Below, one piece after another: positions 1-64,000 of a DNA stretch of 64,000 nt. The translations under genes were made by a program, and so were the position numbers. The DNA comes from an uncultured Prevotellaceae bacterium (lineage in GTDB: Bacteria > Bacteroidota > Bacteroidia > Bacteroidales > Bacteroidaceae). Location of the stretch: assembly GCA_902775475.1 (NCBI GenBank), contig CACYME010000008.1:124001-188000 (forward strand), given 5' to 3'. The notes beneath the pieces are model-generated. The model saw nothing but the letters and a program-made list of their open reading frames with translations. It had not been told where the DNA came from and did no database searches. Within the stretch, counting starts at the first letter, position 1; the number at the start of each line of letters is the position of its first letter.

Positions 1-537
1 ATTCTTTTGGACGAGGTGAAGGAGAAGGTGCGCAAGTTGAAGGCATACGGTGTGGACGATGCTGAAATTGTGGCGGCAATGAACGAGGAGGAACAGTTTC
101 CGCAGTTGATGGTGACAGAGGATTACAAGATTGTTCTGGCAGACGGGGTGGATACGGAGGTGAAGATGGAACCATTGGTAAAGGCAGTGTATCTGCTGTT
201 CCTATCGCACCCAGAGGGAATCGTGCTGAAGCATCTGCCCGACTACAGGCAGGAACTGATGTCATTGTATTTACTGCTGAGGCCATACGGCATGACGGAC
301 AGGGTGATGCAGAGCATAGAGGACGTAACAAACCCGACAATGAACTCTATCAACGAGAAGTGCGCCAGGATTCGCAAACTGTTCTCGGAGATTTTGCCTA
401 AGAGCGTGGCGAAATACTATGCTATTTCGGGCAAGCGTGGCGAGGCGAAGAAGATTGATTTGGTGCGAGCCAATGTGGTGTGGAAATGTACAAAACTCTT
501 GACAGGAGCGTCACGAAAGTTTGACACGAAAAATTAG
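1..537 (+). CDS. Conserved hypothetical protein, 5' end cut by window
   Basis: The frame is open from the first base; the earliest possible start inside the window is a TTG at 7, so the true start probably lies upstream. The visible part is about 178 residues, soluble, with no signal peptide or membrane segment, and alternates charged and hydrophobic helices (e.g. LKAYGVDDAEIVAAM near the N-terminus, IRKLFSEILP further on). I do not recognise the family. It ends just before a repeat-filled intergenic region, so it is not obviously in an operon with the next gene. Confidence 0.6.
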   Translation: MLLDEVKEKVRKLKAYGVDDAEIVAAMNEEEQFPQLMVTEDYKIVLADGVDTEVKMEPLVKAVYLLFLSHPEGIVLKHLPDYRQELMSLYLLLRPYGMTDRVMQSIEDVTNPTMNSINEKCARIRKLFSEILPKSVAKYYAISGKRGEAKKIDLVRANVVWKCTKLLTGASRKFDTKN

Positions 538-548
538 TTCATCGCGGC

Positions 549-886
549 GATGCATTCTGGAGTGAAAAATGGCCGTTTTGAGACCTTTTGAGGCCTCAAC
601 CTGACCTCGGTTTACAAAATCGGGAGGCTGAAAAGGCCGTTTTTTGCACATAACACACCCTTCTGTGCAGGTTTTTTGACCATTTTTTGCGTCTTTTCCC
701 ACTTCTGTAAGCACGCCAAATTTTCAAAAGTCAACGCCAAATTTTTCTGCGGCGTTGACTTTTGAAAGCGAACGAACGGAAAATTTTCCCGTTTTATTGC
801 TAACAAACTGAAAGACAGAGCGATAGAAGAACCTCTCAAAACTCGCGATTTTTCGGCCAAAAAGTTTTTTGCGCAGAATTTTCGAA
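549..886 (+). repeat. Two-hairpin intergenic element, copy A
   Basis: One of four related copies in the window. Left to right: a block at 549-580 (shared with copy D), TGCACA/TGTGCA segments, a GTAAGCACGCC box ending at 718, a perfect hairpin with 16-bp arms at 723-738 and 751-766 around the 12-nt loop AAATTTTTCTGC, a 65-nt spacer, and a second conserved block at 832-886 starting CCTCTCAAAACTCG. The rest of 538-1123 holds only the regulator's promoter and operators. Confidence 0.75.
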
Positions 887-985
887 ATATGGAGGGGTAA
901 AAAGGCCATTCCTGTTGAATTTTTTCGGAAAACTCGGCTTCTGAAAACCTGCAAAAAAGAGCCAACGAGAGAGGGCTGCGAAAGC

Positions 986-1019
986 GTGCGAAAACGCACA
1001 AAGTTGTGCGGATTCGCAC
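986..1019. promoter_or_regulatory. Paired palindromic operator upstream of the regulator gene
   Basis: Two 14-bp palindromes, GTGCGAAAACGCAC at 986-999 and GTGCGGATTCGCAC at 1006-1019, are 20 bp apart, about two helical turns. Near-identical pairs lie before the ABC exporter (3656-3689) and the TolC-HlyD operon (13397-13431). They are probably binding sites for the NtrC-type regulator encoded next, suggesting autoregulation. Here the downstream promoter looks like the usual Bacteroidetes type (TATCTTTG at 1091-1098), not sigma-54. Confidence 0.65.
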
Positions 1020-1123
1020 AAAATCAGGGTGTCGGGAGGCGATGGTCGCATTTTTCGGCTGAAAGGGCGGGCTATGTGAAGATTTTTCCTTATCTTTGCA
1101 GCAAACTTTTCGAACGAAGGAAA

Positions 1124-2491
1124 ATGGAAGAGAAGAAGAAGGGCAAGGTGCTCATCATCGACGACAACGAGGACATCCTCTTTGCGCTGAACCTGCTGCT
1201 AAAGCCGCTGGTGGACGACATCCGCGTGACCACACAGCCCGAACAGATAGACCGGTTCTACGACCTGCTGCACCCCGACGTGGTGCTGCTCGACATGAAC
1301 TTCCGCCGCGATGCCATCAGCGGCGAGGAGGGCTTCGAGTGGCTGGAGCACATCCTGCACCGCGACGCACAGGCGGTGGTCATCCTGATGACGGCCTACG
1401 CCGATGCCGACAAGGCGGTGCGGGCACTGAAGAGTGGTGCCACCGACTTCATCACCAAGCCGTGGGACAACTCCAAACTGTTGGCCACGCTCTTTGCGGG
1501 CATCGAGCTGAGTCGCGAGCGGCACAAGAACCGCCTGCTGGAGCAGCGCATGGAGGTGGCGGCATCGCCCTTCGGCGCTGCGGCGGCACCCACCATCATC
1601 GGCGAGAGTCCGGTGATGCAGCGCGTGTTGCAGACGGTGGCGCAGGTGGCTCCGACCGATGCCAATGTGCTCATCCTGGGCGAGAACGGCACGGGCAAGG
1701 ATGTCATCGCCCGACAGCTGTGCGCCCTCTCCACACGCGCGGCAAAGCCCTTCGTCAGCATCGACCTGGGCAGCGTGCCCGAACAGCTGTTCGAGAGCGA
1801 GCTCTTCGGCTACGAGAAAGGGGCGTTTACGGATGCGCGACAGGCAAAAGCCGGGCGAATGGAGACAGCCAGCGGAGGCACGCTCTTTCTCGACGAGATT
1901 GGCAACCTGCCCCTTTCTCTGCAGGCGAAGCTTTTGGCTTCGCTGGAGCGTCGCCAGATCTCGCGCCTTGGCAGCACGCAGACAACGCCCATCGACGTGC
2001 GCCTGCTCTGCGCCACCAATGCCGACATCCACGCCGAGGTCGGCGAGGGGCGCTTCCGCGAAGACCTGCTCTACCGCATCAACACCATCGAGCTCACCAT
2101 TCCCCCGCTGCGCGAGCGTGGCGAGGACATCATCCTGCTGGCCGAGCACTTCCTCAAGACCTACGCGCGCAAATATAATAAGGTGGTGACGACGCTCAAT
2201 CGCGATGCCCGTCAGCGGCTGCTGCGCCACACGTGGCCAGGCAATGTGCGCGAGCTGATGCATGCCGTGGAGCGCGCCGTGCTGTTGGCCAAGGGGCCGA
2301 CGCTCTGTGCCCAGGACTTCGTACTGAAAGAACCGACTCACCGAACGACTCAGACGCAGACGCTGAACCTGGAGCGGCTGGAACAGGAAGCCATCGAACG
2401 GGCCATGCAGATAGCGGGCGGCAACGTCACCCGTGCTGCTGAGCTATTAGGTATAACGAGGTTTGCACTCTACAGAAAGCTGAGCAAATGA
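1124..2491 (+). CDS. NtrC-type sigma-54-dependent response regulator
   Basis: 455-residue three-domain activator. The receiver domain (about 10-125) has the phospho-acceptor Asp57 in LLDMNF. The AAA+ domain has Walker A GENGTGKD from about 186, the sigma-54 contact loop as GAFTDA (233-238, Asp instead of the usual Gly) and Walker B GGTLFLDEIGNL. A Fis-type helix-turn-helix ends the protein (GGNVTRAAELLGITR). The ATG at 1124 is chosen because it follows the TATCTTTG promoter box and starts directly before the receiver domain. Its stop overlaps the kinase start (ATGA), so the two are cotranscribed and form a cognate pair. Likely targets are the exporter operons carrying the paired palindromes. 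Confidence 0.92.
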   Translation: MEEKKKGKVLIIDDNEDILFALNLLLKPLVDDIRVTTQPEQIDRFYDLLHPDVVLLDMNFRRDAISGEEGFEWLEHILHRDAQAVVILMTAYADADKAVRALKSGATDFITKPWDNSKLLATLFAGIELSRERHKNRLLEQRMEVAASPFGAAAAPTIIGESPVMQRVLQTVAQVAPTDANVLILGENGTGKDVIARQLCALSTRAAKPFVSIDLGSVPEQLFESELFGYEKGAFTDARQAKAGRMETASGGTLFLDEIGNLPLSLQAKLLASLERRQISRLGSTQTTPIDVRLLCATNADIHAEVGEGRFREDLLYRINTIELTIPPLRERGEDIILLAEHFLKTYARKYNKVVTTLNRDARQRLLRHTWPGNVRELMHAVERAVLLAKGPTLCAQDFVLKEPTHRTTQTQTLNLERLEQEAIERAMQIAGGNVTRAAELLGITRFALYRKLSK

Positions 2492-3651
2492 GAACATATC
2501 TCCTGTATATCGTTAGGCTCGTGGCCCTGATGGCATGTCTGGCCGTCAGCATACACGCCCGTCTGCTGTGGCCTTCCATCTCGCTGGGTGCAGTACTGCT
2601 GTGGCTATGCGCCTCGCTTTATAGCCGCACGAACCGTCTGCTCTATGCTTACCGCGAGACGGAGAAGGAGAACGAGCGGTTGCATGCACGGCTGGCTGAA
2701 GCCGAGCGCCAGTTGCAATACCTGCGACAGCTGACCGAGAACGTTGATACCGCCCTCTTCGTCTGCTCTACCGATGGGCGTATCGACTGGATGAACCATG
2801 CAGCGAAGAAAATAGCCCCCCCTTCTGCCCCCGAGGGGGCTACGATAGTCTCAACTACTGATAGCAAAACTATAGAAGCCCCCTCGGGGGCCGTAGGGGG
2901 GGCCTTTCTTCCTCCCCATATCCTCCAGGCCATTGCCGACCATGCCGAGGTGGTGGACGGGTGCGCCCTCTCCACGGTGCTGTTGCGTATTGACGGGCAG
3001 CGTCGCCTGGTAGTAGCGCTGAAGGACGTTTCGATGCTGATGCAGCGGCAGGAGATGGAGGCCTGGCAGCAGCTCATCCGCGTGCTCACCCACGAAATCA
3101 TGAACTCGCTGACGCCCATCATCTCCATCAGCGAGACGCTAAGTTCCTCCCCTTCGGGAGGAGGTCAGGAGGGGGCCGAAGCCTTTGCCGTCATCAACCG
3201 CCGCTGCCACTCCTTGCTCGACTTCGTAGAGAGTTACCGCCAGCTGACGCGCATCAAAACGCCTGTAAAGACAACCTTCCCCATCAACGAACTCTTGGAG
3301 CATATCACAGGACTCTACCCGGAAGTGAAGACACAAGGCACAGGGCAGTTGACGGCCGACCGCTCACAGCTGGAGCAGGTGCTCATCAACCTTGTGCGCA
3401 ATGCCTACGAGAGTGGAGCCACCGAGGTACTGCTCTCTGCTAACGGCGAGGGTGAAATCCGCGTCAAGGACAACGGCTGTGGCATGTCGCCCGACGTCAT
3501 CGACCATGCCTTTATCCCCTTCTTCACCACCAAGCCCTCCGGCACAGGCATCGGCCTCAGTCTCTGCCGTCAGATCATCCTGAAGCATGGCGGCACCATC
3601 CGCATGGAGAGCCAGCAGGGCAAAGGCACCACCTTCATCATCCAGCTGTAA
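2488..3651 (+). CDS. Membrane sensor histidine kinase, partner of the NtrC-type regulator
   Basis: 387 residues. Two N-terminal membrane helices (about 4-22 and 28-45) are followed by a coiled coil, a PAS-like region (about 80-175), a HisKA domain with the phospho-acceptor His202 in LTHEIMNSLTPI, and an ATPase domain (N box NLVRNAYESG, DNGCGM, GTGIGLSLC). Two palindromes are translated within it: residues about 110-139 (2815-2904), inside the PAS-like region, and about 219-229 (3143-3175, SSSPSGGGQEG), just after the phospho-helix. Both keep the frame, so the kinase may still work. Translationally coupled to the regulator by ATGA. Confidence 0.9.
   Translation: MRTYLLYIVRLVALMACLAVSIHARLLWPSISLGAVLLWLCASLYSRTNRLLYAYRETEKENERLHARLAEAERQLQYLRQLTENVDTALFVCSTDGRIDWMNHAAKKIAPPSAPEGATIVSTTDSKTIEAPSGAVGGAFLPPHILQAIADHAEVVDGCALSTVLLRIDGQRRLVVALKDVSMLMQRQEMEAWQQLIRVLTHEIMNSLTPIISISETLSSSPSGGGQEGAEAFAVINRRCHSLLDFVESYRQLTRIKTPVKTTFPINELLEHITGLYPEVKTQGTGQLTADRSQLEQVLINLVRNAYESGATEVLLSANGEGEIRVKDNGCGMSPDVIDHAFIPFFTTKPSGTGIGLSLCRQIILKHGGTIRMESQQGKGTTFIIQL
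2815..2904. repeat. Palindromic element translated in frame inside the kinase gene
   Basis: Imperfect inverted repeat with arms of about 35 bp built on GCCCCCGAGGGGGC, separated by a spacer containing AAAACTATAG. It encodes Ala-Pro-Pro-Ser-Ala-Pro-Glu-Gly ... Ala-Pro-Ser-Gly-Ala-Val-Gly-Gly. The same element lies in the permease gene (4946-5038) and in rsgA (34044-34135). It breaks an otherwise normal PAS-type stretch without shifting the frame. Confidence 0.8.
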
Positions 3652-3655
3652 AGGC

Positions 3656-3689
3656 GTGCTAATCCGCACACCATCGAGCGAATACGCAC
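3656..3689. promoter_or_regulatory. Paired palindromic operator upstream of the ABC exporter
   Basis: GTGCTAATCCGCAC (3656-3669) and GAGCGAATACGCAC (3676-3689), again 20 bp apart. The second ends 56 bp before the -24 box of a sigma-54 promoter, a normal place for enhancer sites of an NtrC-type activator. It starts right after the kinase stop codon. Confidence 0.7.
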
Positions 3690-3745
3690 GCTGACGCAAG
3701 CACATCGAAAAACGTATTTCTCACAGAATCAGCGCTTTCGCGTTT

Positions 3746-3760
3746 TGGCACAGTTGTTGC
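3746..3760 (+). promoter_or_regulatory. Sigma-54 promoter of the ABC exporter operon
   Basis: TGGCACAGTTGTTGC matches the -24/-12 consensus TGGCAC-N5-TTGC exactly. The predicted start near 3772 leaves a leader of about 24 nt before the ATG at 3796. The only NtrC-type activator gene in the window ends 1.3 kb upstream, and its suspected binding sites lie at 3656-3689. Confidence 0.8.
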
Positions 3761-3795
3761 CATCGTTAGGTTGTAACAATCTAAGAAGAAAAAGA

Positions 3796-6246
3796 ATGAA
3801 ACAAGCATTTCGCATCATCACCCGCATGAAGGGCTACACGGCGCTGTCGCTGCTGGGCCTTATCATCTCGCTCAGCGGCACCGTCATCATCAGCCGCTAC
3901 CTCTATCAGGAGTGGACCATCGACCACTTCATGCCGGCCCTCGACCGCACCTTCCTCTGCTGCGCGCAGATAGAAGGGGAAGCCGACTGGAGGCCCATGG
4001 AGACTTTCGACCCCAACCACGAGTCGCAATTTGTCTCGCCCGTCCTGAACCAGAGCGACGTGGAGTGCTGGACGAACATCCACCTGCGCGCCATGTATGC
4101 CGTCACGCCGGAGAAGGGCGAGACGTTCTATCCCCAAGCCCTCAGCGTGGACAGCGCCTTCACGCAGGTCTATCCATTAGAAGCGGTGGAAGGCACGCTG
4201 GAGCTGCGCGCCAAGGGTCAGTGCATGGTCAGCGAGGAGCTGGCTGCGCGGCTGTTTCCCGGCGAGAGTGCCGTGGGCAAGACCATCACCGTTGGCGACG
4301 GCGACGTGAACACCGTCGTGGGCGTGTTCCGTCAGCCCAGCACCAAGTCGAGCATCCGCTTCGACATTGCCGACTACGGCGACGAGGACTTCTACGCCCC
4401 ACAGAACAGTTTTACCATCGGAGTCGTCCGTCTGCGCGAAGGAGCCAGCGTCAGCGACTACAACAAGCGACAGCCCGAGCAGCGGTTAGCTATGTTCATG
4501 GACAGGCCCATACGCTATGGCCTGCAACCCTATACGCAGGAGCTCCAGAAGAATTTCTCCAAAGGCTATTGGGGTGAATATGCCTGCGTCGTTTCCACTG
4601 CCTCGGCTGCCCACCTGTGGATGCTGCTCTTCGTGGCCGTGCTGCTGCTTGGTGTGGGCCTGTTCAACTTCGTGAACCTCTTTGCCGTGATGCGCTCCCA
4701 CCGCCGCCACGAGCTGCACGTGCGCCGCCTGTTCGGCGCCTCGCGCTGGGATATCTTCGGACAGCTCTATGCCGAGACGTTCCTTGTGGCCGTGCTCACC
4801 ATGATTGGCGTTTGGACAGTCGTAGAGCTGGCTGAGCCGCTGCTCGCCACCTATTATCATATAGAGGTGATGCCGCAATGGCGGTTCGACGTGGTATTGA
4901 CGGCCATCGTAGTCTTCGGCTTGCCACTGATTACAAGCCTAACCCAAAGCCCCCCCTTCTGCCCCCGAGGGGGCTACAATAGACTTCTCTGCCGCCAAAA
5001 CTATAGTAGCCCCCTCGGGGGCAGAAGGGGGGGCTTTTGGGGTGAGGCTTTAGGAGTGGGTTGTCAGTTCTTCATCTCCCTCGCCCTGCTCACCGTCAGC
5101 ATCTATTTTATGCGGCAGCTGCACGTGATGCTAAGCGCCGACCCTGGCTTCCGCACCAAGGGCCTGCTCAACGCCGTCATCTATCCGCCATCGAACCGAG
5201 GGTCGTGGACACAGGGGGAATGGGAAGCCATGATGGAGAGGAAAAAAAGCCAGACGGAGATCGTGCGGCAGCGGCTACAGGCATTGCCCTACCTGAAAGG
5301 CATCGACGTGAATGAGGATTTCATCAACGGCAGCTTCCCCGTTGGGCTTGCTGACGGCAGCAGCATCGACATGCTGTATATGACGGGCGGGGCAGCACGC
5401 ATGTTCGGCCTGCAACTGGTGGAGGGCGTGCTGCCCGACGACAGCCTGTCGATGGAGGACTATGCCTGCGTGGCCAACGAGGCGGCCATCAAGGCATTAG
5501 GCATCAAGAACCGCGAGACCGACCTCGTGCAGTTTGCCGAACGCATTTTCTGGAGTAGCGAGACCGACCGCAACAGCAATCCACCCTACCGCATTGTCGG
5601 CGTGGTACGCGACTTCAACACGGGCCGTCAGTCGGAGCCCGTCAAGCCCCTGCTGTTGATGTTCGAGACGGGGCAGAAAGACTATCTGTTTGATGCCCGC
5701 CAGATGGAGGGGCATAACTACCTGCTCGACGTGGCCGAAGGGCACGAGGAGGATATCATCCGCGAACTGAAAGACCTCGAGATGGAGCTCTTTGGCACCA
5801 GCGAGCTGAAGTACCAGTGGGTGGAGGACCAGCGGCAGGAGCTCTACAAGGAGGACCAGCGCACGGCCCGCATCTTCGTCACCTTCTCGCTGCTGGCCAT
5901 CGCCGTGACGTGCCTCGGCGTGCTGGGCCTGATGATGTTCGACGTGCGCCGCCGCTTCCGCGAGATTGCCCTGCGCAAGGTGAACGGTGCCACCTTCCGC
6001 GACATCGCCCTGCTGCTCTCGCGTCGCTATCTCACGGTCTTCGCCATTGCCGCCGTGGCCTCGCTGCCCGTCAGCCTGCTCGTCATCCACCGGCTCATGG
6101 CCAGCTACACCATCCGCACTAGCTTCGCCTGGTGGATTCCGCTCGTGAGCATCGCCGTCATCCTCACCCTCTGTGCCCTCACGCTGTGGTATCAGGTGTG
6201 GAAGGCCACGAGAATTAAACCGTATCAAGTACTCAAAGAGAACTAA
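3796..6246 (+). CDS. MacB/FtsX-type ABC transporter permease
   Basis: 816 residues with the duplicated layout of large Bacteroidetes ABC permeases: an N-terminal helix (about 13-35), an extracytoplasmic domain, a membrane bundle (about 270-380), then a second extracytoplasmic domain and three closing helices with the FtsX signature (EIALRKVNGATFRDIALLLSR). Such permeases act as mechanotransmission exporters with an ATPase, an adaptor and TolC. The ATG at 3796 is chosen because a TTG 51 bp upstream would lie inside the sigma-54 promoter. Residues about 384-414 are encoded by a GC-rich palindrome placed in the linker between two membrane segments. The ATPase gene follows after 27 bp. Confidence 0.88.
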   Translation: MKQAFRIITRMKGYTALSLLGLIISLSGTVIISRYLYQEWTIDHFMPALDRTFLCCAQIEGEADWRPMETFDPNHESQFVSPVLNQSDVECWTNIHLRAMYAVTPEKGETFYPQALSVDSAFTQVYPLEAVEGTLELRAKGQCMVSEELAARLFPGESAVGKTITVGDGDVNTVVGVFRQPSTKSSIRFDIADYGDEDFYAPQNSFTIGVVRLREGASVSDYNKRQPEQRLAMFMDRPIRYGLQPYTQELQKNFSKGYWGEYACVVSTASAAHLWMLLFVAVLLLGVGLFNFVNLFAVMRSHRRHELHVRRLFGASRWDIFGQLYAETFLVAVLTMIGVWTVVELAEPLLATYYHIEVMPQWRFDVVLTAIVVFGLPLITSLTQSPPFCPRGGYNRLLCRQNYSSPLGGRRGGFWGEALGVGCQFFISLALLTVSIYFMRQLHVMLSADPGFRTKGLLNAVIYPPSNRGSWTQGEWEAMMERKKSQTEIVRQRLQALPYLKGIDVNEDFINGSFPVGLADGSSIDMLYMTGGAARMFGLQLVEGVLPDDSLSMEDYACVANEAAIKALGIKNRETDLVQFAERIFWSSETDRNSNPPYRIVGVVRDFNTGRQSEPVKPLLLMFETGQKDYLFDARQMEGHNYLLDVAEGHEEDIIRELKDLEMELFGTSELKYQWVEDQRQELYKEDQRTARIFVTFSLLAIAVTCLGVLGLMMFDVRRRFREIALRKVNGATFRDIALLLSRRYLTVFAIAAVASLPVSLLVIHRLMASYTIRTSFAWWIPLVSIAVILTLCALTLWYQVWKATRIKPYQVLKEN
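4946..5038. repeat. Palindromic element translated in frame inside the permease gene
   Basis: Same family as 2815-2904: arms with GCCCCCGAGGGGGC and a spacer ending CAAAACTATAG. Here it is read in another phase than in the kinase and rsgA, giving Pro-Pro-Phe-Cys-Pro-Arg-Gly-Gly, yet contains no stop. It falls in a loop between predicted membrane helices. Confidence 0.8.
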
Positions 6247-6273
6247 ACTACGAATTAAACGAATAGCAAAAAT

Positions 6274-6948
<675 letters not shown>

Positions 6949-7019
6949 TGTTCTCATCGGATAAAAATAATACGGCAAGGCATTCGTCAGTCTGATGAAC
7001 GCCCCCATAGGGAAAAGTA

Positions 7020-7101
7020 GGTTGGCAGCGGACGCTGCCAACATTGTTCGCGCCCGCCGCCAATATTGGCAGCGGGCGCTGCCAATATCGTCCCCGCCCG
7101 C
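7020..7101. repeat. Cluster of short palindromes downstream of the ABC ATPase
   Basis: Contains the palindrome TTGGCAGCGGACGCTGCCAA (about 7022-7041) and a second, ATTGGCAGCGGGCGCTGCCAAT, with linking CGCCCGC segments that pair with the same arms. It lies between the end of the exporter operon and the promoter of the next gene. Could act as a transcript end or be a REP-like repeat; there is no U-tract. Confidence 0.6.
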
Positions 7102-7279
7102 TGCCTTCACAAAAACGGCCTTCTTTTTCCCTCAAAGGTGCCGCTATATCCCTCAAAACCGGCACTTTTTTCCTTCAAGCAGGCACATTCTCTTCTGAAG
7201 AAAGCATTTTTTAACGGAGCATCCAGCCTATATGTCATCATTAGTTAGTACATTTGCAGCCGACAAACAACCATACGCT

Positions 7280-7990
7280 ATGACAATAAGGCAAACCATC
7301 ATCGTTGCGCTTCTGCTGTTAGCCCAGCAGGGGATGGCACAAAACGAGGAAAGGCAGCAAACTGCGAAGTGGTATATCGGTGGGGCACTTATGCTGTTGG
7401 CCCCAGACATTGAACACTACGGCAAGGACTGGGTATGTTACGACCCGCCTTCGCCGATGGTATGGTTTGGGTCTTCATGGCTGAACGGTGGGATGATGGG
7501 CGACCACCACGCGCAGTTCCCGCTGCGCAGCGGCGTATTCCAGAAGATTGACTGCGGGTTCACCATCTTTCAATTGTCCAGAAGTCTCTACCGAAGTAAC
7601 GTCGGCATCACCGCTGCTTTGCAAATCGAAGGAAGTAGTTACGACGTTGCCCGCAACTACAGCGTGGAGAAAGATGGTTACCACGTGGCTTTTGTTCCAG
7701 AAGACGAAGAGCATCAGCGCGACCGGCTGGACTATACCGCGCTACGCATCCCGTTGCAAATCGGCGTCCAGACCAGCAACCACCTGTTCTCGCTGCAGAC
7801 AGGCGTCGGACTGTTGTACACCTCTCGCCCCGGTGTCCAGTGGTTGGCGACCGCTGCTTTCGGTCCACTTACCATCAACTATTCGCAGAACATCACGCCA
7901 CTCTTCAAACTTCCCGACGGCACGAAAGCCTATCCCTTGTCGCTCTCCATCGGTGTAGACATCTGGAATATTTTGTGCCGAAGGTGGTGA
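7280..7990 (+). CDS. Probable outer-membrane beta-barrel protein, unknown function
   Basis: 236 residues with a signal peptide (MTIRQTIIVALLLLAQQGMAQ) and then alternating amphipathic strands rich in Tyr, Trp and Gly, typical of small Bacteroidetes outer-membrane proteins. The start at 7280 is preferred over an in-frame ATG at 7232 because a TACATTTG promoter box lies between them (about 7247-7254) and because it begins the signal peptide. No family is recognised. It stands alone between the exporter operon and the ATPase gene. Confidence 0.7.
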   Translation: MTIRQTIIVALLLLAQQGMAQNEERQQTAKWYIGGALMLLAPDIEHYGKDWVCYDPPSPMVWFGSSWLNGGMMGDHHAQFPLRSGVFQKIDCGFTIFQLSRSLYRSNVGITAALQIEGSSYDVARNYSVEKDGYHVAFVPEDEEHQRDRLDYTALRIPLQIGVQTSNHLFSLQTGVGLLYTSRPGVQWLATAAFGPLTINYSQNITPLFKLPDGTKAYPLSLSIGVDIWNILCRRW

Positions 7991-8004
7991 AGGAGGTGGG
8001 AAAC

Positions 8005-8083
8005 ATTTGGGGATTCCGTACAATTTCGGCGGAATAAATTTGGGGATTCCGTACAATTTCGACGGAATAAATTTGGGGATTCC
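8005..8083. repeat. 33-bp tandem repeat upstream of the AAA ATPase gene
   Basis: Two full units (8005-8037 and 8038-8070, one base different) and a 13-bp partial third unit, each starting ATTTGGGGATTCCG. The last partial unit supplies TTTG at 8072-8075, a possible -33 element for the TATTTTTG box of the next gene, so the repeat number could affect promoter spacing or binding sites. Confidence 0.8.
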
Positions 8084-8133
8084 AACAAAAATGCTTATTT
8101 TTGCACCCTCATAACTGCATAAGAGAATAAAAT

Positions 8134-9480
8134 ATGGAATCGAATACAAAGATATTCAGACGCAAGATCTACGATGCAATGCTCCAGTGGAAACAGGAAC
8201 GTGATGGCAAGACAGCCCTGCTCATCAAAGGAGCAAGGCGAGTGGGTAAATCTACTATCGCCGAGGAATTTGCACGCAAAGAGTACGAAAGTCATATCGT
8301 CGTGGATTTCGCCGATGCACCGTCGGAACTTTGGGAGGCTGTGGAACATATTTCAGACCGGAACTATTTTTTCACACAGCTCCAGTTCATCTACAACGTA
8401 AGGCTGATAGAACGCCACTCTGTCATCATCTTCGACGAGATACAGAAATGTCCCGCTGCACGGCAAGCCATCAAATATCTGGTGAAAGACCATCGCTATG
8501 ACTACATCGAAACAGGCTCGCTGCTCTCAATAAAGAAAAACACTCAGGGCATTGTCATCCCGAGTGAAGAAACTCGACTTACCATGTACCCTATGGACTA
8601 CGAGGAGTTCCGCTGGGCTATGGGTGACACGGCGACCGTTCCTTTGCTGCACGAGTTCTACGAGAAGCGTCTTCCGCTTCAACAAGCTTTTCGTAAAGCC
8701 ATGCGCGACTTCCGCCTCTATATGCTTATCGGAGGAATGCCACAGGCGGTCAATGAGTATCTGAGTACCAATAACCTTAGTCTCGTCGATTCGGTAAAGA
8801 GAGAAATCATAGAACTTTACTTTGACGACTTCCTGAAAATTGACCCGTCGGGCAAAGCGTCACGCCTATTTAGCGGAATACCTTCGGAGTTGTCGAAAAA
8901 TGCCTCGCGCTATCAAGCCACAAGTGTGCTCGGCCGAAGTGAAAACAGGGACACGATGGACGAGCTGTTGAGAAATATGGAGGATAGCCTCACCGTCAAC
9001 TTTGCCCACCATGCCAACGACCCGCATGTAGGGATGCCTATGCATACCGACTATGAACAGTATAAGATGTATGTTGCCGATACAGGGTTGTTCGTCACTC
9101 TCGCTTTCTGGGACAAAGACATAACAGAGAACGTCATCTATCAAAAGTTGCTTTCCGACAAACTGTCTGCCAACCTTGGATATGTCTATGAGAATATTGT
9201 TTCTCAAATGTTGACTGCTACAGGTAATAAGCTGTTTTACCACACCTGGCTATCAGCAACCTCCAATCACAACTATGAGGTGGACTTCCTGCTCTCACGA
9301 GGAGCTAAGCTGTGGCCTCTGGAAGTCAAGTCGTCAGGCTATAAAACCCACAAGTCACTCGACGAGTTCTGTAAGAAATTCTCCGACCGCATCAGCGACC
9401 GCTTTCTTGTATACACCAAGGACTTCGAGAAGGATGGTGAGACAACGTTGCTTCCTGTACTAATGACCATGTTCTTGTGA
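8134..9480 (+). CDS. AAA-family ATPase with DUF4143 domain
   Basis: 448 residues. N-terminal ATPase with Walker A KGARRVGKST (about 30-39) and Walker B IIFDEIQKCP, then the DUF4143 part, whose C-terminal region (YEVDFLLSRG...LWPLEVKSS) resembles a PD-(D/E)XK nuclease fold. These orphan ATPases are abundant in Bacteroidetes, often in multiple copies; their role is unknown. It has its own promoter (TATTTTTG near 8095) and is monocistronic. Confidence 0.88.
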   Translation: MESNTKIFRRKIYDAMLQWKQERDGKTALLIKGARRVGKSTIAEEFARKEYESHIVVDFADAPSELWEAVEHISDRNYFFTQLQFIYNVRLIERHSVIIFDEIQKCPAARQAIKYLVKDHRYDYIETGSLLSIKKNTQGIVIPSEETRLTMYPMDYEEFRWAMGDTATVPLLHEFYEKRLPLQQAFRKAMRDFRLYMLIGGMPQAVNEYLSTNNLSLVDSVKREIIELYFDDFLKIDPSGKASRLFSGIPSELSKNASRYQATSVLGRSENRDTMDELLRNMEDSLTVNFAHHANDPHVGMPMHTDYEQYKMYVADTGLFVTLAFWDKDITENVIYQKLLSDKLSANLGYVYENIVSQMLTATGNKLFYHTWLSATSNHNYEVDFLLSRGAKLWPLEVKSSGYKTHKSLDEFCKKFSDRISDRFLVYTKDFEKDGETTLLPVLMTMFL

Positions 9481-9550
9481 TGGACGCGATGGAAAAATAA
9501 AATGAACGATTGTCCGTTTCGTGTGTATGCTGTCAAAACAAAGCAAAACA

Positions 9551-10731
9551 ATGAACAGCAAAAGCATGAAACGGTTTTTTATGACATTGCTGGTGGGCCT
9601 CACGATGATGACCGGAGCCACAAGTTGGACAGCATGTACAACTACTGGAACGACTTCGTGACCCAGCACCCTAAGGACGATGCTGCATGGCGCAATCTCT
9701 TCGAGATATGCTCTACCCAGGAGTTTAGACTGAGATGCAAGAACTGGGAGGCTGGCATACAGCACTTCAAGGACGAGATGATGCCGCTGTTGGAACGGAT
9801 CAAGAATGCCCTTCCTGGCAGTTATACCGCTTACTATTGCGAATATGAAGGTATGCTCGCCACGACGACCGACAGGAGAGAACTCACTGCGGATTCTGCC
9901 ATCGTCCTGCTGCCCAAGGATGCTCCTGCGGGTGATTACGAATTGTGGACGCAATACCTGATTCCCAAACGTGACACAGTGAGGATGGCCAACGTGCTGA
10001 CCCAATACTACGAGAGCGGGCAGTATCCCGAGGAGTTGTTGCAGTACCACTTCAACGAACTGCAAGGCATGGACGAAGGCGGTGTCTATATCGCTCCCCA
10101 TCCGGGTGAAATGGTCGGCAAACTCATCCTGCAGCATGTGTTGGGCGTTCACAAGGATAAGATTCTCTACGACGAGGATGCCGCCATGATGCCTAAGTAT
10201 GTAAAAGATGTATTTGAGCACATTGGCATCCCCTTCAACGATGACGTATGGAATCAGTTGTGGTCTATGTGGCAGGATAAGACACTGACAGCCATCATGC
10301 GCTACATCTTCGATCACTCCAAGCGTCCTGTCTATCTATCGGCTCACGATATGTGGCAATACATTATAGGGCAAGGCTTGCCTGACGAACTTAAGGCCTG
10401 CCTCTACAACGAGGGGCTGACCATGCGCTACTCCACTAAGCCTTACGACAACAGGGCCGTGAAGCGTCGCAACATTGAGCAGCGCTACCGCCTGGAGTAT
10501 CTGCGTATGCGTTTCCATCCTGTGATGAAGAACACACAGCGTTTCTCGGGTTCGGCCGAGGGCGACGCCTACGCCATGAACTATATGAGGCTGCTGCGCG
10601 ACCAACTGCCCTACTACAAGCAGCACAACAAGGAGCGCTATCAGTGGCTCAGCGACATCTTCAGCGATGTCATCAGCCAGTTGGAGAAGAAGAACTACGA
10701 TGTGGATGAATTCAATGGCTATCTGAAATGA
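9551..10731 (+). CDS. Secreted protein of unknown function, apparently frameshifted after the signal peptide
   Basis: The long frame (from about 9630 to 10731) has no signal of its own and would need an implausible N-terminus from an ATG at 9502. In the neighbouring frame an ATG at 9551 or 9566 starts a good signal peptide, MKRFFMTLLVGLTMMTGA. Joining the two needs one extra base near 9615-9635, so either the gene lost a base or the sequence has an error. The mature part (about 370 residues, TPR-like helices, KLDSMYNYWNDF onward) is not recognised. Its stop overlaps the ATG of the sigma-factor gene (ATGA at 10728), suggesting cotranscription. Confidence 0.6.
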
Positions 10732-10779
10732 GCATCTTTCATCTGAAACCTCTGCGCCAACTCACGGGCGGCGGCAGAC

Positions 10780-10815
10780 AAAGCCCCCCTTGCATCCCCC
10801 GAGGGGGACAAGGCT
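10780..10815. repeat. Short palindrome at the 5' end of the sigma-factor gene
   Basis: CCTTG-CAT-CCCCCGAGGGGG-A-CAAGG with a flanking AAAGCCCCCC resembles one arm of the long coding palindromes. It lies exactly where the reading frame from the ATG at 10728 must change to enter the sigma-factor frame. Confidence 0.65.
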
Positions 10816-10824
10816 TTCGAGGAG

Positions 10825-11307
10825 TTGTACCGCCGCTATGCCCGAAGGCTGAAGGGTTTCTTCTTCCTTCAGTTAGGTGGTGACGAGGAACTGGCTGCCG
10901 ACGCCACGCACGACGTTTTCCTGCGTGCCTACGAGGCCCGAAGCCGTTATCAGGAGGGACGCAGTGTCAGCACCTGGCTCTTCACCATCGCCTACAACAT
11001 CTGTCGCAACCACTACCGCAGCAATGCCTACGAGGCACAGCTGTTGGCCACCCTCGATGCCGAACCCATCAGCGAACAGCAGATAGAAGTGCAGCTCGAC
11101 CAATCCACACTCGACGAAGCCTTAGCGCAGGTGCTCGCCGAACTGCCCGCACCCTTGCACCAACTCTTCTCGCTCCACTATCAGGAGGAGCTGACCATCC
11201 CTCAGGTGGCCGAGATTGTCGGCATCCCCGAGGGCACCGTCAAGTCGCGCCTCCACAAGACCATGAACATCATCCGCAAAAAACTGAATAAGTATGAAAA
11301 TAAGTAA
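10825..11307 (+). CDS. ECF-type sigma-70 factor with disrupted N-terminus
   Basis: The intact frame gives 160 residues: region 2 (DATHDVFLRAYEARSRYQ...WLFTIAYNICRNHYR) and region 4 (LPAPLHQLFSLHYQEELT...GIPEGTVKSRLHK). No ATG or GTG starts this frame; the first candidate is a TTG at 10825, already inside region 2. The natural start is probably the ATG at 10728 (MSIFHLKPLRQLTGG), overlapping the previous stop, but that frame is one base off and the GC-rich palindrome lies between. So the gene is either inactivated, started at the TTG, or misassembled. A membrane protein gene overlaps its 3' end by 14 bp. Confidence 0.75.
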   Translation: MYRRYARRLKGFFFLQLGGDEELAADATHDVFLRAYEARSRYQEGRSVSTWLFTIAYNICRNHYRSNAYEAQLLATLDAEPISEQQIEVQLDQSTLDEALAQVLAELPAPLHQLFSLHYQEELTIPQVAEIVGIPEGTVKSRLHKTMNIIRKKLNKYENK

Positions 11308-11722
11308 CGAACAGATTATCCAGTCGGCCCGCCGTCAGCGCCAGGCCGTTGACAGTCAGATGAGCGTTGCCCCGTGGCAGCCACGTCGCCGTCAGGGCCG
11401 CTCCATTGCAGCCATCATCGCCATCGCCGCCAGCCTCGTCAGCTTCATCGCCGGTTATGGCATCCGGGGGAAAGTGTCGCAGCCCGAAGCCCAGCCGTTG
11501 GCACAAAGCATCGTGGTGCAGCACGACACGATTATGCGAGTAGAGACCGTCCATGACACCATCTATCAGACGTGCGTCGTCACCCGATACGAGAAACCCC
11601 TCATAGCCCAGCAGACCGCCGAGCCGCAGCCATCAACCCCCGACCAGCAGCTGTCCGCAGAAGAAATGGCCTGCTCCATGCTCTGCGACGACATCCCTTA
11701 CGAGCTGTTGGCTACTCCATAA
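11294..11722 (+). CDS. Single-span membrane protein, probable anti-sigma partner
   Basis: 142 residues: a basic cytoplasmic N-terminus (MKISNEQIIQSARRQRQA), one membrane helix (about 38-56, IAAIIAIAASLVSFIAGY), and a Pro/Gln-rich extracytoplasmic tail. It overlaps the sigma-factor gene by 14 bp. Position and topology suggest an anti-sigma factor or a sigma-controlled membrane protein, but no known anti-sigma domain is visible. Confidence 0.65.
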   Translation: MKISNEQIIQSARRQRQAVDSQMSVAPWQPRRRQGRSIAAIIAIAASLVSFIAGYGIRGKVSQPEAQPLAQSIVVQHDTIMRVETVHDTIYQTCVVTRYEKPLIAQQTAEPQPSTPDQQLSAEEMACSMLCDDIPYELLATP

Positions 11723-11822
11723 TGCAAAATATGTCGCGCACCGCCATCTTTTTTCTGCAAAAGGCACAAATATCAGAAAAAAAATGCGTAACTTTGTCGG
11801 CGGATTCTAAAACGATGTAAAT

Positions 11823-12056
11823 ATGGCAAACGTAGCAATGGCACCTGCAGAGGGGCAGATATTGGTAGACATCGAGGACATGTCAATGCTGAAGGACATC
11901 AAGAAGGCCATCAGCATGGTCAAGGGTGTTGGGAAAATCACCATTCCGCGCCGCAAGCGCATGTCCGCTTACGAGCGTTCACTGCGCGACCTCGACGAGG
12001 GACGCGTCTACGAGGCAAAAGATGTGGATGATTTGTTTAAGCAATGCCTTGGATAA
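11823..12056 (+). CDS. RelB/DinJ-type antitoxin
   Basis: 77 residues. The C-terminal tail LDEGRVYEAKDVDDLFKQC is typical of Bacteroidetes antitoxins paired with YafQ toxins; the N-terminal half would be the DNA-binding and dimer part. Promoter box TAACTTTG lies near 11788. The toxin gene starts 4 bp after its stop. Such antitoxins usually repress their own operon together with the toxin. Confidence 0.8.
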   Translation: MANVAMAPAEGQILVDIEDMSMLKDIKKAISMVKGVGKITIPRRKRMSAYERSLRDLDEGRVYEAKDVDDLFKQCLG

Positions 12057-12060
12057 CCCC

Positions 12061-12351
12061 ATGTACAAGATTAAGTTTACTTGCGAATTCAAACGCCAGA
12101 TGAAGTTATGTAATCGGCGCGGTTATGACATGGAGAAATTGCAAACTGCCATCCGCATCCTTTCCACTGAGGGCAAACTTCCAGCAGAATATCAACCGCA
12201 CGTTCTTCACGGTGACCGCCGCGGCCAGTGGGAGTGCCACATCCAGCCCAACTGGCTGCTCATCTGGGAGCAGCACGACACAGAGCTCGTCCTCATCATG
12301 CTCAACACGGGCACGCACTCGGATCTGTTCGACAAAAAGTATAAGAAATAA
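12061..12351 (+). CDS. YafQ-family mRNA interferase toxin
   Basis: 96 residues of RelE/ParE fold: MYKIKFTCEFKRQMKLCNRR, a central LHGDRRGQWECHIQPNWLLIW, and the C-terminal LNTGTHSDLF that carries the conserved His region of YafQ toxins. YafQ toxins cleave mRNA on the ribosome. The ATG at 12061 is chosen by alignment to the usual N-terminus and the 4-bp gap to the antitoxin. After it, 12352-12580 holds no gene that I can support. Confidence 0.85.
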   Translation: MYKIKFTCEFKRQMKLCNRRGYDMEKLQTAIRILSTEGKLPAEYQPHVLHGDRRGQWECHIQPNWLLIWEQHDTELVLIMLNTGTHSDLFDKKYKK

Positions 12352-12580
12352 CCAAATATGATAGGATAGAACGACATTACACGACATAAGGTTGCGTTGA
12401 CTTTTTGATTCTTGCTCCAGAAATTTCGCCAAAATTATCTCGTAAGAAGAAAGAAGTTGATGCTCGCGTTGAGGCGCGGGCTGAGACTTGTATCTACGAG
12501 AACGGCGTTTGGCGATGCCTCTGGAGCAGATGCGGAATCAGTACCGCGCTACTTTTTTCATTAACTAAACATCGAGACAC

Positions 12581-13168
12581 ATGACAGAACCATTCAACAC
12601 CTACACAATCGACCTTGACCTGCAGTACGTTCATGAGCTGTGCAAGCGCGAGGGCGAAATCGTCAGCTACCAGCGTGGCCAGCTGCTGGAGCGTGAAGGT
12701 GAGCCCGCCCACTGGATAGGCTTCGTGGAGCAAGGCTGTTTCAAGTATTGCAAGCGCGACTTCAACGGCAATGACGAACACACCATCGGCTTTGTCTTCG
12801 AGGGAGAGTTTGTGTGCGACTATCCCAACTGCCTCACAGCGAAGCCGTCGACCGTTTCCATTGAGGCCGTCATGCCGTGCCGAGTGTCCCTGTTTCCTGG
12901 TGAGCGGCTGGAGGCACTCTATCGCAGCAGCCATGAGGCTGAGCGCATGGGACGGTATATCATGCAGAACCTTTTTCTTCAGACTTACAGCCGGATGAGC
13001 AGTCTCTATTGTACCGACGGCCGCCAGCGCTACGAGCTGTTGCTGCAGCGCTGCCCACAAATCGTGCAGCAGCTGCCGCTGAAGGACATCGCGTCGTTCC
13101 TCAACATCACGCCGACCTATCTCAGCAAGATTCGCCGCGAAATCACCTTTTCTGCCGGCAAAGCCTGA
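12581..13168 (+). CDS. Crp/Fnr-family transcription regulator
   Basis: 195 residues. N-terminal cyclic-nucleotide-binding-like barrel (about 20-120; REGEPAHWIGFVEQGCFKYC) and a C-terminal winged helix (about 145-190; LPLKDIASFLNITPTYLSKIRREI). The glycine-rich phosphate-binding cassette of true Crp is not obvious, so cAMP binding is doubtful. Bacteroidetes carry many such orphan regulators with unknown ligands. It stands alone, 300 bp before the TolC-HlyD operon. Confidence 0.85.
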   Translation: MTEPFNTYTIDLDLQYVHELCKREGEIVSYQRGQLLEREGEPAHWIGFVEQGCFKYCKRDFNGNDEHTIGFVFEGEFVCDYPNCLTAKPSTVSIEAVMPCRVSLFPGERLEALYRSSHEAERMGRYIMQNLFLQTYSRMSSLYCTDGRQRYELLLQRCPQIVQQLPLKDIASFLNITPTYLSKIRREITFSAGKA

Positions 13169-13251
13169 GCACAGGCTCAAACTATTTTGAGAAATGCTCC
13201 GCCAACGGCTGAATTATACTTTCCTGTTTCTCTTTTCTCGCCATTTATGCC

Positions 13252-13339
13252 TAACTTTGCACCACGTAAAGTTAGTAAATAATAACTCAAACGAGAGTAA
13301 ACCCGGGTATTCTGGAGGCCGCAGCGATGCGCCCTCCAG
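13252..13339 (+). promoter_or_regulatory. Promoter and GNRA-capped hairpin upstream of the TolC gene
   Basis: A TAACTTTG box at 13252-13259 would start a transcript near 13265. At 13312-13339 that transcript can form a hairpin: CTGGAGG pairs with CCTCCAG, then C-GCA with TGC-G, closed by a GCGA tetraloop. No U-tract follows, so it does not look like a terminator. It could be part of a 5' leader or a small RNA. The rest of 13169-13481 contains only the operators. Confidence 0.4.
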
Positions 13340-13396
13340 TATTATTGTGGGTATTTTAGGCTTCCTAACATGTGACGCTGCGCAATATTAGCAGAC

Positions 13397-13431
13397 GTGC
13401 GGTTGCGCACGGATAGCGTGCGATTTAGCAC
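13397..13431. promoter_or_regulatory. Paired palindromic operator upstream of the TolC-HlyD operon
   Basis: GTGCGGTTGCGCAC (13397-13410) and GTGCGATTTAGCAC (13418-13431), 21 bp apart, match the pairs at 986-1019 and 3656-3689. This links the operon to the NtrC-type regulator. A TGGCAC follows at 13487-13492 but has no proper -12 box and lies inside the coding start. Confidence 0.65.
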
Positions 13432-13481
13432 GGACGAAAACAAGTACTATTGACGAAGTGTTTTGTGAATCAACGGATTAG

Positions 13482-14951
13482 GTGTTTGGCACGGTACGAT
13501 TAATTATACTCTCACTTTTCTGTTTGTCCATAGAGGCAGCAGGCCAGACGGACTCCCTGCGGCTGACGCTCAGCGAAGCTATCGCATTGGCACAGCAGCA
13601 GTCGAGCGATGCGCTGGCGGCGCGCCACTCGTTGGAGGCGGCAGAGTGGAGCTACCGCTACCACAAAGCCAACTACCTACCGTCGGTGACGCTGAGCAGC
13701 TCGCCCTCGCTCAACCGGCAGCTGAACAGCATCACCCAGCCCGACGGCACCAATATCTTTGTGCGACAGAACCAGCTGAGCACCGACCTCGCGCTGAGCA
13801 TCAGCCAGAACGTGACGCTCACGGGCGGCACCCTGTTCGTGCGCAACAACCTACAGCGCCTCGACGAGTTTGAACAGCGCACGCACGGCTACAGCAGCGT
13901 GCCCTTCTCCATCGGCTACCAGCAGAACCTCTTCGGCCATAACAGCCTCCGTTGGGCACGGCGCACAGAGCCGCTACGCCACAGCATCGCCCGCAAGCAG
14001 TATGCCGAGACGATGGAGCTGGTGGCCTCGCGTGCGAGCACCTATTTCTTTCTATTGGCCTCGGCGCAGACCAACTTGGAGATAGCACAGCAGAACTTCG
14101 CCGTGAGCGACACGCTGCTCAGCTACGCCCGCCGCCGCTATGAGCGCGGCAGCATCACCGAGAACGAGATGCTTCAGTTAGAGGTGGGCAAGCTGACAGA
14201 GGAGACAAACCGACTGAACGCCGAGGCGGAGGTGGAGGATGCCATGCAGACGCTGCGCTCCTATCTCGGCATCAAGGAGGAGGTGCCGCTGCAGGTGGTG
14301 CCCGACACGCTCATCAGCAACGACGTAGTGGATGCCGACGAAGCACTGGCGCTGGCCTTGGCCAACAACCCCGACCCTGAGCAGCTGCGGCTGAACGTCA
14401 TGGAGAGCGAGAGCGCACTATCGGCGGCCAAGGCGAACCGTGGTCTGAAGGCCGACCTCTACATGCAGTTCGGACTGTCGCAGAAGGGCACAACGCTCAG
14501 CGAAGCCTACACAAAGCCGCTGAACCAGCAGTATGTGAGCATGACAGTGTCGCTGCCGCTGCTCGACTGGGGGCGCGGACGGGGACAGGTACGCGTGGCC
14601 AAATCGCGATTAGAGCTGACGCAGACGCAGAGCGAACAGGCCATGCAAGACTTCCGGCTGAACGTGCAGAAGATGGTGCGGCAGTACAACCTGCAGGCCC
14701 ATCGCGTGAAGATAGCCCACCGTACGCGAGAGACGGCCCTGCGCCGCTACGAGGTGGCGCGCTGGCTCTATCTGCAAGGGCGCACCTCGCTGTTGGAGTT
14801 CAACGCAAGCGTCAACGAGAAGGACAATGCTCAGCGCGCCTTCATCGCCGCCCTGCAAACCTATTGGAGCCTGTATTATGGACTGAGAAGTCTGACAGCC
14901 TCACCCCCGACCCCTCTCCAAAGGGAGAGGGGAGTATATACCTTAAAGTAG
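13482..14951 (+). CDS. TolC-family outer-membrane efflux protein
   Basis: 489 residues with a GTG start and a short signal peptide (RLIILSLFCLSIEAAGQ). Two TolC-type repeats follow: long helices (e.g. LTLSEAIALAQQQSSDALAA, ESALSAAKANRG) with interposed beta segments (LSLSISQN-type strands). It would form the trimeric outer-membrane channel of a tripartite exporter. The final 20 or so residues (LTASPPTPLQRERG) are encoded by a dispersed Bacteroidetes repeat at 14899-14937, so the native C-terminus was probably replaced. The adaptor gene follows after 5 bp. Shared operators suggest it serves the ABC exporter at 3796-6948. Confidence 0.88.
   Translation: MFGTVRLIILSLFCLSIEAAGQTDSLRLTLSEAIALAQQQSSDALAARHSLEAAEWSYRYHKANYLPSVTLSSSPSLNRQLNSITQPDGTNIFVRQNQLSTDLALSISQNVTLTGGTLFVRNNLQRLDEFEQRTHGYSSVPFSIGYQQNLFGHNSLRWARRTEPLRHSIARKQYAETMELVASRASTYFFLLASAQTNLEIAQQNFAVSDTLLSYARRRYERGSITENEMLQLEVGKLTEETNRLNAEAEVEDAMQTLRSYLGIKEEVPLQVVPDTLISNDVVDADEALALALANNPDPEQLRLNVMESESALSAAKANRGLKADLYMQFGLSQKGTTLSEAYTKPLNQQYVSMTVSLPLLDWGRGRGQVRVAKSRLELTQTQSEQAMQDFRLNVQKMVRQYNLQAHRVKIAHRTRETALRRYEVARWLYLQGRTSLLEFNASVNEKDNAQRAFIAALQTYWSLYYGLRSLTASPPTPLQRERGVYTLK
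14899..14937. repeat. Dispersed palindromic repeat at the end of the TolC gene
   Basis: ACCCCCGACCCCTCTCC-AAA-GGGAGAGGGG is an inverted repeat of a type I have seen often in Bacteroidetes genomes (coding LTPDPSPKGEG in the other frame). It forms the last codons of the TolC gene. A second palindrome, CCCTCCCT...AGGGGGAGGG, lies in the first codons of the adaptor gene (about 14995-15026). Confidence 0.65.
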
Positions 14952-14956
14952 AGAAT

Positions 14957-16291
14957 ATGGAAAAGAATAAAAACAGCCAGTTACATTTTGATTCCCTCCC
15001 TCGTAAGAATGCAGCAGGGGGAGGGTCTGCTATGGACATACCCTTGCCCCCACGTCCGTGGTACGTGAAGTACCGCAAGTACATCGTAGGCGGTGCGGTG
15101 CTTGCCGCGCTGATGATTTATGCCGTAGTGTTGCAACTGGGGCCGCGCACGCTGAAAGTGACCATTGGCGACGAGCAGATGGCTGTGGTCACCGAGGGAG
15201 AGTTCCTGGAGTATATCGATGTGAACGGCGTGGTCAGCCCCGCCACCAGCATGCGGGTGAACGCTCAAGAAGGCGGCACCGTGGAACGCATCTGCTGCCG
15301 CAATGGCGATGTGGTGCGGCGCGGCGACACCATCCTTGTCCTCTCGAACCCAAAGGTATTAGAAGAGATAGCTGCCGAGCGGCAGACCTACGAACTACAG
15401 CAGATGCAGCATCGCCAGCAGCTTATCGAGATGCAGCAGAAGAGCATCACCCTGCGCAGTCAGGCCTTGCAGGCCAATTTTGAACTGAAGAAGATGGCGC
15501 AAGACTATGAGTTGGCAGAGGAAGAGGCTCGGATGGGCGTGAAAAGCCAGGCGCAACTGAAGGTGGCACGCGATGAATACGACTACAACCGCCAGCGCAC
15601 GCTGCTGAACATAGAGAGCCTGCACCAAGACTCGGTGCTGAACATCATAGGCCGTCAGCTCATCGAGCAACAGATGGCGATGGAGGCCCAGCGACTGGCC
15701 AACAGCATCAGCCGCCGCGACGCCCTCGCCGTCCTGGCCCCTACCGACGGGCAAATCAGCAACCTCAACGCCAGCATCGGGGCACAGGTGTCAGCAGGCG
15801 AGCAGGTGGGCGAGATAGGCGTGCTGACCGACTACATGGTGACGGCCCGACTGAACGAATACTACATCGACCACGTGCAGACCGGCCTCCCAGCCACCGC
15901 CACGCTGAAGGGGCAGCGCCATGCCTTCGAGGTCAGCCGCACCACCCCCCAGGTGCAGGACCACAGCTTCGCGGTGGAGCTAAAAGCCGCCCCATTGTCT
16001 TCCCAAGAAGAAACAGAGGAATGGCGAGTAGGCCAGACCCTGCGCCTTCAAATAGAACTCGGCAAACCCGAACGCCGACTCATCATCCCACGAGGCAGCT
16101 TCTATGCGCAGACGGGTGGACAGTGGGTGATGCTGGTGGACGAGACAGGACACAGTGCACATCGCATCCCCATCAAACTGGGCCGACAGAACACGGAGCA
16201 TTACGAAGTCCTCAGTGGCCTACATGCTGGCGACCGCATCCTCATCAGCGGCTACGAGGCATTTGGCGATGCCGAGGTCGTCAAGTGGTGA
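14957..16291 (+). CDS. HlyD/MacA-type periplasmic adaptor protein
   Basis: 444 residues. A cytoplasmic N-terminus, one membrane helix (about 45-63, YIVGGAVLAALMIYAVVLQL), a lipoyl-like half (VNAQEGGTVERICCRNGDVV), a long coiled-coil hairpin (about 150-240), the second lipoyl half (LAPTDGQISNLNASIGAQVSAG) and C-terminal barrels. It bridges an inner-membrane transporter and TolC. The ATG at 14957 is 5 bp after the TolC stop. Residues about 13-24 (SLPRKNAAGGGS) are coded by a palindrome. No inner-membrane pump is encoded in this operon, so the permease/ATPase at 3796-6948 is the best partner. Confidence 0.88.
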   Translation: MEKNKNSQLHFDSLPRKNAAGGGSAMDIPLPPRPWYVKYRKYIVGGAVLAALMIYAVVLQLGPRTLKVTIGDEQMAVVTEGEFLEYIDVNGVVSPATSMRVNAQEGGTVERICCRNGDVVRRGDTILVLSNPKVLEEIAAERQTYELQQMQHRQQLIEMQQKSITLRSQALQANFELKKMAQDYELAEEEARMGVKSQAQLKVARDEYDYNRQRTLLNIESLHQDSVLNIIGRQLIEQQMAMEAQRLANSISRRDALAVLAPTDGQISNLNASIGAQVSAGEQVGEIGVLTDYMVTARLNEYYIDHVQTGLPATATLKGQRHAFEVSRTTPQVQDHSFAVELKAAPLSSQEETEEWRVGQTLRLQIELGKPERRLIIPRGSFYAQTGGQWVMLVDETGHSAHRIPIKLGRQNTEHYEVLSGLHAGDRILISGYEAFGDAEVVKW

Positions 16292-16334
16292 AGGACAACG
16301 CCCCCTTTCCGCAAAAATCCGACGTGGGCGGACG

Positions 16335-16379
16335 AAAATCCGCGGTCAGTGTATGATGATACGCTAACCGCGGATTTTT
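16335..16379 (+). terminator. Terminator hairpin after the TolC-HlyD operon
   Basis: AAAATCCGCGGT at 16335-16346 pairs with ACCGCGGATTTT at 16366-16377, extended by partial pairing to a stem of about 20 bp with a very short loop and followed by T residues. It sits 44 bp after the adaptor stop. Confidence 0.75.
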
Positions 16380-16544
16380 CCGGAATGAGGGATATTTGTT
16401 AATTCTTGCTAAATAATCGTTCAAATCCATTGCGGGATGAGAAAAACTTCATATCTTTGCAATATCATTTTGATATCATTTCAAATGCGATAACAATCAC
16501 TCAACAATAAACAATAAACATTCAACAACAAACACTCAACGACA

Positions 16545-17519
16545 ATGGAAACGAAAGAAAGAGATTTTAACGGAACCGTTCTGAATGGTTTCCTGTTCCT
16601 GTTCATCAACATCCTGCTGACGGTGGCCAGCCTGGCGGGCATCGTCTACGGCATCGTGCTGCTGAGCGACGACCGCATGCCCGCTGCCCCCGGTGGCTGG
16701 CTGCTCGCCCTGGGCGTCGTCCTGCTCGTGTCGTCGTTCATCATGTGGAGCGGCATGATCATGCTGGAGCCCAACGAGGCCCGCGTCACCACCTGGTTCG
16801 GCAAATACAGCGGCACCATCAAGCTGACGGGCTTCTACTGGATTAACCCCTTCTACGGTACGAAGAAGGTGAGCCTGCGCGCCCGCAACCTGGATGCTGA
16901 GCCCATCAAGGTAAACGACAAGACGGGCAACCCCATCATGATTGGCCTGGTGCTGGTGTGGAAGCTGAGCGACACCTACAAGGCGCTCTTCGAGGTGGAC
17001 ACGCAGACCATGGCCGCCACGGCAGGCACACAGGTGGGCACCGACATGCGCTCCATCATGAACGCGCTGGAGCGCTTCGTGCGCGTGCAGAGCGACGCCG
17101 CCCTACGCCAAGTGGCCGGACAGTATGCCTACGACGACGAGGACAACCGCAGCGACGAGCTGACACTGCGCGACGGTGGCTCGGAGATCAACCAGCAGCT
17201 GGAGGAGAAGCTGAACGAGCGTCTGGCACTGGCTGGCATCGAAGTGGTGGAGGCCCGCATCAACTACCTGGCCTACGCCCCCGAGATTGCTGCCGTGATG
17301 CTGCGCCGCCAGCAGGCCAGCGCCATCATCACCGCCCGCGAGAAGATTGTGGAGGGTGCCGTCTCGATGGTGAAGATGGCCCTCGACAAACTGGCCACGG
17401 AGGACATCGTGGAACTGGACGACGACAAGAAGGCCGCCATGGTGAGCAACCTGCTCGTGGTGCTCTGCGGCGACGACTCTGCCCAGCCCGTAGTAAACAC
17501 CGGCACGCTGAACCATTAA
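16545..17519 (+). CDS. SPFH/band-7 domain membrane protein
   Basis: 324 residues: two N-terminal membrane helices (about 12-35 and 48-68), then an SPFH domain ([20 protein letters not shown] onward, about 70-250) and an amphipathic C-terminal region. Proteins of this family form membrane-associated oligomers that organise microdomains or protect proteases. It has a good promoter (TTG at 16430, TATCTTTG at 16452-16459) and is followed by a ribbon-helix-helix gene and a small membrane protein, an arrangement that looks like one operon. Confidence 0.88.
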
Positions 17520-17542
17520 TAAAAGGACAGCCAGAACAGCTT

Positions 17543-17604
17543 AGGACAACTCTTCACAAACAGATACAGCCAAAGTTGTCCTGAGTTGTTCGGGTTGTCT
17601 TCAA
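17543..17604. promoter_or_regulatory. Inverted and direct TTGTC repeats before the ribbon-helix-helix gene
   Basis: AGGACAACT (17543-17551) and AGTTGTCCT (17574-17582) form an inverted repeat; three TTGT units at about 10-bp spacing follow up to the start of the next gene. Ribbon-helix-helix proteins bind such short repeats, so this may be an autoregulatory operator; the inverted repeat could also act as an attenuating hairpin. Confidence 0.4.
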
Positions 17605-17614
17605 AATACATAAT

Positions 17615-17809
17615 ATGGCAAAAGAGAGTAAGACGAAGAGCTTTGTCCTGCGTGTCGACAGCGACACGATGGACGCCATCGAGGCCTGGGCGGCAGACGA
17701 GTTCCGCTCTACCAACGGCCAGCTGCAGTGGATCATCACCGAGGCACTGCGGAAGGCTCATCGTCTGCCCAAAAAGAAGAAAGGAGACGCAAGCAATGGC
17801 ACTGATTGA
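17615..17809 (+). CDS. Small ribbon-helix-helix (Arc-like) DNA-binding protein
   Basis: 64 residues. The strand KSFVLRVDSDTMDAIEAWA and two following helices (NGQLQWIITEALRKAHRL) fit the Arc/MetJ fold; the tail is lysine-rich. It lies 95 bp after the SPFH gene and overlaps the next gene by 14 bp. Probably a local repressor of the operon. Confidence 0.8.
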   Translation: MAKESKTKSFVLRVDSDTMDAIEAWAADEFRSTNGQLQWIITEALRKAHRLPKKKKGDASNGTD

Positions 17810-18347
17810 CTTTTTCGATTTCGGCGACATCAGAGACACGATGCGCCAGCGGTTCAAGAAGAAGCACAAGAGAGATATAGAAGAGATGTACGTCAAGCTG
17901 GAGCACACCCGCAGCGACCTCATCGTCGAGCTGGCCTTCGCCGCCACGCTGGTCCTGGCCTGGGCCTTCGCGGCGTGGGCATTCCTGCAAGGACACTTCA
18001 GCTGGGAGCTCCTCCTTGTAAGCCTGGCAGCCACTGCTGCCGGCATTTACGCATTGGCAAGGCCTTTCTTCCGCCACAAGTCGCCAACGCTCAAAGGCAG
18101 GGCCGACCTCAGCGAGGGCTTCGCAAGAATCGATGTCTCCGCCAATCACATTGCATCCTTCACCGTGGCACCTTTCATCGTGGCCTACATCATCGACGAG
18201 ACGCCCCAGCTACAGCCCTCCTTCTGGCCAGGCAGCAAGGTGCACAGCGTCGTCATCCTCATCAGCCTGGTGGTCTATCTGTTCTTCTTATTCAGGTCGT
18301 TCCGTAAAATATCCGCCGACGTTTCTGCCAACAACTCGCCGTCATGA
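17796..18347 (+). CDS. Small membrane protein of the SPFH operon
   Basis: 183 residues with a charged N-terminal helix (RQRFKKKHKRDIEEMY) and about four membrane segments: 47-67, 73-92, 124-142 and 151-170. No family recognised. Its ATG at 17796 overlaps the ribbon-helix-helix gene by 14 bp, so it is translated from the same message; a role with the SPFH protein in the envelope is inferred from position only. Confidence 0.7.
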   Translation: MALIDFFDFGDIRDTMRQRFKKKHKRDIEEMYVKLEHTRSDLIVELAFAATLVLAWAFAAWAFLQGHFSWELLLVSLAATAAGIYALARPFFRHKSPTLKGRADLSEGFARIDVSANHIASFTVAPFIVAYIIDETPQLQPSFWPGSKVHSVVILISLVVYLFFLFRSFRKISADVSANNSPS

Positions 18348-18514
18348 ACAGGATGAAGGCAGGAGTAGCCATGACCCTTTTCGAAAGGTTCAAATTGAGA
18401 ACCTGAAGAAAAACTCTGCGAATAATTTGGTCGGAAACTATTTTTTAGTTACATTTGCAGCCAAATAAAGTTGTATCATCAATCGCCATTTAACCAAATA
18501 ACTATTAACTGAAA

Positions 18515-19381
18515 ATGGAACAAATCAAAAACGAACATCTCACGGTCGAGGTATCGGAGATGGGAGCCGAGCTCCAGAGCATCAAGGACTCAAATAACCG
18601 CGAATACCTGTGGCAGGGCGGCGAGAAGTGGCCCCGCCGCTCCCCTATCCTCTTCCCCATCGTGTGCAGCGTGAACGACGACACCTACACCGTCGACGGC
18701 AAGGAGTATCACCTGCCACGCCACGGCTTTGCCCGCGACACGAAGTTCAAGCTCATCGCCCAGGGCAAGCACAAGGTGACCTATGCCCTGCATGAGACGG
18801 AGGATACGCTGAAGGTCTATCCCTACCGCTTCAACCTGGCCGTGAGCTATCGTCTCAGCGGCAACAAGATTCACGTAGTCTGGCACGTGGAGAACACCGA
18901 CACGCAGGAGATCCACTTCCAGATTGGCGGCCACCCCGCCTTCCTGGCCCCCGGCTGCGAGGAGGACGAGGAGCTGCGCGGCGTCATCCGCTTAGACAAC
19001 ACCATGCCGATACTGGGCATCAAGAGCTACATCGACGGCTCGCATGAGATGGTGGAGATTCCGCTCGACATCAAGGACGGCTGCATCGCCTTCAACGACG
19101 AGTTCTTCGCCAACGACAGCGTGAAGATTCACGACTGCCAGACGCGCCAGGCCTGTCTGCTGAATCCCGACGGCTCGCCTGCCGTGACCGTCGACTACAA
19201 GTGCCCCATCATCGCCTTCTGGAGTCCCTACAAGAAGAAGGCCCCCTTCGTTTGCATCGAACCGTGGTACGGCCTGGGCGACCCACGCGGATGGAAGGGA
19301 GAGTTCAAGGACAAATTCTACATGAACCACCTGCTGCCCGGTGCCTCGTTCATGAGCGAATACACCATCACAATAGGATAA
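18515..19381 (+). CDS. Aldose 1-epimerase family protein (mutarotase-like)
   Basis: 288 residues of the galactose-mutarotase beta-sandwich fold. Visible features: GAELQSIKDSNNREYLWQG, the RHGFARDTKF segment with a conserved active-site Arg-His, FQIGGHPAF with the second conserved His, and the C-terminal CIEPWYGLGD with an acidic residue. This branch (YeaD/LacX-like) acts on hexoses or hexose phosphates; the substrate is unknown. Promoter box TACATTTG lies near 18450. Monocistronic, ending in a strong terminator. Confidence 0.88.
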   Translation: MEQIKNEHLTVEVSEMGAELQSIKDSNNREYLWQGGEKWPRRSPILFPIVCSVNDDTYTVDGKEYHLPRHGFARDTKFKLIAQGKHKVTYALHETEDTLKVYPYRFNLAVSYRLSGNKIHVVWHVENTDTQEIHFQIGGHPAFLAPGCEEDEELRGVIRLDNTMPILGIKSYIDGSHEMVEIPLDIKDGCIAFNDEFFANDSVKIHDCQTRQACLLNPDGSPAVTVDYKCPIIAFWSPYKKKAPFVCIEPWYGLGDPRGWKGEFKDKFYMNHLLPGASFMSEYTITIG

Positions 19382-19453
19382 GTGAAGAGTGAAGAATTTG
19401 CTACCGCTATATGGAAATCCTTGATTCGGTAGCAAATTCTTCACTCTTCACTT
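19380..19453. terminator. Strong bidirectional terminator
   Basis: Perfect 27-bp inverted repeat (19380-19406 with 19427-19453) around a 20-nt loop, between the convergent mutarotase and DUF5024 genes. It overlaps the last codon of the first and the final codons of the second. Confidence 0.85.
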
Positions 19454-19864
19454 CTTTTCACTCTTCACTTTGTTTTTAATGATAACGGTGCACTCGGCAT
19501 GCGGGTTCGCCAAGGAGCCCGTCAGTCGCAACTGGTAGATACGCACCTGAGCTGACTTCTCGCAAGTCAGGGTCATCGTCTGGCCGCTGCTGTCGCGCTG
19601 TTCGCTGAAAGAGCCGCTCTCGCGCTCATCCTCGAACGCCCTCTTCAGGCTGGAAGCAGAGCCCCCACTAATCTTCAGCACCTTCACCACCTTCAGCACC
19701 TGCCGGGTGTCGGGGTCGCGCTCCACCACCGAGGTAAAGGTAGCCGAGCCAACGGCAGAGACCTTCTCCACCTGTTTGTCTATCTTGTTCTGGGCCGTGG
19801 CCGCAACGCTCAGCATCATGCAGAGCAGCAGGGCGAGGCCGATGTCTTTCAGTCGATTGTTCAT
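19448..19864 (-). CDS. Secreted DUF5024-like protein
   Basis: 138 residues with a signal peptide (GLALLLCMMLSVAATAQ) and a small domain (VSAVGSATFTSVVERDPDT...IYQLRLTGS). Such small secreted proteins accompany ECF sigma-factor operons in Bacteroidales; the function is unknown. The start at 19864 is chosen for the signal peptide. It starts 7 bp after the sigma-factor stop, so the two are cotranscribed. Confidence 0.7.
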   Translation of the reverse strand: MNNRLKDIGLALLLCMMLSVAATAQNKIDKQVEKVSAVGSATFTSVVERDPDTRQVLKVVKVLKISGGSASSLKRAFEDERESGSFSEQRDSSGQTMTLTCEKSAQVRIYQLRLTGSLANPHAECTVIIKNKVKSEKK

Positions 19865-19871
19865 AAGGCAA

Positions 19872-20633
19872 TTATTCTTTGAGTAGCTTTTCAATGCGTT
19901 TCCGCTCTTCCGGGTCGCTGATGCCCTGCAGCACGTCGCGCTCCGCCTCGTTGACGAAAGTCTGCTGACGGGCATACGTCTCTACCTGCCGGGCTTGCGT
20001 GAGGGCCAGTTCTATCTGTGGACGAATGCGGTGCAGGTCGTCGCAACGCTTTCCGTCGACGATGACGTAAGACCCCGCATACTGGCGCTCCAGCTGACGA
20101 TTCTGCCAGGCACGAAGGCCGAAGAACGGCACCACCAGCAGCGCCACAGCAGCCGAGACGACGGCCAGGTAGCGCAGACGCAGATGGCGGCGAGTGCGCG
20201 AGGCCATCTGCCTCAGGGCCGTGGCCGGCATGTCCATCACGAGGGCTATCTGCTCGAAGTCCATGCCCTCCATGTCGTGCAGGCGCAGCACCAGCTGCTG
20301 CCGCTCAGGCAGTTTCTCCACCAGTCGCATCAGGTGGTTAAAGCGTTCGCCATCGGCGCCGATCGCCGTAGTGTCTTCCATCTGCTCTATTTCCGAGAGA
20401 GAGATTTGGAGGTGCCGTTTCCGGCGCAGACGGTTGAGCGCCAGTCGTCGAGTCAGCACCGTGGCGAACGGCTCTATGGGCGACAGCAGCGTCTCGCGCA
20501 CGGTCCACAGCTTCAGCAGTGCATCCTGCACCACGTCCTCCGCCTCGTCGCTCTCCCCCATGATGCGACGGGCCGTGCCCAAAAGCATGGGCCGGAGGCG
20601 TGTCAGCTCATTCTGGAAGTCCTCATTCACCAT
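19872..20633 (-). CDS. ECF-type sigma factor fused to a membrane-anchored C-terminal domain
   Basis: 253 residues. The first 150 are a complete ECF sigma factor: region 2 (ESDEAEDVVQDALLKLW) and region 4 (LPERQQLVLRLHDMEGMDFE...ALRQMASRTRRHL). Unlike usual sigma factors it goes on into a membrane helix (about 160-177, YLAVVSAAVALLVVPFFGL) and a roughly 75-residue outer domain (AGSYVIVDGKRCDDLHRIR). That tail resembles the separate membrane proteins usually encoded next to such sigma factors, so this may be a natural sigma/anti-sigma fusion holding the factor at the membrane. No frame break is seen at the joint. Confidence 0.82.
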   Translation of the reverse strand: MVNEDFQNELTRLRPMLLGTARRIMGESDEAEDVVQDALLKLWTVRETLLSPIEPFATVLTRRLALNRLRRKRHLQISLSEIEQMEDTTAIGADGERFNHLMRLVEKLPERQQLVLRLHDMEGMDFEQIALVMDMPATALRQMASRTRRHLRLRYLAVVSAAVALLVVPFFGLRAWQNRQLERQYAGSYVIVDGKRCDDLHRIRPQIELALTQARQVETYARQQTFVNEAERDVLQGISDPEERKRIEKLLKE

Positions 20634-20639
20634 TCTAAT

Positions 20640-20696
20640 AGTCCGTGCAAGTCCGTGTAAAACCGTGGCCCAAGCAAACCGTGTACGTCCGTGGCT
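20640..20696. repeat. Short GTCCGTG-type repeats between sigma factor and DUF2807 genes
   Basis: AGTCCGTG, AGTCCGTG, ACCGTGG, ACCGTG and CGTCCGTGG recur within 57 bp. Similar strings are scattered between genes in many Bacteroidetes. They fill the whole gap before the DUF2807 stop codon. Confidence 0.5.
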
Positions 20697-21501
20697 AATA
20701 CTGGTTAAGCCTCGATGTATCAATCTTTGCCACGCCCGAGGCGTCAATCGTCGTCTTGTCCGCGTTGCCGCTGATGACGAACTTGCTGGCCCCGCTGTTG
20801 CTGGCCTTCAGCTCCTTGCAGTCCACCACCTTCAGGTCCACCTTTCCGGCGCCGCTGTTGCGGAAGTCCACATCGCCCCCCACGAAGGTGAGGTCGCACT
20901 TCGATGCCCCGCTGTTCATTGCCTTCATCGTCTTCCCCTCGGCGTTGAGCGTCAGCTTGCTGGCGCCGCTGCAATCCAGGCTGATGTCTTCGGCCTTTAT
21001 GGAAGCCGTCACCTTGCTGGCTCCTGTGCATTTTGCCTCCACGCGTCCATACTCCAGCAGCCCCGCCTCGGCCTTCGATGCCCCGCTGACGTCGAGGTGC
21101 AGCTGCTCGCCCTTCAGCTTACTGGCCTGAAGCGTCGAGGCACCATTCAGCTCGATGCTCTCCATGCGTGGCGCCGTGATGCGCACCAAGGGCGAGTCGC
21201 CCTTCCACGCCGTTGCGCCTTTTTTCTTCTGCTCCGTACTGATGAAAAGCGTCGAGCCTCGCTTCTCCACCTTCGTCACCAGGTCGGGGTCGGTGCTCTC
21301 GTCCACCTCCACGCTGTAGTTCTCTCCCTGTGTGAACTGCACGTGCACGGCCCCACCGGCGTGAACACCCGTGAAGTCGCGCAACTCGTAGACGGTCGTC
21401 AGTCCGTCACTCCCACTCGTTTCCATACTCTTCTCTGCGCGGCATGCCATCAGCACCAGCGCCAGCCCGAAGGCCATCATCGTTTTTCTCATTGTATTCA
21501 T
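20695..21501 (-). CDS. DUF2807 (GIN domain) lipoprotein
   Basis: 268 residues with a lipoprotein signal (MMAFGLALVLMAC, lipidated Cys at 20) and a repetitive right-handed beta-helix rich in the motif SGASK (e.g. LDVSGASKAEAG, LDCSGASKLTLN, SNSGASKFVIS). The family is anchored at the cell surface or periplasm; its function is unknown, though adhesion is often suggested. First gene of a minus-strand group with the sigma factor and the DUF5024 gene. An in-frame ATG at 21492 is an equal candidate for the start. Confidence 0.85.
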   Translation of the reverse strand: MNTMRKTMMAFGLALVLMACRAEKSMETSGSDGLTTVYELRDFTGVHAGGAVHVQFTQGENYSVEVDESTDPDLVTKVEKRGSTLFISTEQKKKGATAWKGDSPLVRITAPRMESIELNGASTLQASKLKGEQLHLDVSGASKAEAGLLEYGRVEAKCTGASKVTASIKAEDISLDCSGASKLTLNAEGKTMKAMNSGASKCDLTFVGGDVDFRNSGAGKVDLKVVDCKELKASNSGASKFVISGNADKTTIDASGVAKIDTSRLNQY

Positions 21502-21659
21502 CGTTTTAATTGGTTCTGTCTATATATAATACACACAACCGCCCCGTTTGTGACAAAAAGAGCCAACAATTAACTATTTTTCAGAATTATCGTCCTCTGA
21601 TTTTGTCAAAATCTATGACAACTTTTCGTTTCTTGATTCTTTACAAAAAAAATTTTCAT

Positions 21660-21987
21660 TCTACGCAAAAAACTTGCACATTTCCGACTATTTGTGCAGC
21701 TTTTTGCGGTGAACGCCCGCCTTTTTTTGCCCAAATTCCTGCACATACCATCCTTTTTGTGCAATAATAGCCCAAAATTTTGCCTCGAACCACGTTTCTG
21801 TAAGCACACCAAATTTGAAAAAGTCAACGCCGCAGAAAAATTTGGCGTTGACTTTTTCGAGCCACCCGTTCGCTTTTTCGTCCATTTTAGTCATAACATC
21901 CTGAGCAGCAACACTTTGCACAAACCGCTCAAAACTCGTTTATTTTCGCCCAAAAGTTTTCTCGCGCAGAATTCTCGAGTTTTGAGG
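21660..21987 (+). repeat. Two-hairpin intergenic element, copy B (core inverted)
   Basis: Same order as copy A: TGCACA...TGTGCA segments, GTAAGCACACC box, hairpin (arms 21817-21831 and 21844-21858), 68-nt spacer, then the CTCAAAACTCG block (21927-21987), which here is a perfect hairpin with CGAGTTTTGAG. The 12-nt loop is GCAGAAAAATTT, the exact reverse complement of the loop in copies A and C, while the flanks keep the same direction. It fills most of the gap 21502-22081. Confidence 0.75.
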
Positions 21988-22081
21988 GCCTTTAATTCCT
22001 CTTTTCGCCAAATTTTGTCAACTTTTTTCAATCATTTTGGGGAGGGTAAAATCTGTCGAGCTACGGTTGCCTGCAGAGTGC

Positions 22082-24574
22082 CTACAGGTGCTTCTTCGGA
22101 TAGAGGGCTTCCCACCACGAGGGGTCGTCCTTCAGCCAGCGCTGGAACCAGGCCATCTGCGTGGCGAGCCACTTCTCGCGCTTGCCGTAGTCGGTGATGT
22201 GGTGGTTCTGACCCTCCACCTCCACGAGGGCTACCTCGCGCCCCAGCAGCTTCAGGGCGGTGAACATCTGCAGGCTCTCGATGAGCGGCACGTTCGTGTC
22301 GGCATTGCCGTGAAGCAGCAGCAGCGGCGTGTGAATCTTGTCGGCACGGAAGAGCGGGCTCTGGTCCACGTAGAGCTGGCGGTGACTCCAGGGGTAACTG
22401 TTCGCCATCGAGACCTCGCTGTAGTTATAGCCCCAGTAGCCCTCGCCCCAGTAGCTGGTGTGGTTGGCGATGCCGGCATGGCTGACGGCGCAGGCGAAGA
22501 TGTCGGTGACGGTCTGCAGATACTGCGTCATGAAGCCGCCATAGGAGGCACCCATGCAGCCAATCTTCTCCTTGTTGATATAGGGATGCTCCTCGCAAAT
22601 CTTCTTCACGCCCTCGATGATGTCGCCGGCTGGCGTGCCGCCGAGCACCACGCCGTTGGCATCGGGTGTGCCGCCGGCGGTGTTCACATGGCGCGAGGCC
22701 CACTCCTGGCCGAAGCCGGTGGCACCGCTGGGCTCGATGATGTAGGCCACGTAGCCCAGCGAGTTCCACATCTGCGGGGCGTAGGGCGACTCGAAGTAGC
22801 GCGAGACGGGCGAGCAGCCACCGTAGTAGTAGACAATCATGGGATATTTCTTCTGTGCGTCGAAGTCCTTGGGCAGGTAGAGGCGGCCATAGACGGTGTC
22901 GCCCCGTGAGTTCTGGAAGTTCCAGTCCTGGCAGGTGCCCACCTCGGCATCGCCAAGGGCACTGCGGCCATCGAAAAAGCACGTGCCTCCGTCGGCCCCG
23001 GCCTTCTTTCCCCTCGCTGAGCCGGACAGGGTCAGCACGTAGGCCGAGGCGGGGGCCATCGTCTCGTAGCTCAGGTAGGCGAGCGTCGGGGCCTGACTGG
23101 CCAGGGAGAAGCGGTAGGCGTAGTCGCCGTGGATGGGCAGCTGCGTGATATTACCGCTCTTCGGGTCGAGGCGGAAGATGTTCACGTAGTCGCGGTCCTC
23201 AGCCGAGAGGTAGATGTAGCCGTCGGCAGCCGACCACTCGACGTTCTCCGCCGAGGGGTCGAAGTCGCGGGTGAGCGGTGTCACCTGATGCGTGGCCAGG
23301 TCGTAGAGGAACAGCTCGTTCTCCGTCATGCTTGGTGTGACGTCGGCAGGCAGCTGACAGCCGATGCGGCCGAAGGCTTCGGGGTTGCCCTTGAACACGA
23401 TTTGCCGGCCGTCGGGCGAGAAGAGCCCACCTCCGAGGAATCCCTCACAGCGGAAGAGGGTGTCGGCATGCAGCGTCTCGGAGTCGACGATGAACACATC
23501 CTGCACCTCCGTGGGGCGGTGGGCCAGGCGCGAATAGGACGAGCCAACGAGCAGCCGACGGCCGTCCTGCGAGATGTCCTCTAAGTACTCGCCCTTCGAG
23601 CCGTAGGTGATGCGCTGGCTGAGGCCGGTGGCCACGTCGAACTTCACCAGGTAGTTGCGGTTGCGCCAGCCAGGCTGACGGTCGTCCATCTCCACCACCT
23701 CGAACACGTCGCGGTCTTCCTTCGGCCCCTCCTCCTCGGCGGTGACGATGAGGTAGTCCTCGGTGGGGCTGATGGTGTAGCCACCCTTCGGCAGTCCGGC
23801 GGCAAAGAGCGTACGCTCACCGCTGAGGGGCTCCACCTTGTAGAGCATGCGACGGTCGCCTTCCTGCACCTCCTCTATGTAGGCACACGAGCGAGGCATC
23901 CAGCGCACGCTCTGCGACGGGCGGCTGAGCAGGCGCTGCGTCTTCGCCTCGCGTAGCTCGTAGTCCCATCGGCTCTTTCCGCCACGCTCGGTGGTCTGAT
24001 AGCTGAGGGCGGCATAGCGGCCATCGGCCGAGAGCGCGATGGCCCGCACACGACGGCCGTCGGTCAGGTCGTGCACCGTGTAGGGGTGCTTCGGGCTGAG
24101 CGTCGGGGCAAGGGCCACGGGGGCGTCGATGCTGACGCTGATGCTGTCGGTGTCGCTGGGCTGGGCCAGCAGCTTCAAGGCGATGGTGTGGTGCTCGGGT
24201 GCCAGCTTCAACTCGTCGCCGGCCTCCTTGCCGTCAACGAACAGCTTGTAGTGCTTCGGCCCTTTCACCGCAATCTTGCCTTTCACGTAGCTGGCATTGT
24301 TCAGGTAGAAGCTGAGCACGCTGACGCTCTTCGACGCCTGCAGCGAGGGGACGACGGCACCAGAGAAGCTGGCCGTGGGGGCAGCGTCGGCAGCAACGGC
24401 CGACAGCAGCGACGCCTCGTCGAACTTCTTGCCCTGCACGTCGACACTGTCGGCGGAAAAGGGGACGGTCACCGCGTATGGCCCCGCCAGGTTGAACACA
24501 CTCACTTCTGTCTTCTCTTGCGCCAGTGCTGGCATGGCCAGCGTCAGCAGCATCAGCAATGTCTTTCTTCGCAT
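22082..24574 (-). CDS. Secreted S9-family prolyl oligopeptidase / dipeptidyl peptidase
   Basis: 830 residues. Signal peptide (LLMLLTLAMPALAQ), then a beta-propeller with repeated dipeptide-like blades, and the C-terminal alpha/beta-hydrolase. The catalytic triad is visible: Ser677 in GASYGG, Asp near 759 in HGNADTNVP and His near 792 in EGQNHHI. These enzymes release dipeptides from proteins and peptides in the periplasm or outside the cell. The start at 24574 is preferred to 24592 because the TAACTTTG box (24605-24612, minus strand) leaves room for a short leader. Monocistronic. Confidence 0.9.
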   Translation of the reverse strand: MRRKTLLMLLTLAMPALAQEKTEVSVFNLAGPYAVTVPFSADSVDVQGKKFDEASLLSAVAADAAPTASFSGAVVPSLQASKSVSVLSFYLNNASYVKGKIAVKGPKHYKLFVDGKEAGDELKLAPEHHTIALKLLAQPSDTDSISVSIDAPVALAPTLSPKHPYTVHDLTDGRRVRAIALSADGRYAALSYQTTERGGKSRWDYELREAKTQRLLSRPSQSVRWMPRSCAYIEEVQEGDRRMLYKVEPLSGERTLFAAGLPKGGYTISPTEDYLIVTAEEEGPKEDRDVFEVVEMDDRQPGWRNRNYLVKFDVATGLSQRITYGSKGEYLEDISQDGRRLLVGSSYSRLAHRPTEVQDVFIVDSETLHADTLFRCEGFLGGGLFSPDGRQIVFKGNPEAFGRIGCQLPADVTPSMTENELFLYDLATHQVTPLTRDFDPSAENVEWSAADGYIYLSAEDRDYVNIFRLDPKSGNITQLPIHGDYAYRFSLASQAPTLAYLSYETMAPASAYVLTLSGSARGKKAGADGGTCFFDGRSALGDAEVGTCQDWNFQNSRGDTVYGRLYLPKDFDAQKKYPMIVYYYGGCSPVSRYFESPYAPQMWNSLGYVAYIIEPSGATGFGQEWASRHVNTAGGTPDANGVVLGGTPAGDIIEGVKKICEEHPYINKEKIGCMGASYGGFMTQYLQTVTDIFACAVSHAGIANHTSYWGEGYWGYNYSEVSMANSYPWSHRQLYVDQSPLFRADKIHTPLLLLHGNADTNVPLIESLQMFTALKLLGREVALVEVEGQNHHITDYGKREKWLATQMAWFQRWLKDDPSWWEALYPKKHL

Positions 24575-24662
24575 AATCACAATCGTTTGCATTTATTATT
24601 GGTGCAAAGTTACGAAAAGTTTACGGAAAGTCGAGCGAAATGCAAAAAGAAAAGCAGACGAG

Positions 24663-24694
24663 TTTGTCACTTTGCAAATTATTTGTTACATTTG
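24663..24694 (+). promoter_or_regulatory. Bacteroidetes-type promoter of the RAYT-like gene
   Basis: TTTG at 24663-24666, 20 bp, then TACATTTG at 24687-24694. It fixes the transcript start near 24700 and argues for the gene start at 24727 rather than 24703. It is divergent from the S9 peptidase promoter. Confidence 0.6.
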
Positions 24695-24726
24695 CATGCG
24701 AAATGCCTAATGCATCAATTAGAGAC

Positions 24727-25734
24727 ATGACAGAAAGGGAGCAATGGAAATGGCAAAAGCCGGGTACTGCGTGGAAGGGGGTCGGTGTGTATCATGTCAC
24801 GCTTACGGTACCATCGCGTGAGCCACTGCTTGGGACGCTGGTGATAGAGGAGAACGACCCCGCGATGGCGCAGATAGAGAGGACAGCCTTGGGCAATGCC
24901 GTTGTTGATGAGCTTTACGTGATGTGCAGGCACTATCCGGCAATCCGCATTCTGCAGTTCTGCCTCATGCCCGACCACCTGCATGCTGTCATCCATGTGA
25001 CGCAGATGATGGACACGAGCATCCGCAGCGTCATTCGTGGCTACTGGCAAGGGGTGAAGAAGCATGGCAGGGCTTACACTTCGTCTGTTGCTCCCGAATT
25101 GAATTCGGGAACAACGAACGAAGGCGGTCCCAGCTTCCCTTTCCCCATTTTCACTGAGCGCCCGTTCATTCGGCCCTTGTCCCGCCGTGGACAGTTGCAA
25201 ACAATGATTCGCTATGTTCAGATGAACCCAATACGGCTGGCCACCAAGCGCCTCAAGCCCGGCTATTTCCGTGTGCAGAAGGATATGGAGATTGGCGGGC
25301 GCAAGTTTGACGGTGTGGGGAATGTGGCACTCCTGACGGAAGAAGGATTTGCCACGGTTCATGTGCGAAGCACAATGGTGAAGGCCGCAGAAGACGGTGA
25401 CGACGCACCACTGCGCAACTACATGAACAGCTGTGTCCTGATGGCTCGCAAGGGCCTGGTGATGGTATCTCCTTTTATCTCCACACAGGAGAAACAGGTG
25501 ATGCAGGTGCTGCTAAAGGAACGCCACCCCTTCATCCTCCTTACCGACAATGGCTTTCGTGATTACTACAAACCTGCCGATGCCCTCTTCGACGCATGTG
25601 CCGAAGGCCGTTTGCTCATCATCAGTCCTTGGCCACACCAGGAGGGCAAACATCACATCACTCGGTCTGAATGTATGGCCTTGAACGCAATGGCTGAAGA
25701 GATATGCCATCATCTTAATGGAACGACGAAATAA
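24727..25734 (+). CDS. REP-associated tyrosine transposase (RAYT-like, HUH) with extra C-terminal domain
   Basis: 335 residues. The first half is an IS200-like Y1 domain: the HUH pair is in MPDHLHAVIHV (about 80-90), and the candidate catalytic tyrosine is in MIRYVQMNPIR (about 165). The second half (from about 200) has the look of a DprA/SLOG-type Rossmann domain (CVLMARKGLVMVSPFIS, then ISPWPHQEGKHH and ALNAMAEEIC). RAYT proteins are single-copy, lack flanking IS ends and are associated with REP palindromes. A short palindrome (25093-25109, CCCGAATTGAATTCGGG) is translated between the HUH and Tyr motifs. No IS-like ends are visible around it. Confidence 0.82.
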   Translation: MTEREQWKWQKPGTAWKGVGVYHVTLTVPSREPLLGTLVIEENDPAMAQIERTALGNAVVDELYVMCRHYPAIRILQFCLMPDHLHAVIHVTQMMDTSIRSVIRGYWQGVKKHGRAYTSSVAPELNSGTTNEGGPSFPFPIFTERPFIRPLSRRGQLQTMIRYVQMNPIRLATKRLKPGYFRVQKDMEIGGRKFDGVGNVALLTEEGFATVHVRSTMVKAAEDGDDAPLRNYMNSCVLMARKGLVMVSPFISTQEKQVMQVLLKERHPFILLTDNGFRDYYKPADALFDACAEGRLLIISPWPHQEGKHHITRSECMALNAMAEEICHHLNGTTK

Positions 25735-25802
25735 ATGTGAATATGGATGGAGGATTGCTTTTATTTTCGTAACTTTGCACTCGAATTATTTAATAGGAAC
25801 AC

Positions 25803-28181
25803 ATGAAACAACTCAGACTGGCTCTTTCCCTGTTTTTGTACATCGTTGCCAGCGGCAAAGGCATGGCGGAACAGATGGCCGATGACACCCGGCTCATCAT
25901 CAACGAACTGATGCAGTCGAACATCGACTGCGTGATGGACGACCTGAACGACTTCCCCGACTCGTGGGTGGAGCTCTACAACAGCGGCACGGCGGCGGTG
26001 CAGCTGAGCCGCTACAGCCTGGGGCCGACGGCCGACGCCGCCAGCGCCTGGAAGCTGCCCAGCCGCGAGGTGAAGGCCGGCGAGCGCGTCCTCGTCTGCT
26101 GCGACAAGGTGGGCAACGGCCTGCACACCGACTTCCGCTTAGAGTCGGGCAAGGGCTGCGAGGTCTACCTCTTCTGCGACGGCCAGCCCGCCGACCAGGT
26201 GACGGGCCTGAAGAAGCAGCCCGCGCCGAACATCGCATACGGCCGCAAGGCCGACGGCAGCCAGGAGTGGGGCTACCAGCTGACGGCCACGCCAGGGCAA
26301 CCCAACTGCGGCGAGGTGTGCGACCACGACCACGTGCTGGGCAACGCCGAGTTCAGCCAGATGGGGCGCGTGATGACCACCACGAGCGGCCTGCGCCTGA
26401 AACTCAGCGTGCCCGAAGGTTCTCCTTCGGGAACAACCATCCGCTACACCACCGACGGCACCGAGCCCACCGCCCAGAGCCCGCTCTACAGCTCACCGCT
26501 CGGACTGAGCACGTCCACCGTCGTCCGTGCACGCCTGTTCTGCCAGGGATGGCTCTCGCCACCGTCCACCACACAGAGCTACATCTTCTTCCCCCGCGAG
26601 CTCACGCTGCCCGTCGTCTCCATCGCCACCGACGACAAATACCTGAACGACAGGCGCATCGGCATCTTTACAAACAACAACAGCAACCAGCGCCGCAACT
26701 GGCGACGGCCCATCAACATCGAGTTCTTCTTCGGCGAGGACGAGGCCAGCGCCATCAACCAGCTCTGCGAGACACGCATCGCCGGGGCCGCCTCGCGCGG
26801 TGCACAGAAGAAGTCGATGGCCCTCTATGCGCACAAGCGCTTCGGCGAGAAGCGCTTCGACTACGAGTTCTTCCCCGACCAGTGCCCCGGCATGACCGAC
26901 TTCAAGTCGCTCGTGCTACGCAATGCCGGCAACGACTTCGACTACCTCTACATGCGCGACGCCATCGTGCAGCGCACCATGGCCTCACACGCCGACCTCG
27001 ACTGGCAGGCGTGGCGGCCCGCCATCGTCTACATCAACGGGCAGTATCACGGCATGCTGAACATCCGCGAGCGCGCCAACGAGAACAACGTCTACACCCA
27101 CTACGACGGGCTGGAGGACATCGACCTCATCGAGAACTGGAACGACCTGAAGGAGGGCACGTGGGACAACTTCAACGCCTTCAAGGCCTTCTACAACGAC
27201 CACGGGCACACCATGGCCGAATACGAGCAGTGGATGGACTGCGAGGAGTTCATCAACCTGATGGTGATGAACCTCTACTTCAACAACTACGACTTCCCCG
27301 GCAACAACATCATCATGTGGCGACCCAGGGCCGAGGGCGGACGCTGGCGATGGATTGCCAAGGACTGCGACTACACCATGGGGCTCTACGGCGACCCCGT
27401 CAGCTTCCGAATCCTGGAATGGCTCTACAACCCCAGCTACGACCCCAACCACAACTGGGGAGCCAACGGCAGCAGCGCCACCCGCCTGTTCCGCCGACTG
27501 ATGGAGGACGAGGCGTTCAGCCGCTCGTTCATCGACCACTGCGCCGTCTACATGGGCGACTTCCTCAACGAGCAGGGCATCAGCGCCGTCTGGAACCCCA
27601 TGTACGAAATCATCAAGTACGAATATCCCCACCACCGCAAGCTCATCAACCAGTGGTGGCCCAACTATGCCGACGAGATCAGCTCGGCACGCCGATGGCT
27701 CAGCCAGCGCACCGACCTGTTCTACAGCCAGCTGGCCGACTACTACCAGCTGGGCACACCCGTGCCCATGACGATCACCACCCCCGCCAACAGCAGCCCC
27801 AGCGACGGCGACAAGCCCACCATCACGTTCAACGGCATAACCCTCTCCGAGGGAACGTTCAGCGGCAGGTTCTTCGCCAACCGACAGATGACGCTCGAAG
27901 GCGCTGGCAGCGGCAGCCACGAGGTGGTGGGATGGAACCTGCAGCAGATGCTCGGCGGCTCGTCTACCACAAGCCACGTCGAGGGGCCGCTGCTCAGCAT
28001 GACCATGCCGCAGTGCGACCGCCTCATCATCCAGCCCATCCTCGGCGAGCGCAGCGGCATCAGCACCGTCGCCGCCAGCCAGCCCAGTGGCGATGCCGTC
28101 TTCTCGCTCTCTGGCCAGCGCTTAGACAAGCCCCGCAAGGGCCTGAACATCATCGGCGGTAAGAAGGTGATGGTGAAGTAA
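25803..28181 (+). CDS. Secreted CotH-like protein with lamin-tail domain and C-terminal sorting-type tail
   Basis: 792 residues. A signal peptide (LALSLFLYIVASGKGMA); a lamin-tail domain (about 30-150, LIINELMQSN...DFPDSWVELYNSG); a chitobiase-like domain (about 190-265, RYTTDGTEPTAQSPLYSS); a CotH kinase-like domain (about 270-620, with NIRERANENN and WRWIAKDCDYTMG); and a tail VFSLSGQRLDKPRKGLNIIG typical of Prevotella secreted proteins and probably a type IX secretion signal. CotH-like kinases phosphorylate secreted proteins; activity here is unproven. Promoter box TAACTTTG near 25770. A small palindrome (26412-26431) is translated in the chitobiase-like domain. Confidence 0.85.
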   Translation: MKQLRLALSLFLYIVASGKGMAEQMADDTRLIINELMQSNIDCVMDDLNDFPDSWVELYNSGTAAVQLSRYSLGPTADAASAWKLPSREVKAGERVLVCCDKVGNGLHTDFRLESGKGCEVYLFCDGQPADQVTGLKKQPAPNIAYGRKADGSQEWGYQLTATPGQPNCGEVCDHDHVLGNAEFSQMGRVMTTTSGLRLKLSVPEGSPSGTTIRYTTDGTEPTAQSPLYSSPLGLSTSTVVRARLFCQGWLSPPSTTQSYIFFPRELTLPVVSIATDDKYLNDRRIGIFTNNNSNQRRNWRRPINIEFFFGEDEASAINQLCETRIAGAASRGAQKKSMALYAHKRFGEKRFDYEFFPDQCPGMTDFKSLVLRNAGNDFDYLYMRDAIVQRTMASHADLDWQAWRPAIVYINGQYHGMLNIRERANENNVYTHYDGLEDIDLIENWNDLKEGTWDNFNAFKAFYNDHGHTMAEYEQWMDCEEFINLMVMNLYFNNYDFPGNNIIMWRPRAEGGRWRWIAKDCDYTMGLYGDPVSFRILEWLYNPSYDPNHNWGANGSSATRLFRRLMEDEAFSRSFIDHCAVYMGDFLNEQGISAVWNPMYEIIKYEYPHHRKLINQWWPNYADEISSARRWLSQRTDLFYSQLADYYQLGTPVPMTITTPANSSPSDGDKPTITFNGITLSEGTFSGRFFANRQMTLEGAGSGSHEVVGWNLQQMLGGSSTTSHVEGPLLSMTMPQCDRLIIQPILGERSGISTVAASQPSGDAVFSLSGQRLDKPRKGLNIIGGKKVMVK

Positions 28182-28200
28182 AAAGAAAACATCTATCCCA

Positions 28201-29880
28201 ATGAAACGGTCGTTACCTCTTTTCCTGCTACTACTGGTGCTCTCGCTGTGCGGGGCGTGCACCGACCACCATGCAATGGAGCAGCGCCTGGCCTACGTGT
28301 CGGCGTGCAACCGTGCCGACACCGTGTTTACAAGCCGCTGGCTGCCCACCGTCGACTCCCTCGCCAGCTATTTCGACCGCCACGGCTCGCCCAACGACCG
28401 CATGACGGCCCACTACCTGCAAGGCCGCGTCTATCACGATATGGGCGAGGCACCCCGTGCCATCGACTGCTATCAGGAGGCCGTCAGCTGCGCAGACACC
28501 ACAGCGGCAGATTGCAATTATTATCTGCTCTCACGCATTTTTTGCCAAAAAGCGGAGCTGTTTTATCAACAAATGTTACCTAACGAAATGCTTGAAGAGC
28601 TCCTACAAGCTCAGAAATATGCCAAACTTTGCAATGATACAACGACATACCTTATCGCCTATGAACGACGAAATTGCGCTTATAGTCTTCTTAATCAGCA
28701 AGACGCTGCGCTATCTGTTATAGAGAATGCTTTTCAGGCATACCAACAGTATGGATATGATGATCTGGCTGCCAATGCTGCAAGTACCATGTTCATATAT
28801 ATGGTGGAGCAAAAGAAATGGAAGGACGCAAAAGCTTACATGGATATATACGAACGGCATTCCCGTTTTTTCAAAAATGGTGAGATTGTTCCTGGCCGTG
28901 AACTTTTCTATTATTATAAAGGCTGTTATTACGCTGGCATTGGATTGAATGATTCGGCAAGCTACTATTACCAGAAAGAACTGCTTTTGGCTCAGAACAC
29001 TCAGGATGCGAATAATATTGAAGCCGCCTATAAGGGACTCTATGAGTTGTACAAGTCAATAGGACTGACTGATTCTGTGGCGAAATATGCCGATCTCTGT
29101 TATTTGACAAGCGATGAACAATACCAACAGTCATCGGCACAAGAACTTCGCCACATGCATGCGCTATATAATTACGACCGCAATCAGCTATTGGCAATGA
29201 CAAAGACCAAAGAGGTTGCTGAAATGCGTCTATATCTTTTTATCATTATTTTATTCACCTCGCTTTTGTCTGTCATTATCGTATTTAGAGTTCGTAAATG
29301 GCGCAAACACAAACAGGAAGAACTACAAGCTATAGTGAAGGAAAAACAACGTGAAATTCAATTGATGCAAGAAAAATACGATGAAAAGATACAGCAACAA
29401 GAACATGCAAGGATAGAACTGTCCAAGATTCAGAAATCCACATACGAAGCTTTGCTTAGAGAGAAAGAATCTGAGATTCAGAAACGTCAATCAGAGATTG
29501 ATGAGCTTGAACGGGTTCTCCATGCCAAACTTAGCATTGACGAAGAAATGCTTTCCAGTTATATCTGTCGGCGTTTTCATTATTATGCCAACCATCCTTT
29601 AGACAATTTTTCGAGTCAGGAAATGGACATGTTAATAGAAATGGTAGAACAGAAAATTCCATCTTTTTATATTACGCTACATAGCGGGAAAAGCATAACC
29701 CAATTTGATTATTTCGTTTGTGTTTTAATCCGACTACAATTTGCACAGGTTGAAATTAGTAGTTTGACGGGAATTGCTTCGCCAAATCTTACCAGAAAAC
29801 GTCGTCAATTATTAACCAGATGTTTTGGCATTCAAGGTTCAGCAGAAGAATTCAACGAAATCATAACCGCTATAAAATAA
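28201..29880 (+). CDS. TPR lipoprotein-like membrane sensor with coiled coil and C-terminal DNA-binding-like domain
   Basis: 559 residues. Lipoprotein-type signal (LLLLVLSLCGAC), TPR-like helices (about 60-330), one membrane helix (about 343-362, LYLFIIILFTSLLSVIIVF), a long coiled coil (370-440) and a C-terminal helical domain (LTGIASPNLTRKRRQLLTR). The layout matches Bacteroidetes regulators that sense outside signals and bind DNA inside. Base composition is striking: the first 300 bp are GC-rich like the neighbours, then from about 28505 the gene is AT-rich, which suggests a recombination mosaic. It follows the CotH gene by 19 bp. Confidence 0.8.
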   Translation: MKRSLPLFLLLLVLSLCGACTDHHAMEQRLAYVSACNRADTVFTSRWLPTVDSLASYFDRHGSPNDRMTAHYLQGRVYHDMGEAPRAIDCYQEAVSCADTTAADCNYYLLSRIFCQKAELFYQQMLPNEMLEELLQAQKYAKLCNDTTTYLIAYERRNCAYSLLNQQDAALSVIENAFQAYQQYGYDDLAANAASTMFIYMVEQKKWKDAKAYMDIYERHSRFFKNGEIVPGRELFYYYKGCYYAGIGLNDSASYYYQKELLLAQNTQDANNIEAAYKGLYELYKSIGLTDSVAKYADLCYLTSDEQYQQSSAQELRHMHALYNYDRNQLLAMTKTKEVAEMRLYLFIIILFTSLLSVIIVFRVRKWRKHKQEELQAIVKEKQREIQLMQEKYDEKIQQQEHARIELSKIQKSTYEALLREKESEIQKRQSEIDELERVLHAKLSIDEEMLSSYICRRFHYYANHPLDNFSSQEMDMLIEMVEQKIPSFYITLHSGKSITQFDYFVCVLIRLQFAQVEISSLTGIASPNLTRKRRQLLTRCFGIQGSAEEFNEIITAIK

Positions 29881-29952
29881 ACGCTTCCTGTTGATTACCA
29901 ATATTTTATCCAAAAGTGATAACAAATTGATAATTCTTATTTCTCGTAGTTC

Positions 29953-29983
29953 TTTGCGGTCTGGAATAAAGTACATATCTTTG
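29953..29983 (+). promoter_or_regulatory. Bacteroidetes-type promoter upstream of the 22-bp repeats
   Basis: TTTG at 29953-29956, exactly 19 bp, then TATCTTTG at 29976-29983: a full match to the TTTG-N19-TAnnTTTG consensus. Its transcript would run through the palindromic repeats at 30041-30157 into the fragment at 30193. Confidence 0.7.
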
Positions 29984-30040
29984 CTCCGTCAAACCAAATT
30001 AAAAAACTATGAGTTACATTGAACTATGAAAATAATACAC

Positions 30041-30157
30041 AGGGGGCGTCAAAACGCGACTTCGAATCGGTATACTGCCGATATACCAATGGTATATTGC
30101 CTATATACCGATGGTATACTGCCGATATACCAAATGCGTTCGCAATTTTTGACACGC
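30041..30157. repeat. Three 22-bp palindromic repeats between inverted flanks
   Basis: GGTATACTGCCGATATACC (30069-30087), GGTATATTGCCTATATACC (30091-30109) and GGTATACTGCCGATATACC (30113-30131) repeat with an exact 22-bp period. They are framed by AGGGGGCGTCAAAA (30041-30054) and TTTTTGACACGCCCT (about 30146-30160), an imperfect inverted repeat. The gap 29881-30192 has no gene. Confidence 0.8.
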
Positions 30158-30192
30158 CCTCTTACCTTTAACAATTAAATCCTAAAACTATC

Positions 30193-30422
30193 ATGAAAAA
30201 GCTCTGTTTATTGATGTCTTTTTGCATTGCCGCTGTATCGGCAAATGCACAGTTGAAAGTGGTAGCAACATGGCTTCTGACCGCAGCCAAGGGCCTGTTG
30301 TTGTTGAAAACGGATCGTCAACCATTTCGACGATAAGAGGAACGACGATATATAACGATTTTGAGGTAAAACAAGGTGCTTCGTTAACAATTTGTACTAA
30401 TAGCAATGAAATGTTACAATAA
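30193..30422 (+). pseudogene. Fragment of a small secreted protein, frameshifted
   Basis: An ATG at 30193 begins a clear signal peptide (MKKLCLLMSFCIAAVSANAQ). The frame then runs off into a short stop-ended reading, while another frame continues as a plausible mature protein (SDRSQGPVVVENG...IYNDFEVKQGASLTICTNS) to the stop at 30422. One missing base near 30255 explains both. Even when joined it is only about 76 residues, so it may be a truncated relic of a larger surface protein. Confidence 0.6.
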
Positions 30423-30482
30423 AGAGCCCAAATATGAAAATAAATTCATACCTTTGCAAAGTCATTCATAAAAACTACCATT

Positions 30483-31313
30483 ATGAAAAAGATGTTTTTT
30501 ATTCAAATTCTTGCCTTGCTTGTTCCATGCATTCAAATGATGGGACAAGAAGGTGTTCAGGCGGGCTGGAACGGTGCTGAGATGAGCAGCAACAATGCTA
30601 CCAATAAAATGCTCGTCGACGGGAAGCAATGGGTGTATAGCCACCATGTGTACCCCATGTTTGGTGATGAGGTGGTGACAAAGGTGACCTATACGCTTAG
30701 TGGTGACACGCTCATCAAGTACAAGCACTATAAGAAACTGTACTGCCAAGAGGAAGATGAAGCTCCGGTCTATAGCAGGGCATTGAGAGAATCAGGCAAA
30801 ACGATTTATTGCTACATGGAATGGTATGACTACGGCCATCGTAAAGAAGAAGACAGGTGCTACATCATATTCAACCCTATCCTTTTTTCGCCTTCGTTTA
30901 TGGAACCATATTTTGAAGATCTTGTTGACCGCGTTGATGAATTGACCGTCAACGGCAGGACGTTTACACGCCATCGCTACTACGAAAATGAAACGGATGA
31001 ATGGTGGCAAGCCATCTTTGCGGGCGTAGAAGGCGTCGGCTTCGAACACAATGGCATTCTTGGCATGGATTTCTCCATGAGCATGTCAAACTTTTTGAGT
31101 TTTGAAGCCTGCTATGAAGACGGCGAGTGCATATTCACCGCCGGAGACTTCCAAAAGCCGGGCAATGACTCCGATGGTGTTGAAGCACCCCTTCACCCTT
31201 CACCCCTCACCCTTCACCCTCAACGCTGCTTCGACCTGCAGGGCCGCCGCCTCACGGGCCAGCCAAAGCCCGGCATCTACATCGTGGACGGGAAGAAACA
31301 GGTGGTGAGATAA
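30483..31313 (+). CDS. Secreted protein of unknown function with sorting-type tail
   Basis: 276 residues. Signal peptide (MFFIQILALLVPCIQMMG), a beta-rich body (KQWVYSHHVYPMFGDEVVTKVTYTLSGDT region) and the tail [20 protein letters not shown]. The body is related to the two half-repeats of the protein at 32472-33773 (YSGDTLI.. / CYEDGECIFT.. type motifs). The tail is almost certainly an export and anchoring signal in the style of type IX secretion. The run CCCTTCACCC before the tail (about 31190-31222) is a low-complexity joint, consistent with tail exchange. Confidence 0.75.
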   Translation: MKKMFFIQILALLVPCIQMMGQEGVQAGWNGAEMSSNNATNKMLVDGKQWVYSHHVYPMFGDEVVTKVTYTLSGDTLIKYKHYKKLYCQEEDEAPVYSRALRESGKTIYCYMEWYDYGHRKEEDRCYIIFNPILFSPSFMEPYFEDLVDRVDELTVNGRTFTRHRYYENETDEWWQAIFAGVEGVGFEHNGILGMDFSMSMSNFLSFEACYEDGECIFTAGDFQKPGNDSDGVEAPLHPSPLTLHPQRCFDLQGRRLTGQPKPGIYIVDGKKQVVR

Positions 31314-31357
31314 GAAAATAATGTATCGACTATGAGAAAGAGCCTTTTCCTGTTGTT
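31282..31357 (+). repeat. 76-bp direct repeat, left copy
   Basis: Identical to 32422-32497 at an offset of exactly 1140 bp; similarity continues about 55 bp further upstream with a few mismatches. It covers the end of one secreted-protein gene, the gap, and the first codons (MRKSLFLLL) of the next. The leucine-rich repeat gene lies between the copies. Confidence 0.9.
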
Positions 31358-31403
31358 ATTTGGCTTGTATTGTTTTTTTTCCTATTTTGCAAACAGAATA
31401 TAA
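31332..31403 (+). pseudogene. Truncated 5' end of a secreted-protein gene
   Basis: ATG at 31332 gives [19 protein letters not shown] and stops after 23 residues. Its first 26 bp are identical to the start of the gene at 32472. It looks like the stump left when the leucine-rich repeat gene was placed between the direct repeats. Confidence 0.6.
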
Positions 31404-31418
31404 AAACCTTAGAGCTAT

Positions 31419-32453
31419 ATGAAGTATATATTTCTATTATTGTTCATGGTGCCTTGCTTGTCGTATGCGCAAGGCGACGAAGATGGTTGGAGCGGAGGCG
31501 ATCCCAATCCAACGGTGAGCATTGATGGACTCCTATATAAACTAAATACGGAGGAACATTCTGCGAAAGTGGCCAATGGCAATAGGTGGGAGGGTGAGCT
31601 ACTGATTCCTGAGCAAGTGGCCTACGAGGGTGAGATGTACACGGTAAAGCAGATAGAATGGATAGCATTTAAGGATTGTAGCTCGCTGACGAAGGTGACC
31701 ATTCCTAAGACGGTGATAGAGATTCAACACTACGCAGGATGGGAAGACTGTAAGAATCCCTTTGTAGGTTGTACGAACCTGGAGTGCATAAAGGTTGACG
31801 ATGATAACCCAAGCATGTGTTCTGATGACGGTGTGCTGTTTAGCAAAGACAAGACACAGCTCTATAGTTATCCCGTGGGTGCTAAAGCTGCCAACTATAT
31901 TGTGCCCGACGGTGTATCATTTATTGGAATGAATGCCTTTAAAGCCAGTCCATACCTAGAATCAGTAGAAATGGCAAATAGTGTGCATCGTATGGCCAGC
32001 GGTATTTTTTCTAATTGCAAAAGGCTGAAATCTGTAAGGCTATCAGAGAGCATAACTTATATACCTGCCTATCTATTTGACAATTGTGAGAGTCTGCGTG
32101 TGATTGATATTCCGCAGAATGTTAACGGCTTTGGCGAAAATGTCTTTCGATGGACCCATCTTAATGCTTTAGTAATTAGGGGTACTTTTGCTGAAGACCT
32201 CCGGAACGACAGTTTCAACTATATAGACGATTCGACGGTTATATACGTCCAACGTTCCGAAATACCAAAATTTAAGAAAGTGTTCTCTGGATCAATACGA
32301 CCCATAGAAGAATATACTACAGAGGTCTTGTCAATAAAAGCTGATGTTTCAACAACCCCACTCGTACACTTCGACCTGCAGGGTCGCCGCGTCACGGGTC
32401 AGCCGAAGCCGGGCATCTACGTCGTGGACGGGAAGAAACAGGTGGTGAGATAA
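31419..32453 (+). CDS. Leucine-rich repeat (BspA-like) surface protein with sorting-type tail
   Basis: 344 residues. Signal peptide (YIFLLLFMVPCLSYAQG), several BspA-type repeats (SSLTKVTIPKTV, PYLESVEMANSVHRMASGIF, CKRLKSVRLSESITYIPAYLF) and the tail [20 protein letters not shown]. BspA-like proteins mediate adhesion to host or other cells. The body is lower in GC than the tail, and the gene lies between 76-bp direct repeats, so it looks like a module swapped in by recombination. Confidence 0.82.
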   Translation: MKYIFLLLFMVPCLSYAQGDEDGWSGGDPNPTVSIDGLLYKLNTEEHSAKVANGNRWEGELLIPEQVAYEGEMYTVKQIEWIAFKDCSSLTKVTIPKTVIEIQHYAGWEDCKNPFVGCTNLECIKVDDDNPSMCSDDGVLFSKDKTQLYSYPVGAKAANYIVPDGVSFIGMNAFKASPYLESVEMANSVHRMASGIFSNCKRLKSVRLSESITYIPAYLFDNCESLRVIDIPQNVNGFGENVFRWTHLNALVIRGTFAEDLRNDSFNYIDDSTVIYVQRSEIPKFKKVFSGSIRPIEEYTTEVLSIKADVSTTPLVHFDLQGRRVTGQPKPGIYVVDGKKQVVR

Positions 32454-32497
32454 GAAAATAATGTATCGACTATGAGAAAGAGCCTTTTCCTGTTGTT
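32422..32497 (+). repeat. 76-bp direct repeat, right copy
   Basis: Identical to 31282-31357. It joins the tail of the leucine-rich repeat gene to the first codons of the next secreted-protein gene. Confidence 0.9.
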
Positions 32498-33773
32498 TTT
32501 GCTTTCTGCCTGCTTCGGCAGTCTTGTTGCTGAGGAAGCCTACCGCCCGATGCTGAAAGAGGGAAAGGAGTGGAACTGCTATATGTCGAATGGGCGATAT
32601 GAATGGAATATCGTTTTTTCCGTCAACGGAGACACCATCATCAATGGTGAGCGGTGCTTCAAGATGTCGTACAAAATGATAGACCAGCACACCGGTGCAA
32701 CCGTCGGAGAAGGCAACAACGGCTTGTATCTTGAAAAGGACAAGAAGGTATATCTAAGGCAGAAAATACGGGATTCGTGGAATTGGCGGCTGCTCTGCGA
32801 CTTCAACTTGCAGGTTGGCGACAAGAAGCCTGGCACCAATCAGCAGGTCGTATCGATTGACTACATCTACGTGCAGGGAGCTTGGTACCGACGGTTCCAT
32901 CTCAGAGAGCCAGGCGAATTTGAAGGCGATGTGGAGGAAGGCTATTGGGTGGAAGGCGTAGGCAGTTCAAGGGGATTGCTGGATACAAGCTCTTGGGCTG
33001 TCACCGGCGGCACGCACAAACTGATAACCTGCTACGAGGACGGGAAATGTATCTTCACGTCAGAGAACTTTGAGCACATGCCCAGCGGGAAGACGGATGC
33101 TCCCAGAAGGATGCTGGTGCGCGAAGACAAGGAGTGGTGGTATCACGACTCGAAAGCAGAGATGTACCTTGAAGAGCCCTACGACTTCTATATGTATGCC
33201 GACGGCGACACGCTGATCAACGGCCTTCAATGGAAAAAAATCTATCAGAAAAGAGCTGAACCCATATATGAGAAGGCGATGCGCGAGGATAACGGCCGCG
33301 TATATGAGCTGCGCCCCGGCGGGCAGGAACGCCTGCTGTTCGATTTCTCCCTGAAGGTGGGCGATGTCTATGAGCCGGCTGGTGAGCCACACCGCATGAT
33401 GACGGTGATAGCCATTGACACGGTGATGGTGGAGGACGTTGCCCACCGCCGCCTACTGCTGATGCAGCAAGTGAACGGGCAGACGACCGACCTGACCACC
33501 TGGACGGAAGGCATCGGCAGCGAGTGCGGCATTGACCTGCCTGCCTACTGGAGCGACATGGACCCGAAAGTGGTGAACCACACAGGCGGCAGAAATTACT
33601 ATCATCTGCAGTTCCTGGGCTGCAAGGACTTTGGCAGTGATCCCGCCAGTGTTGCAACGGCCACGAGCCAGCCTCAGCAGAGAGACATCCTCGACCTCCA
33701 GGGCCGCCGCGTCACAGGTCAGCCAAAGCCGGGCATCTACGTCGTGGACGGGAAGAAGCGGGTCCTTCAGTAG
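32472..33773 (+). CDS. Secreted two-domain protein of unknown function with sorting-type tail
   Basis: 433 residues: signal peptide ([20 protein letters not shown]) and two related domains (about 25-205 and 210-395), each opening with a [11 protein letters not shown] / [12 protein letters not shown] type strand and ending with [10 protein letters not shown] / [10 protein letters not shown] and a Cys-containing strand. The same domain occurs once in the protein at 30483-31313. It ends with [20 protein letters not shown]. The stop overlaps the convergent rsgA stop by 7 bp. Confidence 0.78.
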
Positions 33774-34810
33774 GCTTCGCGGTATTTGCTCTCGTCTTTG
33801 TCTTGCAGCATCGAGAGATAGCTCTGGTAGCGGCTCTGGGCGATGTAGTGGTCGTCGAGCGCTTTCAGCACGGCGCAGCCCGGTTCGTGGGTGTGGGTGC
33901 AGTTAGAGAAGCGGCAGTCCTTTGAGAAGCGGAAGATTTCCTTGAAGTAGCCCGAAATCTCCTCTGGCTCCATGTCGAAGGTGCCGAAGCCCTTGATGCC
34001 CGGCGTGTCGATGAGGTAGGAACAGGCCCCCAATGAAACCCCAGAAGCCCCCCCTACTGCCCCCGAGGGGGCTTCTATAGTTTTGTCAGCGGAGAAGCCT
34101 ATAGTAGCCCCCTCGGGGGCGGAAGGGGGGGCCTCTAACGGTATCATCTCACTAAAGGTGGTGGTGTGCTGTCCGGCGTTGTGGGCCTCGCTCAGCTCAG
34201 CCGTGCGCAGGTTGGCACTGGGCACCAGACGGTTGATGAGCGTGGACTTCCCCACACCGCTGTTGCCGCTGAGCAGCGAAATCTTTCCGACAAGCTTGGG
34301 GCGCAGGCGGTCGAGGCCCTCGCCGGTGGTAGCCGAGAGGGGGAGGCACTCGTAGCCGATGCCCTCATAGAGCTGCACCATCATCTGCTGATAGCGCAGC
34401 AGGTCGTCGTCGAGCAGGTCGGTCTTGTTGAACACAAGGATGACGGGCACACGGTAGGCCTCAGCCGACGCCAGGAAGCGGTCGATGAAGGTGGTGCTGG
34501 TCATGGGGTTGGCCACGGTGACGACAAGCAGCGCCTGGTCGACGTTGGCCGCCAGGATGTGGCTCTGCTTCGACAGGTTAATGCTCTTGCGGATGATGTA
34601 GTTGCGGCGGTCCTCAATCTCGGTGATGAAAGTGGCCCCGTCGTTTCCTGTAGCGGGCACCACCGTCACCCTGTCGCCCACGGCCACGGGGTTGGTACTG
34701 CGAATGCCCTTCAGGCGGAAGTTGCCCTTTATCTTACAGTCAAGCAGCTGGCCACCGTCGGTGCGGACGGTGTACCAGCTGCCAGTATTCTTGATGACGA
34801 GTCCTTGCAT
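33767..34810 (-). CDS. rsgA: Small-subunit biogenesis GTPase RsgA with in-frame palindrome insert
   Basis: 347 residues, longer than most RsgA because of the insert. N-terminal OB fold, then the circularly permuted GTPase: G4 NKTD, G1 [10 protein letters not shown] and G3 DTPG in that order, and a C-terminal zinc site ([16 protein letters not shown]). It tests the decoding site of the 30S subunit and helps release assembly factors. Residues about 226-256 are encoded by a GC-rich palindrome (34044-34135) in the loop between switch I (HTTTFSEM) and the DTPG strand. All key motifs remain, so it is probably active. It follows frr directly (no gap). Confidence 0.92.
34044..34135. repeat. Palindromic element translated in frame inside rsgA
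   Basis: Third long member of the family at 2815-2904 and 4946-5038. On the coding strand it reads in the same phase as in the kinase ([11 protein letters not shown] ... [10 protein letters not shown]). The spacer, ending CAAAACTATAG, resembles that in the permease copy. Confidence 0.85.
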
Positions 34811-35371
34811 TTAGACCGTCATGATTTCCTTGTTCTTGGCCTCGATGAGGGCGTCAAGCTTCTTTATCCACTTGTCGTGAATCTTCTGCAGCTCCAGCTC
34901 GGCGTCCTTCTCGTTGTCCTCTGAGAGTCCGTCCTTGATGGCCTTCTTCAGCTTGTCCTTGATGTCAGCACGCACGTTGCGCACCTCCACCTTGGCCTTC
35001 TCGGCAATCTTGTTGCACTGCTTCACCAGGTCGCGGCGACGCTCCTCGGTGGGCTGCGGAATGGTGAGGCGTATCATCTCGCCGTTGTTCTCCGGCGTGA
35101 TGCCTACGTCGCTGTCCATGATGGCCTTCTCGATGTCCTTAATCTGCTTGCGGTCCCACGGCTTGATAGCAATGGTGCGCGCATCGGGGCAGTTCACGGT
35201 GGCCACTTGGTTCAGGGGAACTTTCGAGCCGTAGCTCGACACTCTCACTCCGTCGAGGATGGCCACGTTAGCACGGCCAGCACGGATGCGGTTCAGCTCG
35301 TCCTCCAGGAACATAGCTGCCATTTCCATGCGCTCCTCGCTCTTCTTCAATGTTTCTTTAACGTCTATCAT
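34811..35371 (-). CDS. frr: Ribosome recycling factor
   Basis: 186 residues, standard length. Starts MIDVKETLKKSEERMEMA and contains the conserved RAGRANVAILDG and the three-helix C-terminus (RRDLVKQCNKIAEKAKVEVR). It splits the post-termination ribosome together with EF-G. Transcribed ahead of rsgA with no intergenic base; both belong to ribosome function. Confidence 0.96.
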   Translation of the reverse strand: MIDVKETLKKSEERMEMAAMFLEDELNRIRAGRANVAILDGVRVSSYGSKVPLNQVATVNCPDARTIAIKPWDRKQIKDIEKAIMDSDVGITPENNGEMIRLTIPQPTEERRRDLVKQCNKIAEKAKVEVRNVRADIKDKLKKAIKDGLSEDNEKDAELELQKIHDKWIKKLDALIEAKNKEIMTV

Positions 35372-35385
35372 AATTATAAATATTA

Positions 35386-35487
35386 CTATTCACCCCATTC
35401 TGGATGTTTCTTGTCATACCAGTCTGTAAAGAGTATGGACAAGAAACCCAGTAGCACAAAAGACAATAAAAAATAAATCAGTCCCAT
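35386..35487 (-). CDS. Possible 33-residue single-span membrane protein overlapping the upstream gene
   Basis: ATG at 35487 (minus strand) opens a frame coding MGLIYFLLSFVLLGFLSILF followed by a charged tail TDWYDKKHPEWGE and a TAG at 35386. It overlaps the end of the preceding gene by 74 bp in another frame, and both frames encode hydrophobic stretches. Either it is a separate small protein or the true C-terminus of its neighbour after a single-base shift in a TTTT run. The tidy TM-plus-charged-tail layout favours a real product. Confidence 0.5.
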   Translation of the reverse strand: MGLIYFLLSFVLLGFLSILFTDWYDKKHPEWGE

Positions 35488-35689
35488 ATTCTATTTCTTT
35501 TGCATAATAATGAAAACCAAATAACGCCAGAGCCACTACGGCAACTCCACCAATCGCAAAAACAGCGACCTGATTAATGGCCAGATTCATAATCTCGGCC
35601 AAAATAATGCCTCCGAATACTAACTTCGACAAGTCAAGAAAATACTTTCCCGCCTCTTGGTATAGCAGTTCTTTCTTCTTCAGCTTCAT
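35414..35689 (-). CDS. Small membrane protein, DUF6722-like
   Basis: 91 residues. Basic start MKLKKKELLYQEAGKYFLDL, then membrane helices at about 22-40 and 45-65 and a weaker one near 74-88. The start at 35689 is chosen over an upstream in-frame ATG (35782) since the latter adds a Cys-rich stretch unlike a natural N-terminus. Its last 24 residues overlap the small frame at 35386-35487. Function unknown; it is separated from frr only by that small gene. Confidence 0.7.
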   Translation of the reverse strand: MKLKKKELLYQEAGKYFLDLSKLVFGGIILAEIMNLAINQVAVFAIGGVAVVALALFGFHYYAKEIEYGTDLFFIVFCATGFLVHTLYRLV

Positions 35690-35906
35690 TGTTTTTCTTC
35701 TTTCTGCTGACAAATTTAGACATTTTTCTTCGTACGTGCAACATTTTTCGCAAAAAAAACGCTGGGAAATGTCGATTTTCACGAAATATTGCCTAACTTT
35801 GGCTTCGCCGAAGGTACTTCCGCTCGAAAAAGCCGAAAGAAAAATGGCTTTTCTTTTGGCTTTTTGCTCGCTTATTCGTACCTTTGCAGCAAAATTACTT
35901 TAGCTT

Positions 35907-36365
35907 ATGAAGAAATTGCGCACTCTTTTGCTATCAGCTTTGCTGGCGCTGGGTGCCACGGCCATGGCCGACGACTACCAGTATCTGACCGTTACACAAC
36001 AGGCAGGCGGTGACACGAGCTTCGCCGTAAGCAACATCCAGAAGATTACTTTCGATGCCTCGAACATGGTGCTCCACCTTGGCGACGGCACCACGCAGAG
36101 CCTGGCCCTCTCGGACCTGTCGAAGATGTTCTTCTCCGACGGTCAGACGGGCATCGCCACCCGGCAGGCGCAGTCGAAGATGCAGTTCAGCGACGGCATG
36201 CTGCGTGCCACCGTGGCTGAGGGCGAGCTTATCGCCATCTACAATATGAAGGGTGAACAGGTGTTCAGCACCAACAGGAGCGGAAACTTCGACCTGACGA
36301 CGCTCACCAAGGGCGTGTATATCGTGAAAGTTGGTAACGAAACCCGAAAAGTAATCAATAAGTGA
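35907..36365 (+). CDS. Small secreted protein with sorting-type C-terminus
   Basis: 152 residues. Signal peptide (LLLSALLALGATAMA), a short beta-rich domain (YLTVTQQAGGDTSFAVSNIQ) and a tail with LIAIYNMKGEQVFSTNRSG and TKGVYIVKVGNETRK, the pattern of type IX C-terminal signals. Promoter box TACCTTTG near 35879. Its stop overlaps the next start (ATGA at 36362), so it is coupled to the SGNH hydrolase. Confidence 0.75.
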   Translation: MKKLRTLLLSALLALGATAMADDYQYLTVTQQAGGDTSFAVSNIQKITFDASNMVLHLGDGTTQSLALSDLSKMFFSDGQTGIATRQAQSKMQFSDGMLRATVAEGELIAIYNMKGEQVFSTNRSGNFDLTTLTKGVYIVKVGNETRKVINK

Positions 36366-37063
36366 TGAAGAAACTGGCTCTCTCCCTCCTGCTGCTGGCT
36401 GTCAGCGTGCTTGCCTTCTCGCAGGCGAAGCCCTCAGTGACCATCTTCGGCGACTCCTACTCCACCTTCGAGGGCTATCTCACGCCCGACACGATGGAAA
36501 CGTGGTATTTTGCCAACGCAAACGACCCCAACCGCACCGACGTGAAGACCGTGCGCCAGACGTGGTGGTGGCAGGTCATCGACCGCATGGGCTGGAAGCT
36601 GGAGCGCAACAACTCGTGGAGCGGCAGCACCATCTGCAACACAGGCTATGGCGACGCTGACTACACTCACCGCTCGTTCATCACCCGACTGACCAGCCTG
36701 GGCAGCCCCGACGTCATCCTGCTCCTCGGAGCCACCAACGACTCGTGGTGCGGAGCTCCAATAGGCGAATATAAGTATGGTGACTGGAAGCGTGCCGACC
36801 TGTACACCTTCCGTCCCGCGCTGGCCTATCTGCTCCATCACTTGAAAGACCGCTACCCCACGGCCAGCGTCTACTACATCCTGAACTGCGACCTGAAGGA
36901 GAGCATCAACAGCAGCGTCAGCAGCATCTGCCAGCACTACGGCATCCCCGTCATCAAGCTCAGCAACATCGACAAGACAGCCGGTCACCCCAACGTCAGG
37001 GGCATGCAGCAGATTGCCGACCAGGTGGTGAAGGAGCTGAAGGAGTTAGGAGTTAGGAATTAG
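36362..37063 (+). CDS. Secreted SGNH/GDSL-type hydrolase
   Basis: 233 residues with a signal peptide (LALSLLLLAVSVLAFSQA). Block I is IFGDSYSTFEG with the catalytic Ser near 32, the Gly/Asn blocks are NNSWSGSTICN and LLGATNDSW, and the Asp/His dyad region is TAGHPNVRGM. Such enzymes remove acyl groups from polysaccharides or glycans. It is translationally coupled to the small secreted protein and followed 22 bp later by an AraC-type regulator. The 3' end has ATTAGGAGTTAGGA-type short repeats (about 37041-37072). Confidence 0.85.
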   Translation: MMKKLALSLLLLAVSVLAFSQAKPSVTIFGDSYSTFEGYLTPDTMETWYFANANDPNRTDVKTVRQTWWWQVIDRMGWKLERNNSWSGSTICNTGYGDADYTHRSFITRLTSLGSPDVILLLGATNDSWCGAPIGEYKYGDWKRADLYTFRPALAYLLHHLKDRYPTASVYYILNCDLKESINSSVSSICQHYGIPVIKLSNIDKTAGHPNVRGMQQIADQVVKELKELGVRN

Positions 37064-37085
37064 GAGTTAGGAAAAAAGAAGAGCT

Positions 37086-37964
37086 ATGGCCATCCAGCAC
37101 AGTAAATACATGCTCGCCAGCGAGCGCGACCAGCTGTGGGGACTCACCGTCACCACCATCGGCTACGAGGAAATAGCCGAGGGTGACTCCTACCCCACCC
37201 GCGGCCATGCCGACGGCTACTACTTCGACCTGGCAAAGGGTCGCATTCTGCCCGAATACCAGCTGCTCTACATCGTGGAGGGCGAGGGAGTGTTCCACAG
37301 CCGCACCGTGCCCGAGGCCAGACTGAGCGAGGGTGACTTCTTCCTGCTCTTCCCCGGCGAGTGGCACAGCTATCACCCCACGGGGCCACGGGGCTGGAAG
37401 AAATACTGGATTGGCTTCCGCGGCAACAATATGGACGACCGCGTCAGGGCGGGGTTCCTCTCACCCACGAAGCCCATCTACCACGTAGGCTTCAGCGACA
37501 GCATCGTGCGGCTCTACCACCAGGCCTATGACCAGGCCATCGAAGAAGCCGCCTACTCGCAGCAGGTGATGGCGGGCATCGTCAACCTGCTCATCGGCCT
37601 GATGTATTCGAAGGAGCGCAACATGGAGCTGAAGAACCGCAACCAGAGCCACGTCGACCTTATCAACCGGGCTCGGCTGCGCATTCGTGAAGAGCTGGAG
37701 TCGTCGCTCACCATCCAGCAGGTGGCCGAAGACCTGGGCATGAGCTACAGCAACTTCCGCAAGCTGTTCAAGGAGCACACAGGTCTCTCACCCGCCACCT
37801 ACCAGCAGGACCTGCGCCTGCAGCGCGCCAAGGAGATGCTCACCACCACCGACATGAGCATCAAGGAGATAGCCTACCGTCTGAACTTCGAATCGCCCGA
37901 CTATTTCTCGTCGAAGTTCAAGATTAAGACCGGGCGCAAGCCCAGCGACCTCCGCACTTTTTAG
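37086..37964 (+). CDS. AraC-family transcription regulator
   Basis: 292 residues. N-terminal cupin-like sensor (about 40-130; EYQLLYIVEGEGVFHSR, LSEGDFFLLFPGEWHSYHP) and C-terminal double helix-turn-helix (about 195-290; TIQQVAEDLGMSYSNFRKLF and SIKEIAYRLNFESPDYFSSKF). The sensor type usually binds a sugar. It is convergent with rhaD, so a role in rhamnose control is possible but unproven. Ends before a clear terminator. Confidence 0.88.
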   Translation: MAIQHSKYMLASERDQLWGLTVTTIGYEEIAEGDSYPTRGHADGYYFDLAKGRILPEYQLLYIVEGEGVFHSRTVPEARLSEGDFFLLFPGEWHSYHPTGPRGWKKYWIGFRGNNMDDRVRAGFLSPTKPIYHVGFSDSIVRLYHQAYDQAIEEAAYSQQVMAGIVNLLIGLMYSKERNMELKNRNQSHVDLINRARLRIREELESSLTIQQVAEDLGMSYSNFRKLFKEHTGLSPATYQQDLRLQRAKEMLTTTDMSIKEIAYRLNFESPDYFSSKFKIKTGRKPSDLRTF

Positions 37965-37986
37965 CACGAATGTTGATTCACTAAAA

Positions 37987-38018
37987 AAAGCTCCGGCGCT
38001 TCACAGCGGCGGAACTTT
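37987..38018. terminator. Terminator between the AraC-type gene and rhaD
   Basis: AAAGCTCCGGCGCT-TCAC-AGCGGCGGAACTTT hairpin with T residues on the right and A residues on the left, so it could serve both convergent genes. Confidence 0.75.
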
Positions 38019-38088
38019 CGTTTTGCATATATATAATTAGTCAGTAGTTGTTTTGTCTTTTCTTTATGGGTGACCCTCACGCCCTGGC

Positions 38089-38898
38089 CTATCGGGGCAG
38101 GTTGAAGGCACGTGTCATCTCGGCCATCTGCTCCTGGCTCATGCCCTCGGGCTCGAATCCCATAGCGCGGGCGTTGATGTATATCTTGGCGCTCTTCGAG
38201 AGCACGTCAATCTGGTCGAAGGCGTCCATCACGTCAAGACCCTTGGCGAAGACGCCGTGCTTCTCCCACATCACCACGTCGTACTCCTCCAGCACCTTCA
38301 GCGTGGCCTCGGCCAGCTCGTTCGAGCCGGGCAGGGTGTAGGGCACGATGCCGAGTCCCAGCGGGCAGAAGGCCTTCGTCTCGGGAATCATCGACCAGAG
38401 GATATTGGTCAGCACGTCCTTACCCAGGAACTCGCGCTTATGGCTCATAGCCACCAGCTCGATGGGGTGCGTGTGCACGGTGGCCTTGTAGCCGCTGCCG
38501 GTCTCTATCTGACGGGCATGCACGATGAGGTGGCTGGGCAGCTCGCTGGTGGGCTGCACGGGCTCGTCGGCAATGATGACGTAGCTGGCGCAGTCGTCGA
38601 GGATGCGGATGACGCTGCCGTTCTGCATGGGCCATCGTGCCAGGTCGCGCATGCGCTTGCCTGTGCCCTTGCAGTAGAAGTAGCACCCACGGAGCGCCGG
38701 CAGGGTGATGCCAATCTGCTTCACCTCGCTGATGGCGGGCAGTGCCTTGATGCCGTCGTCGACATATTCGGTAATGTTCACGGTGATGTTGCCGCCGTTG
38801 CGCTCGGCCCATCCGTTCTGCCAGAGGTAGCCGGCCACTTCGGCAATCTTCTCAATCTCGGCCTTCAGTGCCTGACGGCCTTCCAGTATGCTCTTCAT
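38089..38898 (-). CDS. rhaD: Rhamnulose-1-phosphate aldolase
   Basis: 269 residues, class II aldolase family. Substrate and zinc motifs: GWAERNGGNITV near the N-terminus, ATVHTHPIELVAMSH with the metal His pair, and WEKHGVFAKG with a third His. It splits L-rhamnulose 1-phosphate into dihydroxyacetone phosphate and L-lactaldehyde. Promoter box TACCTTTG lies on the minus strand near 38938. No rhaA, rhaB or permease gene is in the window, so the rhamnose pathway is scattered or this gene was moved. Confidence 0.93.
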   Translation of the reverse strand: MKSILEGRQALKAEIEKIAEVAGYLWQNGWAERNGGNITVNITEYVDDGIKALPAISEVKQIGITLPALRGCYFYCKGTGKRMRDLARWPMQNGSVIRILDDCASYVIIADEPVQPTSELPSHLIVHARQIETGSGYKATVHTHPIELVAMSHKREFLGKDVLTNILWSMIPETKAFCPLGLGIVPYTLPGSNELAEATLKVLEEYDVVMWEKHGVFAKGLDVMDAFDQIDVLSKSAKIYINARAMGFEPEGMSQEQMAEMTRAFNLPR

Positions 38899-39002
38899 TT
38901 CAGCTCTTTATTGCGCTTAGTTATTCAACGGTGCAAAGGTATACCTATTTTTCGGTATAGACCCGCACAATTTGATTTTTGAACCCCGAAAAATGATTTA
39001 TG

Positions 39003-41672
39003 TCAAGAAACGAAGCAACTGCGCAGCGCCTCCATGTAGGGTGTGAGCGTCTTGGCGTGCCAGCTTCCCCAGCGGCTTACGGCGTTGTGGCAGAAGCTGA
39101 CCACGAGGCGGCGCCTGGCCCGCGAGATGGCCACGTAGAACTTGCGCGCCTCTTCGCTGCGCTTGCTGGCATCGTTGGCGTAGACGCTGGGGAACTTGCC
39201 GTCGACGGCATCGTAGACGATGACGGTGTCGAACTCGAGGCCCTTGGCCTTGTGGACGGTGGAGACGAATACGCGCTCGTCCATGCTGGCGGCACCGCAG
39301 AGGTCGGCCTCCTTCAGTGTGCAGAGCTCAGAGTAGTGGCTGGCCAGCTGGGTGGCCAGGCAGTCGCCGTCGGCAGGCGAAAGCAGGTCGATGTCGATGT
39401 AGCGGAGCAGGTAGTCGAGCTTCGGCAGCCGTGGCACGGCTCCCTGTGCGGCCAGCTGTCGGTAGGCATGGGTCAGCTCTGCTGCGAGCATGCTGGTGCT
39501 GCGGTCGTCGGGCAATATATATAAATGTTCGCGCGTATGCAGATAGAGGTCGGCATAGAGAGTGCGGAAGCGCTGCGCCATGCGCCGGTGGTGGCTGAGG
39601 AACTCCAGCTGTCGGCCCACGAGCGAGCGTGCGCGGTCGTAGCAGTGCACGAGGAGGCTCTGCGTGGCCACGATGTCGTCGTTGGCCAGGTGCGAGTTCT
39701 GCCCTTCGAGGGCGAGCAGCTGCAGCAGGTCGCGCAGCTTGTAGCTGGGCTGGCGCGGATGGAGCAGGCGTGCCAGCTTCAGCGTGTCGAAGTAAGTAGG
39801 CCACAGCTGCCGCATCGACAGGTGGGGTGCATGGCGGCGCATGTTGTGCTCCATAATCTGGTAGTCGTAGGTGGTGTTATGACCCACGATGGCGCATCCG
39901 CGGGCGAAGTCGGCGAAGCGCTGCAGTGCCTCGGCTGGCGGCAGATGGTCGTGGCGGGCATATTCCTCTATGAGGGGGTTCACCACGTCTCCGAGCATGG
40001 GCGGCAGGGGGCGGTCGGTCTGCAGGAAGAGGTTCAGCTCGTCCACCTGTCGGCCACGGTGGAGGCGGATGGCGGCAATCTGCACCACGTCGTCGTGGAA
40101 GACGTCGAGGCCGGTAGTCTCCGTGTCGAATACCACCATGTCCTGCTTTTCGTAGGTGCTCACCAGCTCGGCCACGTAGGTGCTGCCGTCGTAGAGGAGC
40201 AGGTCGGCGGGCGAGAAGGCCAGCTGCATCATGGAGCGCACGGCCTGCCGGGCGGTGCTGCTGCTGGCATAGACCTTCAGGCCGGTGAAGACGTGGGACC
40301 AGGCGATGAAGTCGTGCTCGCGGAAGGCCACGCCGAGGTGTGCCATGAGCAGTCGCACGGGGGCCGTGGCGAAGAAGTCGGTGCCCGACACCTTGAAATG
40401 GGGCAGCATGCCCAGGGCACTGCTCACCTCGTCGGCATCGCTATTGAAGGCCACGACGACGGCCACCGTCTCCGCAGGGTGCTGCTCGTAGTACTGGCGC
40501 ACCAGCCGTGCCACCATGTTGGCCTCGTCGAGGTTGGTGGATGCGTCGAGCAGCTGAATGTCGCCGGGCCGTCGCGGCTCCAGGTTCTGCGTGGTGGGCA
40601 GCAGTGCGGGGTCTATGCCCAGCTGCCACTCGGCATAGCGGTTGAAGACGTCGAGCAGATAGGCCGGCGAGCGGTAGTTCTGGAAGAAGTTGAAGAAGTG
40701 GTCGTCGCCACAGCGCTTGCGGAGCATCGACAGCGTGTCGGTCTTGGCGCCCATGAACGAGAAGATGGCCTGCTGGGCGTCGCCGAGGTAGACCACGGTG
40801 GCATCGGGCGCGGCAAAGCTGTCGACGATGGCGAGCTGCAGCGGGTTGAGGTCCTGCACCTCGTCGATCTGTAGCCAGCGGAACTGCCGTCCGGCGGGTT
40901 GCTCCTGCATGGCCTCGTAGGTGAGCAGGAGCAGGTCCTCAAAGTCGAGCAGGTCGTTCTGCTGCTTGTAGTGCTCATACTGGCGCGCGGCATAGAGCTG
41001 CTGCAAGACGTTGCGGGCATCAGCAGTCAGCCGGGCGGGCTCGTCGCGGTAGAAGTCGCTCTGCTCGTAGAGCTGCACGGCGCTCTGCTGCGTGTAGGGC
41101 AGCGCGAAGGCCTGGCACAGCTCGCGCAGCTGGCGTGCCGGCAGGGCGTCGCGGTGCACTATCAGCTCGCCTGGGTAGGCCCTGCAGCACTGGTGCATCA
41201 GGTGCTGCAGGTTAATCATCGTCGAGTAGCGCTGGCGTGCCTTGTTGTCGTCGAGCACGTGCAATTCGTCCTCGCCGGTGAAGTCGGCCAGGATGCTGAT
41301 GCTCGTGTCGGTGTCGATGACGGCGGTGTGCTCGGCCACCAAGCCGTTGTCGAAGAGGAAGTGGAGGCAGAATCGGTGCACGTTGCCCACGAACAGGTCG
41401 TCGATGTCAGGGGCGGTGGCATCGGACTGTGCACTGGCGTCGGCATCGGTGCCCAGACGCTGCTGGATGCGCTCGCGCATGCCGCGTGCGGCGCGGTTGG
41501 TGAACGTCAGGCAGGCCATGTCGCTGAAGGGCACGCCCTGCCGATGAGCCCACGCGATTCGCTCGGCCAGTACGGCCGTCTTGCCGCAGCCCGGGGGTGC
41601 CAGCACCAGGAAGTGGCCGCCTGCAGCACGGATGACCTGCTGCTGCTCGGCGTTGAAGTGTTTCACGTCCAT
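39003..41672 (-). CDS. UvrD/Rep-type helicase with a nested DnaQ-like 3'-5' exonuclease
   Basis: 889 residues. Helicase part 1: Walker A APPGCGKTAV (25-34), Walker B QIDEVQD (about 268), motif III VYLGDAQQAIFSF. Near 510-665 a DEDDh exonuclease is inserted: VVFDTETTGLD (ExoI), GHNTTYDYQIMEHN (ExoII) and HLANDDIVATQSLL (ExoIII). Helicase part 2 then resumes: STVHKAKGLEFDTVIVYD (about 806) and YVAISRARRRLVV. One chain could unwind and degrade DNA, presumably in repair. Starts right at the helicase domain (MDVKHFNAEQQQ). Monocistronic. Confidence 0.88.
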   Translation of the reverse strand: MDVKHFNAEQQQVIRAAGGHFLVLAPPGCGKTAVLAERIAWAHRQGVPFSDMACLTFTNRAARGMRERIQQRLGTDADASAQSDATAPDIDDLFVGNVHRFCLHFLFDNGLVAEHTAVIDTDTSISILADFTGEDELHVLDDNKARQRYSTMINLQHLMHQCCRAYPGELIVHRDALPARQLRELCQAFALPYTQQSAVQLYEQSDFYRDEPARLTADARNVLQQLYAARQYEHYKQQNDLLDFEDLLLLTYEAMQEQPAGRQFRWLQIDEVQDLNPLQLAIVDSFAAPDATVVYLGDAQQAIFSFMGAKTDTLSMLRKRCGDDHFFNFFQNYRSPAYLLDVFNRYAEWQLGIDPALLPTTQNLEPRRPGDIQLLDASTNLDEANMVARLVRQYYEQHPAETVAVVVAFNSDADEVSSALGMLPHFKVSGTDFFATAPVRLLMAHLGVAFREHDFIAWSHVFTGLKVYASSSTARQAVRSMMQLAFSPADLLLYDGSTYVAELVSTYEKQDMVVFDTETTGLDVFHDDVVQIAAIRLHRGRQVDELNLFLQTDRPLPPMLGDVVNPLIEEYARHDHLPPAEALQRFADFARGCAIVGHNTTYDYQIMEHNMRRHAPHLSMRQLWPTYFDTLKLARLLHPRQPSYKLRDLLQLLALEGQNSHLANDDIVATQSLLVHCYDRARSLVGRQLEFLSHHRRMAQRFRTLYADLYLHTREHLYILPDDRSTSMLAAELTHAYRQLAAQGAVPRLPKLDYLLRYIDIDLLSPADGDCLATQLASHYSELCTLKEADLCGAASMDERVFVSTVHKAKGLEFDTVIVYDAVDGKFPSVYANDASKRSEEARKFYVAISRARRRLVVSFCHNAVSRWGSWHAKTLTPYMEALRSCFVS

Positions 41673-41849
41673 TGGCTATAAAGATGTTTGGCGGCAAAGT
41701 TAGCACAATTTGGCGAAACATCCAAAAATATCGCTCAGTTTCTGCAGTATGTCACAAAATTCCTCGTTTTACATATATAAATGATCCTTAATTTTTGTAA
41801 AGGTATGATAACAGAAAAATGTACGGGTTTTTGAGCGAAAATTTTGGCT

Positions 41850-42170
41850 CAAAGGGGGAAAAACTGCACAATCGGAGCCTTTTGTGCAGCGGTCTCCGAC
41901 CAACGGTGAGGCGTTTTGGGTCTATTTTTTGCACAGACATAGTCGTTCTGTGCATTTTTTTTGCATTTTTTTGGCATGAAACGCGCTTACGTAAGCACGC
42001 CCCAGCTTCAAAAGTCAACGCCAAATTTTTCTGCGGCGTTGACTTTTGAAAGGGGCTTGACGAGTTTTTGTTCCATATTAAGCCTATTCATCTGTTTATC
42101 AATAGTTTAGCGAAACCTCTCAAAACTCGCTTATTTTCGGCCAAAAGTTTTTTTGTTCAGAATTTTCGAG
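41850..42170 (+). repeat. Two-hairpin intergenic element, copy C
   Basis: Same order and direction as copy A: TGCACA...TGTGCAG segments, GTAAGCACGCC box (about 41991-42001), perfect hairpin with 16-bp arms (42007-42022, 42035-42050) and loop AAATTTTTCTGC, a 65-nt spacer and the CCTCTCAAAACTCG block (42116-42170). It lies in the divergent gap 41673-42343 between the helicase and ruvA; nothing else is seen there. Confidence 0.78.
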
Positions 42171-42343
42171 TATTTCGGGCATTAAAAACGATTTTTTGTC
42201 AAAATCTTTTCTTAAATTTAACGTCTGTTATGACAATTCGCGGTTGGAATGAAGGAGCACCCCCCTCATCTCTATTTCTCCATCAGGGCAATAAACAGGC
42301 CGAGTGGCTCGTTAGTTTAGTAAATACAAATAAAAATAGAAAA

Positions 42344-42946
42344 ATGATAGAATACATCCGTGGCGAACTGACCGACCTGACGCCCGCCCTGGCCACCATC
42401 GAGGCTGCCGGCGTGGGCTACGGGCTGAACATCTCGCTGAACACCTACACCAGCATCCAGGGCAAGAAGGAAGTGAAACTCTACGTCTACGAGGCCATCC
42501 GCGAGGATGCCTACGTGCTCTACGGCTTTGGATCGAAGCGCGAACGCGAGATGTTCGAGCTGCTCATCACCGTCTCGGGCGTGGGCACGAACACGGCTCG
42601 CATGATGCTCTCGGGCATGAGCGTCTCGGAGCTGTGCAACGCCATCTCCACCAGCAACGCCAAGCTCATACAGAGCATCAAGGGCATCGGCAAGATGACG
42701 GCACAGCGCATCATCGTCGACCTGCGCGACAAGATTGTGGCGCTGGGCATCGCCGACGAGATTCCCGCCGGCGGCAGCGTTGCCGCACCGGTGAACAACG
42801 CCGTGCGCGACGAGGCCGTGGCCGCCCTCACCATGCTCGGCTTCTCGCCCGCCCCCACACAGAAGGTCGTCGTGGCCATCCTGCAGGAACAGCCCACGCT
42901 GCCCGTGGAGCAAGTGGTGAAACTGGCGCTGAAACAAATAAAGTAG
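42344..42946 (+). CDS. ruvA: Holliday junction DNA-binding protein RuvA
   Basis: 200 residues, normal length. OB-fold start [20 protein letters not shown], two helix-hairpin-helix motifs ([16 protein letters not shown] and [18 protein letters not shown]) and the RuvB-binding C-terminal domain ([12 protein letters not shown]). It holds the four-way junction for RuvB-driven branch migration. ATG at 42344 is the natural start. Downstream lies a terminator and, beyond an opposite-strand gene, sprA. Confidence 0.96.
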
Positions 42947-42962
42947 CTATCCAGCCATACAG

Positions 42963-43012
42963 AAACAGGACTTCGTGGTTTCCCGATTCTTCGAAACCAC
43001 GAAGTCCTGTTT
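42963..43012. terminator. Bidirectional terminator after ruvA
   Basis: Perfect 20-bp stem (42963-42982 with 42993-43012) around a 10-nt loop, flanked by A and T residues; sits between the convergent ruvA and Rpn-like genes. Confidence 0.85.
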
Positions 43013-43037
43013 GGCTATATTTATCACTACGCTGTCT

Positions 43038-44075
43038 TTATAATGCACTGACGTCTGCCACCGACAGGCCTGTGTATTTGGCAATCAGCTCTGGCGGCAA
43101 CCCGTCGGCTTTCATCCGGCGGGCATTCTCGCGTTTGTTTTCCTCAACACCGGCGGCGTGGCCCTCTGCCATTCCAGCGGCGTGCCCCTCAGCCATTCCA
43201 GCGGCGTGACCCTCTGCCATTCCAGCGGCGTGCCCCTCAGCCATTCCAGCGGCGTGACCCTCTGCCATACCGGCGGCATGGCCCTCAGCACGCCCCTCAG
43301 CACGCCCCTCGGCACGCCCCTCGGCTAAGCCCTCAGCCAAGCCTTGGCTAAAACCTTTCTTGAAGCCGCCCCTAATAGCCACACGCTCATTGACGACTGC
43401 ATCCCAGTAATACTCGTAGGCATAGAGCTGCGCCTCTGTGTAGGCACTCTTCTCCAGAATCTGCAAGGCTTTGTTGGTATAGGGGTTTTCCAGCAGTTCG
43501 GCTGGTGCCTCCTTGGTGTCACGGTCTATCTCGGTCAGGAAGCGAAGCCACAACACAGCCATCTTCTTCTCCTTGACCGACTGCGGCTTAAACTTTGGCA
43601 ACTCCACGAACACGAAGCGCAGCCCCTCGATGATGCGGTCGGTGTGCTCCACGTTCACAATGGCGTAGTCATGGTAAAACTCGTCGGGACCTGCGTCGAA
43701 GCCGCAATCGTTGATGAGGTTAAGCGAATAGACCGGCTGCAGCAGCGTGTAGTCTTCGCCCTTATCAAGCTGTTTCACGATGGCTTTCGAGGCATTGAGG
43801 ATGACGCGCTGCTGGAACTCGTTGTTCCAGTTCATCTGCATTTCAACAATGAAATGGCGACCGCCAGTCTCGCGGCACCGGACATCTACCACGCTATTCT
43901 TCTTGCCTGGATTCTCAGGAACCAGCTCAGCAGGCAGATACTCCACATGCTCTATTCGCTTGCCCTCGTCCAAGGGCAGCAAGGCGTTGAGCAGGCTCAT
44001 CACCAAGTCTTCATGTTCACCGAACACCTTCTTAAAGGTCACGTCGGCCTTCGGGTTGAGATATTTTCCTTCCAT
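43038..44075 (-). CDS. Rpn-like PD-(D/E)XK nuclease family protein with octapeptide repeats
   Basis: 345 residues. The N-terminal two thirds match the Rpn/PDDEXK transposase-nuclease family: NPKADVTFKKVFGEHEDLV, the catalytic-type VVDVRCRETGGRHFIVEMQ (D...E-x-Q) and a conserved YYWDAV region. The C-terminal part holds six AEGHAAGM repeats and related AEGR repeats, then a helical end (LPPELIAKYTGLSVADV). Rpn proteins are DNA endonucleases linked to recombination and phage defence, and their 3' ends often vary in repeats. Minus-strand TATCTTTG box near 44100. It lies between ruvA and sprA. Confidence 0.85.
   Translation of the reverse strand: MEGKYLNPKADVTFKKVFGEHEDLVMSLLNALLPLDEGKRIEHVEYLPAELVPENPGKKNSVVDVRCRETGGRHFIVEMQMNWNNEFQQRVILNASKAIVKQLDKGEDYTLLQPVYSLNLINDCGFDAGPDEFYHDYAIVNVEHTDRIIEGLRFVFVELPKFKPQSVKEKKMAVLWLRFLTEIDRDTKEAPAELLENPYTNKALQILEKSAYTEAQLYAYEYYWDAVVNERVAIRGGFKKGFSQGLAEGLAEGRAEGRAEGRAEGHAAGMAEGHAAGMAEGHAAGMAEGHAAGMAEGHAAGMAEGHAAGVEENKRENARRMKADGLPPELIAKYTGLSVADVSAL
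43147..43330. repeat. 24-bp tandem repeats coding AEGHAAGM
   Basis: Six 24-bp units alternate between two spellings (ending CCCTCAGCC or CCCTCTGCC on the plus strand), followed by 12-bp AEGR units. Gains or losses of a unit keep the frame. Confidence 0.85.
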
Positions 44076-44262
44076 TGTGCTCACTTTTTCTCCGTGCAAA
44101 GATAATGCTTTTTGCCCACACCACCAAAATATTCAGGATATTTATTTTGCAGAAGAACCATCGGTAGATGAAAGAAAAGCAGGGCGGGGCACAATAATTG
44201 GCGGGGAAGTGCGTTTTACATAATAAGTCGGCCAAAAGGCAGGCGCAAACGAGACACAGACA

Positions 44263-47200
44263 TTGAAACGGCTCATCTATATAGTTGTCGTTTTGCTGGG
44301 CATAGTAGCCTGGGCGGACATTCCGCGAACGGGCTACGCCATGCACAGTGAGGGAGGTACGGCCACCGAGGCTGCGCCCCCTGACTCGTTACCCCAGGCC
44401 CGATGGCGCATTCAGCCAACGACGCCCGTGGTGGTGGCCGACCTGGACTCCAGCGCGCTCGACCTGCGCATGCCCGAGAATGTGAAGCAGCAGGTGGAAT
44501 ACAACGACTCGCTGAACCTCTACTACATCGGCTCGAAGATTGGCAACAGCTACCTGAACGCGCCCATCGTCATGACACCCGAGGAGTACATGCGCTGGAG
44601 CGAGCGGCGTGCCCGCCAGCAGTTCTTCCGCGTGAAGGACGCTGAGAACGTGAAGCAGAAGGGCGAGGACAAGTTCTCGTTCAGCGACATGCACTTCGAC
44701 CTGGGTCCCGCCGAGAAAATCTTCGGTCCCGGCGGCGTGCGTGTGAAGACACAGGGAACGGCAGAGCTGAAAATGGGCTTCACTAAGAAGGACATCGACA
44801 ACCCCTCGCTGCCCATCCGCAACAGGAAGACCACCTCGTTCGACTTCGACGAGAAAATCAACCTGAGCGTCAACGGCAAGGTGGGCGACAAGGTGAACAT
44901 GAAGATCGACTACAACACCGAGGCGACGATGGACTTCGACACGAAAAACCTGAAGCTGAAATACGACGGCAAGGAGGACGAAATCATCAAGCTCGTGGAG
45001 GCCGGCAACGTGTCGTTCCCATCGAACAACTCGCTCGTGCATGGTGCTGCAAGCCTCTTCGGCATCCGCACCGACATGCAGTTCGGCAAACTGAAGCTGC
45101 AGACCGTCGTCTCGCAAAAGAAGTCTACCTCGAGCAGCGTCTCCAGCAAGGGCGGCACCTCGACCGCAGCCTTCGAAATCGATGCAGCCGACTACGAAGA
45201 GAACCGCCACTTCTTCCTCTCACACTTCTTCCGCCAGCAGTACGACCACGCCATGCAGTCGCTGCCCAACCTGACCACGGGCATCAAGATTAACCGCATA
45301 GAAGTGTGGATGACCAACAAGACGGGCACCACCTCGAACACCCGCAACATCGTGGCCTTCACCGACCTGGGTGAAAACGGGGTCATCAATAACCCGTTGT
45401 GGAACGCCACGGGCATGGCTGTGCCCAGCAACCTGGCCAACGACGAATACTCCACGCTGGTGTCGAACGTCGACTCGGCATCGCGCAGCATCGACATGGT
45501 GTCGGCACAGCTGGAGGCCATCAACGGATTCATCGGCGGCGTCGACTACGAGAAGCTGTCGTCGGCACGACTGCTGAACAGCAGCGAGTACACCGTGAAC
45601 GAGGCACTGGGCTACATCTCGCTGAAGAGCGGACTCCAGACCGACCAGGTGCTGGCCGTCGCCTTTGAGTACACCTATGGCGGACAGACCTACCAGGTGG
45701 GCGAGTTCTCCACCGACGTCACCCAGGCCAGCCGCTGCCTCTTCGTGAAGTCGCTGAAGAACACCTCGCACAACCCCTCGCAGGGCAACTGGAACCTGAT
45801 GATGAAGAACGTGTACTACCTTGCCCGAAACGTGGAGAAGGAGAAATTCCGCCTCGACATCAAGTACCAGAGCGACACCACGGGAACCTACCTGACCTAT
45901 CTGCCCGAAGAGAAGCTGAAACAGACCACCCTGCTGAAGGTGATGGGCCTGGACCGCCTGGATGCCAACATGAAGCCGCACGCCAACGGACAGTTCGACT
46001 TCGTGCAGGGCTACACCGTCAGCGACGGCCGCATCTTCCTGCCCTCGGCAGAGCCCTTCGGCGACTACCTGCGCAACTACCTCAACCAGCAGGGCATGGG
46101 ACAGCTGGCCGACAAGTACTGCTTCGACCAGCTCTATGACTCCACGAAGACCGTGGCGAAGCAGAACGCCGAGAAGGACAAGTTCATCATGACCGGACAG
46201 TTCAAGGGCAGCAGCGCCAACGTCATTCAGCTTAACGCCTACAACATTCCGCAAGGCACCCCCGACCAGCCATCGGTGGTGGTCACGGCAGGAGGCGTCA
46301 CCCTGAAGGAGGGAACGGACTACACCGTGGACTACTCGGCCGGCGAGGTCACCATCCTCAACCAGAGCATCATCGACGCCGGGACAAACGTGAACGTGTC
46401 GCTGGAGTCGAACACCGACTACGGCCTGCACCGCAAGACCATGTTCGGCGTGAACTGGGAGTACGACTTCACGAAGAACTTCTCGCTGGGCGGCACCGTG
46501 CTGCACCTTAGCGAGCAAGCGCTGACCACCAAGGTCAACATGGGCGAGGAGCCGCTGAACAACACGCTGTGGGGTCTGAACCTGAACTGGAAGCAGCAGT
46601 CGCAGTGGCTGACGCGCATGCTCGACCGTCTGCCGCTACTGCACCTGACGCAGCCCTCGCAGATAACGCTCACGGGCGAGTTCGCACAGCTCATTGCCGG
46701 CAACGCCAAGGGCACGCAGGACAACGCGTCATACATCGATGACTTCGAGAACACGAAGAACCTGCTTGACGTGAGCGACCCGAAGGCGTGGGTGCTCAGC
46801 AGCGTGCCGTCGATGTTCCCCGAGCACAGCGACAAGGAGGGTGTCACCAGCGGCTACAACCGCGCCCTGCTCACCTGGTACAACGTCGATCCCATCTTCA
46901 CCCGCCGTTCGTCGAGCCTGACGCCGGCGCACATCAAGAGCGACCTGGAGCAGCTGTCGAACCACTATGTGCGCGAGGTCTATGTGAAGGAGCTCTATCC
47001 CAACCGCGACCAGTCGAGCTACAACGGCGCCACCTCCACCCTGCCCGTCCTCAACCTGACGTACTATCCCGAGGAGCGAGGCCCCTACAACCTGACGCTC
47101 GACTACAACACCAACGGCACACTGAAGAATCCCGCACAGCGATGGGGCGGCATGATGCGCAGACTGGAGACCACCGACTTTGAGCAGTCCAACATTGAAT

Positions 47201-50200
47201 ATGTGGAGTTCTGGCTCCTCGACCCCTTCATCTACACCCGTCAGGAGGGTAGCGCCGACCAGTACTCGGGCGAGCTCTACATCAACCTGGGCGAAGTGAG
47301 CGAGGACGTGTTGCGCGATGGCAAGAAGTTCTACGAGAGCGGCATGCCCGTCGACGGCACCAGCGCGTTCGAGACCACCCAGTGGGGAAAGATTCCCGTG
47401 CAGGCCACGCAGACTTACGCCTTTGCCACCAGCAGCGGCAGCCGCGAGCGTCAGGACGTGGGTTTGAATGGTCTCACCGACGACGAGGAGCGGCAGTTCG
47501 GACCCTATGCCGACTGGCTCTCGCAGATTGGCGGCGTAGTGCAGAACGACTCGCTGCTGCAGGCCTGGCAGAACGACCCCGCCGGCGACGACTACCACTA
47601 CTTCCGTGGCAGCGACTACGACAACGAGCGGCGCAGCATCATCGACCGCTACCGCCTCATCAACAACCCGCAGGGCAACTCGCCCAGCAGCGACAACCAG
47701 ACGGAGAGCTACGACACCAGCTACAAGAGCGGCCCCGACGTGGAGGACATCAACCAGGACTACACGCTGAACGAGTATGAGCGCTACTACCAGTACCGCA
47801 TACCCATCAGCGACCGGGAGTTGCAGGACTACAACCGGGGCATGAAGAGCGACGACTCGTACATCGTGGATCACCGCGACTACAACGCCAAGCTGCGCAA
47901 CGGCGACACGCTCACCGTGCGCTGGTATCAGTACCGCATCCCCCTGCAGGAGTGGGAAGACAAGGTGGGCACCATCAACGACTTCACCAGCATCCGCTTC
48001 ATGCGCATGTTCCTCACTGGCTTCGAGCGCCCCATCACGCTGCGCTTCGGCAGCCTCGACCTGGTGCATGGCGAATGGCGACAGTACAAGCAGAACCTGC
48101 AGACCAGCGCCGGCGCCGAGACCGGCACGCTGGAGATGAGTGCCGTGAACGTCGAGGAGAACACCGAGCGCCAGCCCGTGGCCTACGTGCTGCCGCCGGG
48201 CATCAGCCGTGTGCAGGACCCCCAGCAGCAGCAGCTCACCGAGGACAACGAGCAGGCCCTCTGCCTGACGGTGAAGAACCTCTCGCAGAACGAGTCGAAG
48301 GCCGTCTATAAGAATACCAACCTCGACCTTCGCCAGTACAAGCGCCTGCAGATGTTCGTGCATGCCAACCACCTCGTGCCCAACAGCACGCAGCTGGAGG
48401 ACAACCAGCTGGCCATCTTCATCCGCCTGGGCAGCGACTACAAAAGCAACTACTACGAATACCTCATCCCCCTGACGCTGACGCCCGAGGGCAGCTACCA
48501 CTGGCGAGTGGCCAGCGACCGCCCGCTCGTTTGGCCCGAGGAGAACATGCTCGACGTCAGCCTCGACGTCTTCACCAACCTGAAGAAAGCTCGCAACAAG
48601 GCCCGCGCCGAGGGCAACGCCAGCTACACACAGCTCTACAGCGACTACGACCCCGACAAGCCCAACAACCGCATCAGCATCGTCGGCAACCCGTCGCTGG
48701 GCGAAGTGAAGACGATGATTATCGGCGTGCGCAACCTCAGCTCGGCACTGAAGAGCGGCGAGGTGTGGGTGAACGAGCTGCGCCTGCGCGAGGCCAACAA
48801 CGAGGGCGGATGGGCCGCCAGCGGCGCCATGAACATCCAGCTGAGCGACCTCGGCTCGCTGAACATGACGGGCCGCTACATCACCGACGGCTTCGGCGGA
48901 CTGGAGGAGACCGTCATGCAGCGCTCCACCAACACGGAGAAGTCCTACAGCGTCACCGCCAACATCGAGCTGGGCAAGTTCTTCCCCGACAAGGCACAGG
49001 TGAGCGCTCCGCTCTACTACTCCTACACCAAGGAGACCATCAGCCCGAAATACAACCCGTTAGACAGCGACATGGAGCTCGATGACGCCTTAGAGAGCGC
49101 CGCCAACAAGCGTGAGCGCGACAGCATCGAGTCGATTGCCGTGACGAAGCACATCACCCGCAACTTCTCGCTCTCCAATGCCCGCGTAGGCATCAAGAAC
49201 AAGAAGCACCCCATGCCCTACGACCCTGCCAACTTCTCGTTCTCCTATAGCCACTCCCACCGCAACAACAGCGGCGAGACCACCATCTTCGAGAACGACG
49301 ACCAGTGGCGCGGTTCGCTCAGCTACAGCTACACACCCGTCTACAAGGCGTGGGAGCCTTTCAAGAAGTCGAAGAGCAAGTCGAAGTGGATGCAGCTTCC
49401 GAAGGCGCTCGGCCTGAACTACCTGCCTCAGAGCATCTCGTTCAACAGCGAGCTGACCCGCTCCTACTACGAGCTGCAGGAACGCGACCTGGAGAACACC
49501 GAGGACCCCAACCTGCCGCTCACATTCAGCGAACAGTTCCTCTGGAACCGCGACTTCTCCATCCGCTGGGACCTCACGAAGAACCTCCACATGAGCTTCC
49601 AGAGTGCCACCCACGCAGAGATTGAGGAGCCTTACACCCCCATCAACAAGGACCTCTATGCCGACCACTACCAGGCATGGAAGGACAGCGTCTGGCAGAG
49701 CGTCAAGCACTGGGGCACGCCGCTCGACTACCGCCAGTCGTTCTCGGCCTCCTATCAGCTGCCGCTCGACAAGCTGCCCATCTTCGACTGGCTGCGCACC
49801 GACGCGAAGTACGAGTCGTCCTACTCATGGCAGCGCGGCACCGAGCTCGACGACGGCACCTCGCTGGGCAACACCATCCAGAACAACCGCAACCTGACGC
49901 TCAACGGTACGCTCAACATGGAGACGCTCTACAACCACGTGCCCTTCCTGAAGAAGGTCAACGACCGCTTCAAGAAGCAGCCGCAGAAGAAGAACGACCA
50001 GCAGAAGAAAAAGCCGACAACGGCTAACAACAAGAACAGCAAGGACGACAAGGGCAACCAGGACGGCAAGGACACGAAGGGTGGCCAGGACAACAAGGAA
50101 GACAAGCAGCTGCCGAAGAACAAGAACACCTTCCAGAAGGAGATTACCCTGACGCCCGACACGGTCATCGAGGTTCAGCACGGCAAGAAGTCGAAACGCC

Positions 50201-51945
50201 TGCTCATCAGTGCCCGTGGCAAGGACGGCAAGGTGCTACCCGTGAAATGGAAGGTGGTCGACGAGAACAAAATCAAGGTGTGGCTGCCAAAAATGAAGAA
50301 CAAAGAGGAGGATGAAAAAAAGAAGGATAAGAAAGGAAAGAAGGGAGACGGCAGTGGCCTCATCGCCGATTCGCTGATGGTGGCAACTGACAGCGTGGCC
50401 CCGAAAGAGGCACCGCCTGCCGTGGCGCCGTCGCCCATCGCCATCAAGCTGAGCGTCACGCCCAAGGAACCACTCGACAACCAATGGTGGTACAACCCGG
50501 CCCAGCAGACGGCCCGTTTCCTGATGATGCTGCGCTCCATGAACTTCACTTACCGCAACCAGCGCTCCATGGCGCTGCCGGGCTTCATGCCCACCGTCGG
50601 CGACATGTTCGGACAGCACCGCGGCGACATCCTCTCGCCCGGTCTCGACTTTGCCTTCGGACTCACTGGCGACGGCTACGTCGACAAGGCGCTGGAGAAC
50701 GGATGGCTGCTCTGCAACGACGATGTAGCCACCCCCAGCACCAGCCAGCAGACCGAGGACTTCCAGCTGCGTGCCAGCTTAGAGCCCATGCGCGACCTGA
50801 AGATCGACCTCTCTGCCACCCGCACCGCCACCCGCTCGCGCAGCGTGCAGTTCATGTATGCCGGTCAGCCCACCACCTACAGCGGAACCTTCACCATGAC
50901 CACCATCTCGCTACGTAGCGCCCTCGAGGGCATGGGCAACGCCAACAACGGCTTTGCCTCGAAGTCGTTCGACGAGTTCTGCGCCGCCATTCCCAAGTTC
51001 CGCGACCGCGTGCAGGCCCAGTATCCATCGGGTGAATCGCGCAGGGGCAACGTACCCGCCTCGGCCAACCCCGTCGACCCCTACTCTGCCGACGTGCTCA
51101 TTCCCGCCTTCCTCAGCACCTACACCGTGGGCGCCGGCAACTCGCTCGACATCTTCCCCGCCCTCTCGCGCCTGCTGCCCAACTGGACGGTGAGCTACAC
51201 CGGGCTCTCGAAGATTCCCTGGCTGGCCGACCACTTCAAGAGCGTCAACCTGAACCACAGATACACGAGCGTCTACAGCGTGGGCTCCTACGCCAGCTAC
51301 AGCTCCTGGCTCGAATACATGGGCGACCTGGGCTACGTGCAGGCCGCCGACGGCAGCTACACCCCCTCCTCGATGTTCAACATCTCTACCGTCAGCATCA
51401 ACGAGGCCTTCTCGCCGCTGCTCGGTGCCGATGTCACGCTGAAGAACAACTTGACCGTGAAGCTGGAATACAAGACCTCTCGCCAGCTCACCCTCTCGAT
51501 GACCAGCGTCCAGCTGAACGAGACGAAATCGAAGGACTGGGTCGTCGGCTTTGCCTATAAGTTCGCCAACTTCAACCTCTTCGGCTCTGGCACCAGCCAC
51601 CGTCGCGTGAAGGGCTCGAAGAAGGGCAGTCAGGACGACGACAACAACCAGAAGCAGCAGACCAGCAACCGCCGCGGCGTGAACCACGACCTGAACACGC
51701 GCCTCGACATCACGCTGCGCAAGCAGGCCGCCATCACGCGCGACATCGCCACTGGCGTCTCCTCGGCCAGCAGCGGCAACTCGGCACTGAAGATTTCGCT
51801 CGCTGCCGACTACACCCTCTCGCGCTATCTCACCCTCACCGCCTACTACGACCGCCAGACCAACACGCCCCTGCTCTCCAGCAGCAGCTATCCCACCACC
51901 ACACAGGACTTCGGCATCTCGGTGAAGTTCTCGCTGACGCGATAA
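44263..51945 (+). CDS. sprA: Type IX secretion translocon protein SprA (Sov)
   Basis: 2560 residues, the usual giant size. A signal segment (LIYIVVVLLGIVAWA), then the SprA N-terminal domain (DEKINLSVNGKVGDKVNMKIDY), repeated beta-barrel sections and a C-terminal barrel ending FGISVKFSLTR. SprA is the outer-membrane pore through which type IX cargo leaves the periplasm. The start codon appears to be TTG (44263), since the signal peptide begins there and no ATG is near. Two lysine-rich low-complexity inserts (about 1903-1955 and 2012-2030) and a third near 2450 are unlikely to be in the barrel core. It is followed by a terminator. Confidence 0.95.
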   Translation: MKRLIYIVVVLLGIVAWADIPRTGYAMHSEGGTATEAAPPDSLPQARWRIQPTTPVVVADLDSSALDLRMPENVKQQVEYNDSLNLYYIGSKIGNSYLNAPIVMTPEEYMRWSERRARQQFFRVKDAENVKQKGEDKFSFSDMHFDLGPAEKIFGPGGVRVKTQGTAELKMGFTKKDIDNPSLPIRNRKTTSFDFDEKINLSVNGKVGDKVNMKIDYNTEATMDFDTKNLKLKYDGKEDEIIKLVEAGNVSFPSNNSLVHGAASLFGIRTDMQFGKLKLQTVVSQKKSTSSSVSSKGGTSTAAFEIDAADYEENRHFFLSHFFRQQYDHAMQSLPNLTTGIKINRIEVWMTNKTGTTSNTRNIVAFTDLGENGVINNPLWNATGMAVPSNLANDEYSTLVSNVDSASRSIDMVSAQLEAINGFIGGVDYEKLSSARLLNSSEYTVNEALGYISLKSGLQTDQVLAVAFEYTYGGQTYQVGEFSTDVTQASRCLFVKSLKNTSHNPSQGNWNLMMKNVYYLARNVEKEKFRLDIKYQSDTTGTYLTYLPEEKLKQTTLLKVMGLDRLDANMKPHANGQFDFVQGYTVSDGRIFLPSAEPFGDYLRNYLNQQGMGQLADKYCFDQLYDSTKTVAKQNAEKDKFIMTGQFKGSSANVIQLNAYNIPQGTPDQPSVVVTAGGVTLKEGTDYTVDYSAGEVTILNQSIIDAGTNVNVSLESNTDYGLHRKTMFGVNWEYDFTKNFSLGGTVLHLSEQALTTKVNMGEEPLNNTLWGLNLNWKQQSQWLTRMLDRLPLLHLTQPSQITLTGEFAQLIAGNAKGTQDNASYIDDFENTKNLLDVSDPKAWVLSSVPSMFPEHSDKEGVTSGYNRALLTWYNVDPIFTRRSSSLTPAHIKSDLEQLSNHYVREVYVKELYPNRDQSSYNGATSTLPVLNLTYYPEERGPYNLTLDYNTNGTLKNPAQRWGGMMRRLETTDFEQSNIEYVEFWLLDPFIYTRQEGSADQYSGELYINLGEVSEDVLRDGKKFYESGMPVDGTSAFETTQWGKIPVQATQTYAFATSSGSRERQDVGLNGLTDDEERQFGPYADWLSQIGGVVQNDSLLQAWQNDPAGDDYHYFRGSDYDNERRSIIDRYRLINNPQGNSPSSDNQTESYDTSYKSGPDVEDINQDYTLNEYERYYQYRIPISDRELQDYNRGMKSDDSYIVDHRDYNAKLRNGDTLTVRWYQYRIPLQEWEDKVGTINDFTSIRFMRMFLTGFERPITLRFGSLDLVHGEWRQYKQNLQTSAGAETGTLEMSAVNVEENTERQPVAYVLPPGISRVQDPQQQQLTEDNEQALCLTVKNLSQNESKAVYKNTNLDLRQYKRLQMFVHANHLVPNSTQLEDNQLAIFIRLGSDYKSNYYEYLIPLTLTPEGSYHWRVASDRPLVWPEENMLDVSLDVFTNLKKARNKARAEGNASYTQLYSDYDPDKPNNRISIVGNPSLGEVKTMIIGVRNLSSALKSGEVWVNELRLREANNEGGWAASGAMNIQLSDLGSLNMTGRYITDGFGGLEETVMQRSTNTEKSYSVTANIELGKFFPDKAQVSAPLYYSYTKETISPKYNPLDSDMELDDALESAANKRERDSIESIAVTKHITRNFSLSNARVGIKNKKHPMPYDPANFSFSYSHSHRNNSGETTIFENDDQWRGSLSYSYTPVYKAWEPFKKSKSKSKWMQLPKALGLNYLPQSISFNSELTRSYYELQERDLENTEDPNLPLTFSEQFLWNRDFSIRWDLTKNLHMSFQSATHAEIEEPYTPINKDLYADHYQAWKDSVWQSVKHWGTPLDYRQSFSASYQLPLDKLPIFDWLRTDAKYESSYSWQRGTELDDGTSLGNTIQNNRNLTLNGTLNMETLYNHVPFLKKVNDRFKKQPQKKNDQQKKKPTTANNKNSKDDKGNQDGKDTKGGQDNKEDKQLPKNKNTFQKEITLTPDTVIEVQHGKKSKRLLISARGKDGKVLPVKWKVVDENKIKVWLPKMKNKEEDEKKKDKKGKKGDGSGLIADSLMVATDSVAPKEAPPAVAPSPIAIKLSVTPKEPLDNQWWYNPAQQTARFLMMLRSMNFTYRNQRSMALPGFMPTVGDMFGQHRGDILSPGLDFAFGLTGDGYVDKALENGWLLCNDDVATPSTSQQTEDFQLRASLEPMRDLKIDLSATRTATRSRSVQFMYAGQPTTYSGTFTMTTISLRSALEGMGNANNGFASKSFDEFCAAIPKFRDRVQAQYPSGESRRGNVPASANPVDPYSADVLIPAFLSTYTVGAGNSLDIFPALSRLLPNWTVSYTGLSKIPWLADHFKSVNLNHRYTSVYSVGSYASYSSWLEYMGDLGYVQAADGSYTPSSMFNISTVSINEAFSPLLGADVTLKNNLTVKLEYKTSRQLTLSMTSVQLNETKSKDWVVGFAYKFANFNLFGSGTSHRRVKGSKKGSQDDDNNQKQQTSNRRGVNHDLNTRLDITLRKQAAITRDIATGVSSASSGNSALKISLAADYTLSRYLTLTAYYDRQTNTPLLSSSSYPTTTQDFGISVKFSLTR

Positions 51946-52010
51946 CCGCCGCAAACCGTCATTACGCGACAATCCGCCCTGCCCGTATTTTCTTACGACG
52001 GCTGTGGACA

Positions 52011-52042
52011 AAAATCCGCCGCGGGCGGATTCTTGCGTTTTT
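52011..52042 (+). terminator. Terminator after sprA
   Basis: AATCCGCC-GCG-GGCGGATT hairpin (52013-52031) followed by TCTTGCGTTTTT, 68 bp after the sprA stop. Confidence 0.75.
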
Positions 52043-52126
52043 CACCTTTTTTATCGAAAATACTTTGGCCATGTCGCAGATATTACGTATTTTTGCCATT
52101 GAATTATAAACTAACATTTTCAGACT

Positions 52127-53605
52127 ATGGATCCCATGTATTTCTACATTGCGGTAGCAGTGGTCCTCGTGGCCTTCTTTGTGTTCATCTCCTACGTGAA
52201 GGCACCCCCCTCGTTCGCCTTCATCATCTCCGGACTCAGCTCGCAGCCGCGCGTGCTCATCGGCAAAGGCGGATTCCGCATCCCCTTCTTAGAGCGGCTC
52301 GACAAGGTCTACCTGGGTCAGATTACCGTCGACATCAAGACCGAGGAGAGCGTGCCCACCAACGACTTCATCAACGTCGACGTGGACGCCGTGGCCAAGA
52401 TTCGCGTCACGCCCAACAACGAGGGCACACGCTTAGCCGCCAAGAACTTCCTGAACATGCTTCCCGACGAGATTGCCAAGCAGCTGCAGGACTCGCTACA
52501 GGGTAACATGCGCGAAATCATCGGCACGCTCGACCTGCGCTCGCTGAACACCGACCGCGACGGCTTCTCCGACCAGGTGATGCAGAAGGCACAGCCCGAC
52601 ATGGCCAAGCTGGGCATCGAGATTATCTCGTGCAACATCCAGAACGTCACCGACCGCGAGGGCCTCATCAAGGACCTCGGCGCCGACAACACCGCTAAGA
52701 TCAAGAAAGACGCCGCCATCAACCGTGCCGTGGCTGAGCGCGACGTGAAGATTGAGGTCTCGAAGGCCGACAAGGATGCCAACGACGCCCGCGTGGATGC
52801 CGACACGGCCATCGCCATCAAGAACAACGACCTGGCCCTGAAGCGCGCCGCCCTGAAGCGCGAGGCCGACACGGCCCAGGCCGATGCCGACGCTGCCTAC
52901 GCCATTCAGCAGCAGGAGCAGCAGAAGACCATCAACATCAAGACCGTGGAGGCCGAGATTGAGAAGACCAAGCGCGAGCAGATTCTCTCGAAGGAGCAGA
53001 TTGAGATTCAGCAGAACCGCCTGGCCGCCGAGATTGAGAAGAAGGCCGATGCCGACAAGTATAAGGTGGAGAAAGACGCTGCCGCCGACCTGGAGCAGCG
53101 CAAGCGTGTGGCCGAGGCCCAGAAGTACGAGGCCGAGCAGCGCGCCCTGGCTCAGAACGCCGAGTCCGACGCCGTGCGCTACCGTCTGGAGCAGGAGGCC
53201 ATCGGTATCAAGGCCAAGGGTGAGGCCGAGGCCTATGCCATCCAGAAGAAGGGAGAGGCCGAGGCCCTGGCTATGGACAAGAAAGCCGAGGCCTACAAGA
53301 AGTACAACAATGCCGCCGTGATGCAGATGATGATCGAGGTGCTGCCGCAGGTGGTGGAGAACGTGGCCAAGCCCATCAGCGCCATCAAGGACGTGAACAT
53401 CTACAGCGGCGACGGCCAGGGCATCTCGGCCATGTCGGGGAATGTGCCCGTGGCCATCAAGCAGGCCTTCGACGTGCTAAAGAGCGCCACCGGTGTAGAC
53501 ATGGCCGACATCATGCGTGCCGGAACCATCGATGCCAAGGTGAACCGCAACATCAACCTGAACGACCAGGCCCGCGACGCCGTGGACAACATCACTGGCC
53601 AGTAA
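52127..53605 (+). CDS. Flotillin-like SPFH protein
   Basis: 492 residues. An N-terminal membrane anchor (FYIAVAVVLVAFFVFISYV), an SPFH domain (about 30-200; KGGFRIPFLERLDKVYLGQI) and a long Ala/Glu/Lys-rich coiled coil (about 210-400; KADADKYKVEKDAAADLEQR) typical of flotillins. These proteins build ordered membrane patches and scaffold other membrane proteins. Promoter box TATTTTTG near 52088. Monocistronic and unrelated in sequence to the shorter SPFH protein at 16545. Confidence 0.92.
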   Translation: MDPMYFYIAVAVVLVAFFVFISYVKAPPSFAFIISGLSSQPRVLIGKGGFRIPFLERLDKVYLGQITVDIKTEESVPTNDFINVDVDAVAKIRVTPNNEGTRLAAKNFLNMLPDEIAKQLQDSLQGNMREIIGTLDLRSLNTDRDGFSDQVMQKAQPDMAKLGIEIISCNIQNVTDREGLIKDLGADNTAKIKKDAAINRAVAERDVKIEVSKADKDANDARVDADTAIAIKNNDLALKRAALKREADTAQADADAAYAIQQQEQQKTINIKTVEAEIEKTKREQILSKEQIEIQQNRLAAEIEKKADADKYKVEKDAAADLEQRKRVAEAQKYEAEQRALAQNAESDAVRYRLEQEAIGIKAKGEAEAYAIQKKGEAEALAMDKKAEAYKKYNNAAVMQMMIEVLPQVVENVAKPISAIKDVNIYSGDGQGISAMSGNVPVAIKQAFDVLKSATGVDMADIMRAGTIDAKVNRNINLNDQARDAVDNITGQ

Positions 53606-53630
53606 GCCCACAGGCTAAAGCCCAAAACGC

Positions 53631-53665
53631 AGAAGGCGCGAGGAAACTGTTTCCCCGTGCCTTCT
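53631..53665. terminator. Terminator after the flotillin gene
   Basis: AGAAGGCGCGAGGAAAC pairs with GTTTCCCCGTGCCTTCT with two mismatches and a 1-nt loop, followed by TTCGTTTG. Lies between convergent genes. Confidence 0.75.
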
Positions 53666-53686
53666 TTCGTTTGTGCTCAGAAAAGA

Positions 53687-54199
53687 TTACTCGTAGTATT
53701 CAATGGTGCGTGTCTCAACCATCTCCTGGCCCATCATCGAGCCCTTGCGGCTGATCCAGTTGCCGTGGTCGTCAAATTTGTAGTCGCTGTAGGGCGTCGA
53801 CATCTCATTGCCACCCATGTTCATGGTCTGGGAAACGACAACTCCCTGCTCGTCATAAGTGCGAGAGATGACCATCTGCTGGCCCATCATCTCCATCGTC
53901 TGGCTCTTCAGGCGGCCGTTCTCCCACTTGTAGGTGATGGGAGCCTCCTGGCCCTGGAAGCTCATCTTGGCCGACTGCATGTAGCCGTTCTCATCGTAGA
54001 CGGGATCGACGATGCCCTCGCGCTGCATTTTGCCCTCCGGCGTGAAGTTGGTGACGATGTCACGGCCCATCATAGCCTGTTTGATACACTTCACGGCGCC
54101 CTTGGCTTCGCTCAGCTCAACGTCGTGGAACTTGCTCTGTGCCTGCATGGCGAAAGGCAGTGCCAGCAGGACCATCATCATGATGAATGCTTTTTTCAT
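53687..54199 (-). CDS. Secreted YD-repeat-like protein of unknown function
   Basis: 170 residues with a signal peptide (MKKAFIMMMVLLALPFAMQA) and repeats of the pattern YDENGYMQSAKM / YDEQGVVVSQTM / FDDHGNWISRK, similar to short YD-type repeats in Bacteroidetes secreted proteins. The start at 54199 is chosen for the signal peptide. Unknown function, monocistronic. Confidence 0.78.
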   Translation of the reverse strand: MKKAFIMMMVLLALPFAMQAQSKFHDVELSEAKGAVKCIKQAMMGRDIVTNFTPEGKMQREGIVDPVYDENGYMQSAKMSFQGQEAPITYKWENGRLKSQTMEMMGQQMVISRTYDEQGVVVSQTMNMGGNEMSTPYSDYKFDDHGNWISRKGSMMGQEMVETRTIEYYE

Positions 54200-54330
54200 A
54201 GCTGTTTTGTTGAATAAATAAGTTGTTAAAAAATGGTTTTTATGCTTTTTTGACGTTTCGACCAGCAAAAGGTTTATAGATAAGCATAAAAAAAGGAAAA
54301 AAAATTGTACCTTTGCCGCTTGAAAAGGAC

Positions 54331-55728
54331 ATGGCTACCGACTTACTATCATACATCCGCGAAGGCCGCACGATGACACGCGCCGAACAGCTGCGACTTA
54401 TCGTGCAGTTGTCTGTGCCCAGCATCCTGGCCCAGCTGTCGGCCACGGTGATGTTCTTCATCGACTACGCCATGGTGGGCCACCTGGGCGAGAAGGCCAC
54501 CGCCTCGGTGGGCCTCGTGGAGACCACCACGTGGCTGATGGGCGGCCTGGGGTCGGCGGTGAACATGGGCTTTGCCGTTCAGGTGGCCCACTTCATCGGC
54601 GCCAACGACTTCGAGGGTGCCCGCCGGGTGCTGCGCCAGTCGCTGGTGTGCTGCCTGCTGTGGAGCCTCATGCTCTCGGTGGTCAGCATCGCTGTGTGCC
54701 TGCCCCTGCCCTACTGGCTCGGCGGCTCGGCCGACATCGCCCACGACGCGTCGATGTATTTCCTCATCGTAGGCCTCTCAGGGATGTTCTTCCAGATGGG
54801 GGGTCTGGCCGGTTCGATGCTGAAGTCGTCGGGCAACATGAAGATTCCCTCGGCGCTGAACATCATGATGTGCTGTCTCGACGTGGTGTTCAACTACATT
54901 CTTATATATATACTCGGACTGGGCGTAAAGGGCGCCGCCATGGGCACGGGCCTTGCCGAGCTCATCACGGCATCGCTGATGCTCTATTTCCTGCTGTGGC
55001 GCAGCCCCATGCTGCGGCTCTTTGGCAACAAGACGTCACAGTCCTCCGCTCCCTCCGCTTCACCCCATCCCTTCCGCCCCACCGCCGACGTGGTGGGCAT
55101 GGCCTTCAAGATTGGCGCACCCATGGGCCTGCAGCACCTGCTGATGGGCTCGGCGCAGATTGTGAGCACCATCATCGTGGCCCCGCTGGGCACGGTGGCC
55201 ATTGCAGCCAACTCGATGGCCATCACCGTCGAGAGCCTGTGCTACATGCCGGGCTACGGCATCGCCGAGGCCGCCACCACCCTGGTTGGACAGGGCATCG
55301 GCGCCGGACAGCGCCTGCTCACGCGCTCCTTCGCCTACATGAGCGTCGGCCTGGGCATCGCCGTGATGACGCTCATGGGCGTCCTCATGTTCATCTTCGC
55401 GCCCGAGCTGATGGCCATCATGTCGCCCGTGGAGCAAATCGTCAGCGAGGGTGCCGCCGCCCTGCGCATCGAGGCCTTCGCCGAGCCGATGTTCGCGGCA
55501 GCCATCGTCTGCAACGGCGTCTTCGTCGGTGCCGGCGACACGCTGAAGCCCGCCATCATGAGCCTCATGTCGATGTGGGGCGTTCGCCTGACGCTGGCCG
55601 CCTGGCTGGCCAGGGACCACGGCCTGCGCGGTGTGTGGACGGCCATGGCCATCGAACTCACCTTCCGGGGCATCATCTTCCTCATGCGCCTGTTCAAGGG
55701 CAGCTGGAACAAGAGCCTCAGAAGATGA
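54331..55728 (+). CDS. MATE-family efflux transporter
   Basis: 465 residues with twelve predicted membrane helices in two halves of six, as in NorM/DinF proteins (e.g. SILAQLSATVMFFIDYAMVG at the first helix, GMAFKIGAPMGLQHLLMGSA at the seventh). It exports cationic or amphipathic compounds using a sodium or proton gradient; the substrate cannot be told. The ATG at 54331 follows a TACCTTTG box at 54308-54315; an in-frame TTG at 54313 would overlap that box. Confidence 0.92.
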   Translation: MATDLLSYIREGRTMTRAEQLRLIVQLSVPSILAQLSATVMFFIDYAMVGHLGEKATASVGLVETTTWLMGGLGSAVNMGFAVQVAHFIGANDFEGARRVLRQSLVCCLLWSLMLSVVSIAVCLPLPYWLGGSADIAHDASMYFLIVGLSGMFFQMGGLAGSMLKSSGNMKIPSALNIMMCCLDVVFNYILIYILGLGVKGAAMGTGLAELITASLMLYFLLWRSPMLRLFGNKTSQSSAPSASPHPFRPTADVVGMAFKIGAPMGLQHLLMGSAQIVSTIIVAPLGTVAIAANSMAITVESLCYMPGYGIAEAATTLVGQGIGAGQRLLTRSFAYMSVGLGIAVMTLMGVLMFIFAPELMAIMSPVEQIVSEGAAALRIEAFAEPMFAAAIVCNGVFVGAGDTLKPAIMSLMSMWGVRLTLAAWLARDHGLRGVWTAMAIELTFRGIIFLMRLFKGSWNKSLRR

Positions 55729-55766
55729 GACCGTCAAAATCATCACTTGCTCAATTTTTGAGATAG

Positions 55767-56555
55767 CTACGCCAGCGCCTCGCCCACCTTGTTGGTCAGC
55801 GCCACGAACTCGGCAATCGTCAGCTGTTCGGGGCGACGCACCAGCAGGTCGGCCTGTTCCGTAAAGAAGGGGGCGTCGGGTGGCAGCAGCTGGCGCAGGC
55901 TCACGCGCAGCATCTTGCGCCGCTGGTTGAACGTGGTCTTCACCACCTGCTTGAAGAGCTCCTCGTCGCAGCCCAGCTGCTGCACGTCGTTTCGCGTCAT
56001 TCTGATGACGGCGCTCTGCACCTTTGGCGGCGGGTTGAAGACACCCGGCTCTACGGTGAAAAGATACTCCACGTTGTACCACGCCTGGATGAGCACGCTC
56101 AGGATGCCATACTGCTTGTTGCCAGGCGAGGCGGCCATGCGCAGGGCCACCTCGTGCTGAATCATGCCCGTGCAGCAGGGGATGAGGTCGCGGTTGTCGA
56201 GCATCTTGAAGAATATCTGCGAGGAGATGTCGTAGGGGTAGTTGCCCGTCAGCACAAACGGCTGTCCTCCGAACAGCTGGTGCAGGTCCATGCGCAGGAA
56301 GTCCTCGCCGATGATATTGTCGTGCAGCTGCGGGAAATGCTCGTAGAGGTAGGCCACCGACTCGGCATCGATTTCCACCACACGCAGCGGTCTGGGCTTC
56401 TCGCACAGGTATTGCGTCAGCACGCCCATGCCGGGACCCACCTCCAGCACGGGCAGGTCGGGGCAGGCGTCCACGGTGTCGGCTATGCGCCGCGCTATCG
56501 TCAGGTCGGTCAGGAAGTGCTGGCCCAGGTTCTTCTTCGGTCTTACTTGTTTCAT
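55767..56555 (-). CDS. rsmA: 16S rRNA dimethyladenosine transferase (KsgA)
   Basis: 262 residues. It begins KQVRPKKNLGQHFLTDLTI, has the SAM-binding VLEVGPGMGVLTQYL, and the catalytic NYPYDISSQIFF (NxPY) motif. It dimethylates two adjacent adenines at the 3' end of 16S rRNA during 30S assembly. The ATG at 56555 is preferred; an ATG at 56564 adds three residues. The TATCTTTG box lies near 56576 on the minus strand. Convergent with the MATE gene. Confidence 0.95.
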   Translation of the reverse strand: MKQVRPKKNLGQHFLTDLTIARRIADTVDACPDLPVLEVGPGMGVLTQYLCEKPRPLRVVEIDAESVAYLYEHFPQLHDNIIGEDFLRMDLHQLFGGQPFVLTGNYPYDISSQIFFKMLDNRDLIPCCTGMIQHEVALRMAASPGNKQYGILSVLIQAWYNVEYLFTVEPGVFNPPPKVQSAVIRMTRNDVQQLGCDEELFKQVVKTTFNQRRKMLRVSLRQLLPPDAPFFTEQADLLVRRPEQLTIAEFVALTNKVGEALA

Positions 56556-56751
56556 TGTTTTCATTAAGTTTTGTGCAAAGATACAAAGAATTATCTGTTC
56601 CACCAACAACAACCCTCAAAAAGTGGTTTGCAACCGGCCCTGATGCACTTCTCCGACGCAGGATGTGTCGGCTCCTACTTAGGCGGCACTACGGCACCGA
56701 CGCGAAGACCTTAAAGGATGTTAAAATGAAGGCATTTTGAACACTCGACCC

Positions 56752-57107
56752 TCGAAAATACGCGAGAATTTTGCGCGAGAAAACTTTTGGCTGAAAAAAC
56801 GCGAGTTTTGAGAGGGTTTTCTAAATCACTAAGAAACAGATAGTTAAGCAAAATTTGGCAAAATTTGGTGCCTTTCCGTTTTCAAAAGTCAACGCCTTTT
56901 GAAAATTTGGCGTTGACTTTTGAAAATTTGGCGTGCTAAAAACGAGCGAAACGAGCCCAAAAACGCAAAAAAAGTGTCAAGAAAGGCGAAAAAAGCTGCA
57001 CAAAACCACCCCAAGTGTGCCATTTTCGGCTCTTCCGACTCTTTTCCCTTCGGTCGTCACACCACCAAAACGGCTCAAAATGCCCATTTTTCACTCCAGA
57101 ATGCATC
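56752..57107 (-). repeat. Two-hairpin intergenic element, copy D (reverse orientation)
   Basis: Read on the minus strand it has the same order as copy A: the block 57074-57107 (shared with 549-580 and at the same 144-nt distance from the hairpin), a TGTGCAGC segment, an AGCACGCC box, the hairpin with arms 56909-56924 and 56881-56896, a 64-nt spacer and the CTCTCAAAACTCG block (56752-56816). The loop differs (AAATTTTCAAAA), as if the flank were copied into it. The following stretch 57108-57388 has no feature that I can support. Confidence 0.75.
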
Positions 57108-57388
57108 GTCTCGACGAACTTTTTGTCTGGCCGTTTTTGTGGTGATTTTGAACACTCCCAACCATCATCCTAAGCCGCACGAAGCCTGTTCATCATCCGC
57201 GGACGCACCGCCGCCGACGTTTTCTCGCCGCAACGACATACCAGCCCCTTAGCATGGACGACGCAAAAAGGGCGTTTCCGCGCACAAAACGGCTGTGCTC
57301 GCACACACATCAGTTGATTTGCGTCAATAATAGGGCCTGTTTTCGGCAAAACACGATGAAAAATGATGCGTGGTTCCATTTTTCGTCG

Positions 57389-57689
57389 TACCTTTGCATC
57401 GTCAAAAGGACAAAAGAGATCTTCAATAGGACAACATACCCCATAAAGGTATTAGTTTCGATAAGGTAAAAAAGAATTGTGATAAACCTTGTGAAAGGTC
57501 AACGTAATATAAGGTATTCAATAGTTGTTAGTTATTAGGTAAGTTAAGATTGTTAGTTCAGTAGGTTTTAAGTTTTTTAGGTAAATAAGATTTGTTGAAG
57601 GAAACACGTTTTAGAGAAGGTTTTTAGTTATTAATATCGTTTTAATGCAGACCAAGTTGTGACAACCAGGGCCTGCATTTCCTTTTTTA
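57389..57689 (+). ncRNA. Candidate non-coding RNA between a promoter and a terminator
   Basis: TACCTTTG at 57389-57396 would start a transcript near 57402. It ends in a hairpin, AATGCAG...CTGCATT (57644-57679), followed by TCCTTTTTTAT, a good intrinsic terminator. The 240 nt in between are AT-rich, purine/T-biased (TTAGTTATTAGGTAAGTTAAG-like), and hold no convincing reading frame. It is clearly different in base use from the flanks. It could be a small RNA or a long leader ended by attenuation before the gene at 57827, which has its own promoter (TATCTTTG near 57766). Confidence 0.45.
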
Positions 57690-57826
57690 TCATGGCTGCG
57701 CCTTTCTACGAATAATTCTTAAAAAGAATGGCAAAAAAAAAGTAAATAAGCGAAAAAAAAGTCGTATCTTTGCAGAGTATATTCGTAGCTAAACGTACAA
57801 ACGATTTATCATCATACACGACAACT

Positions 57827-60800
57827 ATGACTACAAACAAGAAAGAAACTGGGAAGTTTGTTTCCTTCTGCTCAAGGGGGCTGGCCGTGCTCGCCCTCTG
57901 CGGCAGCATGCTGACAACCGTTGCGCAGGACTTCACGACGAAGCAGGCTGCGCCCAAGTCACGAGTGATTAACCTGAAGGGAGCCACAGCCGACAGGCTG
58001 AAGCAGGCCGACAAGGCAGCGAAGAAAGCGGTGAAGGCTCCCGCCACGCTGGCCAAGCACAAAGGCCGCAGGGTCTTCGTGCCCTGGAGGTTCGTCAGCA
58101 GCCAGATGCCCACGTGGTCGCTCGCAGCCGCTGCAACGGTGGAGACAACGAACGCTAACGGCATCATCACCTCGCCTGCCGAGGGCGTGCGCCGGGTGTA
58201 CACCCGCAGCGGCATGTCCTACAGGAACGGAAACGGCATCGAAACCGTTGAGCAGAGCGGCGCGGTGCACATCGTGGAATGCACCGACGGCACGGTCTAC
58301 GTGCACAACATCCTCTCGGGATTCCCCTCAGGTGCCTGGGTGAAGGGAACGCGCCAGGGCAACACCATCACCATTCCCTCGAAGCAACCCATCTACTTCA
58401 ACGGCAACACCACTTTCAGCATCCGCTGGGGCGTGAACGACGAGATTGGCTTCAGCAACTACGACAACTATAACGGTGGCAACTTCACCTTCACCGTCGA
58501 CGATGCAGCAGGAACGCTCACGCTGGAGAACTCGTCGGAACAGATGTTCATGGGCCTCTTCTGAGACGACGACGATGCCTTTGCCTATCAGGGCGACTAC
58601 GAGACGGTGTGGACCTACGAGAGCGACTTCCAGCCGCTGCCCGTCGTGACCATTACGCCACCCGAAGGACTGGAAACCGAGAAGTGGTTCGCCAAGGGTC
58701 ACTACAAGTCAGGCGCCTCTGACACTTTCAAGCCTTTCGTTGGCACTTTGTCTGTCGGATTCTACGGTCAGGAGGTCTATCTGCAAGGAGTCTTCGACAC
58801 CACTTTTGGCGAGTGGCAGTCGTATTTTGAGGATTTACCATCGCCGATGAAAGAATCCTGGATGAAGGGCACCATCGACGGCGACGTCGTCACCTTCAGC
58901 GGCCTGCAGTTCGCGGGCACCGTTGACGGTCTCACCTCTTATACCGTGGGCACCGACGGGGCCGACCTGACGGACTTCATCATGACATGGGATGCCGAGC
59001 AGAAGGTGCTGAAAAGCCAGAACCAGCTGCTGCTCAACTCCCTGCTCGAGGACATTGGCTACAGTTTGTGGCTGCGCGACCTCACCATACAGGTGGAAGA
59101 CCCCAACAAGCCCATCGACACGCTGCCCTACGCCAACGGCTTCGAGAGCGAAGACGAGTGGGAGCGCTTCAGGGTCATCGACGCCAACCATGACGACAGC
59201 TCATCAACGATGCCGACGACTGGCTCATCTCGCCCGTCATTCGCCTGGAGGCCGGCAAGACCTACAGCTTCGCCATCGACGCCCGCTGCTCGTCGGACGC
59301 CTATTCTGAGCGCGTCGAGGTGGCACTGCTCGAACAGCTGCCCTCACCCCTCATGCCAACCTTCATCCCCACACCGCTCCAGACCATCATCGAGCCTACG
59401 GAGCTACAGACGGAGCTGCCCCTGACGCTGGCCAACAAGTTCGTCACCGTCAGCGAGACGGGCTACTACCAGTTTGGCATCCACGCCATCAGCGACGCCG
59501 ACCATGCCTCGCTGCGCGTTGACAACCTGCTCGTCGGCGAGACCATCATGACCGCTCCCGCTGCCGTCACCGACCTTGCCGTGACCGCCGCTGACGAGTC
59601 ACCCGTGGCCACCATCACCTTCACCGCCCCGACGAAGAACATCGGCGGCGGCGACCTAACGGCCAACCTGACGCACGTGGACCTGCTACGCGACAATGTG
59701 GTCATCAAGAGCTTCGAGGACGTGGCCCCAGGCACCGCCCTCACCTACACCGATGACGACGAGAAACTGATTGGCACCACCTATACTTATATGGTGGTGG
59801 CCTACAATGCCGACGGCGAGGGCGACAAGAGCGCCATGGTCGTCGACAACATCCGCATCGTTGACCTCGTGGAACACAACCTCACCGCCGAGCTGTCGGC
59901 ACCCGCAACGGTGCAGGCCGGCAAGACGGCCACCATCAAGGCCACCGTCACCAACTGGGGTGAGCAGGCCGCCAAGGACTTCACCGTCGTCATCACTGCC
60001 GGCGACGAGGAGCTGCTGCTCGAGACCGTGGCCGACGAGCTGGCACCGTTTGCCAAACTCGACTTCGACGCAGAGCTGGCCACCACCATCTTCGACGAGG
60101 CTGGCGACCGCGCCATCCGCCTCCAGGTGGACTACGCCGCCGACCTGAAGCCCACCGACAACAGCGTGGAGACGACCATTGCCGTCGTCGACTCCGACGT
60201 GCCCGCTCCCACCAACCTCATGGCCAAGAGCGTCGCCGACGGTGTGGAGCTGAACTGGACCGCTCCCGACAATGAGCCTGTAGACTATACGGAGGCCTTC
60301 GACAACACTGAGGCATTCCCCACCTTCGGCATTGGTGGCATCACCGCCACACAGCATGAAGGCAGCATGGCCGATTGGACGCTCTACGATGGCAACGGGA
60401 GCGACGTCTACAGCTGGGGCAGCGAAGGTATCGACTACGAGAACCGCTACCAGCCCTCGGCATGGATGGCCTTCGACATTGCCAAGGCTGGATTCACCAA
60501 CGAGACGGGCCACAGCGGTGCACAGGTGATGCTCTCGATGTGCCCGGTGCCTGGCGAGGAAGGTACGGCCACAGCCACTGACCACTGGCTCATCTCGCCC
60601 GAACTGCCCGGCACGGAGCAGCTCATCAGCTTCTACCTACGCGCCATCACCAACCAGTATGGCAGCGAATCGTTCGAGGTGCTCGCATCGAAGACCGACA
60701 GCAAGCCCGAGAGCTTCGAGCTGGTGGAGAGCTTCGTCACCGATGAGGAGTCGTGGAACGAGTTCACGGCCCTGCTGCCCGAAGGTACGAAGTACTTCGC

Positions 60801-61185
60801 CATCCGCCACACCTCTACCGACGTGTTCGGCGTGATGCTCGACGACGTCACCTTCAACTATGCCGGTAAGATGAGTCACTACAACGTCTACTGTCAGGGG
60901 CAGCTCATAGCCAGCGTGGAGGACGGCACGACGACCTACACCGTGGCTGCCGACGAGCTGCCTGAGGGCGAGTGCATCTTCGCCGTGACCGCCATCTATG
61001 CCAACGGACAGGAGTCGAAGCCCGCCACCATCAATGTCACCACCGACATCCGCCAGCTGATGACCGACGGACAGCCGGTCGACGTCTACACCATCGACGG
61101 CAAGCAGCTCCGCAGCCAGGTCACCACGCTCGACGGTCTGAAGGGCATCTACGTGGTGAACGGTCGCACCGTCGTCATCAAGTAG
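57827..61185 (+). pseudogene. Broken gene for a large secreted adhesin-like protein
   Basis: Would code about 1120 residues: signal peptide (GLAVLALCGSMLTTVAQ), beta-rich N-terminal region, cleaved-adhesin/choice-of-anchor-J-like domains (DWLISPVIRLEAGKTYSFAI and DHWLISPELPGTEQLISFYL), fibronectin type III-like domains, and a tail VYTIDGKQLRSQ...LKGIYVVNGRTVVIK like type IX signals. Two lesions are visible: an in-frame TGA at 58562-58564 (between MFMGLF and DDDDAFAY) and a frame change near 59200, where NHDDS passes to LINDADDWLIS. Read literally it gives three open pieces: 57827-58564, about 58565-59425 and 59200-61185. Promoter TATCTTTG near 57766. Confidence 0.8.
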
Positions 61186-61320
61186 TCATCAAAGCCGTGG
61201 AGAGAGCCCGTCAGTAACAACCGAGAAATGGTTTCGCTGACGGGCCTATCTATGAATTATTCTTAAAAAGCGGGGGGAAAGGGTGGCAGAAAGAAAAAAA
61301 ATCGTATCTTTGCACAACGT

Positions 61321-62310
61321 ATGAATAGCCTTAGGCAAATAGCAAAGATACTGCTGCCCCTGCTGCTGGGCGGAGCCATCCTGTACTGGATGTACCGTGG
61401 CTTCGACTTCGACCGCGTCAGGGAGGTGGTACTGCACGAGATGGACTGGACGTGGATGCTGCTCAGCTTCCCCTTCGGCATCCTGGCCCAGGCACTGCGT
61501 GGCTGGCGCTGGCGGCAGACGCTGGAGCCCGTGGTGGGCAAGCCCCGGAGCACCGTCAGCGTGAACAGCATCTTCCTGAGCTATGCCGCCTCGCTGGTGG
61601 TGCCCCGCATCGGCGAATTCACGCGCTGCGGCGTGATGAAGCGCTGGGAGGGCATTTCCTTTTCGCGCGCCCTGGGCACGGTGGTCACCGAGCGCATGGT
61701 CGACATGCTGCTCATGCTCGCCATCGTCGGCACCACGCTACTGCTGGAGATGAGCACCTTCGGCACTTTCTTCCGCCAGACGGGCACCAACATCGGAGGC
61801 ATCCTGAGCAGCTTCTCCTGGGCCGGATGGGTCGTCACCGCCGTCTGTCTGCTGGCTATTGGCGTGCTGCTCCATCTGCTTCTGCGCAACCTTTCTATAT
61901 ATAATAAGGTGAAGACCACGCTGAGCGGCATCTGGGAGGGCGTCGTCTCGCTGAAGAGCGTGCGCAGCCTGCCGTTGTTCGTGCTCATGACCGTGGGCAT
62001 CTGGCTCTGCTATTTCCTCCATTACTACCTCACTTTCTTCTGCTTCGACTTCACCGCCCACCTGGGGCTTTCGTGTGCCCTGGTCACCTTCGTCGTGGGG
62101 TCCATCGCCGTCATCGTGCCCACGCCCAACGGTGCCGGTCCCTGGCACTTCGCCGTGAAGACGATGCTCATCCTCTACGGCGTGGCCGACGAGCAGGCCC
62201 TCTACTTCGTCCTCATCGTCCACACCGTGCAGACGCTCCTCGTCGTTGTCCTCGGCATCTATGCGTGGGCACGGCTTTCATTCGTCAATCGTTTAACCCT
62301 AAAACAATAA
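61321..62310 (+). CDS. Flippase-like integral membrane protein (LPG synthase TM/YbhN family)
   Basis: 329 residues with about eight membrane helices. Family marks: GWRWRQTLEPV after the second helix and SLVVPRIGEFTRCGVMKRWE, and PTPNGAGPWHF near the end. This family (UPF0104) includes the membrane part of lysyl-phosphatidylglycerol synthases and is thought to move lipids across the membrane. Promoter box TATCTTTG near 61304; the pepD gene follows after 14 bp, so the two are probably cotranscribed. Confidence 0.88.
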   Translation: MNSLRQIAKILLPLLLGGAILYWMYRGFDFDRVREVVLHEMDWTWMLLSFPFGILAQALRGWRWRQTLEPVVGKPRSTVSVNSIFLSYAASLVVPRIGEFTRCGVMKRWEGISFSRALGTVVTERMVDMLLMLAIVGTTLLLEMSTFGTFFRQTGTNIGGILSSFSWAGWVVTAVCLLAIGVLLHLLLRNLSIYNKVKTTLSGIWEGVVSLKSVRSLPLFVLMTVGIWLCYFLHYYLTFFCFDFTAHLGLSCALVTFVVGSIAVIVPTPNGAGPWHFAVKTMLILYGVADEQALYFVLIVHTVQTLLVVVLGIYAWARLSFVNRLTLKQ

Positions 62311-62324
62311 AAACAAAAAAAACT

Positions 62325-63785
62325 ATGAATGAGATTCAGAACCTGAAGCCGGAATGCATCTGGCGCAACTTCTACAAACTGACACAGGTGCCCCGCCCCA
62401 GCGGACACTTAGAGAAAATCCAGCAGTTCCTGCTCGACTTCGGCAAGGAGTGCGGCGTCTATGCCGTGAAAGACCCCGCCGGCAACATCCACATGCGCAA
62501 GCCCGCCACTCCCGGCATGGAGAACCGCAAGGGCATCATCCTGCAGGCCCACATGGACATGGTGCCGCAGAAGACGCCCGAGTCGAAGCACAACTTCGAG
62601 ACCGACCCCATCGAGCCGTGGATTGACGGCGAGTGGGTGAAGGCCAAGGGCACCACCCTGGGCGCCGACAACGGCCTGGGCGTGGCTTCCATCATGGCCA
62701 TCATGGAGGACAAGACGCTGAAGCACGGCCCCATCGATGCCCTCATCACCCGCGATGAGGAGACTGGCATGTTTGGTGCCAACGAGCTGCCCGAGGGCGA
62801 GCTGCAGGGCGACATCCTGCTCAACCTCGACTCCGAGCACTGGGGCAAGTTCGTCATCGGCAGTGCTGGTGGCATCGACGTCACCGCTACGCTGGAATAC
62901 AAAGAGGCCGAGACCGACGCCGACGATGCAGCAGTGCGCGTCACCGTGAAGGGACTGCGCGGCGGACACTCGGGTCTGGAAATCCACGAGGGTCGCGCCA
63001 ACGCCAACAAACTGCTGGTGCGCCTGGTGCGCGAGGCCATTGAGGAACTCGACGCACGGCTGGCCTCGTGGCATGGCGGCAACATGCGCAACGCCATCCC
63101 CTTCAAGGCCGAGGCCGTGCTCACCCTGCCGAAGGAGAACGTTGAGGCCCTGAAGGAGCTGGCCGCCGACTGGCAGGAGGACTTCAACGACGAGTATAAG
63201 ATTATCGAGCCGCAGGGCATCGAGGTCATCGCCGAAGACGTGGAGACGCCGAAGACGGAACTGCCCGTGGAGATTCAGGACAACCTGGTCGATGCCATCT
63301 ACGCCTGCCACGACGGTGTCGTGCGCTTCATCCCCAGCTACCCCGCCGTCGTCGAGACCTCCAGCAACCTGGCCATCATCGACATCGAGGGCGGCAAGGC
63401 CGGCATCAAGATTCTGGCCCGCTCCAGCCGCGAGGACATGAAGGACTACATCGTGAAGACGCTCCAGAGCTGCTTCTCGATGGCAGGCATGAAGGTAGAG
63501 ACGGCCGGCAGCTACGGTGGCTGGGATCCCAACCCCGACAGCGAGGTGCTGCACCTGCTGCTCCGCGAGTATAAGGAGCTGTTCGGCGAGGACGGCATCA
63601 TCCAGGTGGACCACGCCGGACTGGAGTGCTCCGTCATCCTGGGCAAGTATCCCCACCTCGACGTCGTCAGCCTCGGCCCCACGATGAAGTCGCCCCACAC
63701 CACCACCGAGCGCGCCCTCATCGCCACCGTCGAGCCCTTCTGGCAGCTGCTGAAGAAGGCCCTCGAGGACGTTCCCGAGAAGTAG
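62325..63785 (+). CDS. pepD: Aminoacyl-histidine (cytosol non-specific) dipeptidase
   Basis: 486 residues, M20 family, normal length. Metal ligands and catalytic residues appear in QAHMDMVPQ, TLGADNGLGVA and ITRDEETGMFGA, with a further His in the C-terminal THAGLECSV-like segment (DHAGLECSV). It cleaves many dipeptides, including carnosine-like ones. The ATG at 62325 lies 14 bp after the flippase gene. A run of A residues and CGCCTCTGAGGGGTT follow, possibly the transcript end. Confidence 0.95.
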   Translation: MNEIQNLKPECIWRNFYKLTQVPRPSGHLEKIQQFLLDFGKECGVYAVKDPAGNIHMRKPATPGMENRKGIILQAHMDMVPQKTPESKHNFETDPIEPWIDGEWVKAKGTTLGADNGLGVASIMAIMEDKTLKHGPIDALITRDEETGMFGANELPEGELQGDILLNLDSEHWGKFVIGSAGGIDVTATLEYKEAETDADDAAVRVTVKGLRGGHSGLEIHEGRANANKLLVRLVREAIEELDARLASWHGGNMRNAIPFKAEAVLTLPKENVEALKELAADWQEDFNDEYKIIEPQGIEVIAEDVETPKTELPVEIQDNLVDAIYACHDGVVRFIPSYPAVVETSSNLAIIDIEGGKAGIKILARSSREDMKDYIVKTLQSCFSMAGMKVETAGSYGGWDPNPDSEVLHLLLREYKELFGEDGIIQVDHAGLECSVILGKYPHLDVVSLGPTMKSPHTTTERALIATVEPFWQLLKKALEDVPEK

Positions 63786-63925
63786 CCTCCCCTCCTACCC
63801 TCCCCTACCCCCTATGCTGCAATACTGTTGCAACAAAGAGAGACAGGAAAAAAACAGAAAAAAAACGCCTCTGAGGGGTTAGCATTTTGTCTGTTCGGCT
63901 GTACTATAAGAAAGAGGACTCCTCA

Positions 63926-64000
63926 ATGACCACACAGATAGAAGCACTCTACAAGAGACATTACAACCACATGCTGCTCACGGCACGCACCCTGCTCGGT
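63926..64000 (+). CDS. N-terminus of a further ECF-type sigma factor (cut by window)
   Basis: ATG at 63926 opens MTTQIEALYKRHYNHMLLTA, the typical start of region 2 in ECF sigma factors; only 25 residues are in the window. A separate promoter is likely in 63870-63915. Confidence 0.65.
   Translation, partial: MTTQIEALYKRHYNHMLLTARTLLG

What the first reader, a model, noticed from the sequence alone, without database searches (positions are those of the whole stretch)
986..13431. One paired operator links a two-component system, an ABC exporter and a distant TolC-HlyD operon
The palindrome GTGCGnnnnCGCAC occurs as a double site three times: 986-999/1006-1019, 3656-3669/3676-3689 and 13397-13410/13418-13431. 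Spacing within the pairs is 20, 20 and 21 bp. The first pair precedes the NtrC-type regulator and kinase, the second the permease-ATPase operon, the third the TolC-adaptor operon 6.5 kb away. I noticed no other such pair. This predicts one signal-controlled tripartite exporter with its genes in two places.
Basis: partly seen in the sequence, partly recalled or inferred. Interest (0 to 1): 0.82.

Follow-up and report, generated by a model that had tools for sequence, protein, structure and literature searches.

The report
Paired operators unite a split exporter
A gut-type bacterium appears to keep the genes of one membrane export pump in two places and to tie them together with the same double DNA switch, read by one signal-sensing regulator; computed evidence from relatives supports this, but no binding or expression experiment has been done.

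Summary
The three pairs are real and beyond chance (0 of 400 simulated windows had three), though only 3 of 6 palindromes match GTGCGN4CGCAC exactly. Among close relatives, window included, the pair precedes the regulator in 13 of 15, the permease in 14 of 14, and TolC in 10 of 10 where detached but 0 of 2 where it follows the ATPase. All 8 exact pairs in 393 order-level genomes, the window's included, lie beside such regulator or exporter genes. An aromatic recognition-helix residue goes with this operator (25 of 30 loci; others 3 of 89). Caution: here the tolC promoter lacks 44 bp, with the -12 box and the relatives' start codon, so TolC may be uncoupled in this strain, or the assembly is wrong. 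The mechanism is known in kind (sigma-54 two-component control); the split, operator-linked exporter regulon is a new variant. Signal, cargo and autoregulation sign are unknown.

The parts
986..1019 (.). operator pair 1, GTGCGN4CGCAC twice, spacing 20, upstream of regulator
   Evidence: present in 13 of 15 close relatives, window included
1091..1098 (+). TATCTTTG, looks like the -7 box of a Bacteroidota housekeeping promoter (motif recalled); conserved in relatives
1124..2491 (+). NtrC-type response regulator, 455 aa: receiver, sigma-54 AAA+ (GAFTDA loop), HTH_8
2488..3651 (+). histidine kinase, 387 aa, two N-terminal TM-like helices with a very short loop
3656..3689 (.). operator pair 2, spacing 20, one mismatch in each palindrome, upstream of permease
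   Evidence: 14 of 14 relatives with the permease start, window included
3727..3739 (+). AATCAGCGCTTTC, IHF-like element (consensus recalled) at a fixed place before the -24 box
3746..3760 (+). sigma-54 promoter TGGCACAGTTGTTGC, 57 bp after pair 2
3796..6246 (+). FtsX/MacB-type duplicated permease, 816 aa
6274..6948 (+). ABC ATPase, 224 aa
13397..13431 (.). operator pair 3, spacing 21, upstream of tolC; identical to that of relative G337
13468..13480 (+). AATCAACGGATTA, IHF-like element, same place relative to -24
13487..13492 (+). -24 element TGGCAC of the tolC promoter; no -12 element follows here, 44 bp missing relative to relatives
13482..14951 (+). TolC-family outer membrane protein, 489 aa; GTG start (the relatives' ATG lies in the missing stretch)
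14957..16291 (+). HlyD/DarC-like periplasmic adaptor, 444 aa

Best explanation
A membrane histidine kinase without an obvious periplasmic sensor domain phosphorylates an NtrC-type regulator. Two regulator dimers bind side by side (sites two helical turns apart) at about -117 to -83 of sigma-54 promoters and, with DNA bending helped by an IHF-like site just before the -24 box, drive sigma-54 RNA polymerase. This switches on the permease-ATPase operon and, where it is detached, the TolC-adaptor operon, so that both halves of one tripartite ABC exporter appear together. The third pair, before the regulator's housekeeping-type promoter, gives autoregulation of unknown sign. Shown by sequence: pairs, promoters, spacing, conservation, near-exclusive regulon. 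Inferred: binding, phosphorylation, bending, start-site numbering, that the parts form one pump, and its role (most likely removal of an envelope-active peptide or toxic compound).
For: Pairs non-random and nearly unique in the genome. Sigma-54-like promoters at a fixed distance after the pair: 55-58 bp in 34 of 36 pair-promoter couples, 64-65 bp in 2 (only couples with a site 40-85 bp away were counted); spacing 20 or 21 in 52 of 53 pairs in the loci chosen. Pair before regulator, permease and detached TolC in 13/15, 14/14 and 10/10, absent where TolC follows the ATPase (0/2) (window included). 8 of 8 exact pairs in 393 order-level genomes beside the same gene kinds, one of them the window's own. 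In G058 a further pair, on another contig, stands before a permease-ATPase-TolC-HlyD operon. Regulators with an aromatic helix residue form one supported clade of 21 rows in a quick tree, plus one distant Bacillota row. rpoN is present; GAFTDA loop present.
Against: No experiment. In this assembly the tolC promoter lacks its -12 box and the relatives' start codon, so coupling may be lost in this strain, or the assembly is wrong there. The pair before the regulator is missing in 2 of 15 (G271, unrelated upstream DNA; G269, TATCTTTG box kept but no pair), and no sigma-54 site was found before the regulator. G083 has 3 pair matches with 2 mismatches in a repetitive reading frame. The G058 distant operon lies near another paralogous regulator, so its controller is not certain. 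Relatives share ancestry, so counts are not independent.
Confidence: 0.85

Rival explanations
1. In this strain the link is lost: the pairs control the regulator and permease only, the TolC-operon pair is a relic behind a damaged promoter, and another TolC serves the pump. (Not exclusive with the best explanation for the family as a whole.)
For: 44 bp missing at the tolC promoter here; a second TolC of 37% identity exists in the genome.
Against: In 9 of 9 other detached cases the pair is present and a sigma-54-like site follows it. The tolC and adaptor frames are open and the operator is intact. The second TolC stands behind its own, different operator pair.
Confidence: 0.3
2. The palindromes belong to another transcription factor (for example a repressor) and not to the neighbouring regulator.
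For: No binding data; the site before the regulator lies at a housekeeping-type promoter.
Against: Presence of the GTGCG pair follows the recognition helix of the neighbouring regulator: aromatic 25 of 30 loci, others 3 of 89; fixed distance to sigma-54 promoters; 14 same-genus genomes without this regulator at E <= 1e-110 have no pair with 2 or fewer mismatches at spacing 20 or 21.
Confidence: 0.06
3. Chance or repeat-derived palindromes.
For: Single degenerate palindromes are common.
Against: 0 of 400 simulations; conserved cores amid diverged flanks; 8 of 8 exact pairs in 393 genomes beside the same gene kinds.
Confidence: 0.01

Closest known systems
NtrC-family sigma-54 two-component activation (NtrC, ZraR, AtoC, GlrR/QseF type)
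   Same: Receiver-AAA+-HTH_8 regulator, kinase partner, paired palindromic upstream sites, TGGCAC-N5-TTGC promoter
   Different: Targets are exporter modules; the regulator is below the cut-off of each of the 25 NCBIfam models shown (of 83 matched); four spellings of the operator were found in no paper of the library
Sigma-54 control of FtsX-type ABC permeases predicted in Bacteroidia (PMC12316311; 12 passages seen)
   Same: That paper predicts sigma-54 regulation of COG0577 antimicrobial-peptide permeases in Bacteroidia
   Different: The passages seen name no activator, operator or split-operon linkage
MacAB-TolC / ADOP / darobactin (DarBCD) exporters
   Same: FtsX-fold permease, separate ATPase nearest DarD, adaptor nearest DarC (and above the cut-off of the general RND_mfp adaptor subfamily), TolC channel
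   Different: ADOP, MacB and Dar models match below their curated cut-offs; the genes lie in two operons
BceRS-BceAB type detoxification modules (recalled)
   Same: Kinase with two TM helices and almost no outer loop beside an FtsX-type ABC transporter
   Different: Regulator is sigma-54 NtrC type, not OmpR type; TolC and adaptor present; sensing by the transporter untested

Membership tests
Group I sigma-54 enhancer-binding response regulator | receiver + Sigma54_activat + Fis-type HTH | tested here: met
   Pfam Response_reg, Sigma54_activat, HTH_8 above cut-offs
Group I sigma-54 enhancer-binding response regulator | sigma-54 contact loop (GAFTGA or variant) | tested here: met
   GAFTDA at residue 233
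Group I sigma-54 enhancer-binding response regulator | -24/-12 promoter downstream of tandem upstream sites | tested here: met
   permease: exact TGGCACAGTTGTTGC 57 bp after pair; tolC in this assembly: -24 only; regulator: none found
Group I sigma-54 enhancer-binding response regulator | phosphorylation-dependent activation | not testable with these tools
   needs biochemistry
MacB-type tripartite exporter | MacB_PCD/FtsX permease, ABC ATPase, adaptor, TolC channel encoded | tested here: met
   genes in two operons; that they form one pump is inferred
ADOP duplicated permease (TIGR03434) | score above curated cut-off | tested here: not met
   171.5 bits against 622.3
Darobactin exporter DarBCD | equivalog cut-offs | tested here: not met
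   DarD 285.7/375, DarC 126.5/450, DarB 49.6/700
Efflux periplasmic adaptor subfamily RND_mfp (TIGR01730) | score above curated cut-off | tested here: met
   108.8 bits against 94.9; a general adaptor model
Bce-type module | kinase with two TM helices and tiny outer loop | tested here: met
   hydropathy peaks 4-22 and 26-44
Bce-type module | OmpR-type regulator | tested here: not met
   NtrC type

The most novel reading that the evidence does not exclude
Bacteroidota carry a radiation of sigma-54 exporter switches in which each paralogous regulator has its own paired operator (GTGCG, GTTCG, GTCCG or GTAAAG half-sites) read by a diverged recognition helix, so that exporter modules can break off and scatter over the chromosome while a copied operator pair keeps them under the same signal.
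Probability: 0.5. Interest if true: 0.65.

Novelty: new variant of a known kind. Interest (0 to 1): 0.52.

Why it matters
It gives a regulator, an operator and promoters for a class of Bacteroidota exporters whose sigma-54 control has been predicted in bulk (PMC12316311, passages seen). The operator finds the missing parts of a split pump from sequence alone, and the spread of helix and operator types is a natural data set for how enhancer-binding proteins keep paralogous circuits apart.

Tried and rejected
Chance and repeat origin: rejected by simulation, genome scans and conservation. A sigma-54 promoter before the regulator: none with the scan used; a conserved TANCTTTG box instead. Sigma-54 promoter of tolC in the window: only the -24 part. 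Extra pairs: a similar 3-mismatch hit recurs in 10 of the 35 genomes searched and lies, in the window's genome (the only one looked at), inside an open reading frame; three 2-mismatch hits in G083 lie in a repetitive reading frame. The contexts of the other single 3-mismatch hits, in G004 and G032 among others, were not examined. L164 (Bacillota MAG): same operator with an exact sigma-54 site before a LamB/YcsF-like gene (5-oxoprolinase type; named from recall), so the operator itself is not exporter-specific outside Bacteroidota.

Helix-operator link: one search looked at 119 of 121 loci (2 dropped, regulator cut) within 8 kb of the regulator. 75 of 119 had no pair of any pattern tested, among them 19 of 19 loci with threonine in the helix place. 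GTTCG was hit in 9 loci, GTCCG in 5, GTAAAG in 4 (all proline, 4 of 24), and the five control patterns together in 4, so only the GTGCG link is strong; the other classes rest on single cases. The 5 aromatic misses include short contigs and one locus whose sequence partly reads N. The aromatic rows are almost wholly one clade, so the Fisher value (2e-9 for 11 of 15 against 3 of 89, window clade left out) overstates independence. L164 sits on a long branch of uncertain place.

Papers: searches (listings with abstract starts); only PMC12316311 bears on it (12 passages). PMC6615313 was searched for six terms with no hit.

Full report
Observation. The three pairs exist at the coordinates given, with spacing 20, 20 and 21. 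Three of the six palindromes match GTGCGN4CGCAC exactly and three have one mismatch. Three pairs with 2 or fewer mismatches occur in the window; 400 Markov windows gave a mean of 0.0. In the 3.73 Mb genome a scan at spacing 20 with up to 3 mismatches finds only the regulator and permease pairs (repeated in 29); at spacing 21 it finds the TolC pair and one 3-mismatch hit inside an open reading frame.

Genes. The regulator (1124-2491) has receiver, sigma-54 AAA+ and HTH_8 domains; the kinase follows, then an FtsX/MacB_PCD permease and an ATPase; the distant operon holds a TolC-family protein and an adaptor. The regulator has GAFTDA, and the kinase has two TM-like peaks about three residues apart. 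rpoN is present. The nearest named exporter models (ADOP, MacB, DarB, DarC, DarD) match below their cut-offs; the adaptor passes the general RND_mfp model.

Promoters. An exact sigma-54 site, TGGCACAGTTGTTGC, lies 57 bp after the permease pair. Over 36 pair-promoter couples in chosen, partly redundant loci the distance was 57 (24), 56 (5), 55 (4), 58 (1), 64 (1) and 65 (1); only sites 40-85 bp after a pair were looked for. An IHF-like element (WATCARNNNNTTR, consensus recalled) was sought in the 45 bp before TGG: 20 of 38 promoters have it with at most one mismatch (2.0 expected), 8 of 38 exactly (0.11 expected), and in 31 of 38 the best match begins 19 bp before TGG. These 38 are related and hand-picked, so the figure is a guide. 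The regulator's own pair stands before a conserved TANCTTTG box.

Relatives. The regulator is sporadic: 48 of 398 same-genus genomes have a match at E <= 1e-110. Thirteen genomes (window included) have it at 90% identity or more, and two loci of a named collection (L088, L089) at 89-90%. Pair before the regulator: 13 of 15; of the two misses, G271 has unrelated upstream DNA and G269 keeps the TATCTTTG box without a pair. Pair before the permease: 14 of 14 with that start on hand. Pair before TolC: 10 of 10 where TolC is detached (about 1 to 13 kb away, divergent, or on another contig) and 0 of 2 (G336, G140) where TolC follows the ATPase within about 15 bp; TolC was not found in G031 and G269, and L088 ends before it. 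This is a natural test: an own operator goes with detachment. It is small, and the genomes are related.

Specificity. In 35 same-genus genomes (21 with a regulator at E <= 1e-110, 14 without), spacing 20 and up to 3 mismatches gave 27 places: 26 at the regulator, permease or TolC gene, and one 3-mismatch hit in G032, which lacks the regulator (gene contexts). Spacing 21 gave 31 places: 12 at TolC, 10 a recurring 3-mismatch hit, 4 in one repetitive G083 reading frame, and 5 single 3-mismatch hits (one in G004, without the regulator). No genome without the regulator had a pair with 2 or fewer mismatches. In 393 genomes drawn from the order, 5 had an exact pair, 8 pairs in all including the window's own; each stands beside this regulator type or a MacB-like permease or ATPase gene, though in four loci (L261, L263, L265, L266) the only evidence is a weak permease match (20-22% identity). 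In family f88, G485 has four pairs on three contigs before such genes, and in G058 a pair on another contig precedes permease-ATPase-TolC-HlyD, though another paralogous regulator lies a few kb away. So operator-linked scattering has probably happened more than once.

Operator types. Regulators with an aromatic residue after the helix [TS]R form one clade of 21 rows (SH-aLRT 99, quick tree), plus a distant Bacillota row on a long branch. GTGCG pairs: 25 of 30 loci with that residue and 3 of 89 others; of those three, one (L057) is the distant operon of G058 and one (L137) fits GTCCG better. Some paralogues stand near other pairs with GTTCG, GTCCG or GTAAAG half-sites, but most loci (75 of 119) showed no pair of any pattern tested, and the five control patterns scored in 4 loci, so these other classes are suggestive only. 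The second such regulator of this genome has a GTCC-type pair and a sigma-54-like site before its TolC operon.

The caution. Against eight relatives with a detached TolC the window lacks a stretch between the -24 element and the signal peptide of tolC: 44 bp in each of six measured. The -12 box, the presumed transcription start and the relatives' ATG lie in it. From 13369 to 13494 the window is identical to G337; downstream it resembles G271. Either this strain has lost the promoter or the assembly is chimeric there. I describe this only.

Conclusion. Signal, cargo and the sign of autoregulation are unknown.

Noticed in passing
window 2828-2890, 4962-5021, 34060-34119 (also 10796-10807): A palindromic element (CCCCCGAGGGGG arms about 50 bp apart, 7 core matches, 0.01 expected) lies inside the open frames of the kinase and permease genes; the kinases of L042 and L177 lack the insert, those of L169 and L173 have similar ones. 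The third copy also overlaps an open frame. It looks like a mobile palindrome tolerated inside coding genes.
   Followed up: partly
window 13487-13500: 44 bp missing at the tolC promoter relative to relatives, at a junction between G337-identical and G271-like sequence.
   Followed up: partly
L061 (own genome C26:30000-49900), 3265-3420: Second NtrC-type exporter system of the same genome with a GTCC-type operator pair and a sigma-54-like site before TolC.
   Followed up: partly
L164 8192-8346: Bacillota MAG with a distant NtrC-type regulator, phenylalanine helix, GTGCG pair and exact sigma-54 site before a LamB/YcsF-like gene (name recalled).
   Followed up: partly
L171, L173, L176, L178: Several relatives carry two tandem copies of the permease gene.
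   Followed up: no
window 7232-13180: The stretch between ATPase and tolC holds a DUF4143 ATPase, an ECF sigma factor and a RelE-type toxin gene; the gap between ATPase and tolC varies among relatives.
   Followed up: no
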